From contig JAAFJU010000031.1 in assembly GCA_013298165.1 (NCBI GenBank), forward strand, positions 1 to 37,849: a stretch of 37,849 nt of DNA, given 5' to 3'. The notes beneath the pieces are model-generated. The model had not been told where the DNA came from. It saw nothing but the letters and a program-made list of their open reading frames with translations, and ran no database searches. Each line of letters starts with the position of its first letter. Within the stretch, counting starts at the first letter, position 1. This DNA is from Synechococcales cyanobacterium bin31.maxbin.ball.101. Its GTDB lineage: Bacteria > Cyanobacteriota > Cyanobacteriia > Leptolyngbyales > Leptolyngbyaceae. The translations under genes and the position numbers were made by a program. Below, one piece after another: positions 1 to 37,849 of the stretch.

Positions 1-1
1 T

Positions 2-133
2 GCGACTTCGGGCTACAGTTCGCCCGGAGCCTACTCCTCCCGCATTGCCAACGTCTCCTCGATTCTGGTCTGCCACAAGCAGCAAACCCGGAACAGCCAA
101 AAGGCCCTCGGTCGTCTGAGTACCCTTCGCTAA
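2..133 (+). CDS. 3' end of an unidentified protein (5' truncated by window)
   Basis: An open frame runs from the window edge to a TAA at 131-133 and gives 43 residues ending KALGRLSTLR. All three + frames are open over this short stretch. This frame was chosen because its third codon positions are strongly C/G-rich, like the confident genes nearby. No domain is recognised. It would be convergent with the small gene at 149-433. The call is tentative, since the fragment is too short to exclude chance. Confidence 0.35.
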   Translation, partial: ATSGYSSPGAYSSRIANVSSILVCHKQQTRNSQKALGRLSTLR

Positions 134-148
134 GTTAGGACCACTAAA

Positions 149-433
149 TTAGTGGGGGCAGGGTGGGGCCGAAATCGATCGGTCCAGCCATGCCGTTGCC
201 TGCTGAAGGTGTGCTAACGCCTGTTCGCTATCCCCTTTCAGCAGATAGACTAACGCCACCGCTGCTTGCTCCTGGGCACGGGCTGGACGATTCGATTGAA
301 GACGGTGCCAGTCCTTATGGCCGATCGCCGATCGTTGAGCCAGCGCTTGAGCGAGTTCTAACGTTTCCAGACTAGGATCAACCAATGTCGCCGCCGATGG
401 GGTGGTGGATTGCATCATTGAGTTTAAAACCAT
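149..433 (-). CDS. DUF6439-like small cyanobacterial protein
   Basis: This small soluble protein of about 94 residues has the pattern LETLELAQALAQ, then KDWHRLQSNRPARAQEQAA, a helical ALVYLLKG segment, and a C-terminus AWLDRSISAPPCPH. That arrangement matches my memory of the cyanobacterial DUF6439 family, whose function is unknown. The helical repeat-like core (EQALAHLQQA) resembles a TPR fragment. Possible starts are GTG at 436, ATG at 433, and ATG at 418 or 415. The last two fit the usual family length better but have no better ribosome site. The gene is divergent from the coiled-coil gene starting at 454, leaving only about 20-40 bp for both promoters. The TAA lies inside a short palindrome at 141-155. 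Confidence 0.75.
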   Translation of the reverse strand: MVLNSMMQSTTPSAATLVDPSLETLELAQALAQRSAIGHKDWHRLQSNRPARAQEQAAVALVYLLKGDSEQALAHLQQATAWLDRSISAPPCPH

Positions 434-453
434 CACTAAATTCTTCCTTTATT

Positions 454-873
454 ATGCCTTCTGATGCTGTGCCTTCCCCGCCTGAACTCGATGAAATCGG
501 GACAGCGATTCAAGATCTAGAACAACTGCTGACCGATCTGCGCGATCGCTACCAGCAGATCCAAGCCGACGAACCACTCCGATCGCAACTCCAGGAGCAA
601 ATTAATTCCCAGCAACAACAGATCCAAGCCCAGCCCGACCAAAAAGCCAAGCTCAAAGCCGAACTCGCCCAACTCAATGACCAGCTTGACGAAGTTGAAA
701 TGCGTCTAGAAAGTCGTCTGGTCTCCTGGCTAGGGCTGCGGGAGTATTTCTGGCAGATTGTTCGGTTTGGGGGATTCGGACTGTTGCTGGGGTGGGGCTT
801 GACCAGTTGGGCCATGAATGAACGATCGCTCCAACAAAATCCAGCTCCCCTCAAAATCGAACAGTCTAGGTGA
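454..873 (+). CDS. Coiled-coil protein with C-terminal membrane segment
   Basis: The 139-residue product begins MPSDAVPSPPELDEIGTAIQ. Residues about 15-90 are a charged, Gln/Glu/Lys-rich heptad-like coiled coil (repeated LxxQL and QQQQIQAQ). A single hydrophobic stretch, IVRFGGFGLLLGWGLTSW, follows near residues 107-124, and the tail is short and polar. The frame stays open upstream to 385, but that part overlaps the divergent gene, so ATG 454 is preferred. The topology suggests an inner-membrane protein anchored at its C-terminus with a cytoplasmic coiled coil. No family is recognised and the function is unknown. It lies 72 bp upstream of asnS in the same direction and may be cotranscribed with it. 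Confidence 0.7.
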   Translation: MPSDAVPSPPELDEIGTAIQDLEQLLTDLRDRYQQIQADEPLRSQLQEQINSQQQQIQAQPDQKAKLKAELAQLNDQLDEVEMRLESRLVSWLGLREYFWQIVRFGGFGLLLGWGLTSWAMNERSLQQNPAPLKIEQSR

Positions 874-945
874 AATAAATGCCAAACTAGAGCATAGATT
901 TAATCCAACGAGTTAAATCTATCTGCCCTGTTCAGCGTCTTTCCC

Positions 946-2364
946 ATGACTCAGCCCACACAAAATTCTTTCCAAAGCTCTGTTTTTCGTATTTCTCAAG
1001 TTCTGCGTAGTGGTGAACCCGATACCGTCGTCACGATTCGAGGGTGGGTCAGGACGAAGCGAGAACAAAAAACCTTCACGTTCATCGAAGTGAACGATGG
1101 CTCCTCCATGGCGGGCCTGCAAGTGGTCGTGAGTGACACCACTGACGGCTATGCCGAATCCATCAAGCGGATTAACACCGGGGCCTCCGTCGAAATCGAA
1201 GGTAAACTGGTGCCCTCTCCCGGCAAAGGCCAACGCATCGAAATGCAGGCGATCGGCCTTATTGTCCACGGCGAAGCTGACCCAGAAACCTATCCATTGC
1301 AAAAGAAACGCCATTCGTTTGAATTTTTGCGGGACATTGGACATTTGCGATCGCGCACCAATACTCTCAGCGCGGTCTTCCGAGTTCGTAACGCCTGTGC
1401 CGCAGCAGTGCATCAGTTCTTCCAAGAGCGCGGCTTTTTATGGGTGCATACACCAATCTTGACGGCGAGTGACTGTGAAGGGGCCGGAGAAATGTTCTCC
1501 GTGACGCGGTGTGACTTAAATAAGCTGCCGATGAAAGACGGAAAAATGGACTATAGCCAAGACTTTTTTGGCAAACCCACCTATCTGACCGTCAGCGGCC
1601 AACTCGAAGCCGAAATCATGGCCATGGCCTTTAGCGATGTCTACACCTTCGGCCCAACCTTCCGTGCGGAGAACTCCAACACCTCTCGCCATCTCGCCGA
1701 GTTTTGGATGGTGGAGCCAGAGATGGCTTTCTGTGATCTCAAAGGAGACATGGACCTAGCAGAAGCGTTTCTGAAATATGTGTTCAAACATGTAATGGAA
1801 ACTTGCACCGAAGACATGGAGTTTTTCCATCAGCGGATTGACAACACTGTATTAGACACCGCGAATAACATTATTAACAGTGAATTTGCCCGGGTGACGT
1901 ACACCGAAGCGATCGCCCTCCTCGAAAAATCCGACAAAACCTTTGAATACCCCGTGGCCTGGGGCATTGACATGCAATCCGAGCATGAACGCTGGCTCGC
2001 TGAAGACTATTTCAAAAAGCCCGTCATTGTGACCAACTATCCTGTCGGCATCAAAGCCTTCTATATGCGGCTAGATGACGGCGGAGAGACCGTTTCGGCC
2101 ATGGATATCCTGGCACCGAAGATTGGTGAAATCATTGGAGGGTCGCAGCGGGAAGAACGGCTCGATGTGCTGGAAGCTCGAATTCGCGCCCAGGGACTAG
2201 ATCCTGAGGTTTACTGGTGGTACTTAGACTTGCGGCGCTATGGCACAGTACCCCATGCAGGCTTTGGCTTGGGCTTTGAGCGACTGGTGCAATTTATGAC
2301 GGGAATGGCCAATATTCGAGATGTGATTCCATTCCCACGAACGCCAATGAATGTTGAATTCTAA
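946..2364 (+). CDS. asnS: Asparaginyl-tRNA synthetase
   Basis: This cytoplasmic class IIb synthetase charges tRNA-Asn with asparagine using ATP. The 472-residue length is typical of bacterial AsnS. The N-terminal OB-fold anticodon-binding domain ([20 protein letters not shown], about residues 28-47) is followed by the class II catalytic core. Motif 2 is seen in [20 protein letters not shown], and motif 3 in [20 protein letters not shown] near the C-terminus. The ending [10 protein letters not shown] is characteristic of AsnS/AspS, and the [10 protein letters not shown] stretch favours AsnS over AspS. ATG 946 is the first in-frame start. There is no obvious Shine-Dalgarno sequence, which is common in cyanobacteria. 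A strong terminator follows 22 bp after the stop. Confidence 0.97.
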
Positions 2365-2386
2365 AATTAACTGAAATAGATTGATT

Positions 2387-2428
2387 AAAAACCTCGTAGG
2401 ATTGCATCAGTGATCTTACGAGGTTTTT
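2387..2428 (+). terminator. Intrinsic terminator after asnS
   Basis: A perfect 12-bp stem, AAAAACCTCGTA (2387-2398) with TACGAGGTTTTT (2417-2428), closes an 18-nt loop. The right arm ends in five Ts and the left arm starts with five As, so it could terminate from either strand. It ends the asnS unit and insulates it from the surface-protein locus. Confidence 0.85.
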
Positions 2429-2872
2429 AATTGATTAGAATCGACCTTAAAAGCTATCCGTAAAAGTACTTGTTTTAAGAATTAAAACAACCCGAAAAAT
2501 CCACTTTTAACATTTTTAAATCATAAAGAGGACACATTTTACTATAAGCAAAAACAATAGATTCGCAATGTTACATTCCTCCCATTCAATGGGTAGATTA
2601 TTGACAGCGATATAGGTTAACTCTTCCCTCCTTTAAAGGAATCAGTCGATCGAACCTATTTCTAGACTTGTTTATTTTGTAAATTTTTCTTTTGATTAAC
2701 TAGCCATTCTGAATATCTCTTTTAGTAGATTCAGACTTTTTTGGCTACTTTCCGGAAGATTTAAAATATCCAGCCATTTACGATTTCAACACCGTAAAAA
2801 CAAGCAGATAGATTCATATTTTACAGGTCTAGTTCGCCCTAATTCATTCCCGATACTGAGCTTTTTGATCTT
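2429..2872 (+). promoter_or_regulatory. Long AT-rich leader of the surface-protein operon
   Basis: This 444-bp stretch has no credible coding frame and is markedly more AT-rich than its surroundings. It must carry the promoter of the gene at 2873. A TTGACA lies at 2601-2606, but no good -10 element sits at the right distance, so no promoter is called. Its length suggests a long 5' untranslated region or several regulatory sites. Confidence 0.5.
2708..2742 (+). terminator. Possible terminator-like hairpin in the leader
   Basis: The arms TCTGAAT (2708-2714) and ATTCAGA (2729-2735) form a 7-bp stem with a 14-nt loop, followed by C and six Ts (2737-2742). The stem is short and AT-rich, so it is weak. 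It lies about 130 bp before the start codon of the first surface gene, which is where an attenuator would sit. No alternative pairing was found. Confidence 0.3.
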
Positions 2873-5404
2873 ATGAACGGCAAGACTTCTTCAGTTTTCC
2901 AGCGTTTGCTGGCCGCGACTCTACTGGTAAGTGGTATTACCGCCCTTGCTGCTCCAGCCTTCGCAGATGGAACTGCTGCTGGAACCTCGATCGATAACAC
3001 TGCGACGGCGACCTACGACAACCCCGACGATCCCACCAAGCCTTTTAACGCCACCTCCAACACCGTGAAAGTCACAGTGGCTGAAGTTGCGGGTATTACA
3101 GTGACGCCTCTGTCTACGATCGATGTCAACGGTGGGAACGTCTTGCCGAACGACATTGTGAACTATGAATTCAAAGTCACCAACGTCGGTAACGACACCA
3201 CTGAGTTCTTCATTCCTGGAACGCCAACGGTTGCAGGTCCTGGTGCGGCCACAGTCGTGCAAATCACTGGATATATTAAGCCCGATGGCACCCGCGTTGA
3301 CTTCCCTACAGCAGTGGCCGTTCCGGCAGGTACTACGAAGACCAGTGCAATTCCTGGATTGCCTGCAATTCCTGGTAGCCCAGTTGGTGTGATCCCCGCA
3401 GGATATGCGATAATCGTGAACGTCCCAACGACGATCAACAACTTGGCCGCGTCCGGTGCAAACGTAGACGTCCGCCTGGGTAACACAGGTGCCAACGACA
3501 ACCTCGCAGGCACTCAAAACCAACCGAACACCGCAACAACGGCAACCGATAAAGTTCGCACCGTAGACTACCTGAGTGAAACTGGAACGACCGCAGGTCC
3601 TGTGGCAGAAGAAAAAGAAGCTGCTGCCTTGCAAACTGTCAAAGTGGGTTCGCTATCCCAGGCATTGGCCACAGTTCTGAAAACCCGCACCAGCTACGTC
3701 CCTAACTCGGTGACGAGCTTGGCGGATGATGTCATTGGCTACGGCTTGGCCCTGAAGGTTGAATCCGCTGCGCCAGTCGGTAGCACCGGAATCACACCCG
3801 GTAAGCTGGTCGGAACTGCCATCAAGGTCGATGGCGCAACGGTCAACCGCGTCTTGGTCTCGGATGCCATTCCTGTACAGACTAAATTGACCGCAGCAGC
3901 GGATGTCACGGTGCCCAATACCAACTGGAAAGCGGTCTATACAACGGATGCCTTAACGGTTCCTGCGATCGCCGCAACCTGGACCAGCACCTTCACCGCC
4001 TCTGCAACTCGCATTGGTTACATCTATGACGCAACCGTCACCCCGTTAGCAGAAGGCGCTAACATCACAGGCTTCGGCTTCAAGGTCGTCACCAGTGGCG
4101 TTCCTGCGGCTTCGACGACGCCCGTCAACATCCTGAACATTGCCCAAGTCTTCGGACAAACCAAAGGCAACGAAGGTCCGACAGCACCCTTGGTGTACGA
4201 CGAATCTGGGGACCAAATGCCCAGCAACTTTAATGACGACGGCAGCACCAATACCTCGACGACGAGCTTGACGCCCGGTTCGCCCGTCGGCAACATTCCC
4301 ACAGGCAACCCCAACGCAACGAACGACGGGATTGACAACACGAATGACAACACGGGTAAAGGTCCCGGTGGTGAAGACAACGTCATCACGATCGCCCTTG
4401 AAGGGTCCATCTTGAATGGTCCGAAGGATGTTCCTGGTGCCGTGGGTCCTAGCGACAACAACAACGACTTCACCAACCGCAGCACACCTGTCGATCCCAA
4501 CACCCCTCCCGGTGGCACGATCGATCCAGCCGCTGTCAACTTCGTGAACAGTGTCAACAACCCCAGTGGCACAGCGACCTTGAGCAATGTCTTAATCGTC
4601 CCTGATACTGCCGCCTTTACTGCCGCTACAGGTGAAACCCTGCCGCCAGATAAGACGACGGTCACGCTGACCTATGGTGGCTCGACAGCTATCTATACCT
4701 TTGATGCAGCCCTTGGAAACTTTGTGTTTACCTCTGGTAATCCCATCACTGTCCCGGCTCTAGCACCGGGTCAAACGATCAACTACACCGTTTCCGTTGA
4801 CTTACCTGCTGGAACACCACTTTCGACCGATACGCTGAAAGGATTCTCAATTCCAATCTACGCTTTTGTCGATAAAGATGGCGATTCTCGTCCTGATGTC
4901 GATGGCACCGAGCCAACGCAAAACCGGACGATCGATCGGGTCTACACCGGATTCCTGCAACTCAAGAAGGAAGCACGAATCTTAGACAAAGATGGTGCAA
5001 CAGTTCTGGTTCCTTTCACCACAGACAGCGCAGCCTTGGCAGGTAAAGGTGCGAAGGATCGATTTATCGAATATCGCATCACCTACAAGAACATCTCGAT
5101 CGCACCAACGGGTACAGGCAACACCACTCTGGATGCCAAGAACGTTGCAGTGATTGAAGATGGCGTCAATGGTGGCAACTCTTGGGCTAAGGACACAGAT
5201 GCCAACAACATCATCGACACCAGCCACAAAATGGGTTCCGTCTCCGTGACCTACGGTGGTCCTGCAAGTGTGACCTACTCCCCAAGTGGTGAACAGACTG
5301 GAACCACGGCAGCCACTGACGTGACCAAGTATGTCCACAAACCGGGCGTGATCATCCAGCCTCAAGACGCTGGAACCTTCGTCTTCCGACGCAAGATCAA
5401 CTAG
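2873..5404 (+). CDS. Secreted DUF11-type surface protein (843 aa)
   Basis: A Sec signal peptide covers residues 1-31, with the predicted cut at APAFA/DG. The mature protein is rich in Thr, Asn, Asp, Gly and Pro and poor in Cys, as is typical of extracellular beta-sandwich proteins. A DUF11-like module (NDIVNYEFKVTNVGN) lies near residues 83-120. Another lies near 690-840 (GFLQLKKEARIL, then FIEYRITYKNIS). An Asp/Asn-rich, possibly calcium-binding stretch (NDGIDNTNDNTGKGPGGEDN) sits near 480-500. The protein ends with a basic/aromatic strand, TFVFRRKIN. There is no LPXTG or barrel anchor, so it is probably released or held by partner proteins. It is the first gene of the surface operon. The domain type is fairly secure, the role is not known. 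Confidence 0.85.
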   Translation: MNGKTSSVFQRLLAATLLVSGITALAAPAFADGTAAGTSIDNTATATYDNPDDPTKPFNATSNTVKVTVAEVAGITVTPLSTIDVNGGNVLPNDIVNYEFKVTNVGNDTTEFFIPGTPTVAGPGAATVVQITGYIKPDGTRVDFPTAVAVPAGTTKTSAIPGLPAIPGSPVGVIPAGYAIIVNVPTTINNLAASGANVDVRLGNTGANDNLAGTQNQPNTATTATDKVRTVDYLSETGTTAGPVAEEKEAAALQTVKVGSLSQALATVLKTRTSYVPNSVTSLADDVIGYGLALKVESAAPVGSTGITPGKLVGTAIKVDGATVNRVLVSDAIPVQTKLTAAADVTVPNTNWKAVYTTDALTVPAIAATWTSTFTASATRIGYIYDATVTPLAEGANITGFGFKVVTSGVPAASTTPVNILNIAQVFGQTKGNEGPTAPLVYDESGDQMPSNFNDDGSTNTSTTSLTPGSPVGNIPTGNPNATNDGIDNTNDNTGKGPGGEDNVITIALEGSILNGPKDVPGAVGPSDNNNDFTNRSTPVDPNTPPGGTIDPAAVNFVNSVNNPSGTATLSNVLIVPDTAAFTAATGETLPPDKTTVTLTYGGSTAIYTFDAALGNFVFTSGNPITVPALAPGQTINYTVSVDLPAGTPLSTDTLKGFSIPIYAFVDKDGDSRPDVDGTEPTQNRTIDRVYTGFLQLKKEARILDKDGATVLVPFTTDSAALAGKGAKDRFIEYRITYKNISIAPTGTGNTTLDAKNVAVIEDGVNGGNSWAKDTDANNIIDTSHKMGSVSVTYGGPASVTYSPSGEQTGTTAATDVTKYVHKPGVIIQPQDAGTFVFRRKIN

Positions 5405-5412
5405 AGAATAAA

Positions 5413-5510
5413 AAATGAGGAATTGAGAATGAAGAATTAAACCCCTTCATTCTCCGTTCTTCGTTCTAAATTCTCAATTCACCATTCACCATTCTAAATT
5501 CTTCATTCCC
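5413..5510. repeat. Degenerate heptamer repeats forming an inverted repeat
   Basis: The gap between the first two surface genes holds AATGAGGAATTGAGAATGAAG on the left and TTCTCAATTC, ACCATTCACCATTC and AATTCTTCATTC on the right. The right half is largely the reverse complement of the left, so the transcript can fold into a long imperfect hairpin. The ATTCACC-type units repeat about every 7 bp. This matches the short tandemly repeated repetitive (STRR) sequences known in cyanobacteria. It may stabilise or separate the mRNA segments. Confidence 0.65.
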
Positions 5511-5524
5511 CAGAGGTACTTCCT

Positions 5525-6070
5525 GTGACTAGATTCTCTACTGCTACGAAACGCTTTGCATTGGTTGCAGTGACCACAGGTGCGATCGCACTGATGGCTC
5601 CCATGAACCAAATTCCACTGTTGGGGCAACTGTTTGATGCGACAGCCGCGATCGCGCAAAATGCTCAACGTCCCGATGTCAAACTCAATCTTGCAGTTGA
5701 ACGTCGTGATGGCGACAACTGGCAGAGCGGTAGCATTAATAATGCGCGTCCCGGCGATGTCCTGCGCTACAGCCTTAAAGGGAAAAATCAAGGCAATCGT
5801 GCTGCGAATAACTTCACCTTAACGCAGGTCATTCCTAGCCGTACCACCTACGTTGCACAGTCTGCAACAGGCAGTGCTCAAATCACCTTCAGCATTGACA
5901 AGGGTAAAACCTACAGCGCTCAACCCATGATTGTGACAAAGCGTGCTGACGGGACAACAGAAAGCCGTCCCGCACCCGCTGAATCCTACACCCATGTGCG
6001 TTGGAAATTCCAGAACGCGATCGAACCGGGCGCAAACCTATCCGCATTTTATCAAGTGCGGGTTCGATAG
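5525..6070 (+). CDS. Small exported DUF11-like protein (181 aa)
   Basis: The start is GTG 5525, with AGAGG about 8 nt upstream. The N-terminus has a basic region, a hydrophobic core and a long extension ending AAIA/QN, giving an unusually long signal peptide of about 44 residues. The mature part is a single DUF11-like beta-sandwich: RPGDVLRYSLKGKNQGNRAA, then FTLTQVIPSRTTYVAQSATG. It ends with an alternating strand, SAFYQVRVR. One domain with almost no linker suggests a minor subunit or adaptor of a larger assembly. It sits between a large DUF11 protein gene and the SdrD-like gene, with hairpins on both sides. Confidence 0.85.
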   Translation: MTRFSTATKRFALVAVTTGAIALMAPMNQIPLLGQLFDATAAIAQNAQRPDVKLNLAVERRDGDNWQSGSINNARPGDVLRYSLKGKNQGNRAANNFTLTQVIPSRTTYVAQSATGSAQITFSIDKGKTYSAQPMIVTKRADGTTESRPAPAESYTHVRWKFQNAIEPGANLSAFYQVRVR

Positions 6071-6087
6071 ACATTCGTTGAAGTATG

Positions 6088-6124
6088 GCCGTCTCTAGAT
6101 CAACTTAGGCGCTCTAGAGACGGC
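6088..6124. other. Perfect 12-bp hairpin between surface genes
   Basis: GCCGTCTCTAGA (6088-6099) and its exact reverse complement (6113-6124) flank a 13-nt loop. There is no T-run after the right arm, so it is not a classical terminator. It may act as an mRNA 3'-end stabiliser or partial terminator between the genes at 5525 and 6212. Confidence 0.65.
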
Positions 6125-6211
6125 ATCTCAACTGTCAGACCCCATGCATCATCGCTTTATTCTCTAGTTTTGTTGCATTGTGCTTCTCCTTCAAACGAGT
6201 TACCGAAAATC

Positions 6212-7813
6212 ATGTCTTCTCCATTGCTGAAATCTCCATTACCTCGATCACGATCGCGATCTAAGACCTTCTCCATGATGACAGCGTTAGCGCTGTCTCC
6301 CGTGACGACCTTAGGACTCGTGACGTTATCAACGGTGTTTCTCGGCCTCTCTAACAGCGCGATCGCTCAGGACAAACCATCCTCCACAAGGGTTGATCTC
6401 TCCAACCAGGCCGAGTACTCCTATGGGGTGGAGCCACAGCCCGGATATTCTGACCCTCCTCTGGAATATCGCGGTAAGACAGCACGAATTGAAGAAAGCT
6501 TCGATCGCTTGATCGATCCATTGGGACGTGTGGTGGGTTGCGCGGGTGAAACGTTGCCTAGCTACAGTGGTTTTAGTGTGGCCTTCTACGATGCAGACCC
6601 CAGCGATCCAACGGGTGCCAGCATCGGTCGCCTCACGCCCATGACCCGCAGTGAATTCCCCGATATTCCCAATAATGGAATTTCGGTCGGCATCCAGCCC
6701 AACGTCGAAAATAATAATCCTTACGCCCTCACGGACGGAACACAAGGGGCGTATAACTTCCTCTTAGACCCGAAGAAAGGTCAACTAGATGTGGGTCGCG
6801 CCTACATTTTGGTGGTGAATACTCCACCAGGTTCAATTTACTCACCCCGCCGGATTCGCATTGTTATGGGTACGCGGGTCGGCAATAAAGTCGCCTACCA
6901 AGCAGTCTCTCTAGATGGCAAACCCCTCGCCTCGACGACGGGTCAATCCACCATTAACGGAACGATCGACATCAATGATGCTGAGACCACGGGTCTGAGC
7001 TTAGCGGTGTTTGATTTGGCCGCAGGCGTCTGTCAAGCTCAAGAGATTCAAATTATTAAATCAGGCGATCGAGCCAGCGCTTCGCCCGGTGACATTGCGA
7101 TTTATCGTTTATCGGTTCGCAACCTATCGAGTGCGCCTATTAAAGACTTAAACGTTACCGATACCCTTCCCGTTGGCTTTAAGTTTGTCGAAGGCTCAGC
7201 TCGGGCGGAATTCCTAGGGGCAAATCAGCCGATCGTCGCCTCCCTCACCGGAAACAACAGCGTCCTATTCACCCTGCCCAATGTCAACCTCCCCGCTGCG
7301 ACCAGCAGCCAAAACCGCCAAACCTTGAACATTGCCTACGGTGCGATGTTGACCCCTGATGCGGTCCGTGGAAACGGCATTAACCTGGCATCGGTGTCGG
7401 GATTGAGAACGGATAATAATCAACCTGTTAAGGATGGTCCTGCAACGCACAAGATGCGGATTACACCGGGAATCTTGGCGGACTGCGGCACGATCATTGG
7501 GCGCGTATTTGAAGACAAAAATTTCGATGGTGAACAGCAAAATAATGAACCCGGCATTCCAAACGCCGTGGTGATTTTGGATGATGGCAACCGAATTACG
7601 ACGGATGCTAACGGCTTATTCTCAGTTGCGAATGTGCAGCCGGGATATCGCAGTGGCGTGCTGGACTTCAGCAGTCTTCCCGGTTACACCCTAGCCCCCA
7701 ACCGGAAATTTAAGGAGCGCAATAGCCAATCGAGATTGGTGAATCTGGCTCCTAGTGGATTAGTGCGGATGAATTTTGCGGTCACACCCGCGTTCCAGGA
7801 GGCAGGGAAATGA
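6212..7813 (+). CDS. Exported DUF11 plus SdrD-like surface protein (533 aa)
   Basis: ATG 6212 was chosen over an upstream TTG at 6170. It gives a long Arg/Ser-rich signal peptide of about 52 residues cut at AIA/QD. Residues about 55-265 form a domain I do not recognise (VEPQPGYSDPPLEYRGK and further). A DUF11 module follows at about 275-400 (SASPGDIAIYRLSVRN, then VTDTLPVGFKFVEGSARAEF). The C-terminal domain at about 423-533 is SdrD/prealbumin-like: IIGRVFEDKNFDGEQQNNEP is the typical calcium-loop start and DDGNRITTDANGLFSVANV follows. The stop overlaps the next start (ATGA), and the Shine-Dalgarno for the barrel gene lies inside this gene. That implies translational coupling, so the two products probably work together. 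Confidence 0.85.
   Translation: MSSPLLKSPLPRSRSRSKTFSMMTALALSPVTTLGLVTLSTVFLGLSNSAIAQDKPSSTRVDLSNQAEYSYGVEPQPGYSDPPLEYRGKTARIEESFDRLIDPLGRVVGCAGETLPSYSGFSVAFYDADPSDPTGASIGRLTPMTRSEFPDIPNNGISVGIQPNVENNNPYALTDGTQGAYNFLLDPKKGQLDVGRAYILVVNTPPGSIYSPRRIRIVMGTRVGNKVAYQAVSLDGKPLASTTGQSTINGTIDINDAETTGLSLAVFDLAAGVCQAQEIQIIKSGDRASASPGDIAIYRLSVRNLSSAPIKDLNVTDTLPVGFKFVEGSARAEFLGANQPIVASLTGNNSVLFTLPNVNLPAATSSQNRQTLNIAYGAMLTPDAVRGNGINLASVSGLRTDNNQPVKDGPATHKMRITPGILADCGTIIGRVFEDKNFDGEQQNNEPGIPNAVVILDDGNRITTDANGLFSVANVQPGYRSGVLDFSSLPGYTLAPNRKFKERNSQSRLVNLAPSGLVRMNFAVTPAFQEAGK
7797..7802 (+). promoter_or_regulatory. Strong Shine-Dalgarno for the barrel gene
   Basis: AGGAGG lies 7 nt before ATG 7810, inside the last codons of the preceding gene. 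Most genes in this window lack such a site. Together with the ATGA stop/start overlap it points to coupled, efficient translation of the barrel protein. Confidence 0.8.
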
Positions 7814-10800
7814 AACTCAGTTTATTGTTATTGAATGTGATTTCGATGTTTGGCTTAGTGGCGATCGCCCCTGCCCGCGCAAACACCTCTCTCCCAAACG
7901 CTGCCAGTCCTACGATTGCAAAACCTGCAAACAATCCAGTTGCGAAGCCAGTTGCAACGCCAGCCCCGATCGCTGCCACACCCGATCGCGTCTCCGGCAA
8001 CGAAGTCAAAATCCTATCTCCGACGACCCAATCGGTCATGAGCGATCGGGCGGCGACCATTGTGTTGCAATTTAGCGCGGACAAGAAGGTCGTGCTAATT
8101 GTCAACGGTCAGCCTGTCGATGCAAAACAAGTGGGCCGGACTGAGACGGACCCTAAAACCAACCGCATCACCCAAACCTGGTACGGGGTCGTTTTACAAG
8201 AAGGAAACAACGTTCTGACGGCCAACCTTTTGGATGCCAACGGAACGATTACCAGTTCCACCAATGCATTGGTTCAAGTTCGGGGTGCCGCGACTAAAAT
8301 CAAAGTTGGATCGCAAGAAACGCGCATTCCAGCGGATGGCCGATCGCTGGCCACCCTCACAGGTGAATTGCTAGACGAAGGCGGCAACCGATCGAGTCGG
8401 GATGGGGTTGTGACCCTGAGCGCCAACGCAGGTGAATTCGTCGGCGTGGACGCAAACCCCGATCAACCGGGCTTCCAAGTGAAAGTCGAAAACGGCCAGT
8501 TTACAGCCAAACTCCGATCGGGACTCGAAGCCAAAACCGTCAACATTCTCGCCACCTCCGGCGACATGACCGCCTACACCACCGTTGGATTTGAAACCAA
8601 TCTGCGATCGTCCATTGCCACAGGCGTAATTGACGTTCGGTTAGGTTCCCGTGGCACTGATTTCCACCGGAGTTTCCGCGACTTTTTACCAATCGATCGG
8701 AACAACGGCACGCAATTAGATGTTCGCGCTTCGGTGTTTGCCAGTGGAACGATCGGAGAATGGTTGTTCACCGGGGCGTACAACAGCGATCGGGCGTTGA
8801 ACAAAACCTGTGACAACAACACCCGCCTGTTCCGCACCGAACAAGCCTGCGAAACCCAATATCCCGTCTACGGCGATAGTTCGCGTTCTGACATCCTGAC
8901 GCCCTCCACCGACAGTTTGTATATCAAACTGGAAAAGACCTCGCGCATTCAAGGGGCTGGATCTGACTACGCCATGTGGGGCGATTATAATACCGATGAA
9001 TTCGCGACCCGATCGCAGGAATACACCTCGGTTTCCCGTCAATTGCATGGCTTAAAAGGGAACTACAACATCGGCAACCTACAAATCTCTGGATTGTATG
9101 CCAATAATGTCCAAGGCTATCAGCGCGACACCATTTCCCCAGATGGTACGGCGGGATATTACTTCGTGTCTCGGCGGTTAATGCTCGAAGGGAGCGAAGA
9201 AGTCTATCTCGAAACCGAAGAACTGAACCGCCCTGGAACCGTAATCGAACGATCGCGCCTACAGCGGGGTCCCGATTACGAAGTGGATTACAGCCGAGGC
9301 ACATTACTGTTTCGCAAACCTGTGTTCCGCACCGATATCGGCACGGATGGCACGCCGTTAGTGCGTCGCATTGTCACCACCTATCAATACGAACAAGCTA
9401 GCGCAGACAACAAAATCTACGCCGCTCGGGCACGTTACCATCTCTCACGGACCCAAGGTCAAGAAAGCTGGATCGGGGCAACTTACTGGAAAGAAGATCA
9501 AGGCGTTCGGAACTTTGAACTGTACGGCATTGATGCCATGTTCCCCCTGGGCAACAAAGGCTCGCTGATCGCCGAATACGCCCGATCGAATCAATTTGCC
9601 GACATCATTGGCCAAACCTCAGGAAGCGCCTTCCGTGTCGAAGCCAACGGTGAAATCGCAAATGGCATCACAGGCCGCGCTTACTATCGCAGCACCGATC
9701 CCGGATTTGCCAACAACGCAACGGTGAGTTTCACCCCCGGCCAAACCCGCTATGGCGCACAAGTCACAGCCAAAGTCGGAGAACAAACCAACGTCACGGT
9801 GAAATACGATCGCGAAACCAATCGCGGCACAGCACCCCAGCCCTTGCAAACGACGTTTGATTTACTCAATCCTCGTCAAGAAGCCTTGCCGGGAACGCGC
9901 CTCGACAACGATCTCACCACCATTAGCGCAGGCGTTCAACAAAAGATTGGCAGTGCAAATCTGAGTGTGGACTGGCTGCATCGCGATCGCACCGATCGGG
10001 TCTCGCCATCCAATAGCGGCAGTTCAGATCAATTACGCACTCGCCTCGCATTGCCTATTACATCAAAACTGAACTTCGTCGCTCAAAACGAGATGACGTT
10101 GTCGAACAAAAATGATGCATTCTATCCCGATCGCACCCTCCTGGGTTTAGATTGGCAAGTCATCCCCGGAATCAACGTCCAACTGGCTCAGCAGTTTTTC
10201 ACCAGCGGTCAATACGCAGGCCAAAACACCACGAGTTTAGGGTTTGTCGGGGATTATAAACTCTTCCCAGACACCACGCTCAGCGCTCGTTATGGCATTG
10301 TCACGGGTGCAGGCGGGGGCTTGAGTACCCAAGGCGCTGTCGGCATTAAGCAAGGCATCAAGCTTTCCCCTGGATTGCAAATTGACCTGGCCTACGAACA
10401 TGTCCTAGGCAACTTCTCAGGCCAAACCGCAACGGGCTTACAAACGCTGCAACCCTTTGCACCCGGTCAAAGTGGGTCATCGCTCGGACTTCAGGGCGGC
10501 GACAGCTACAGCATCGGCATTAACTACAACGACAGCGCTCGCTTCCAAGCGAATGCACGATTGGACCACCGCACCTCTTCCGCTGGATCAAACACCGTGA
10601 TTTCAGCAGGTGCAACGGGTAAGATTTCTCCTGCACTCACCGCATTGGTGCGATTCCAACAGGCAAGCGCGGCCAATGTCGGTATTGTCGGACTGGGAAC
10701 CACCACCGATTTCAAACTCGGCTTGGCCTACCGCGATCCCCACAGCGATGTATTCAACGCCCTGTTGCGCTATGAATATCGTCAAAACCCATCCACGATT

Positions 10801-11364
10801 CCCAATAGCATTTTATTTGCCACAGGATCGGGAGCCACGGACCATATTCTCGCCTTGGAAGCAATTTACGCGCCAAATTGGCAGTGGGAACTGTACGGGA
10901 AGTTTGCGTTGCGCAATAGCAGCACAACGTTGGCAAGTGATTTGATTGGCAGCAGCACCGTCACGTTGAGCCAATTCCGAGCGACCTATCGCTTTGACTA
11001 TAGCTGGGATGTCTCCGCTGAAGGTCGGTTTATCAATCAACCCAGCACGGGCTACAGCGAAACGGGCTTCTCACTGGAAGCGGGTTACTATCTGACCCCG
11101 AACCTGCGATTGTCTGCGGGTTATGCCTTTGGGAATGCCAACGATCGCGACTTCGGCTCCCGATCGGCCAGCGGTCCTTACATTGGTCTAACCGTAAAAA
11201 TCAACGAACTGTTCAACGGGTTTGGATTACAGAAAGTGGCACCGCCGCAACAGAAAGAATCTGAAAAACCGATCGCTACAGCGCCTGCAACAGCACCTGT
11301 TGCTACGGCACCTGCCCAAGCAACAGCCCAATCGGCTGATGTCAAATCTGGAGATGTGAAATAA
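7810..11364 (+). CDS. Very large predicted outer-membrane beta-barrel with Ig-like N-terminus (1184 aa)
   Basis: A signal peptide (cut near residue 24, APARA/NT) is followed by an Ala/Pro linker to about 60. An Ig-like domain covers about 62-150. An invasin/Big_1-like domain covers about 160-262 (PADGRSLATLTGELLDEGGN). From about 265 to 1135 the sequence alternates polar and hydrophobic residues with aromatic girdles, as in outer-membrane beta-barrels. Examples are GSLIAEYARSNQF, FSLEAGYYLTPNLRLSAGYAF and a last strand GPYIGLTVKI. At about 485-508 there is RGPDYEVDYSRGTLLFRKP, a motif type shared with giant barrels such as SprA. Two Cys near 333 and 347 could form a disulfide. A 45-residue Ala/Pro/Gln tail follows the barrel, which is unusual because barrels normally end at the last strand. 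Its role is probably anchoring or export of the neighbouring surface proteins (inference). Confidence 0.85.
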   Translation: MKLSLLLLNVISMFGLVAIAPARANTSLPNAASPTIAKPANNPVAKPVATPAPIAATPDRVSGNEVKILSPTTQSVMSDRAATIVLQFSADKKVVLIVNGQPVDAKQVGRTETDPKTNRITQTWYGVVLQEGNNVLTANLLDANGTITSSTNALVQVRGAATKIKVGSQETRIPADGRSLATLTGELLDEGGNRSSRDGVVTLSANAGEFVGVDANPDQPGFQVKVENGQFTAKLRSGLEAKTVNILATSGDMTAYTTVGFETNLRSSIATGVIDVRLGSRGTDFHRSFRDFLPIDRNNGTQLDVRASVFASGTIGEWLFTGAYNSDRALNKTCDNNTRLFRTEQACETQYPVYGDSSRSDILTPSTDSLYIKLEKTSRIQGAGSDYAMWGDYNTDEFATRSQEYTSVSRQLHGLKGNYNIGNLQISGLYANNVQGYQRDTISPDGTAGYYFVSRRLMLEGSEEVYLETEELNRPGTVIERSRLQRGPDYEVDYSRGTLLFRKPVFRTDIGTDGTPLVRRIVTTYQYEQASADNKIYAARARYHLSRTQGQESWIGATYWKEDQGVRNFELYGIDAMFPLGNKGSLIAEYARSNQFADIIGQTSGSAFRVEANGEIANGITGRAYYRSTDPGFANNATVSFTPGQTRYGAQVTAKVGEQTNVTVKYDRETNRGTAPQPLQTTFDLLNPRQEALPGTRLDNDLTTISAGVQQKIGSANLSVDWLHRDRTDRVSPSNSGSSDQLRTRLALPITSKLNFVAQNEMTLSNKNDAFYPDRTLLGLDWQVIPGINVQLAQQFFTSGQYAGQNTTSLGFVGDYKLFPDTTLSARYGIVTGAGGGLSTQGAVGIKQGIKLSPGLQIDLAYEHVLGNFSGQTATGLQTLQPFAPGQSGSSLGLQGGDSYSIGINYNDSARFQANARLDHRTSSAGSNTVISAGATGKISPALTALVRFQQASAANVGIVGLGTTTDFKLGLAYRDPHSDVFNALLRYEYRQNPSTIPNSILFATGSGATDHILALEAIYAPNWQWELYGKFALRNSSTTLASDLIGSSTVTLSQFRATYRFDYSWDVSAEGRFINQPSTGYSETGFSLEAGYYLTPNLRLSAGYAFGNANDRDFGSRSASGPYIGLTVKINELFNGFGLQKVAPPQQKESEKPIATAPATAPVATAPAQATAQSADVKSGDVK

Positions 11365-13142
11365 TGAAACCTCAATTCCCCTTGGCATTAGCCGCCACGA
11401 TCGCCCTCACAATTCCCTCCCAAGCGCAAGCGCAAGCGCAAGCTCAAACTCAAACGATCGAACCGCTACGAGTGGTTGTTAACAGCAATCAAGATATTGT
11501 TGCTAAAGATCAAATCATCACCTTGAGAGAAGCCATTCTCCTCGTGAATGGTCAGATGAAAATGTCGGACCTGAGCGATCGAGAAAAGTCCCTCGTATCT
11601 CGCCCTGTCATGAGCGGAGAAAACTATAGGGGACTTCCCGTTTCGCGAATTGAGTTTCAGCTTCCCACTGACCAAACGACGATTCGATTGAAAACGGTTC
11701 TACCCGACATTACCAAAACAGGTTTGATCATTGACGGCACGAATATGGTGTCAGTTTCCAGTTCGGTGGGTGGCTTTACGATCACAGCCAACGAGGCGAG
11801 TCGTGGCGATGAAGTTCCAACGATCGCCCTTATCCCCGATGATCAGTTATCCACCAGCAAAAAGGATACTCCGGACGAAAGAGAAAAACATCGCGATGAA
11901 CTCAACCGGGGTTTCACCATCACCAGCAGCGGCGTTACGGTCAAGAACCTAGCGATCGCAGGCTTCACCACCCGTCACCGCAGCACCAGCACCGAACCTC
12001 CCGCCGACATCTTCATCACCGCCGCATCCAACCTTGATGCCCGTCTGGAAACGCTCGAAACCGATCGCGTCCCCCAGGACATCACGATCGAAAACAACTG
12101 GCTTGGACGGCTACCCCAGGGGATCCAAACTCCTATGAAATCTGCGTTTGGGGTTTATGTTTTCAACGGCAATCAGGTGACGATTCGCGGGAATACGATC
12201 GCAGACCACGACGGCAGCGGCGTGATTACTTCGATTCAGTCCAAGGGGTTTAAAATCCACAACAACCTGGTGGAAAAGAACGGCTCTGCGGGAATGCCGG
12301 ACGCATTGCGCATTGAAGGCGACATTGAAGGCGGTGAAATTTATAAAAACCAAATTCAAAATAATGCAGGCAGTGGAATCTTTGTCTTCAACCCCTCCAA
12401 GGGCAGCCTCAAAATCTACAACAACCAACTGCAAAACAATAGCCAACGCTATAAGCGCGGTGCCATCTACCTCACAGGTCTCAATCACCAAGTCACAGAG
12501 AACCAAATCACACAGCAGTCCGGTGCAGGGGTGGTTGTCGCCGCTTATCCCGCTAGCTATTCCAATTTGATTTTAAATAATCAATTTACGAATATTCAGG
12601 GCTTACCGATCGACCTCGTCAGCCAAATGAACGTCGGCACCAACGATTACCAATATGGGGATGGCACCAATGCCAAAACCGACAGCCGTGAACGCGGCGA
12701 AAAAACAGGCAACGCTGGAATCAACACACCAACGTTTATCAGTTCTGAATTCTTTATCAGCGAACTCGATGGCTCAGTGGACCTTTCTGGAACCACCTTG
12801 CCCAATGCGGATGTCGAGATTTACAAGGTTTCTAGCTCATCTGATATGACCCTCAACACCTTGAATTCAGCCACTCGAATCGCAACCGTCAAGTCTGGCG
12901 GGGACGATCGCTTCTCTATCAAACTCACAGGTTTAAAACCAGGCGATCGATTAGCTGCAACGGTCACTACACCCAACTTCGGCACCTCAGAGATGACCCG
13001 ACCCGTCATGGTGAAGGCACTCCCAGGCTATCAAGTTGCGGTTCCACCAGAACCCGTCATCCCACCTGTGCAGGAAGAACAGCCAAAACCGATCGTGGTT
13101 CCACCGCCTGTGCAGTCAGTCCCACAACCGCAGCTTTGGTAA
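11364..13142 (+). CDS. Exported right-handed beta-helix protein with Pro-rich tail (592 aa)
   Basis: The start overlaps the previous stop by one base (TAATG). The signal peptide ends in an Ala-Gln hexamer repeat around the cleavage site. The early segment ITLREAILLVNG (about residues 50-61) is the SLREAI-type motif found before beta-helix domains in exported cyanobacterial proteins. Residues about 190-430 show parallel beta-helix turns: VTIRGNTIADHDGSGVIT, FKIHNNLVEKNGSAG, GEIYKNQIQNNAGSGIFVF, LKIYNNQLQNN. An Ig-like segment follows at about 475-550 (DGSVDLSGTTLPNADVEIYK). The last 35 residues are Pro/Val/Gln-rich and end in QLW. Such helices bind or cut polysaccharides, but no catalytic motif was identified. 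A structural or glycan-binding role at the cell surface is most likely. Confidence 0.85.
   Translation: MKPQFPLALAATIALTIPSQAQAQAQAQTQTIEPLRVVVNSNQDIVAKDQIITLREAILLVNGQMKMSDLSDREKSLVSRPVMSGENYRGLPVSRIEFQLPTDQTTIRLKTVLPDITKTGLIIDGTNMVSVSSSVGGFTITANEASRGDEVPTIALIPDDQLSTSKKDTPDEREKHRDELNRGFTITSSGVTVKNLAIAGFTTRHRSTSTEPPADIFITAASNLDARLETLETDRVPQDITIENNWLGRLPQGIQTPMKSAFGVYVFNGNQVTIRGNTIADHDGSGVITSIQSKGFKIHNNLVEKNGSAGMPDALRIEGDIEGGEIYKNQIQNNAGSGIFVFNPSKGSLKIYNNQLQNNSQRYKRGAIYLTGLNHQVTENQITQQSGAGVVVAAYPASYSNLILNNQFTNIQGLPIDLVSQMNVGTNDYQYGDGTNAKTDSRERGEKTGNAGINTPTFISSEFFISELDGSVDLSGTTLPNADVEIYKVSSSSDMTLNTLNSATRIATVKSGGDDRFSIKLTGLKPGDRLAATVTTPNFGTSEMTRPVMVKALPGYQVAVPPEPVIPPVQEEQPKPIVVPPPVQSVPQPQLW
11421..11456 (+). 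repeat. Degenerate hexamer repeat at a signal peptide cleavage site
   Basis: There are three perfect CAAGCG units (11421-11438), then CAAGCT, CAAACT and CAAACG. They encode (Gln-Ala)4(Gln-Thr)2. Copy-number change would stay in frame and only alter spacing around the signal-peptidase site. Confidence 0.85.
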
Positions 13143-13229
13143 AGACATTCTGCTTCTCATTCTCAAACTGTCTGTTCCCCCCTCGATCGTTGTTATTGTT
13201 CTTAGCCCCCCAACACAGAGAATTTCACT

Positions 13230-16200
13230 ATGCCCGTGAAGCATTCGCTAAACGCCCCTGCGCCGAGATCCTTGCTTGCGCTTCTACGAAATAGTAACTC
13301 TAGACTCTTCTACTTCACACTCCTGACTGGACTATTGGGCTACACAGCGGGCTACTCAGCCGCACCTGCGTTAGCAGAAGGAAGTCGCACGATGTATCCG
13401 AATGGCGCATCTGGAAACCGGGCTAACCTTCACCAAGCCTCCACCTCACAATTGTTGGGGGGTAAATTAAAAGCACGGACACTCCTCAAGGTGTATGTCA
13501 ATGCAGGTGAATATATTAATGTGGGTTCTTCGGCAGTGGGTGTCGGCAGCGGTGACATTCAAATCTTTAATCCTGGGATTGTCACTGGCGCACTTGGACA
13601 AGAAACATTGCCAGCAACAGGCTCCTTTCAATGCTCTACTCAGCGGGCATCGATCGCTAACGCTACGATACGCGCCACAGTCGGTGTCATAAACTCTCGT
13701 CAAAAGGAGCTAGATGGTCCAGATACAATTACCAATGCCGTGACAGCGGTACGGGGCAATGCCATTTCAACAGGCTATGTTCCTTGTTACTATCAGGCTC
13801 CTCAGTCTGGCGTATATGATATTTATTTTGCACCGCCAGTCCCCTCAGATTCAACGGCAGCTAATAACACAACAGGAGAAGTCAGCCTCGCTAGCCCACT
13901 CAACTTCACAACAAGCCAGAGTAATACGGTCGCAGCCTGGGATGTGACGGTCCGCAATAGTTTGACTTCGACATTTAACGAAGATTCGCGGTTATTTGTT
14001 TACTATGCCTACATGCGACACTCTAATAATAGTCGTTATGCTAATTTCTCCTTGTATCCAGTCACCTTAGATGGCTATCAGTACCAGACGAATTTGAATG
14101 GAATGGATCCCAACTCTTGGGCTTCTTTTGGTAATCGTTCTGGATTCTTAGATTCGGATGGTGTGACACCGCTCTACCATGACATCCTTGGAAGTGATGA
14201 TTCTTTAACAACCATCACGGGTGGAGCTAGCATTCAGTTGCCCCAGTTCCCGATGTTTTTTAATCCTCCTAAGTCAACCATCGTATCTGCCCTAGGAATT
14301 CCGACTGCACCAATAAAGCCAGAAATCACGGCCTTTAGCTTTGCTGGATCAGTGGCGAGTAACAATAGTTTGGTCGGGGCGGGGGGAACCTTTACCTTTG
14401 CCGCAACGGTCGATCACTCCTATGAAATTGTGATTAGCCGTGATGGGACTGACTTTGACCCAACCAATATTAACAACCGCGTTCTTCGGGGTCTGAAGGC
14501 ATCGGGAACGAATACCGTGACTTGGAATGGTAAAGATAATAGCGGGATAGATTTTCCAGTAGGGACTAACTATAAATCCAAAATTGTCATTAGAAATGGG
14601 GAGTATCACTTCCCAATGGCTGATGTAGAAAATAGCTTGGCGGGTCCATCGATCACGATGCTCAATCCCCCTGGCGGAATTTGTCCTGGTAACAACTGTA
14701 GTGCGGCCTTCTATGACGATCGAGGCTATAAGCTGCTGAATGGAACGACGATCGGAACGGTCAATGTGACGCTACCAGGAGGCACTGCGCCCTCTATCAA
14801 TTACAGTGGTATTTCTGGATTCACCAGTACGGGCAGTCAGCGTGCATTTAGTAACAGTTTCGGCGACAGAAAGGGATTAGATATTTGGACCTATTTCCCA
14901 AGTGAAGCGGCCAATTTGGTGCTTAACGTTCTTCCCTTGGCTCCTGATTTAACAATTACAAAGACCCATACAGGAAACTTTTTCGCAGGGCAAGTGGGTG
15001 CAGCCTATACGATTACGGTGAAGAACGAGGGAACCTCCTCTACAACGGGAACCGTCTCTGTCGTAGATACCTTGCCCACGGGGTTGACAGCAACAGCGGC
15101 GACAGGACCGGGTTGGACTTGTACTCTGAATACGCCATCCGTGGGTAAAGTGACTTGCACAACCACAACCGCATTGGCAGCAGGGAGTAGCTATCCACCG
15201 ATCGTCTTGACGGTCAATGTCGCGGCCAATGCGCCGAGTAGTGTGATCAATAGTGTGACCACCTCAGTCCCGACGGGCGAACTCAATACGACTAACAATA
15301 CAGCGACCGATCCAACGACGATTAATCCATTGAGTATTGCTGGAACCGTCTTCAATGATGGAGATGGCAGCAAGCTCAAAAATGGCACTGAAGTCTTTAC
15401 CAATGCAGGCGGACTCAATGCAATATTGGTCAATAGCAGCAATTTAGTGGTCGCGACCACAACGATCGCCGCTGACGGGACATACAGCTTCAGCAATGTC
15501 CCGCCCAATGCAACCTACACCGTCCAAATCACCACAGCCACGGCCACGCTCAATGCTGCGCCCCCTGCAATGACACTTCCAGCTAATTGGGTAAGTACAG
15601 GTGAAAATCTCGGAGGGGCGATCGACGGGACAGTAGACAGCCAACAGAGTGTTTCAGTGACGACCACTAGTGTGACCGATCTGAACTTTGGGATTGAGCA
15701 ATTACCCGATACGACGAATTTAACATCCCCGTCCCAACTCAATCCGGGCGGGACCACAACTGTTCAAGTTCCCAGCTTGAACGGAACTGACCCCGAAGAC
15801 GGCCCATTGGGAAATGGGAAATCATTCCAAATTGTCACGTTACCGACCAATGGCACATTGACCTATAACGAAACAGCGATCGTCGCCGGACAGACCATTT
15901 CGAACTATGACCCAACTCTATTAAAGCTAGATCCTAACAATGGAGCCATCACGGTCACATTTACCTATGCATCTGTAGATGCAGCAGGGAAAGTTGATCC
16001 CAGTCCTGCCACCGTCAATATGCCGTTTACGCTGACGGCAGTGGCGAGTCCACCCGAACTGATTCTGCTCAAACGCATCACAAAAATCAATGGATTAACC
16101 ACGGGCAAGAAAGCTGACGGGACATCGATCGATCTAACCCTAGTCGTACCCCAACCCGATAATCTCGCAACCCTCCGAGATGAATCGGGCGATGCAAGCA

Positions 16201-16706
16201 ATCCTGGCTGGATGATCAACTATCCCAAAGGCGCGATCGATGGTGGCATCATCAAATCTGGAGATCAGATTGAATATGCCATTTACTTTCTCTCCTCAGG
16301 TGGTCAACCCGTCACCAATGCCAACTTCTGTGATTGGGTTCCGAAAAACACCGTGTTTGAACCCGATTCCTATGGCGTCGGCAAGGGTATTGAATTGGCG
16401 ATCGGTTCTATTGTCACCGCCTTAACCAATATCCCAGATTACAATCCGACTGCCATTGCCCCCTTTCTAGCCTCGATCGATCGCGGAATGTTTTTAAGTC
16501 CGGGATCGATCGCGCTCACAACCTATCCTGATGGCACGACCTTCAAGTTAAATTGCATGGGTACAGCGGGAACAAACGGTGCTGTTGTCGTCAATCTCGT
16601 CAACAACAATCTCGCCGCCCCCAACAACCAGCTTCCCCATAGCACCGGAAGCGCAACTCCTGGCAACTCCTATGGATTTGTGAAGTTTAGGGCCAAAGCG
16701 AAATAG
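13230..16706 (+). CDS. Large secreted DUF11/SdrD-like surface protein (1158 aa)
   Basis: The signal peptide runs to about residue 49 (PALA/EG). The N-terminal domain starts SRTMYPNGASGNRANL and continues RTLLKVYVNAGEYINVGSSA, with a GYVPCYYQAP segment, to about 340. A FlgD-like Ig domain lies at about 380-465 (GTNTVTWNGKDNSGIDFPVG). A DUF11 domain lies at about 570-700 (APDLTITKTHTGNFFAGQVG). An SdrD-like domain lies at about 702-830 (IAGTVFNDGDGSKLKNGTEV), followed by a cadherin-like segment to about 940. The last 218 residues (PELILLKRITKING to YGFVKFRAKAK) are a module shared with the gene at 17150. Gene 13230 is the last gene before a strong terminator, 87 bp after the beta-helix gene. 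It is probably a major surface-exposed product; ligand and function are unknown. Confidence 0.85.
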   Translation: MPVKHSLNAPAPRSLLALLRNSNSRLFYFTLLTGLLGYTAGYSAAPALAEGSRTMYPNGASGNRANLHQASTSQLLGGKLKARTLLKVYVNAGEYINVGSSAVGVGSGDIQIFNPGIVTGALGQETLPATGSFQCSTQRASIANATIRATVGVINSRQKELDGPDTITNAVTAVRGNAISTGYVPCYYQAPQSGVYDIYFAPPVPSDSTAANNTTGEVSLASPLNFTTSQSNTVAAWDVTVRNSLTSTFNEDSRLFVYYAYMRHSNNSRYANFSLYPVTLDGYQYQTNLNGMDPNSWASFGNRSGFLDSDGVTPLYHDILGSDDSLTTITGGASIQLPQFPMFFNPPKSTIVSALGIPTAPIKPEITAFSFAGSVASNNSLVGAGGTFTFAATVDHSYEIVISRDGTDFDPTNINNRVLRGLKASGTNTVTWNGKDNSGIDFPVGTNYKSKIVIRNGEYHFPMADVENSLAGPSITMLNPPGGICPGNNCSAAFYDDRGYKLLNGTTIGTVNVTLPGGTAPSINYSGISGFTSTGSQRAFSNSFGDRKGLDIWTYFPSEAANLVLNVLPLAPDLTITKTHTGNFFAGQVGAAYTITVKNEGTSSTTGTVSVVDTLPTGLTATAATGPGWTCTLNTPSVGKVTCTTTTALAAGSSYPPIVLTVNVAANAPSSVINSVTTSVPTGELNTTNNTATDPTTINPLSIAGTVFNDGDGSKLKNGTEVFTNAGGLNAILVNSSNLVVATTTIAADGTYSFSNVPPNATYTVQITTATATLNAAPPAMTLPANWVSTGENLGGAIDGTVDSQQSVSVTTTSVTDLNFGIEQLPDTTNLTSPSQLNPGGTTTVQVPSLNGTDPEDGPLGNGKSFQIVTLPTNGTLTYNETAIVAGQTISNYDPTLLKLDPNNGAITVTFTYASVDAAGKVDPSPATVNMPFTLTAVASPPELILLKRITKINGLTTGKKADGTSIDLTLVVPQPDNLATLRDESGDASNPGWMINYPKGAIDGGIIKSGDQIEYAIYFLSSGGQPVTNANFCDWVPKNTVFEPDSYGVGKGIELAIGSIVTALTNIPDYNPTAIAPFLASIDRGMFLSPGSIALTTYPDGTTFKLNCMGTAGTNGAVVVNLVNNNLAAPNNQLPHSTGSATPGNSYGFVKFRAKAK

Positions 16707-16746
16707 GTTCTAAACAAATTCAAATTTAATTTTCAAGGTTCTTCGC

Positions 16747-16780
16747 CGATCGCTTCTACTTTAAGAGGCGATCGTTTTTT
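16747..16780 (+). terminator. Intrinsic terminator ending the surface operon
   Basis: CGATCGC (16747-16753) pairs with GCGATCG (16768-16774). The stem extends by a G-U and an A-U pair, and six Ts follow (16775-16780). The arms use the genome's common CGATCG octamer. It lies 41 bp after the stop of the sixth surface gene and separates it from the paralogue at 17150. Confidence 0.85.
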
Positions 16781-17149
16781 ATGGCATTTTTATGGCGTTA
16801 AGTCAGGCGTTAATCGCTCGGCTCCCGTCATATTTGTGACATCCATGGTTTTAATCATTCCCACCTCTTGCACAATAGTCAACAGTAAGACTTTGAAAAT
16901 CAACTCGCACCTAAAAATACCACCATTTAGCGATTGCTAAGTAGTAAGCCATGCATTACAGCTCAAGCAACATCCTTTAGGAAAAGATATTTAGTGGATA
17001 GATGTCTCTTAGCACAGGTGCTGTGGGTAAGCTGAATCAGGCAGCATCCATATCAAATCGATCATTTGAATTCTGAATAGGTTGACTGTCTATATCCTGA
17101 TTTGGGTTGCTCTTGTTTCTCAGTGCTTCATCCCCTCTACCTCTCTCCT
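16781..17149 (+). promoter_or_regulatory. Upstream region of the second large SdrD-like gene
   Basis: These 369 bp have no credible coding frame. The region must hold the promoter of the gene at 17150, because a terminator lies just before it. No -35/-10 pair at a convincing spacing was found and no riboswitch or tRNA was seen. Confidence 0.45.
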
Positions 17150-20100
17150 ATGAAAAGTCACTTTAATCACCATTCTCAATCTGTGCATTCTTATTGGCTG
17201 AAGTCTCTCTTCAGTTCAGTCAATCGGACTTCGATCAGATTGGCAGGGACGATCGGATTGTTGGGGACGATCGTTCCTATGTCTCAAGCTCAGGTACCTA
17301 TTTCTGGATTAGGGAGTTCCTATCAAATGGGAACAACGAGGACGGTCATGACCACAGGGGCATCACCAGCAGGGACATATGCGGGAAGTTCAAATCTACC
17401 GCTGACCCTAAACTTCGGAACGACTACGGCAAACGATCGTTACATTCAGACATTTGATACGGGTACAGGGGCAACGCTAAAACGCTATAACTTTGGCGGA
17501 CTAGTGAGTAGTATTTATATTCGCCGCAACGCAGTGAACTTTCCAGGCACGAATCGTCAACTTGGATTCTTTGAACGATCAAGCCCAACCAATATAATTT
17601 CCTCATATTCCGCAGATATGGAGAGCATCTTACGAAGCCAAACGATTAACCGAGGGACAGACAATACCTTCGCGAATCAGGGCAATGCTGCTGGAAACAA
17701 TAACAATATCGAGCGAATTGATTTCGTTAACACCAGCGGATTAGCTGCACCCACTGATCCGACGCAGATTAATGACATTGGATTTCTGATTTTGGAGCGC
17801 GGCGGAAACGATCCAATCAAAGTTGCAGCCATCACCTCGATCGACGGAACGGGAAAACCAACTGGATATGGACCCATTGTGAGCCAGACGTCTTCTCAGT
17901 GGGGAGACAGCGGCAGCTCGCTACAATATGCGGTGATGCGGAAAGACAGCACAGATGCAGATTGGCGTCCTTCCGATAGCAATACTCAAAAGATTACTGG
18001 AATTTACTTTTCGTTCGGTTCTTTAGGCGTTACAGCCGGACAAACAATCTATGGATACTCTATTATCCCAGCAGATGTGACAGCAACCAGTGGCCCTGGC
18101 TTACTCGATTGGCTACAATACCCCACCAGTAGTGGAGATACCGGAGCGACAGGACTTGACCTGATGGCGGGTGGTGGAGTCTTTGTGACCCACACCATTT
18201 CAGGGACTGTCTTTAGCGACCCCAATGGGAGTAAAGTCCAAGACCTTCCGGCTGAGGTAGGTCCGACTGCGGGAATTGATACCCTTAAGGCTGTTCTACT
18301 GGATTCGGCTGGGAAAGTACTGCAAGTAGTAGCAGTTAACACCAATGGAACCTATAAGTTTTCAGGTGTCGCAACGCCAGCGACAGGTTCGCCCTATACG
18401 GTGCTAGTGACAACGACGGCCCCTGCACTGAGCGCGACAACTGTCACTATGACGTTACCCCCAGGATTTGTGAGTACGGGGGAAAACAAGGGCAATCAGC
18501 CAGATGCAGCGATCGACACCCGTGTGACGGTCAACGCATCAGATTTTACGACTGTTATCGGTCAACCTCTACTGACGGAAGCAGTTAAGATCAATTTCGG
18601 AATTGAGAAAGCACCCATCGCGACGACGACAGCCCCCTCAAGTCAAGCCAATCCTGGGGGCACCACGTCTGTGGCTGTTCCCCCTGTGTTGTTCAATACC
18701 TCATCTGACCCTGATGGCACTGTTGATAAATATCGAATTACGACATTTCCGACCAGTGCGACCAGTTTTACAATTACGCAGGGCGGTGTGACCACGACTT
18801 ACACAAATGCAACCTTCCCCTCCACAGGATTGATCATTTTACCTACGGAACTCAGTACGCTGACCGTCGATCCGATCGATGGTGTCGTAGATGTTTCCAT
18901 TCCCTTTAAAGCGATCGACAACGCTGGCCAAGAATCGCTTAATACGGCAAATGCAATTTTGAAATTTACAGTTGCATTGCCTTCTGTCTCCGGAACGGTC
19001 TTTAATGATGTCAGTGGTAATAAACTGCAAGATGGGACAGAAGCGATCGTTAACGGAACAACGTTAGGACTCAAAGCGGTTCTCGTCAATAGCAGCAATC
19101 AAGTCGTCGCGACCACAACGGTCTCATCCACCGGAACCTATAGCTTTACGAATGTGGCGGCTGGAGCTTATACGGTTCTGCTGACGACCAATACTCCGGT
19201 CGGGACAACACCCCCTGCGATCGACCTTCCCCCCAATTGGGTCACAACAGGTGAAAACTTGAATGGCACTGTCGAAATCCCCCCTGCGACCCCCGACAGT
19301 AAAATTGAAGTTACCGTTGCGGCTGCGAATATCACAAATTTAAACTTCGGAATAGAGCAATTGCCAACCCCGATCGGCGCAACCACAGCGTCGCAAGTCA
19401 ACCCCACCGGAACAATCTCCGTCAGCGTTCCCACGCAGCTCTTTACAGGCTCGACCGATCCCGACGGTGGAACGGTTGCCAAATATCGCATTACCGCGCT
19501 GCCCACGACGGCGACCAGCATTACCGTGACGCAAGGTGGTGTGACAACGACCTATACCAGCGCCAATTTCCCCAGCACAGGACTGGTGATTTTAGCAACA
19601 GAGTTAACGACGCTCAAAGTTGATCCGATCGATGGTGCAGTAGATGTCAAACTTCCCTTTACGGCGATCGATAACGCAGGCAAAGAATCGACCGCGACGG
19701 CCGATGCGATCGTACCCTTCGGTGTTTCTCTCGTCTCGGTTTCCGGAACGGTCTTTGATGATGGCAACGGAGATAAAATTCAGGGTGGAACAGAAGCGAT
19801 CGTCGATGGTCAAACATTAGGATTAAAAGCAGTTCTGGTTAGCAACGGTCAAGTGATTGCAACCGCAGCGGTTTCAAATACAGGCACCTACACCTTTAAT
19901 GGTGTGGCACCGGGTAACTACACCGTCCTAATCACGACCAATACACCCGTCGGAACAACCGTTCCAGCGATCGACCTTCCCAACAATTGGATTACCACAG
20001 GTGAAAACCTGGGGGGCACGGTTGAAAATACACCGAATGGCCAACAAGCGATCACGGTTGCCTCTACGTCAATCACAGGTGTGAACTTCGGGATGGAGCA

Positions 20101-21103
20101 GTTGCCCACCGCGATCGGTGCCACTGCTAACACTCAACCGAATCCCCGAAATGCAGTGAGCGTCGATGTTCCCCCAGCGTTATTCAATACGTCTAAGGAT
20201 CTCGATGGAACGGTGGATCAATATCGGATTACCAGTTTCCCCAGCAATGTCACCAGCATTACGATTGATGGCATCGTTTATACCCCTGTGGCAGGTCCTG
20301 GAACGATCGCATTCCCATCCGGTGGCGTCACAATTCCTGCGGCCAAACTCAATACCATTAAGGTTGATCCAAACGTTGATGGTGCGGTGACGGTCTCGAT
20401 TCCATTTACGGTGATTGATAACTTCGGGAAGGAATCCCAAAATACGGCCAATGCGATCGTGCCCTTCACCGCAGGCAATACTCCAGAACTGATCCTGCTG
20501 AAACGCATCACCAAAATCAATGGCACCCCATTCGGGAAACCGTTGACGGGAAATACACTCATTGACCTGAACCAGATTGTGGCCCAGCCCGACAATCCCG
20601 CCACCCCGCGTGATGAATCCGGTGATGCCAGCAATCCTAAATGGCCAGCCAACTATCCGAAGGGAGCGATCGATGCAGGTGCGGTGAAGTCCGGGGATTT
20701 GGTGGAATATACGATTTACTTCCTGTCGTCTGGAAGCGATCCAGTGAAGAATGCTAATTTCTGCGACTGGGTTCCTAAAAACACCAGTTTTGTTCCCGAT
20801 GCCTATGGGTTAGGTCGCGGCATTCAATTGGCGATCGGGTCTATTCTGACCACCTTTACCAATGTTCCCGACGGCGATCGGGGCGTATTTTACAACCCTG
20901 GTGCAATCCCACCTGCCACCTATCCCAACAGCACAACCTACAAGCTCAACTGTATGACACCCATGGGTGTTGACGGTGCGGTAGTGGTTAACTTGGTCAA
21001 TAACAGCCTGACTGCCCCCGAAAACGAACTCACGAATGCCACTGCTGCCGGAACGCCCGGTAACTCCTATGGCTTTGTGCGGTTTGTGAGTAAGGTGAAA
21101 TAA
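17150..21103 (+). CDS. Large secreted repeat protein, SdrD/cadherin-like (1317 aa)
   Basis: ATG 17150 was chosen over an upstream TTG at 17102. It gives a His/Ser-rich signal peptide of about 47 residues cut at SQA/QV. Residues about 48-345 form an N-terminal domain different from that of the paralogue at 13230. Three composite units follow, at about 350-611, 612-863 and 864-1110. Each has an SdrD-like part (SGTVFNDVSGNKLQDGTEA) and a cadherin-like part (VDPIDGVVDVSIPFKAIDN). The final 207 residues (PELILLKRITKINGTPFGKP to YGFVRFVSKVK) match the end of the protein at 13230, including two conserved Cys (NFCDWVPKNT and KLNCM). It has its own upstream region, so it may be regulated apart from the six-gene operon. 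It probably extends as a multidomain stalk or adhesin. Confidence 0.85.
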   Translation: MKSHFNHHSQSVHSYWLKSLFSSVNRTSIRLAGTIGLLGTIVPMSQAQVPISGLGSSYQMGTTRTVMTTGASPAGTYAGSSNLPLTLNFGTTTANDRYIQTFDTGTGATLKRYNFGGLVSSIYIRRNAVNFPGTNRQLGFFERSSPTNIISSYSADMESILRSQTINRGTDNTFANQGNAAGNNNNIERIDFVNTSGLAAPTDPTQINDIGFLILERGGNDPIKVAAITSIDGTGKPTGYGPIVSQTSSQWGDSGSSLQYAVMRKDSTDADWRPSDSNTQKITGIYFSFGSLGVTAGQTIYGYSIIPADVTATSGPGLLDWLQYPTSSGDTGATGLDLMAGGGVFVTHTISGTVFSDPNGSKVQDLPAEVGPTAGIDTLKAVLLDSAGKVLQVVAVNTNGTYKFSGVATPATGSPYTVLVTTTAPALSATTVTMTLPPGFVSTGENKGNQPDAAIDTRVTVNASDFTTVIGQPLLTEAVKINFGIEKAPIATTTAPSSQANPGGTTSVAVPPVLFNTSSDPDGTVDKYRITTFPTSATSFTITQGGVTTTYTNATFPSTGLIILPTELSTLTVDPIDGVVDVSIPFKAIDNAGQESLNTANAILKFTVALPSVSGTVFNDVSGNKLQDGTEAIVNGTTLGLKAVLVNSSNQVVATTTVSSTGTYSFTNVAAGAYTVLLTTNTPVGTTPPAIDLPPNWVTTGENLNGTVEIPPATPDSKIEVTVAAANITNLNFGIEQLPTPIGATTASQVNPTGTISVSVPTQLFTGSTDPDGGTVAKYRITALPTTATSITVTQGGVTTTYTSANFPSTGLVILATELTTLKVDPIDGAVDVKLPFTAIDNAGKESTATADAIVPFGVSLVSVSGTVFDDGNGDKIQGGTEAIVDGQTLGLKAVLVSNGQVIATAAVSNTGTYTFNGVAPGNYTVLITTNTPVGTTVPAIDLPNNWITTGENLGGTVENTPNGQQAITVASTSITGVNFGMEQLPTAIGATANTQPNPRNAVSVDVPPALFNTSKDLDGTVDQYRITSFPSNVTSITIDGIVYTPVAGPGTIAFPSGGVTIPAAKLNTIKVDPNVDGAVTVSIPFTVIDNFGKESQNTANAIVPFTAGNTPELILLKRITKINGTPFGKPLTGNTLIDLNQIVAQPDNPATPRDESGDASNPKWPANYPKGAIDAGAVKSGDLVEYTIYFLSSGSDPVKNANFCDWVPKNTSFVPDAYGLGRGIQLAIGSILTTFTNVPDGDRGVFYNPGAIPPATYPNSTTYKLNCMTPMGVDGAVVVNLVNNSLTAPENELTNATAAGTPGNSYGFVRFVSKVK
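18199..20482 (+). repeat. Three composite 250-260-residue repeats inside the surface gene
   Basis: Units begin near 18199, 18985 and 19741, each with codons for SGTVF. Each ends with a segment like DPIDGAVDVKLPFTAIDNAG. DNA similarity is high in the units at 18985 and 19741 (for example GATCCGATCGATGGTG near 18871 and 19623). This suggests internal duplication and gives material for recombination-driven length change. Confidence 0.75.
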
Positions 21104-21112
21104 GTCGGCATC

Positions 21113-21142
21113 GAGGAGGTTCTACTTTAAAAGAACCTCCTC
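21113..21142. terminator. Convergent hairpin between the surface gene and S9 peptidase
   Basis: GAGGAGGTTCT (21113-21123) pairs with AGAACCTCCTC (21132-21142) around an 8-nt loop, a perfect 11-bp stem. It covers the last codons and stop of the - strand peptidase gene. It has no T-run on either side, so classical terminator activity is uncertain, but its place between convergent genes supports a 3'-end role. Confidence 0.6.
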
Positions 21143-23095
21143 AATGAATTGGATCGTGGTGTAAAACTCATAATCCACGTTCTTCTTCTTAGCAAAGCCA
21201 TGGCCTTCATCATTGGCCATCAAATACCAAACCGGAATGCCATTTTGTTGAACGGTTTTGACGATTTGTTCGGCTTCGTTGAGGGGGACGCGGGGATCGT
21301 TTTTCCCATGGATGACGAAGAGCGGTTTTGTAATGCGGCTGGCGTTGGTGAGCGGGGAAATGCGGGTGAGGAATTCGCGCATTTTGGGTTCGCGTTCGTC
21401 ACCATATTCCACCCGGCGCAAATCACGCCTGTAGCCTTCGGTGCGCTCTAGAAAGGAGACAAAGTTAGAAATACCAACAATATCGATCGCACCCCGAATT
21501 CGATCGCCATAGGTCACTGCCGCCGCCAAGGACATATAGCCACCGTAGCTACCGCCTGTAACGAGAATCCGATCGCTATCCAAATCCGGTTGTTGCTTAA
21601 TCCAATCAAGCAATGCGCCAATGTCTTTAACCGAGTCTTCGCGCTTGAAGCCATTGTCTAAGGTTAGGAATGTTTTGCCATAGCCAATGGAGCCACGGAC
21701 ATTGGGGAAGATCATGGCCACCCCCATTTCATTGAGAATGTAATTCCGTCGGCCTAAGAAGTAGGGTCGGGATTGTCCTTCAGGTCCGCCATGAATGTCA
21801 ATCATGACTGGGCGTTTGCCGGGGAATTTACCTGCGATCGGACGGTACAGCAAGCCTGAAATCGTGAGTTTATCAAAACTCGGCCATTTAATCAGTTCGG
21901 CATTGCTAAACCGATCGGTCGCCAAACCGCCCGTTTCACTTGCGGTCCAGCGGGTCAGCGCTTGGGTTTTCAGGGCGATGGAATAGACATCGGCGGTTTG
22001 GGTGGCGCTTAGGAAGGTGAATCCGAGTTCGGGATTATTGGCATCATCTTTGCGCCAATTCACGCCGAGAATGACGCCTGTGGGCAGTTTGGGTAGTTTG
22101 ATCTCCTGACGAGTTTTACTATCCAAAACCCGCAATACGCCGACTCCTGCTTCATTCGTGACGATCGCCAGATATTTACCATCGGGGGATTGATCCACAT
22201 CTTCCACATCCCAGGGAATGTCACTGGTTACGTAACTAATTTGATTGCTTTTGAGATCAACGTAGGATAGCCGTGAGAATTCCGAATCCCGATCGCTCAC
22301 CCAATAAATGCCGTTTCCATCTTTGCTATAAAAAGCACTGCTATAGGCAATCTTTGGAGCGTCTTTTATGGGTTCAGGGGTGACGCGAGTTTTGTTGCCT
22401 GTTGCAATGTCAATGCGCCAAAGATTGCTTTCATTAGCGGATAGGTATTCGATCGCGAGAAGGCTACGATCGTCCGGTGCCCAATCCAGCACAGACCATC
22501 CCCCACCCAGGTTTTGAGCAATGAGCCGATCGTTGCCAGGGCGATCGGGATCCATGATATAGAAATCATTATCTTTCCCGGTTCGTCGGGTGGAACTGTA
22601 GGCAACGCGATTGGTTTTATTAGCCCAGACACCGAGACTGTTGCGGGATTTTCCGTCGGTTAGCAGCGTTGTCGTTCCGGTTGCTAAATCATAGCGATAG
22701 GTTTGATTAAATTCATTGCCGCCGATGTCTTTACTGAAAAGAAAGTATTTGCCCCCGATCGGGGCATAACTACCACTACCGACCCGTTCTGGGAAAAAGG
22801 TCAATTGTTTCCGCATCCCCAAGGGCATCGTCACCTGATGCACCTGAGCCACATCGCCAAAGCGTGTCGAAATCAGCATTTCCCGTTTGGTCGGATGCCA
22901 ACTGTTGAGGCTAGCCGATCGGAAGTTGGTGTAGCGGTTGACGCGATCGACTAGGCTCTGGGGGACGCTGGGAATCCCTTGAATGGTTAGGTTTTCGCCA
23001 GGAGCGAAGATGGGTTCAGCGGCAAAGGCTGAATGGGAAATGCTAAGAGCTAACGTTGCGATTGCGAGGGACTTGATCAACATGATGTCGGGCAT
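21122..23095 (-). CDS. Exported S9-family serine peptidase (prolyl oligopeptidase/acylaminoacyl type)
   Basis: The 657-residue protein has a signal peptide (KSLAIATLALSISHSAFA/AE), so it should act in the periplasm or outside. Residues about 60-400 form a beta-propeller with TolB/WD-like blades (IYWVSDRDSEFSRLSYVDL; DVDQSPDGKYLAIVTNEAG). The C-terminal 250 residues are the alpha/beta-hydrolase domain: DIHGGPEGQ oxyanion region, nucleophile in GGSYGG (Ser about 515), Asp in HGKNDPRVP (about 598) and His in NDEGHGF (about 631). The triad is complete. It would cleave short peptides. Starts ATG 23095 and ATG 23083 both leave a good signal peptide. The upstream Uma2 gene stops 3 bp before it, so the two may be cotranscribed. 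Confidence 0.93.
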   Translation of the reverse strand: MPDIMLIKSLAIATLALSISHSAFAAEPIFAPGENLTIQGIPSVPQSLVDRVNRYTNFRSASLNSWHPTKREMLISTRFGDVAQVHQVTMPLGMRKQLTFFPERVGSGSYAPIGGKYFLFSKDIGGNEFNQTYRYDLATGTTTLLTDGKSRNSLGVWANKTNRVAYSSTRRTGKDNDFYIMDPDRPGNDRLIAQNLGGGWSVLDWAPDDRSLLAIEYLSANESNLWRIDIATGNKTRVTPEPIKDAPKIAYSSAFYSKDGNGIYWVSDRDSEFSRLSYVDLKSNQISYVTSDIPWDVEDVDQSPDGKYLAIVTNEAGVGVLRVLDSKTRQEIKLPKLPTGVILGVNWRKDDANNPELGFTFLSATQTADVYSIALKTQALTRWTASETGGLATDRFSNAELIKWPSFDKLTISGLLYRPIAGKFPGKRPVMIDIHGGPEGQSRPYFLGRRNYILNEMGVAMIFPNVRGSIGYGKTFLTLDNGFKREDSVKDIGALLDWIKQQPDLDSDRILVTGGSYGGYMSLAAAVTYGDRIRGAIDIVGISNFVSFLERTEGYRRDLRRVEYGDEREPKMREFLTRISPLTNASRITKPLFVIHGKNDPRVPLNEAEQIVKTVQQNGIPVWYLMANDEGHGFAKKKNVDYEFYTTIQFIEEVLLK

Positions 23096-23098
23096 TCA

Positions 23099-23824
23099 TT
23101 AGTGGGATTGAGCTTGGAATTCGGTGACGCGATCGATCGAGACACCAGAAATACTTGAGACTTGTTCGATAGACATGCCCGATCGTAATAAATTAACGAC
23201 AATCTGCTGAACCTGCTGCTCTGCTTGTCGAACTCGCTCTTGCGCCTGTTGCTTTTCAGCTTCTAGCTCAACGGATGTAAGAAATTTCTGACCGTCGGGA
23301 CGATAGAGTTCGAGTTCGCCTTGATTCAGCTCAAATCGAATCTGCATTCTGGGGCTGATCCAGCCTTCCATTTCTGGAATCGCTACGAGCCGATCGTTCT
23401 GCCGAATCCATCCTTTCAGACGAAATCGGTCTGGATCGTAACTATAATATTCTTCTACACCGTGGGTTTCATAAAAGACCCGTTTCTCTTCCATTTCCGG
23501 TGCAAAGTTGCTAGGAGACAGAATTTCAAAGGCGATTTGGGGTGCAATGCCACCTTCTTTCCATTGTTGATACGAACCCCGATCGCCCTTGGGTCTGCCG
23601 AATACGATCATGATATCGGGGGCAAGACGAGTTTTGTTGTCCCCTTCGATCGGATACCACAACAGATCACCCGCAATGAATACATTCATGTCAGTTGCGT
23701 AGAAAATCTCGAAGTTCTCTTTAATCAGAACAATAAATCGAAACTGTCTCGTATTGTCAGACATGGGATTACCGTCGCAGTCGGGATATTCAATTTCAAT
23801 CTCTGGTGGGGTGATGAGCGGCAT
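23099..23824 (-). CDS. Uma2-family (DUF820) PD-(D/E)xK protein, copy A
   Basis: The 241-residue protein contains the family pattern RLAPDIMIVFGRPKGDRGSY, then IAFEILSPSN with EMEEKRVFYETHGVEEYYSYD. These carry the conserved Asp (70), Glu (100) and Lys (114) of the restriction-endonuclease-like fold. A Gln-rich coiled-coil segment follows SVELEA, and the end (RSGMSIEQVSSISGVSIDRV) is a small helical motif seen in many family members. The family is greatly expanded in cyanobacteria and its real substrate is unknown. It is a near-identical tandem duplicate of the gene at 23871-24569, with eight changes over the first 189 residues and a different coiled-coil length. There is no partner antitoxin or methylase nearby. 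Confidence 0.9.
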   Translation of the reverse strand: MPLITPPEIEIEYPDCDGNPMSDNTRQFRFIVLIKENFEIFYATDMNVFIAGDLLWYPIEGDNKTRLAPDIMIVFGRPKGDRGSYQQWKEGGIAPQIAFEILSPSNFAPEMEEKRVFYETHGVEEYYSYDPDRFRLKGWIRQNDRLVAIPEMEGWISPRMQIRFELNQGELELYRPDGQKFLTSVELEAEKQQAQERVRQAEQQVQQIVVNLLRSGMSIEQVSSISGVSIDRVTEFQAQSH

Positions 23825-23870
23825 CGTTTCCTCCGATCGAAGAACTGTTTAATTTTACTAAATCTGAGGA

Positions 23871-24569
23871 CTATAAATCTTGGAATTCGGTGACTCGATC
23901 GACTGAAATACCCGATATGGCAGCAACCTGTTCGATAGACATGCCCGATCGCAATAAGTTAACGACAATCTGCCGGACTTGCTGTTCCGCCTGCTGTGTT
24001 TTTGCTTCTAGTTCGACGGATGTGAGAAATTTCTGACCGTCGGGACGATAGAGTTCCAGATCACCTTGATTCAGTTCAAATCGAATCTGCATTCTGGGAC
24101 TGATCCAGCCTTCCATTTCTGGAATCGCTACGAGCCGATCGTTCTGCCGAATCCATCCTTTCAGACGAAATCGGTCTGGATCATAACTGTAATATTCTTC
24201 TACACCATGGGTTTCATAGAAGACCCGTTTCTCTTCCATTTCGGGTGCGAAGTTACTGGGAGATAAAATTTCAAAGGCGATTTGGGGTGCAATGTTGCCT
24301 TCTTTCCATTGTTGATAGGAACCCCGATCGCCCTTAGGTCTACCAAATACAACCATAATGTCGGGAGCAAGACGGGTTCTATTATCACCCTCGATCGGAT
24401 ACCAGAGCAGATCACCCGCTATGAATACATCCATGCAAGCTGCGTAGAAAATTTCGAGGTTCTCTTTAATCAGAACAATAAACCGAAACTGTCTCGTATT
24501 GTCAGACATGGGATTACCATCGCAGTCGGGATATTCAATTTCAATCTCTGGTGGGGTGATGAGCGGCAT
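23871..24569 (-). CDS. Uma2-family (DUF820) PD-(D/E)xK protein, copy B
   Basis: The 232-residue tandem paralogue of the gene at 23099-23824 shares the same first 37 residues and the same upstream sequence (TTTCCTCCGATCGAAGAACT in + orientation). The duplication therefore included the translation start region. Differences include AACMD for ATDMN near residue 45. The coiled coil is about nine residues shorter, and the ending is EFQDL. The candidate catalytic Asp, Glu and Lys are all kept, so both copies look functional. GAGGAAAC just upstream of the ATG is a plausible ribosome site. The 46-bp gap between the copies suggests one transcript. Confidence 0.9.
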   Translation of the reverse strand: MPLITPPEIEIEYPDCDGNPMSDNTRQFRFIVLIKENLEIFYAACMDVFIAGDLLWYPIEGDNRTRLAPDIMVVFGRPKGDRGSYQQWKEGNIAPQIAFEILSPSNFAPEMEEKRVFYETHGVEEYYSYDPDRFRLKGWIRQNDRLVAIPEMEGWISPRMQIRFELNQGDLELYRPDGQKFLTSVELEAKTQQAEQQVRQIVVNLLRSGMSIEQVAAISGISVDRVTEFQDL

Positions 24570-24663
24570 CGTTTCCTCCGATCGAAGAACTGTCTAAATT
24601 ATATCGTTTGTTGAGATCGGTGCATAATGATGAAAATCGTCTTTGATCAATGCTTGTGTTCCT

Positions 24664-25218
24664 ATGACTCAACTCACTGAAGCTCTTCCACAGGATTTGC
24701 GTAATCGCTCCTTTCGCGCCCTGGACTGTGAAGGTTGGGATTTTTCGGGTCGGGATATTCGAGGCTGTGATTTTAGGGCAGCTAATCTCAGGAACGCAAA
24801 CTTTAGCAAGGCGATCGCAGGCCGATCGATGAAGCAAAAGATTCAGAATGGATTCATGGCGATCGTATTAATGATTGCTGCGATCGGGATATTTTTAGGG
24901 TCGTTTGCGTTTGTATTTGCGTTTGTATTTGCCATTGTCGGTGCAGGAGTAGGGATGATTCAATTTTTAGGCGTGAAGATTGATGCTTTTTTAATTGCCA
25001 GTGTCATTTCGTTTTTAATTGCAATTTTCGATTCAGTCATATTTGTTTTAGTCGGTGCATTGATCCTGTCATCTGTCTTCGAGATTCGGTTAACGGATAT
25101 CGGCCGAGGGTTTCAGGATGACCTTGGCACTGATTTTCGGGGTGCGGATCTGACGGACAGCAATTTTAGTGAGGTGATTCTCAAGCATTGTCAGTTTACG
25201 AATGAGCCTCGCTATTAA
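24664..25218 (+). CDS. Pentapeptide-repeat membrane protein
   Basis: ATG 24664 (MTQLTEALPQ) was preferred to a TTG at 24643. Of 184 residues, about 25-52 form pentapeptide repeats (WDFSG RDIRG CDFRA ANLRN ANFSK). A strongly hydrophobic middle follows, with two or more membrane spans (IVLMIAAIGIFLGSFAFVFA; FLIASVISFLIAIFD; VILVGAL-type). A second short pentapeptide block closes the protein (TDFRG ADLTD SNFSE). The repeat is thus interrupted by a membrane insertion. FVFAFVFA is encoded by a perfect 12-bp tandem repeat at 24907-24930. Such proteins are common in cyanobacteria and their functions are mostly unknown. It is divergent from the Uma2 gene, with 94 bp between start codons. Confidence 0.85.
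   Translation: MTQLTEALPQDLRNRSFRALDCEGWDFSGRDIRGCDFRAANLRNANFSKAIAGRSMKQKIQNGFMAIVLMIAAIGIFLGSFAFVFAFVFAIVGAGVGMIQFLGVKIDAFLIASVISFLIAIFDSVIFVLVGALILSSVFEIRLTDIGRGFQDDLGTDFRGADLTDSNFSEVILKHCQFTNEPRY
24907..24930 (+). repeat. 12-bp tandem repeat within the membrane segment
   Basis: Two perfect copies of GCGTTTGTATTT encode (Ala/Gly-Phe-Val-Phe)-type hydrophobic residues inside a predicted membrane span. Gain or loss of a unit would keep the frame. Confidence 0.9.
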
Positions 25219-25274
25219 ACGACTTCAAGGATTGGTATTAAACCAACTCTGACAACAAATGCAACATATCCTGG

Positions 25275-25309
25275 CGAACCGCCCCCCAGCCCCCAATTCT
25301 GGGGGAGCC
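25275..25309. repeat. GC-rich interspersed repeat with CCCCCAATTCTGGGGG core
   Basis: This 35-bp sequence carries the palindrome CCCCCAATTCTGGGGG. It recurs with one mismatch at 29737-29771, where a second inverted half follows. It lies in the 183-bp gap before the exported protein gene at 25402. Similar small palindromic elements are dispersed in many cyanobacterial genomes. Confidence 0.8.
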
Positions 25310-25401
25310 AGAGCTATCGGCAAAATCAATTCTTCTTCTGCATAATGAACAGCCCTGACTGGATATAGGTTTGGCATCACCCGTCAGGAGCCTCTCTGAT
25401 C

Positions 25402-25965
25402 ATGCAAGCCATTACTCGTACGCTGTTACTCAACGCAACTTTTATCGCCGCCCTCGCCACCGTCACTGAACTGTTCTTCCCCAAAAATGCCGACGCCCGC
25501 ACGCCCATCGCGATCTTGAACATTAGCTTTCCTGGCAACGAAAACAACAACGCCGATCGCCCTGCCCGATTTGTCGTCCCCGATCGCGACACCAGCGTCT
25601 CCGCCGACGGGGGCAACCTCACCCGCCACGAAGTCCACCTGTCAAAACTCGTCGAACTGACCCACAGTTACTGGTGCCCAAACCGCCCGAGTAGTCATGG
25701 ACTTTACTTCGATTACAGCGCCAACAACGGCAAGGAATTTCGCGGACGGTTTTACATCACCTGCCAATTTGCCCAGGAAACCGTCGATCGCTATGGACTC
25801 GGCAAACCTGAACGCACGGAATTCACCGATCGTCGTCGAGGCTACAGCCTGATGATTCCGACCCTCGCCCCCAGCGATATCCCTGCATTTAAAAACCGGA
25901 TTGCTGATCTAAAGCCTGCCTGCATCGGAACAATCTGTCCCGGCGATCGGATTTCGCCCAACTAG
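25402..25965 (+). CDS. Exported hypothetical protein (187 aa)
   Basis: AGGAG lies 11 nt before ATG 25402. Residues 1-33 form a likely signal peptide (TLLLNATFIAALATV, then KNADA/RT). The mature protein has four Cys, in SYWCPNRP, FYITCQFA, KPACIGTICPG, which could form disulfides in the periplasm. Residues about 70-165 read as a compact mixed fold (HGLYFDYSANNGKEFRGRFY). No family is recognised. The gene is separated from the REC-kinase gene by 119 bp. Codon use is C-rich at third positions like most neighbours. Function unknown. Confidence 0.8.
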   Translation: MQAITRTLLLNATFIAALATVTELFFPKNADARTPIAILNISFPGNENNNADRPARFVVPDRDTSVSADGGNLTRHEVHLSKLVELTHSYWCPNRPSSHGLYFDYSANNGKEFRGRFYITCQFAQETVDRYGLGKPERTEFTDRRRGYSLMIPTLAPSDIPAFKNRIADLKPACIGTICPGDRISPN

Positions 25966-26084
25966 AAATATCGCATTTCATCCATGGCTTTCACAAAATT
26001 TCCACAATTTTCCGGTTCGGACCGCCCAAGAGAAACTAAGATTGGAGCATTACGTTTCAATGACTTTTCCGGTTCTACGTCACC

Positions 26085-27323
26085 ATGGAAAAAATTGTCA
26101 TTCTCTGTGTCGATGATGAACCTAATGTTCTTAGCAGTCTCAAGATTGATCTCAGACGATCGCTTGGGCCATCTTACCTCGTGGAAACCGCTGAAAGCGG
26201 TCAAGAGACGCTGTCACTTTTGACGGAGCTTTTGGAGGAGGGCTATGAGGTTGCGGTGGTGATTGTGGATTACATCATGCCGGGGATGAAAGGCGATGAA
26301 CTGCTTAAACATGTTCATAGCAAAGTTCCTAATGCCATCAACATTATGCTGAGCGGTCAAGCAGATATTGACGCCGTGGCGCGATCTATTGAACATGCCA
26401 AACTCTATCGCTTCATGGCCAAACCCTGGCGATCGGAAGATCTGACGCTCACGACCCAAAAAGCCCTGCAATCCTACGAAGCCGATCGTGCCCTCAAGTT
26501 GAAAACAGAGGAAATTCAATCTCTCAACGACGAACTCAAACGGATTAATCAAAGCCTTGAGCATACCGTCAACGAACGGACGCTTCAACTTCAGGCCACC
26601 GTCAAAGAACTGCAAATCCTCAGTCAACTCAAGGATGACTTTCTCCATGTGGTCTCCCATGACCTGCGTACACCCGTGGCGGGAATGCTGATGATCCTGC
26701 GACGACTACAAAATAAGGTTCCGTCCGATCCCACCAATCAACCTCTTTCGGTCTCCCTGACGCGGGAATTACTCGACAGTCTAGTCCAAGGCAGTGAACG
26801 ACAGCTCAAGCTACTTGAAACGCTGGTCGAAGCCCATTTCAGTGAAATTCATGGGATTCCGATCGCCACAGAACTGGTGGATTTTGGACATTACATGCAG
26901 CAAATTGCGACGGATCTGGAAAGTTGGCTTCAGGATCAGCGGGCCAGTATCAATGTCGTCTGTAGCCCAGACTTGCCGTTGATTCCGATCGATCCCCTGC
27001 AAATCCGCCGCATCTACGAAAACATCATCTCCAACGCCTGCAAGCACAATCGCCCCGGTATTCAAATCACGCTCACCGCTAGCCAACGGGACAGTCAGCT
27101 CTATTGCACCATTCAAGATAACGGGGTTGGGATGCCCATAGAGGACTGCCATAGTCTCTTTGAACGGTATGCCCGAGGCGGGGCCAGGGCACAGCGATCG
27201 GTGGGTCTGGGCTTGGGCCTATTTCTATGTCGCCAAATTATTCAAGAGCATGGCGGTGAAATTAATGCAGAAAGTTCCCCCGGTGAAGGGCTAACCATTT
27301 GGTTTACGCTCCCCATGAACTAG
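26085..27323 (+). CDS. Response-regulator receiver/histidine kinase hybrid
   Basis: The 412-residue cytoplasmic signalling protein has no membrane span. An N-terminal REC domain (about 1-125) has the acidic pair in CVDDEPN, phospho-acceptor Asp in VIVDYIMPGMKG (about 61) and Lys in FMAKPWR. A coiled coil (about 140-185) leads to a HisKA domain with HVVSHDLRTPVAG (His about 191). The HATPase domain has the N box NIISNACKHN, G1 DNGVGMP and G2 GLGLGLFLCRQII. All catalytic residues are present. REC at the N-terminus with the kinase after it suggests that phosphorylation by another kinase controls this one. No output regulator is adjacent. Its 3' end is repeated at 27398-27450. Confidence 0.93.
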   Translation: MEKIVILCVDDEPNVLSSLKIDLRRSLGPSYLVETAESGQETLSLLTELLEEGYEVAVVIVDYIMPGMKGDELLKHVHSKVPNAINIMLSGQADIDAVARSIEHAKLYRFMAKPWRSEDLTLTTQKALQSYEADRALKLKTEEIQSLNDELKRINQSLEHTVNERTLQLQATVKELQILSQLKDDFLHVVSHDLRTPVAGMLMILRRLQNKVPSDPTNQPLSVSLTRELLDSLVQGSERQLKLLETLVEAHFSEIHGIPIATELVDFGHYMQQIATDLESWLQDQRASINVVCSPDLPLIPIDPLQIRRIYENIISNACKHNRPGIQITLTASQRDSQLYCTIQDNGVGMPIEDCHSLFERYARGGARAQRSVGLGLGLFLCRQIIQEHGGEINAESSPGEGLTIWFTLPMN

Positions 27324-27524
27324 GCCCTATTAAGTTAAGATATGCTAAGTACTGTCAAGAATCATGATGAACATCACCTGGTTAATCCTCCTAGGCGAAA
27401 GTTCCCCCGGTGAAGGGCTAACCATTTGGTTTACGCTCCCCATGAACTAGGCCCTATTAAGTTAAGATATGCTAAGTACTGTCAAGAATCATGATGAACA
27501 TCACCTGGTTAATCCTCCTAGGCG
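27271..27524. repeat. Perfect 127-bp tandem duplication at a gene junction
   Basis: 27271-27397 is repeated exactly at 27398-27524. The unit holds the last 53 bp of the kinase gene, the intergenic gap and the first 34 bp of the methyltransferase gene. The first copy creates a chimeric 28-residue frame (27364-27450) joining MMNITWLILLG to the kinase C-terminus. Removing one copy leaves both genes whole. A length of exactly 127 bp equals a common maximum k-mer in short-read assembly, so an unmerged contig overlap is likely. A real recent duplication cannot be excluded. Confidence 0.9.
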
Positions 27525-28426
27525 TTGCGGGCCTAGCTGCTCTTTATCTGCTCAGCCCTCGCCGCTATCAGTCGGGAGAGTCGGTGGCAACGGCCTACGA
27601 TGAATGGACGGAAGACGGCATTTTGGAGTTTTATTGGGGGGAGCATATTCATTTAGGCCATTATGGTGCGCCACCAAAACGGAAGGATTTTCTAGCGGCG
27701 AAGGCTGATTTTGTCCATGAGATGGTGAAGTGGGGTGGTTTGGACCAGCTTCCTAAGGGAACGACGGTGCTGGATGTGGGCTGTGGCATCGGCGGAAGTA
27801 GCCGGATTTTGGCGCGGGATTATCAGTTTCAGGTGACGGGGATTACGATTAGTCCGGGTCAGGTGCAACGGGCGACGGAGTTGACCCCTGAGGGCGTGAG
27901 CGCAAGGTTTCAACGGGACGATGCGATGAATTTGTCCTTTGCGGACGGCAGTTTTGATGTGGTGTGGTGTATTGAGGCGGGTCCTCACATGCCGGATAAG
28001 GCGGGGTTTGCGAAGGAATTGATGCGGGTGTTGAAACCCGGTGGCGTGCTGGTGGTGGCGGATTGGAATCAGCGAGATGCGCGGAAGAAGCCGCTGGTGC
28101 TGTGGGAGCGCTGGGTGATGAAGCAGCTTCTGGACCAGTGGGCGCATCCGGAGTTTGCCAGTATTGAGGGCTTTGCGGAGTTGATTGAGGCGACGGGATT
28201 GGCTCAGGAGCAGTCTGTGACCACCGCAGATTGGACTCAGGAAACGCTGCCGTCGTGGTTGGATTCAATTTGGCAGGGGATTGTGCGTCCGGCGGGATTG
28301 ATTAAGTTTGGGTTGCCGGGTTTTGTCAAATCGCTGAGAGAAGTGCCGACGCTGATTTTGATGCGGATTGCTTTTGGTCAGGGGTTATGTCGATTTGGGA
28401 TGTTCCGATCGGTCCGTCAGGGTTAA
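27491..28426 (+). CDS. MPBQ/MSBQ-type methyltransferase (plastoquinone/tocopherol pathway)
   Basis: This SAM-dependent enzyme methylates 2-methyl-6-phytyl- or 6-solanesyl-benzoquinol, a step in tocopherol and plastoquinone synthesis. The 311-residue protein has an N-terminal membrane anchor (WLILLGVAGLAALYLLSP). The conserved WTEDGILEFYWGEHIHLGHY follows, then SAM motif VLDVGCGIGGSSRILA. Motif II/III regions are FDVVWCIEAGPHMPDKAGFA and LKPGGVLVVADWNQRD. It matches the Synechocystis Sll0418 protein closely, as I recall that sequence, including the C-terminal CRFGMF. Codons are G-rich at third positions and the gene lacks CGATCG sites until its very end, unlike neighbours. Its first codons lie in the 127-bp duplication. 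It is convergent with chlI. Confidence 0.92.
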   Translation: MMNITWLILLGVAGLAALYLLSPRRYQSGESVATAYDEWTEDGILEFYWGEHIHLGHYGAPPKRKDFLAAKADFVHEMVKWGGLDQLPKGTTVLDVGCGIGGSSRILARDYQFQVTGITISPGQVQRATELTPEGVSARFQRDDAMNLSFADGSFDVVWCIEAGPHMPDKAGFAKELMRVLKPGGVLVVADWNQRDARKKPLVLWERWVMKQLLDQWAHPEFASIEGFAELIEATGLAQEQSVTTADWTQETLPSWLDSIWQGIVRPAGLIKFGLPGFVKSLREVPTLILMRIAFGQGLCRFGMFRSVRQG

Positions 28427-28451
28427 GCCCTCGATCGGGTGATCCTCTAGT

Positions 28452-28540
28452 CCCGATCCCCCTAACCCCCTTAAAAAGGGGGGACCGGAGATGTAATTTC
28501 TTAAAGTCCCCCTTTTTAAGGGGGATTTAGGGGGATCGGG
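28452..28540. repeat. GC-rich inverted repeat between convergent genes
   Basis: The left arm, CCCGATCCCCCTAACCCCCT and on to 28485, and the right arm at 28506-28540 are near-perfect reverse complements around a spacer of about 20 nt. The transcript would form a very stable hairpin from either strand. It fills the gap between the methyltransferase and chlI 3' ends. It is probably a dispersed palindromic element that also serves as a transcript end. Confidence 0.85.
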
Positions 28541-28559
28541 GTTTTAAGGGGAACTCGAT

Positions 28560-29624
28560 CTATTCTTCCATCCCAAAGACTTCATCAAACACCTGGCTGA
28601 CCTTGCTTCCAGTGTCGATCGACGACATGGGATCCTTTCTCAACCGATGACGTAAACACAGGGTTGCAACCCGGCGAATGTCGTCAACGGTGACTTCGGT
28701 GCGGTTCTCATAGGCCGCGAGCGCTTTAGCGGCGCGGTTGGTCACGATGTCTCCGCGCAATCCGTCTACGTCCAGCGTTGAACAGACTTGGGAGATTTTG
28801 ACGCGGTACTCGTGATCGAGTTTGACGCTCTTGAGCCGCTCTTGGGCTTGCACGATTTTTTCCTGGAGACCGTCTTGCTGCGGTTGGAACTGCGTCAAGA
28901 AGGTGGGCGGGTTGGAATCAAATTCGGTGCGTTGTTCGACGATTTGGACGCGCAGTTCGGGGTCTTTGACCGTGCGAATTTCGGCGTGCATTCCGAAGCG
29001 ATCGAGCAGTTGAGGCCGCAGTTCGCCTTCTTCCGGGTTGCCGGACCCCACGAGGACAAAGCGGGCCGGATGGCGAATGGAGATGCCTTCGCGTTCCACG
29101 GTGTTCCAGCCGGATGCAGCGGAGTCAAGCAAAACGTCCACGAGGTGATCGTCCAGCAGGTTGACTTCATCCACGTACAAAATGCCACGATTGGCTTTGG
29201 CCAGCAGTCCGGGTTCAAAGGCTTTCACCCCTTCAGAGAGGGCTTTTTCGATGTCGATCGTGCCGCAGACGCGATCTTCCGTTGCGCCGAGGGGAAGGTC
29301 CACCATTTGGACCTTTTTCTTCGCGGTCGTCACGGTTTTACCCTGTTCGATGAAGAGCCGAACCTCATCGCCCATGATTTCGGGGTCCGTGGGATGGCTG
29401 TTGAAGGGGTCATCTGCGACGACGTCAATTTCAGGCAGCAAATCCGCAAGGGCACGAATGGTGGTGGATTTTCCGGTGCCACGATCGCCCATGATCATCA
29501 CGCCACCGATTTTGGGGTCGATGATGTTGAGGATCAATGCCAGTTTCATTTCCTCCTGACCGACGATGGCAGTAAACGGAAACACCGCGCGGCGGCGCAG
29601 TTGGGTAGGAGCATCAGGAGTCAT
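28560..29624 (-). CDS. chlI: Magnesium chelatase ATPase subunit I
   Basis: ChlI is the AAA+ subunit that, with ChlD and ChlH, inserts magnesium into protoporphyrin IX, the first committed step of chlorophyll synthesis. ATG 29624 ([12 protein letters not shown]) gives 354 residues, normal for the family. The 22-residue extension to 29690 is not expected. Walker A is GDRGTGKST and Walker B is [12 protein letters not shown]. Sensor and arginine-finger regions are [20 protein letters not shown]. The C-terminal lid is [20 protein letters not shown]. The enzyme is cytoplasmic or stroma-facing. It stands alone here, flanked on both sides by palindromic repeats, and is not next to chlD or chlH. Confidence 0.97.
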
Positions 29625-29736
29625 TACCACAGGATTTTCTCTTGTCTTAATAAAATTAAAGTTTTTCGGTTGAATGTAACCTTTTCTCAATTCATTGTCG
29701 CATATGACCGTTCGCGTTCACGGACGATCGCCCTGA

Positions 29737-29827
29737 CGAACCGCCCCCCGGCCCCCAATTCTGGGGGAGCCGGACTAAAGAGTAGATTCATGTCCCCCCA
29801 GAATTGGGGGTTAGGGGGCCATCCGCC
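29737..29827. repeat. GC-rich inverted repeat between gatB and chlI
   Basis: 29737-29771 matches 25275-25309 except for one base. A second half at about 29792-29827 (CCCCCCAGAATTGGGGG) is inverted relative to it. The arms form a long imperfect hairpin around about 20 nt. It sits downstream of the gatB stop and upstream of chlI, on the transcript of gatB, where it may end or stabilise the mRNA. Confidence 0.8.
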
Positions 29828-29854
29828 AGGATCTATAAGAAGTACTAACAAATC

Positions 29855-31351
29855 CTAAGCATTCAGCTTTTCAGCCACCAACTGATTGGCCAGCTTCGGA
29901 TCGGCCTTGCCCCCCGTCTTCTTCAGCACTTGGCCCACAAAGAACCCAAGCATTTTGGTCTTGCCGTTCTTGTACTGTTCGAGTTCGTTCGGGAAGGCCG
30001 CGATCACCTCATCGATCGCCGCCGCAATCACCCCTGGATCAGAGATCTGCAACAAGCCTTTTTTCTCAACGATCGCCTTGGCCGACCCGCCGTTTTCCAA
30101 CAAATCCGGCAGGATATCTTTCGCAATCTTGTTGCTAATCGTGCCGCCTTCAATCAGATTGACCAATTCCGCGAGTTCCACAGGTTTGATCTTCAGGTCG
30201 GTGATGCCCATTCCGGTGTTGGCATTCAGATAAGCGCTGATGTCACCCATAATCCAGTTAGAGGACTGCTTGGCGGGGGCACCTGCAGCGATCGTCTGTT
30301 CAAAATATTCGGCAATGCTCCGATCGTCCGTCAACACTTTGGTGTCGTAAGGAGACAGACCCAAATCATCTTGGTAACGGTGACGCTTTTGAATCGGGAG
30401 TTCCGGCAATTCGCCTTTCCAGCCATCGCGGCGCGCATCAGACACCTCGATCGGCCCGAGATCCGGCTCTGGGAAATAGCGATAGTCGCTGGATCCTTCC
30501 TTGACCCGCATCGATCGGGTCAACTGCGCCCCTTCATCCCACAGACGAGTCTCTTGAATGATTTTGCCGCCCGCTTCGATTTCGGTGATTTGCCGATCGA
30601 TTTCATAGTCGATCGCCCGGTGGATGGCATTGAACGAGTTCATGTTTTTGATTTCCACCTTGGTCCCGAATTGCTCAGTCCCCACAGGTCTCACGGAAAT
30701 GTTGACATCACACCGCAGCGATCCCTCCTGCATGTTGCCATCACAAACGCCCAGATACCGTACAATCCGGCGAATCTCTTGGGCATATTCAGCCGCTTCT
30801 TGACCTGTGCGAATGTCCGGTTCAGACACGATTTCAATCAGCGGAACCCCAGCTCGGTTGTAGTCCACCAGAGAATAGGACGATCCCGCCAGTTGGTCGC
30901 TGCCCGCATGGACCAGTTTGCCTGCATCTTCTTCCATGTGCAGACGGGTCACGCCGATCTTCTTGCGGCGGGAGGTGCCGGATTTTTTGTCATAGATTTC
31001 GACTTCGACCCAGCCATGTTCAGCGATCGGCAGGTCGAACTGCGAGATTTGGTAGTTCTTGGGCAAATCTGGATAGAAATATTGCTTACGATCGAACTTA
31101 CTGTAGGGGGCGATCGCGCAATTCAGAGCCAGTCCAGCCTTCACCGCATATTCCAACACCTTCTCATTCAGGACCGGAAGTACCCCGGGTAGCCCCATAC
31201 AGATGGGATCGATGTGGGTATTCGGCTGCGCCCCAAATAACGTCGAACTGTCGGAGAAAATTTTAGTGTTAGTGCTGAGTTGACAGTGGGTTTCCAGGCC
31301 AATCACGGCCTCATACTGAGTGGTGGATTTAGTAGGGGTCGCAGCCGTCAT
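29855..31351 (-). CDS. gatB: Aspartyl/glutamyl-tRNA amidotransferase subunit B
   Basis: GatB is the kinase/transamidase subunit of GatCAB, which converts Glu-tRNA-Gln to Gln-tRNA-Gln. The 498-residue length fits the family. The N-terminal AVIGLETHCQLSTNTKIF is conserved. The family signature is VDYNRAGVPLIEIVSEPD, and the metal/ATP region includes RKQYFYPDLPKNYQISQ. The C-terminal YqeY-like tail domain ends VGQVLKKTGGKADPKLANQL. Cyanobacteria generally lack GlnS, so this enzyme should be essential. AsnS is also encoded in this window, so Asn-tRNA is made directly and GatCAB is needed mainly for Gln. It is divergent from the PP2C gene across a 407-bp gap. Confidence 0.97.
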   Translation of the reverse strand: MTAATPTKSTTQYEAVIGLETHCQLSTNTKIFSDSSTLFGAQPNTHIDPICMGLPGVLPVLNEKVLEYAVKAGLALNCAIAPYSKFDRKQYFYPDLPKNYQISQFDLPIAEHGWVEVEIYDKKSGTSRRKKIGVTRLHMEEDAGKLVHAGSDQLAGSSYSLVDYNRAGVPLIEIVSEPDIRTGQEAAEYAQEIRRIVRYLGVCDGNMQEGSLRCDVNISVRPVGTEQFGTKVEIKNMNSFNAIHRAIDYEIDRQITEIEAGGKIIQETRLWDEGAQLTRSMRVKEGSSDYRYFPEPDLGPIEVSDARRDGWKGELPELPIQKRHRYQDDLGLSPYDTKVLTDDRSIAEYFEQTIAAGAPAKQSSNWIMGDISAYLNANTGMGITDLKIKPVELAELVNLIEGGTISNKIAKDILPDLLENGGSAKAIVEKKGLLQISDPGVIAAAIDEVIAAFPNELEQYKNGKTKMLGFFVGQVLKKTGGKADPKLANQLVAEKLNA

Positions 31352-31758
31352 AATGGTTCTATACCGTATTGCATTCTGAAGTTCTGACGTTGGCTATTGT
31401 AGCGCGTGGGGCGAACCACTATGACGGGGAGTTGCAGGGTTCTCGATTCAGTTGCTGTTCAGCTTCTAGGGCTTGCGATCGTAACTTCCCCGGACAAATA
31501 GGGAAAACTTTGAATAGCTAAATAAACATCTCTCTGGCCATATCTCTGGCCACTTTGCAAGGTCTGCTTAACCTGTTCTTAAGGTAAACGCAGCAAGCTG
31601 TAGCCTCTATGTCACAATTACAACATCTTCTCGCCATGATCTCAGCCTAGACTATACAAATAAGATCTACAGGAGTATTTTCTAGCTCTTGCTTACGCGC
31701 CTAATCTACCTCGTCCTCACCTCCGTCACTCACTAAAACTCACTAAGCCCTGTTAATC
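31352..31758. promoter_or_regulatory. Divergent promoter region between gatB and the PP2C gene
   Basis: These 407 bp hold no credible coding frame. On the - strand TACAAT (complement of 31395-31400) could be a gatB -10 element, without a clear -35. TCTCTGGCCA occurs at 31531-31540 and again at 31543-31552, a 12-bp period. No RNA gene was seen. Confidence 0.45.
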
Positions 31759-32781
31759 ATGACTCCGACGCCCGCCGAATTTGAGAATAGCGACCTTGAG
31801 ATGGGTGGAACCACGCCTCTCAGTCCAGCCCTCAAAGCCCCTATGGGCCTGTCGGTTGAGAATTCGCAACAGGACGATATGCCGACGATCGTTCTACCGA
31901 TGCAGCTTTCGAGTCTAGAGGAAGCGGCTCGAACGGATGTGGGACAGCAGCGAGACCATAACGAAGATTTTTTTAGTCTCTCGACTCAACTCAGCAAGTC
32001 AGAACGGCCTTCAGGACGAGTGGTGCAAGGTCGAGGCGTCTATATTCTCTGTGACGGGATGGGCGGTCATGCAGGCGGAGAAGTGGCCAGCCAATTGGCC
32101 GTTGAAACATTACAAAACTTTTTCCAGGACTATTGGAGCCATCAAGAGGCGGCACATTCCAGCCAGTTTGGCACGCCCTGGAATGCGTTAGCCCTGCAGC
32201 TTCCCCCCAGCACCACTATTCGTAAAGGCATCCAACTGGCCAATCAAGCCATTTTCGATCGCAACCAAGAGGACTCCCGCATGGGCCATGGCCGCATGGG
32301 GACGACGCTCGTTGCGGTGATCCTCTGCGGAACGGCAGTGGCGATCGCCCATGTCGGCGACAGTCGCGTCTATCGCTACACCCGCAAGCGCGGTCTAGAA
32401 CAGCTCACCGTGGATCACGAAGTCGGACAGCGGGAGATTCAGCGCGGAACCGACCCAGACGTGGCCTACGCCCGCCCTGATGCCTACCAGCTTACGCAGG
32501 CGCTGGGACCCCGTGATGAGAGCTATGTCGAGCCAGATGTACAGTTTTTAGAACTGGCAGAAGATACCTTGATCTTGCTGGCTTCTGACGGTCTGACGGA
32601 CAATGACCTGCTGGAAAATCACTGGCAAAGCCATCTAGATCCGATGATGAGTTCTCAAATGAGCCTAGAACAGGGCGTTCGGCAGTTGGTGGATTTGGCC
32701 AATGAGGTGAATGGTCATGACAATATCACCGCGATCGCAGTCCGGGCCAAGGTTCGGCCTAATCTGGATCAGCTTCGTTAA
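31759..32781 (+). CDS. PP2C-family protein serine/threonine phosphatase
   Basis: This is a metal-dependent phosphatase that removes phosphate from Ser/Thr of proteins. The 340-residue sequence has a disordered N-terminal extension of about 50 residues. The PP2C motifs follow in order: RTDVGQQRDHNED, ILCDGMGGHAGGEVAS, HGRMGTTLVAVIL, IAHVGDSRVYRY, LLASDGLTDND and GHDNITAIAV. All metal-binding Asp residues are present. There is no membrane segment, so it should be cytoplasmic. The GNAT gene begins 23 bp after its stop with its own Shine-Dalgarno, so the two are likely cotranscribed. The target is unknown; no kinase gene is adjacent. Confidence 0.94.
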   Translation: MTPTPAEFENSDLEMGGTTPLSPALKAPMGLSVENSQQDDMPTIVLPMQLSSLEEAARTDVGQQRDHNEDFFSLSTQLSKSERPSGRVVQGRGVYILCDGMGGHAGGEVASQLAVETLQNFFQDYWSHQEAAHSSQFGTPWNALALQLPPSTTIRKGIQLANQAIFDRNQEDSRMGHGRMGTTLVAVILCGTAVAIAHVGDSRVYRYTRKRGLEQLTVDHEVGQREIQRGTDPDVAYARPDAYQLTQALGPRDESYVEPDVQFLELAEDTLILLASDGLTDNDLLENHWQSHLDPMMSSQMSLEQGVRQLVDLANEVNGHDNITAIAVRAKVRPNLDQLR

Positions 32782-32804
32782 GGAAAAGGCTAAGGACAAG
32801 CGGA

Positions 32805-33368
32805 ATGCAGACTTTGAGTGCATTGAACTTATTAGAAACCTTAGAAACCGATCGAACCGTCATGCGGCCTTTTCAGGACGAGGATTTGATCGACCTTTGC
32901 GCGATTTTGGGCGATCCCCTCGTGATGCGCCATACCGCCACCGGAAAACCCAAAACGCCCGCTCTCACCGCTAGCTATCTCTACAGTCAGCAGGACCATC
33001 AAGAGATCCACGGATTTAGTCTGTGGGCTGTTTTTCGTCGATCGGACGATCGGTTGATCGGGCAATGTGGCCTAGCCCGACTCCGGACCACGGGCGAAAC
33101 TACGCTGGGTTATACCTTGGCTCAGGATTGCTGGGGAAATGGCTATGCAACTGAAACGACGATCGCCTGGTTGCACCATGGCTTTGGACAGTTAAAACTC
33201 GATCGAATTCTGGCGGCGGTCAAACCGGATAATGTCGCATCCCTGCGGGTTTTGGACAAATTGGGCATGAGCTTCGATCGGACTGATACCTTTTACGGCT
33301 GTCCCTGTTCCTACTACGCCATCGATCGAGACCAATGGAACGCTTCTAAGATCGGGTCTGCCCGTTGA
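32805..33368 (+). CDS. GNAT acetyltransferase (RimJ/RimL type)
   Basis: The 187-residue protein fits the RimJ/RimL subgroup: TVMRPFQDEDLIDLCAILGD at the N-terminus, then LIGQCGLARLRTTGETTLGY. The acetyl-CoA loop region is DCWGNGYATETTIAWLHHGF. LDRILAAVKPDNVASLRVLDKLGM is the typical beta5/alpha4 end. AAGGA lies 8 nt before the ATG. It probably acetylates an amino group on a protein or small molecule; the substrate cannot be told. Its last 55 bp overlap, tail to tail, the 3' end of thiO on the other strand, so the two transcripts are antisense there. Confidence 0.92.
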   Translation: MQTLSALNLLETLETDRTVMRPFQDEDLIDLCAILGDPLVMRHTATGKPKTPALTASYLYSQQDHQEIHGFSLWAVFRRSDDRLIGQCGLARLRTTGETTLGYTLAQDCWGNGYATETTIAWLHHGFGQLKLDRILAAVKPDNVASLRVLDKLGMSFDRTDTFYGCPCSYYAIDRDQWNASKIGSAR

Positions 33369-34411
33369 ATCGTGATCCAATCTGCAATCAATTCTCCCGT
33401 AATCGGCGTCAACAAAATACCATTGCGGCCATGCCCCGTGGCATAGGTCAGATTTTTGTAGCCACTCTCTCCCAAAATCGGCCATTCATCCGGCGTCACA
33501 GGCCGATACCCCATCCAAAACTCTTCGATCGGCCAATGGGCAATCTCGGGCACTAACCGCGTCGCCCCCTGTAAAAGCTGCATCATGCCCGACGGTGTAT
33601 TTCCCGGCAAAAAGCCCACATCCTCACTCGTCGCCCCGATCACCAGCCGACCATCCCGGCGGGGAACCAGATAAATCTCCGCACCGAAGAGGACGATTTT
33701 GATCGGGAGGTCTTCGGGGGTAGCGCCTGTCGGCATTCGCACCGATAGCAGTTGTCCTTTGCGGGGCTTCACTGGAATCGGTAAGAGAGCTTGTGACCAG
33801 GCACCTGTGGCAAGAACATAGTGCTGAGCTTGCAGATCGCCTAGGGACGTTTTTAACCCGGTGATCCGATCGCCCGATCGCTCAAATTCCGTCACTGTTG
33901 AAGTCTGAATCTCAATGCCTTGCGCCACCACCGCCGCCTGAAGCGCCCGGTAAAGCAGCCGATTGTCCACCTGAGCATCCTGAGGAAACCACCATCCGCC
34001 CTGCACCGCGTCACTGAGATGGGGTTGGATCTGGTGAATCCGATCCCGATCGGCCCATTCGTCCGGCAGATGACCAAAGCCTTGAATCGCCGACTCTTTC
34101 GACTGCAAAGCGGGCGCGAGGATGCCTGAAGCCCAATAGCCCGCACTCTGACCTGCGATCGTCTCTAGTTTTTCAATCCAACTGGGATAGAGATCTCGGC
34201 TGCGCAGACACAAATCCAACATTTTTCCAGGGGGCAAGGCTTCCGCTTGCGGCGCTAACATCCCCGCTGCAGCCCAGGAGGCTCCTTCTTGGAGACTTCG
34301 ACTAAGCACTCGCACCTTGCAGCCCCGATCGTGCAATGCCAGCGCGATCGACAATCCCATCACCCCGCCACCCACCACTAAAACTGTCTCAGCCACCGTC
34401 TCAGCAAGCAT
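33314..34411 (-). CDS. thiO: Glycine oxidase ThiO
   Basis: ThiO is an FAD enzyme that oxidises glycine to iminoglycine (dehydroglycine), used by ThiG to build the thiazole of thiamine. ATG 34411 is preferred to a TTG at 34423. The 365-residue protein starts with the dinucleotide fold VLVVGGGVMGLSIALALHDR, then ASWAAAGMLAPQAEAL, which is typical of ThiO. The middle has YVLATGAWSQALLPIPVKPR. The C-terminal DEWPILGESGYKNLTYATGH and GRNGILLTPITGE bind FAD and substrate. thiG lies about 1 kb away on the opposite strand. In several cyanobacteria ThiO and ThiG are fused; here they are separate genes. Confidence 0.95.
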   Translation of the reverse strand: MLAETVAETVLVVGGGVMGLSIALALHDRGCKVRVLSRSLQEGASWAAAGMLAPQAEALPPGKMLDLCLRSRDLYPSWIEKLETIAGQSAGYWASGILAPALQSKESAIQGFGHLPDEWADRDRIHQIQPHLSDAVQGGWWFPQDAQVDNRLLYRALQAAVVAQGIEIQTSTVTEFERSGDRITGLKTSLGDLQAQHYVLATGAWSQALLPIPVKPRKGQLLSVRMPTGATPEDLPIKIVLFGAEIYLVPRRDGRLVIGATSEDVGFLPGNTPSGMMQLLQGATRLVPEIAHWPIEEFWMGYRPVTPDEWPILGESGYKNLTYATGHGRNGILLTPITGELIADWITIQRADPILEAFHWSRSMA

Positions 34412-34453
34412 CACCACAGCCAATCACCCAATCGCAGCATTTTCGCGATTCCA

Positions 34454-34483
34454 AAAACAAAAGCAGCCCTTTGCAGGACTGCC
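34454..34483 (-). terminator. Intrinsic terminator after the small membrane protein gene
   Basis: Read on the - strand, GCAGTCC and GGGCTGC form a 7-bp stem with one G-U pair and a 6-nt loop, followed by TTTTGTTTTT. It lies between the gene at 34528-34917 and thiO, so the two are probably separate transcripts. Confidence 0.75.
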
Positions 34484-34527
34484 TTCGATCGTATCATTGT
34501 CAGGTTTGGAACCCTAAATCAATCCAG

Positions 34528-34917
34528 CTACCAACCTGCAGAAACAGGCGCGGCAGCGGCCGGAGCGGACTGAGAAGCCGCTGGCGCTGGCGCGGCTGGA
34601 GCCGTTTGAGGAACGGCTTTATCCGGCTGGGGCGTCGCAGAACGCGGATCTTTCTCGACTTCTGTTTTGGTTGGACTCGCAGAATTCGGTACAGCCTTAA
34701 CAGTTGTATTTTTTGCATCAAAGCTAGACGCTTGATTCTTCACTGGCGCAGCCGTTCCTGCCGGGGGATTCGCCGTCAAGCTATTGGTCGTCGTTCCCTG
34801 AGAACTATTGATTTGGTTACTGCCAAACCAACCGGGGCGAATGCCCACGATCGTCGCCAGCCAACCAAGGGAGATTAGCACTAGCAATCCCCCAAACACT
34901 CTGCCAAAAATATTCAT
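34528..34917 (-). CDS. Small membrane-anchored Ala/Pro-rich protein
   Basis: The 129-residue product has one N-terminal hydrophobic segment (VFGGLLVLISLGWLATIVGI, residues about 7-26). A low-complexity tail of Ala, Pro, Thr, Ser and Gln follows. The short conserved-looking GIRPGWFGS follows the membrane segment. The tail is probably disordered and exposed to the periplasm. No family is recognised. Low complexity makes a chance frame less easy to exclude, but the clear membrane segment and a good terminator just downstream support a real gene. Confidence 0.7.
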   Translation of the reverse strand: MNIFGRVFGGLLVLISLGWLATIVGIRPGWFGSNQINSSQGTTTNSLTANPPAGTAAPVKNQASSFDAKNTTVKAVPNSASPTKTEVEKDPRSATPQPDKAVPQTAPAAPAPAASQSAPAAAAPVSAGW

Positions 34918-35161
34918 AAGACTTTGTTTCAGATCAATGAGTTAGTCACAAAAACTTTGCTTTGCTTTCTCTATTGTATGTAGCACGCCTCAAATTAGTG
35001 ACACAAATTTTGTCTATTCTGCATAGAGAATTCAAGAAGTAGGCTATGATGGCAAACTGAAATGGATCCTGAAAGCGTTATTTAAGCCCTTCAGAATGCT
35101 TACAAATCTTTATTTGATTGACCGTTTAAACCCATCCACCTCATAAATTAAGCTTCACCGT

Positions 35162-35383
35162 ATGCTGCTACAAGTTGCTCATCCAATGGAAAAACTTCAG
35201 CGTCAAGTGCGATCCTTGGTAGACAAAAAACTGATTCGCTCCACCGACAGCCTCTGGAAAATTGCCCTTCTCTATGGAGATGAGTGGGCCTATTGGAAAA
35301 AGGAACTGATTTCGTTTGAATTTACGATGCAGGATCCCGTCAGCTATCTTCTCGCCGTGGAAAGCTGGGAAGAAGAAGAGTAA
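35162..35383 (+). CDS. DUF4327-like small cyanobacterial protein
   Basis: The 73-residue protein contains VRSLVDKKLIRSTDSLWKIA, then DEWAYWKKELISFEF and DPVSYLLAVESWEEEE. This order (VRxLV, a middle basic/aromatic helix, EW, a DF/EF pair, then DxxxxLLxxExW) matches the cyanobacterial DUF4327 family as I recall it; its function is unknown. The Cys often seen in the family is absent. It is soluble, with an acidic end. ATG 35162 or ATG 35186 could be the start; no Shine-Dalgarno decides. It lies 101 bp upstream of thiG in the same direction. Confidence 0.75.
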   Translation: MLLQVAHPMEKLQRQVRSLVDKKLIRSTDSLWKIALLYGDEWAYWKKELISFEFTMQDPVSYLLAVESWEEEE

Positions 35384-35484
35384 AGAAACCTGGCAATTCA
35401 CAACGTGCCGCAGCGGTCTTCAAACGATCGACGTATGATCAATGCTCAGACCATCCGATCGACGCATTATCGACGTATTGAGGC

Positions 35485-36342
35485 ATGACCATGCAAACCC
35501 AACTTCCTCGTCCCCTGATCTCTATGCAATCCCTAGAGAACGCCCTGTCATTGGGTGATCCGTTGATCATTGGTGGACGCAGCTTTCGATCGCGCCTCAT
35601 GACCGGAAGTGGAAAATACCGAAACTTTGAGGAAATGCGCGCGGCGATCGCCGCCAGTGAATGCGACATTATCACCGTCGCAGTTCGTCGCGTTCAGACC
35701 AACGCGCCCGGTCACGAGGGACTCGCCGCCGCGATCGACTGGACCAAGGTGTGGATGCTTCCCAATACCGCCGGATGCCAGACCGCCGAAGAGGCCATCC
35801 GGGTGGCCCGTCTAGGCCGCGAACTGGCAAAACTGGTGGGGCAAGAGGACAATAATTTTGTCAAACTCGAAGTGATCCCCGAGGGGAAATATTTGCTTCC
35901 TGATCCGATCGGCACCCTGGAAGCCGCTGAAAAGCTGGTCAAGGAAGGCTTTATTGTCTTGCCCTATATCAATGCCGATCCGCTCTTGGCGAAACGGTTA
36001 GAGGAGGTCGGTTGTGCCACAGTCATGCCCCTGGGTTCTCCCATTGGCTCTGGACAAGGGATTCGCAACCTTTCTAACATTCAAATCATCATCGAAAACG
36101 CCAAAGTCCCCGTCGTCGTCGATGCCGGAATTGGCACACCCAGCGAGGCGGCTCAAGCCATGGAACTCGGGGCCGATGCTCTGCTGATCAACACCGCGAT
36201 CGCCCAAGCCCAAAACCCCGAAATGATGGGTCGAGCCATGAATCTCGCCGCCCAAGCAGGTCGTCTAGCTTATCAAGCGGGCCGAATTCCCATTCGATCG
36301 ATCGCTAGCCCCAGTTCCCCCACCACCGGAACCATCAGCTAA
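35485..36342 (+). CDS. thiG: Thiazole synthase ThiG
   Basis: ThiG is a TIM-barrel enzyme that joins 1-deoxy-D-xylulose 5-phosphate, dehydroglycine and ThiS-thiocarboxylate sulfur into the thiamine thiazole. Of 285 residues, the N-terminal 25 are extra, followed by [19 protein letters not shown]. The Schiff-base Lys is in [17 protein letters not shown]. Substrate-phosphate loops are [16 protein letters not shown] and [23 protein letters not shown] 35485 or ATG 35491 is the start; GAGG lies close upstream. No TPP riboswitch is visible in the 101-bp leader. ThiO, which supplies dehydroglycine, is encoded nearby on the other strand. Confidence 0.97.
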
Positions 36343-36381
36343 GCCCTCGTTTCAACCCATCCTGGATTCAATGACGAGAAC

Positions 36382-36413
36382 CATTGCAAGAAGCATTGCA
36401 AAGAACATTGCAA
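36382..36413 (+). repeat. Three direct repeats with 12-bp period upstream of psb34
   Basis: CATTGCAA starts at 36382, 36394 and 36406, exactly 12 bp apart, and a fourth variant CATTGCGA starts at 36427. Regular spacing of direct repeats about 100 bp before a start codon fits a regulator-binding array. Confidence 0.75.
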
Positions 36414-36437
36414 ACTGTAACGATCGCATTGCGATTA

Positions 36438-36476
36438 GTTACAGTGCTGTGAAGTTACCACTCAGGCTTTGTTACA
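36438..36476 (+). promoter_or_regulatory. Three GTTAC motifs before psb34
   Basis: GTTACA (36438), GTTACC (36454) and GTTACA (36471) are spaced 16 and 17 bp. They resemble half-sites of the RpaB-binding HLR1 element, but the spacing differs from the tight HLR1 pair, so the regulator is unknown. Confidence 0.4.
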
Positions 36477-36511
36477 GTTATTCTCAATATTGATATTTTG
36501 AGGAGTAATTC

Positions 36512-36682
36512 ATGCCCTACGTAAAGGATGATGATGGACGCTTGAACAACTTCGCTCGTGAACCCAAGATGTATGAAGCCGAGCCGATGGACGAAGGGCA
36601 AAAACGCACTTATCTGATGATTGGCAGCGTGGGTGGAGTTTTAGTCGTGGGATTGATTGCATTAGCTTCTGTGATCTCTTAG
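36512..36682 (+). CDS. psb34: Photosystem II assembly protein Psb34
   Basis: A 56-residue protein starts MPYVKDDDGRLNNFAREPKM and continues YEAEPMDEGQKRTYLMIG, ending in one membrane span (GGVLVVGLIALASVIS). This RLNNFAxEPKxY motif followed by a single helix is the Psb34 pattern known from cyanobacterial photosystem II assembly intermediates. It is a thylakoid membrane protein with its N-terminus on the cytoplasmic side. AGGAG (36501-36505) is an excellent ribosome site, 6 nt before the ATG. It has its own upstream region with repeat motifs and a terminator about 100 bp downstream, so it is probably monocistronic. Confidence 0.9.
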   Translation: MPYVKDDDGRLNNFAREPKMYEAEPMDEGQKRTYLMIGSVGGVLVVGLIALASVIS

Positions 36683-36788
36683 GCAATGTTGCTGTCAAAT
36701 AGCGTTGTCAGATAGAGCTGTCAGATAGAAAGGTGATTTGTATTTTTTAGGCCGTCAAAGCCAGTTCTCAAATTGAATCTATTCGTCC

Positions 36789-36820
36789 AAAACGGTACCG
36801 TTACAAAACGCTACCGTTTT
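36789..36820 (+). terminator. Intrinsic terminator after psb34
   Basis: AAAACGGTA (36789-36797) pairs with TACCGTTTT (36812-36820) around a 14-nt loop, and more Ts follow. It ends the psb34 transcript, about 107 bp after the stop. Confidence 0.7.
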
Positions 36821-37000
36821 TGCATTTTTAGACGTGTTTTTAGATGTTCGGGGCGTTTTTTTTCTGGAATAACCTCTGAATTTGTCTTGAATAAGAAAAA
36901 TATTTCTTCCTGAAACCCACTCTCCAAGATTGTATGGACAGATATCACGATCGCGTCCCGGTCTTCAGATCGGTCTTGGACTTGAGCGACGGCCTAGATC

Positions 37001-37024
37001 TTGGGTTATTCTTTGGGTTATTCT
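37001..37024 (+). repeat. 12-bp tandem repeat just before a start codon
   Basis: Two perfect copies of TTGGGTTATTCT end one base before ATG 37026. The region 36821-37000 upstream of it holds no recognisable gene. Confidence 0.9.
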
Positions 37025-37025
37025 A

Positions 37026-37849
37026 ATGTTACTGACTAAACACAGACCTGCATCCACCGCCCACTCTAGCCCTTTTGTGACCGACTCACTGCAAAGCTTT
37101 TCGCCGTCTAATCGCCAGACCTATCTTCGCCTCAGACTTGCGTTGGGAATTCGTTTGCGGCGGCAAGTGTTTCTCTCCGTTTGTGATGATCTGCCCCTGA
37201 GAAACCAGTTGACCCAGTGGCTCGTCAACGACCTGGCCCGATCGGAGCTTCCAGAACTTCAAACCCCGCCCGTCGAAGCCACAGGCGAAATTCCAGATAG
37301 CCCTCCCAGACCTGGCCTTAGGCTCGTTACCCTGACCCTTCGTCCCGAGCAGCCGGATCTGCAAAAACAAATCGCTGAATGGCTGTCCCACCGTCGAGGC
37401 CGGATCGATCGATCGCAAATCGCCTTCCAAATCGTCGGCATTGATGCCCTCACAGGTCAAAGTGCCGCCACTCAACGGCAGTTTCTCAACTCCCTACGCG
37501 CCCTCGGACGTCACTACGCCCAATGGGATCTCAACCTCGTCCTCTGGGTGACAAAGCCCTGGTTTCACGCCATTCGTCAATCGGCCCCTGAATTTTGGCG
37601 CTGGTATACCGGAATCTTTGACTTCTCCGGTCAGCCCCAAATCGCTGAGGCTCCCGTTTCCACACCCCAAACATCCCTCACCCCAACACCCCAACAAATC
37701 CCCTTCATCACCCAATGGCTCAGCGTCCCCAGCGACTCCGCCCTGAGCGAAAGCGTTCACAATCTCGCACTCCTGCATCAACAGTCCGCTGACGATGCCC
37801 AGCTTGCGGATGCCTACCGCGACCTCGGCAATCGCTACCGCGATCAACC
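37026..37849 (+). CDS. N-terminal part of a probable TPR-family cyanobacterial protein (3' truncated)
   Basis: An open frame from ATG 37026 reaches the window end, giving 274 residues with no stop. The N-terminal part, TYLRLRLALGIRLRRQVFLS with VCDDLPLRNQLTQWLVNDL, then LRLVTLTLRPEQPDLQKQIA, is followed by DLNLVLWVTKPWFHAI and APEFWRWYTGIFDFSG. This order resembles the ATP-binding-like N-terminal region of large cyanobacterial proteins that carry TPR repeats behind it, as I recall them. The last visible residues, HNLALLHQQSADDAQLADAY, look like the start of TPR helices. A Pro/Thr linker separates the two parts. Long antisense frames here are shadows. A 12-bp tandem repeat abuts the start. Confidence 0.75.
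   Translation, partial: MLLTKHRPASTAHSSPFVTDSLQSFSPSNRQTYLRLRLALGIRLRRQVFLSVCDDLPLRNQLTQWLVNDLARSELPELQTPPVEATGEIPDSPPRPGLRLVTLTLRPEQPDLQKQIAEWLSHRRGRIDRSQIAFQIVGIDALTGQSAATQRQFLNSLRALGRHYAQWDLNLVLWVTKPWFHAIRQSAPEFWRWYTGIFDFSGQPQIAEAPVSTPQTSLTPTPQQIPFITQWLSVPSDSALSESVHNLALLHQQSADDAQLADAYRDLGNRYRDQ

Follow-up and report, generated by a model that had tools for sequence, protein, structure and literature searches.

The locus raises the question of why two large surface proteins with different bodies should end in the same C-terminal module, and of what that module does there. The window analyzed here is the whole of contig JAAFJU010000031.1 (37,849 nt), from a Leptolyngbyaceae genome bin. The answer favored below, tentatively, is a split DUF11 (CLIPPER) Ig-like domain: the module would be its receiving half and would dock the surface protein by donor-strand complementation. 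Positions of the features discussed are collected in Table 1.

Table 1. Cluster features by position in the window.
Feature	Position	Strand	Description
DUF7925 protein	2873..5404	+	843 aa; donor-like mature N-terminus and DUF11-like C-terminal domain; proposed shaft subunit
Donor-like segment SIDNTATATYD, DUF7925 protein	2987..3019	+	residues 39-49
C-terminal domain of DUF7925 protein	4946..5401	+	ends GTFVFRRKIN; second proposed acceptor
Small DUF11 protein	5525..6070	+	181 aa; DUF11 match stops at profile column 90/118 at chain end; isopeptide Lys and Asp absent
DUF11-SdrD_B protein	6170..7813	+	547 aa; donor-like mature N-terminus; 4-base overlap with barrel gene; proposed base
Donor-like segment DLSNQAEYSYG, DUF11-SdrD_B protein	6395..6427	+	residues 76-86
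Outer-membrane barrel protein	7810..11364	+	1184 aa; two Ig-like domains followed by roughly 30 long antiparallel strands (weak model)
Right-handed beta-helix protein	11364..13142	+	592 aa; relative in 9/20 clusters compared
Protein A	13230..16706	+	1158 aa; signal peptide, variable head, DUF11, SdrD_B-like repeat, module; donor-like start absent; proposed tip adhesin
Module of protein A	16050..16703	+	residues 941-1158; DUF11-like domain; proposed acceptor, possibly without last strand
Lys 8 of protein A module (KR of KRIT)	16071..16073	+	kept 94/94; proposed isopeptide Lys
Cys94-Asp95 of protein A module	16329..16334	+	CD kept 94/94; first Cys and proposed catalytic Asp
Cys169 of protein A module	16554..16556	+	second Cys; proposed disulfide partner of Cys94
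Protein B	17102..21103	+	1333 aa; head, three SdrD_B repeats, module; proposed tip adhesin
Module of protein B	20480..21100	+	residues 1127-1333

The common module and its conservation

A sequence-only reading of the window had described the last ~210 residues of proteins A and B as nearly the same, on N-termini that differ. The common C-terminal module is not a chance resemblance, and the N-termini do differ, the first ~680 residues of A having no significant match in B. "Nearly the same" was too strong: the last 211 residues are 67% identical, and the homology runs on beyond the module (495 aligned columns, 48%, E 1e-123) to include an SdrD_B repeat and one further domain. The start of protein B is likely the ATG at 17150.

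The module was found in 94 distinct cyanobacterial sequences. Whether it is always C-terminal had been posed as a check, with frequent internal positions counting against the idea; all 94 copies end 0–4 residues from the stop codon (84 at 0, seven at 1, one at 3, and two at 4). The KR and CD pairs are each kept in 94/94, and the two conserved cysteines noted earlier recur, with exactly two in 93 modules; the exception (L020) is out of frame over its last third. The module is a folded domain of DUF11 type, ~160–220 aa in size, and the bodies in front of it are varied, with 13 N-terminal groups among 34 module proteins by BLAST, where distant kin may be hidden in single-member groups.

This constant C-terminus on variable bodies had been taken for a sorting or anchoring signal. 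Anchoring agrees with the strict C-terminal place, the variety of N-terminal groups, and the co-occurrence with a barrel gene described below. The data do not support a short sorting signal of any known type: the module is a folded domain, and the Pfam and NCBIfam matches for 33 module rows include no PEP-CTERM, LPXTG, or other known sorting-signal family. A short hydrophobic C-terminal tail with a motif, of the PEP-CTERM/LPXTG type, is likewise absent; module chains end in a basic/aromatic strand, 0–4 residues past the domain. The other DUF11 proteins were correctly said to have such ends, TFVFRRKIN (2873–5404) and SAFYQVRVR (5525–6070), and their orthologues have similar ones. Of the two, a docking domain is the better fit to this anatomy. 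We also rejected the idea of a general secretion tag serving many clients: full scoring of 12 genomes added no copies to those known, and strong copies, mostly adjoining the barrel, numbered one to three per genome in 11 of them and four in the twelfth, too few for such a tag.

Kinship with DUF11 and the end of the chain

TIGR01451 matches all 33 module rows at E ≤ 1 (best 3e-10) and PF01345 matches 26 of them (best 2e-5); the only recurrent Pfam/NCBIfam matches are to DUF11 and its kin DUF7619 and DUF7927. The module in the window scores 21.3 bits on TIGR01451 against a curated cut-off of 24, and an hhalign comparison of the module profile with 98 internal DUF11 domains gave a probability of 94.5 and E of 8e-8 (one comparison, covering a 44-column core only). 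On these profile matches, the module is a variant of the DUF11 (CLIPPER) Ig-like domain, in which Lys and Asp of the isopeptide center described for that family are still present. Like the family (PF01345, TIGR01451, 9IFR; available part of PMC12617251), it has the core GD..EYTI...CD.vP, Ig-like strands, a Lys in the first strand, and an Asp before P. It differs in several ways: in the copy in the window, ~45 additional residues separate the first strand from the second; a long insert precedes the end; an isopeptide Asn was not found; and the module is invariably C-terminal, where DUF11 is typically repeated mid-protein. An N[TSQIE]A-type motif that could supply the Asn in the same chain is present in the last 45 residues of just one of 94 modules.

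The predicted structure of the module is Ig-like (pLDDT 85.6). Model residues 1–218 align with 20–109 of the DUF11 crystal structure 9IFR (Z 6.4, rmsd 2.1, 88 residues), and the best structural match, to pilin Ig domains, has a Z of 7.5. These values are compatible with the CnaA-like Ig fold of DUF11, though a Z under 8 can reflect a merely common arrangement. From the alignment and spacing, the module's Lys and Asp would correspond to Lys-715 and Asp-748 of 9IFR. If the crystal chain has tag numbering, as we presume, module residue 8 would fall on isopeptide Lys-715 and the module would end before Asn-806 (available part of PMC12617251). Disulfides accompany isopeptide bonds in 29.7% of CLIPPER domains, according to the same partial source. 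Foldseek with the module gave zero matches at E ≤ 0.001, and neither the module, an internal DUF11 domain, nor the barrel turned up a relative of module or DUF11 when searched by sequence against the PDB.

Whether the module is a whole domain depends on its last strand. In a profile built from the 98 internal DUF11 domains (118 columns, Asn at column 101), 201 of 234 internal matches outside modules reach the Asn column vs. two of 15 C-terminal matches outside modules, and 12 of these 15 end at columns 86–92. These sequence statistics show that the small DUF11 protein and the C-terminal DUF11 domains of Acinetobacter, Deinococcus, and Pacificitalea loci end before the normal DUF11 last strand; the DUF7925 C-terminus, on less direct support, probably does as well. 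That the module too lacks this Asn-bearing strand is likely, not settled. The last strand of the chain scores higher as DUF11 strand F than as G in 14/18 small DUF11 proteins, 15/17 DUF7925 proteins, and 74/94 modules, vs. 54/94 other ORFs. DUF11 matches inside modules end at least 20 residues before the chain end (among the matches listed); two of 63 extend to the Asn column, while several get as far as columns 85–99 with 35–64 residues remaining. In modules the stretch preceding the last strand scores better as F (median 3.4 vs. −7.2 for the last strand itself), so that the last strand could be a G without Asn, and a forced global hhalign alignment also puts it on G. At the level of these profiles, its register is ambiguous between F and G.

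The module might accordingly be a complete DUF11-derived Ig domain with a disulfide, the last domain of an adhesin stalk, terminal by descent and with no docking partner. The F-like stretch ahead of its last strand would suit this, as would its DUF11 kinship, the confident Ig-like model of the module alone, and the tandem DUF11 stalks that are common in proteins of these clusters. A domain terminal merely by descent sits less well with a C-terminal place kept to within 0–4 residues in 94/94 cases, or with the fact that most of the other DUF11 domains at chain ends in these clusters have lost the last strand. It also leaves the orphan last strands at partner N-termini, described next, and the excess over controls in the tail test; on balance we think it somewhat unlikely.

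Donor-like N-termini and the neighboring genes

After the signal peptide, the mature N-termini of the DUF7925 and DUF11-SdrD_B proteins look like the last DUF11 strand by profile. Scores above the 99th percentile of 96 background ORFs (called mechanically, some possibly not genes) were obtained for 14/17 DUF7925 and 10/22 DUF11-SdrD proteins, compared to 0/12 beta-helix, 2/23 barrel, 3/18 small DUF11, and 4/33 module proteins. The 12 DUF11-SdrD N-termini below the threshold are included in a set nearly all similar by eye, and one of the 10 matches is out of register. When an acceptor tail was joined to a donor, the F–G match gained >2 bits in 39% of module, 54% of small DUF11, and 21% of DUF7925 pairs, vs. 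2–4% for shuffled or unrelated tails; the pairs are not independent, and the median gain was −0.3 for modules and −1.1 for DUF7925. Donors joined to the whole module gave no profile gain (median −0.8 bits), because of the insert in the module.

That the donor-like N-termini fold back in their own protein, by self-complementation in cis or as a first-domain hairpin, while the module binds another target such as cell-wall polysaccharide or LPS, appears very improbable: DUF7925 proteins do combine a donor-like start with a DUF11-like end, and a further strand-like stretch (TSNTVTVTV) comes after the donor and could pair with it, but proteins A and B have no donor-like segment of their own, the DUF11-SdrD_B protein has a donor and lacks a DUF11-like end, and in genome G051, with no DUF7925 match, a short DUF11-SdrD protein nevertheless begins with a strong donor-like segment.

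The earlier reading had also asked whether genomes with the module carry the barrel gene. Among 386 genomes the module is present in 44, the barrel gene in 43, and both in 43, with the module of the remaining genome located at a contig end; a second, partly overlapping sample has the barrel gene in 44/44 module genomes. The order is barrel, then module protein, in 55/56 and 65/66 linked cases in the two samples, and DUF7925 occurs in 38 of the 386 genomes, all 38 among the 43 with module and barrel. In NIES-970, of the Picosynechococcus group, the cluster lies on a plasmid. Neither of the outcomes named earlier as refuting the idea came about, but since module and barrel genes are mostly operon neighbors, co-occurrence on its own is weak evidence; gene linkage by itself would be enough to yield it. 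Few module copies are unlinked to a barrel. A lectin-type module gene on contig C205 was rejected as an unlinked copy, there being a barrel fragment on the same contig, and is still booked as unlinked in the linkage count of the 386-genome sample.

The barrel model is weak (pLDDT 64.7, pTM 0.37). Its matches include porins, SlpA, SprA (Foldseek lists SprA entries), and LptD, which do not decide the barrel class, while the N-terminal part matches beta-galactosidase Ig domains in a PDB sequence search. At E ≤ 0.01, Pfam matched no usher family to the barrel or to any of 22 aligned barrel sequences, and no PapD-like chaperone to the seven cluster proteins scanned.

The C-terminal domains of type IX secretion (T9SS) cargo are recognized by SprA and its partners, and the module could similarly be a sorting domain read by the barrel, which would move the protein across the outer membrane and might then attach it in some other way. 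Both are constant folded domains at the C-terminus of many bodies, working with or found beside a large outer-membrane barrel; module proteins have signal-peptide-like starts (by a crude test), and the near-perfect co-occurrence, the gene order, and the SprA entries among the barrel's matches would all be in keeping. The SprA matches, however, have rmsd above 35 and rest on the weak barrel model; Pfam and NCBIfam scans of 33 rows at E ≤ 1 give no T9SS C-terminal domain model; copies are few per genome, mostly barrel-linked, with few unlinked; and the sorting reading accounts neither for the donor-like N-termini nor for how the small DUF11 and DUF7925 proteins end. We regard it as improbable. 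By analogy with chaperone-usher pili, where one domain serves both purposes, sorting and docking are not mutually exclusive.

Loci in other phyla give a mixed picture. Donor-like starts and truncated ends are found in those of Deinococcus ficus, Acinetobacter haemolyticus, and Pacificitalea, the latter two with the DUF11-SdrD part fused to the barrel in one chain. Three of seven such loci fit; Roseivivax, Loktanella, Sinorhizobium, and Vibrio have one large DUF11 chain instead.

The proposed joint and its relatives

In the docking model, the N-terminal strand of a partner would fill the groove of the module, and the chain order would therefore be head – module : (DUF7925)n : DUF11-SdrD_B – barrel. 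The head would point outwards, with DUF7925 as an optional shaft and a base in the outer membrane made up of the barrel and the DUF11-SdrD_B protein. The two module cysteines would form a disulfide stabilizing the open domain, and, going a step further, Lys 8 and Asp 95 may form a Lys–Asn isopeptide bond with the donor Asn, making the joint covalent. We infer both the docking and its covalency; the structure predictions cover module and barrel singly.

The tip adhesin FimH of chaperone-usher pili has a head followed by a C-terminal Ig domain without its last strand, a gap that the following subunit closes with its N-terminal strand. The cluster resembles it in having a variable binding head first, a C-terminal Ig domain (likely, in the module, to be short of its last strand), and a large outer-membrane barrel; it differs in using a DUF11 domain instead of a pilin and in lacking usher or chaperone family matches. 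Our sequence tests speak for such an arrangement in the small DUF11 protein and the donors and are mixed for the module. Since the module retains Lys and Asp, the joint could be covalent, unlike that of FimH. SpyTag/SpyCatcher is an engineered split isopeptide domain made from a Gram-positive adhesin. There, too, an Ig domain is split, one part holding the Lys and catalytic acid and the other bringing a strand with the partner residue; the proposed DUF11 pair would be natural rather than man-made. The archaeal threads of Sulfolobus are head-to-tail fibers with a donor strand and an inter-subunit isopeptide bond, which links Asn57 to the N-terminal amino group of the subunit two positions along; they share both elements with the proposed joint and differ in lacking an outer membrane and, in the available part of the report, any mention of DUF11 (PMC9715654). 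GhlA of Litorilinea, a grappling-hook filament of one chain with 49 DUF11 domains, is likewise a long DUF11 surface filament, for which the accessible text mentions no split domain or donor strand (PMC13319060).

Within the partial sources available, literature on cyanobacterial exoproteomes offered no lead, and that on "DUF11" with "donor strand" no connection between the two. A reading of DUF11 as type 11 secretion cargo was set aside; that literature, as far as available, mostly concerns DUF1194, which merely contains the same string.

How large adhesins are fixed to the diderm outer membrane is often unexplained, and DUF11 proteins are widespread on surfaces. The shared, possibly unfinished domain and the strand-like starts of neighboring proteins suggest a snap-together fixing of adhesins to the outer membrane. 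In its fullest form, which we consider rather doubtful, this would be a natural split-domain, self-locking adhesin system: tip proteins would end in a DUF11 half-domain with Lys and Asp, the mature N-terminus of each partner would supply the missing strand with its Asn, and strand insertion with a spontaneous intermolecular isopeptide bond would yield a covalent tip–shaft–base fiber, without sortase, usher, or classical chaperone, in the Gram-negative envelopes of Cyanobacteriota, Deinococcota, and Pseudomonadota. If true, a split DUF11 domain would give a rule for which protein docks on which, assign roles within a gene cluster that is conserved yet unnamed, and predict a natural counterpart of SpyTag/SpyCatcher.

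A constant C-terminal domain on variable heads

The genes considered here lie in one run on the forward strand of the window (see table). Proteins A and B are 67% identical over their last 211 residues, which confirms the shared C-terminal module noticed in the sequence-only reading. Their heads are unlike, and the common part is larger than the module, also covering an SdrD_B repeat and a further domain, since the BLASTP alignment of the two spans 495 columns (48% identity). Downstream, on the opposite strand, is what we take to be a prolyl-oligopeptidase-like gene (window 21122-23095); it is also found in locus L007 (12010-13995), with one extra gene before it relative to the window. The adjoining genes at 23099-23824 and 23871-24569, near-identical and of one family, are apparently a recent tandem duplication.

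Genes of the barrel cluster in the window
Feature	Position	Strand	Remarks
DUF7925 protein	2873-5404	+	First in the gene run
Small DUF11 protein	5525-6070	+	Between the DUF7925 and DUF11-SdrD_B genes
DUF11-SdrD_B protein	6170-7813	+	Overlaps the barrel gene (7810 vs 7813)
Outer-membrane barrel protein	7810-11364	+	Weak model: two Ig-like domains followed by some 30 long strands
Beta-helix protein	11364-13142	+	Between the barrel gene and protein A
Protein A	13230-16706	+	Module at C-terminus
Protein B	17102-21103 (likely start 17150)	+	Module at C-terminus

A protein search found the module in 43 of 58 related genomes, and the N-terminal parts of 34 full-length module proteins fell into 13 groups by BLAST. 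From all loci fetched, 94 distinct modules scoring at least 84 bits were collected; the next match below these, a diverged module of genome G046 at 51 bits, is also C-terminal and was excluded from the count. Internal positions, which would speak against a C-terminal signal, were looked for among the 94 and none was found: the distance to the stop codon is 0 residues in 84, 1 in seven, 3 in one and 4 in two. The first-strand KR and the core CD are kept in all of them, and 93 have exactly two Cys, a conserved pair that is probably disulfide-linked. The exception, L020 (G008:C2:847391-847937), has a frame shift within the module, losing its frame in the last third, and is the sole broken one; a Kovacikia minuta plasmid record has a match at the same coordinates.

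By several measures the module resembles DUF11. All 33 rows of alignment A1, from which the frameshifted L020 and L007 (same record as L010) were left out, matched TIGR01451, the DUF11 repeat model, at E ≤ 1 (best 3e-10), and 26 matched PF01345; the window module scored 21.3 bits against TIGR01451, just below the curated cut-off of 24. A 44-column core of the module was matched (probability 94.5) by a profile built on 98 DUF11 domains that lie internally in proteins of these loci. Its AlphaFold2 model is good (pLDDT 85.6) and Ig-like. In VIA-align comparisons, where Z values of this size are weak alone, sortase-pilin Ig domains came top (Z 7.5, rmsd 2.5, 111 residues), and 9IFR, a DUF11 (CLIPPER) crystal structure (PMC12617251), gave Z 6.4 and rmsd 2.1 over 88 residues.

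Co-occurrence with the barrel gene

In a first sample of 386 genomes, drawn evenly across the phylum, 49 had a module match at E ≤ 1e-4, 46 a barrel match and 44 both. Five module genomes whose sole match was short, DUF11-like and of 25-35 bits (G064, G086, G099, G180, G307) were dropped, as were three diverged or broken barrel matches (G088, 269 bits and 30% identity; G099, 122 bits; G329, 31 bits, with stops), leaving 44 module genomes and 43 barrel genomes, all 43 of the latter also having the module, and 342 genomes with neither. Module genomes without the barrel, the other finding that would count against an anchoring role, were thus reduced to one, G375, which is uninformative because its module gene sits right at a contig end. 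Genus g50 in this sample has three genomes with both and two listed genomes with neither. A second sample of 58 relatives, sharing several genomes with the first, had 44 module genomes (G036, at 34 bits, dropped), all with the barrel, and 45 barrel genomes, the additional one, G003, being 69% complete.

The co-occurrence is largely an operon effect, since most module genes have a barrel gene no more than 15 kb away (56 of 64 in the first sample, 66 of 85 in the second), with 55 of the 56 and 65 of the 66 downstream of it on the same strand. Copies far from the barrel on large contigs occur in six genomes (G017, G025, G026, G141, G222, G381), each with a barrel elsewhere. The remaining unlinked copies (5 in the first sample, 16 in the second) are on contigs without a barrel match in those searches, one of which, C205, does hold a barrel fragment. 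Full scoring of 12 genomes added zero module copies. Genome G000 has at least two more barrel paralogues, on contigs C4 (5809-8535) and C205 (7110-8492), the latter a contig-end fragment adjoining a lectin-like module protein (L006, L108). Barrel matches in G119, G094, G395, G009, G023 and G011 (a 3' fragment) have one in-frame stop each, reflecting either assembly errors or decay.

Truncated ends and donor-like N-termini

DUF11 domains can carry an Asp-assisted Lys-Asn isopeptide bond (Lys-715, Asn-806 and Asp-748 in 9IFR; PMC12617251). A first-strand Lys and the Asp are kept in every module, and an isopeptide-type Asn motif near the module end was seen in only one of 94. The internal DUF11 profile has 118 columns, with the Asn at column 101. 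Outside the modules, this column is reached by 201 of 234 internal matches and by two of 15 C-terminal ones (ten from small DUF11 proteins, the other five being ends found in Acinetobacter, Deinococcus and Pacificitalea). Since 12 of these 15 halt at columns 86-92, near the chain end, these domains mostly end after strand F.

Whether the module also lacks its last strand is less sure. In favour, module residues 1-218 align with 9IFR 20-109, and if residue numbering in the 9IFR chain starts at its expression tag, module residue 8 would correspond to Lys-715 and the end to about 797, before Asn-806. Also in favour, the last strand gets a higher score for F than for G in 74 of 94 modules, compared with 54 of 94 other ORFs. 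Against a missing strand, profile matches inside modules halt in an insert, with two of 63 reaching the Asn column; several get as far as columns 85-99, leaving 35-64 residues uncovered; and strand F is resembled more closely by the preceding stretch than by the last strand itself.

The consensus of the last DUF11 strand, TNTATV, which includes the Asn, is matched immediately after the signal peptide by DUF7925 proteins (AGT.I.NTATATY) and DUF11-SdrD_B proteins (variants of I.NQATYTYT). N-termini were scored for likeness to a donor strand with a matrix from 82 internal last strands, the threshold being the score below which 99% of 96 other ORFs from the same loci fall, these being called mechanically and some perhaps not genes. 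It was exceeded by 14 of 17 DUF7925 and 10 of 22 DUF11-SdrD_B N-termini, compared with two of 23 for barrel proteins, none of 12 for beta-helix proteins, three of 18 for small DUF11 proteins and four of 33 for module proteins. A second motif copy further along gave the best window in three of the 14 DUF7925 hits, and one DUF11-SdrD_B hit is out of register; the true start seems to be missing from two DUF7925 frames and one DUF11-SdrD frame.

When tails of acceptors, the domains proposed to receive the strand, were joined to donors and scored against an F-G profile, the gain over the better part exceeded 2 bits for 39% of pairs with a module tail (median gain -0.3), 54% with a small DUF11 tail (median 2.75) and 21% with a DUF7925 tail (median -1.1), compared with 2-4% for shuffled tails and 2% each for unrelated and for barrel, beta-helix or SdrD tails. 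With whole domains, a donor raised the score of the small DUF11 protein by a median of 5.7 bits and gave no median gain for complete internal domains (-1.2), the module (-0.8) or DUF7925 (-0.5). The donor-like N-termini and truncated DUF11 ends of the cluster likely belong together. The initial idea that a constant C-terminus on variable bodies is an anchoring signal survives in part: a constant C-terminal DUF11-type domain tracking the barrel cluster is solid, and the module as a truncated docking end is less sure.

Related loci and a proposed chain

Among plasmid records, the barrel query matched 24, mostly over part of its length (two cyanobacterial, one Deinococcus, the rest Proteobacteria); the module query matched just the two cyanobacterial ones. 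Seven loci beyond the Cyanobacteriota were examined. Deinococcus ficus has the gene order of the cyanobacterial cluster, with two DUF11 proteins starting QITNTATATYG (donor score 13.4) and QITNVASAEAR (10.6), and truncated ends on the first donor-bearing DUF11 protein (by profile) and on a 162-aa and the beta-helix protein (by eye). This beta-helix protein (L138 14771-18532) has a DUF11-like domain containing two Cys at its end; there it may be the head. A single chain combines the DUF11-SdrD part with the barrel (by annotation, match and eye) in Acinetobacter haemolyticus and in Pacificitalea, starting IIQNIAYASYQ (7.5) and VIRNIAEGSYF (4.5, below threshold), respectively, and neighbouring proteins carry truncated end domains. 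The Acinetobacter head (L136 19287-22223, IQRSFLNLGFE) resembles heads seen on module proteins of cyanobacteria at L069 and L079 (IQRSFLNPSFE), a sequence likeness that suggests head exchange between phyla. The Vibrio locus has a single large DUF11 frame (start score 7.0). Roseivivax, Loktanella and Sinorhizobium have a single giant DUF11 chain instead; in these alphaproteobacterial loci (L139 1-14637, L142 1-14382, L141) it precedes a separate barrel gene, is about 6,100 aa long in Roseivivax and Loktanella, and is perhaps an unsplit form of the same system.

A chain would run in the order head - module : DUF7925 (one or more) : DUF11-SdrD_B - barrel, because the module occurs without a donor in A and B, DUF7925 combines a donor start with a DUF11-like end, and DUF11-SdrD_B has a donor start and a tie to the barrel, by gene overlap here and fusion elsewhere. 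DUF7925 is absent by its Pfam model from five of 43 barrel genomes (e.g., G051), where the module would dock directly on the base. In the small DUF11 protein the Lys is absent, as is, by eye, the Asp in 15 of 18 rows; our guess is a transient, chaperone-like partner. Both in the window and in the L069-L088 orthologues it ends after strand F despite the absent isopeptide Lys, perhaps acting in the periplasm as a chaperone of donor strands.

The isopeptide-forming DUF11 domain (PMC12617251), archaeal threads as donor-strand fibres with an intersubunit isopeptide bond (PMC9715654) and DUF11 filaments in Litorilinea (PMC13319060) are already published; a split DUF11 domain did not turn up in searches of an open-access library with few of the subscription journals. 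Two SdrD B-like proteins reported from Spirulina vesicles (PMC11635480) and a predicted outer-membrane DUF11 protein of a cyanobacterium (PMC13297417) would fit a surface location, and the barrel is the obvious candidate for the route of the chains across the outer membrane.
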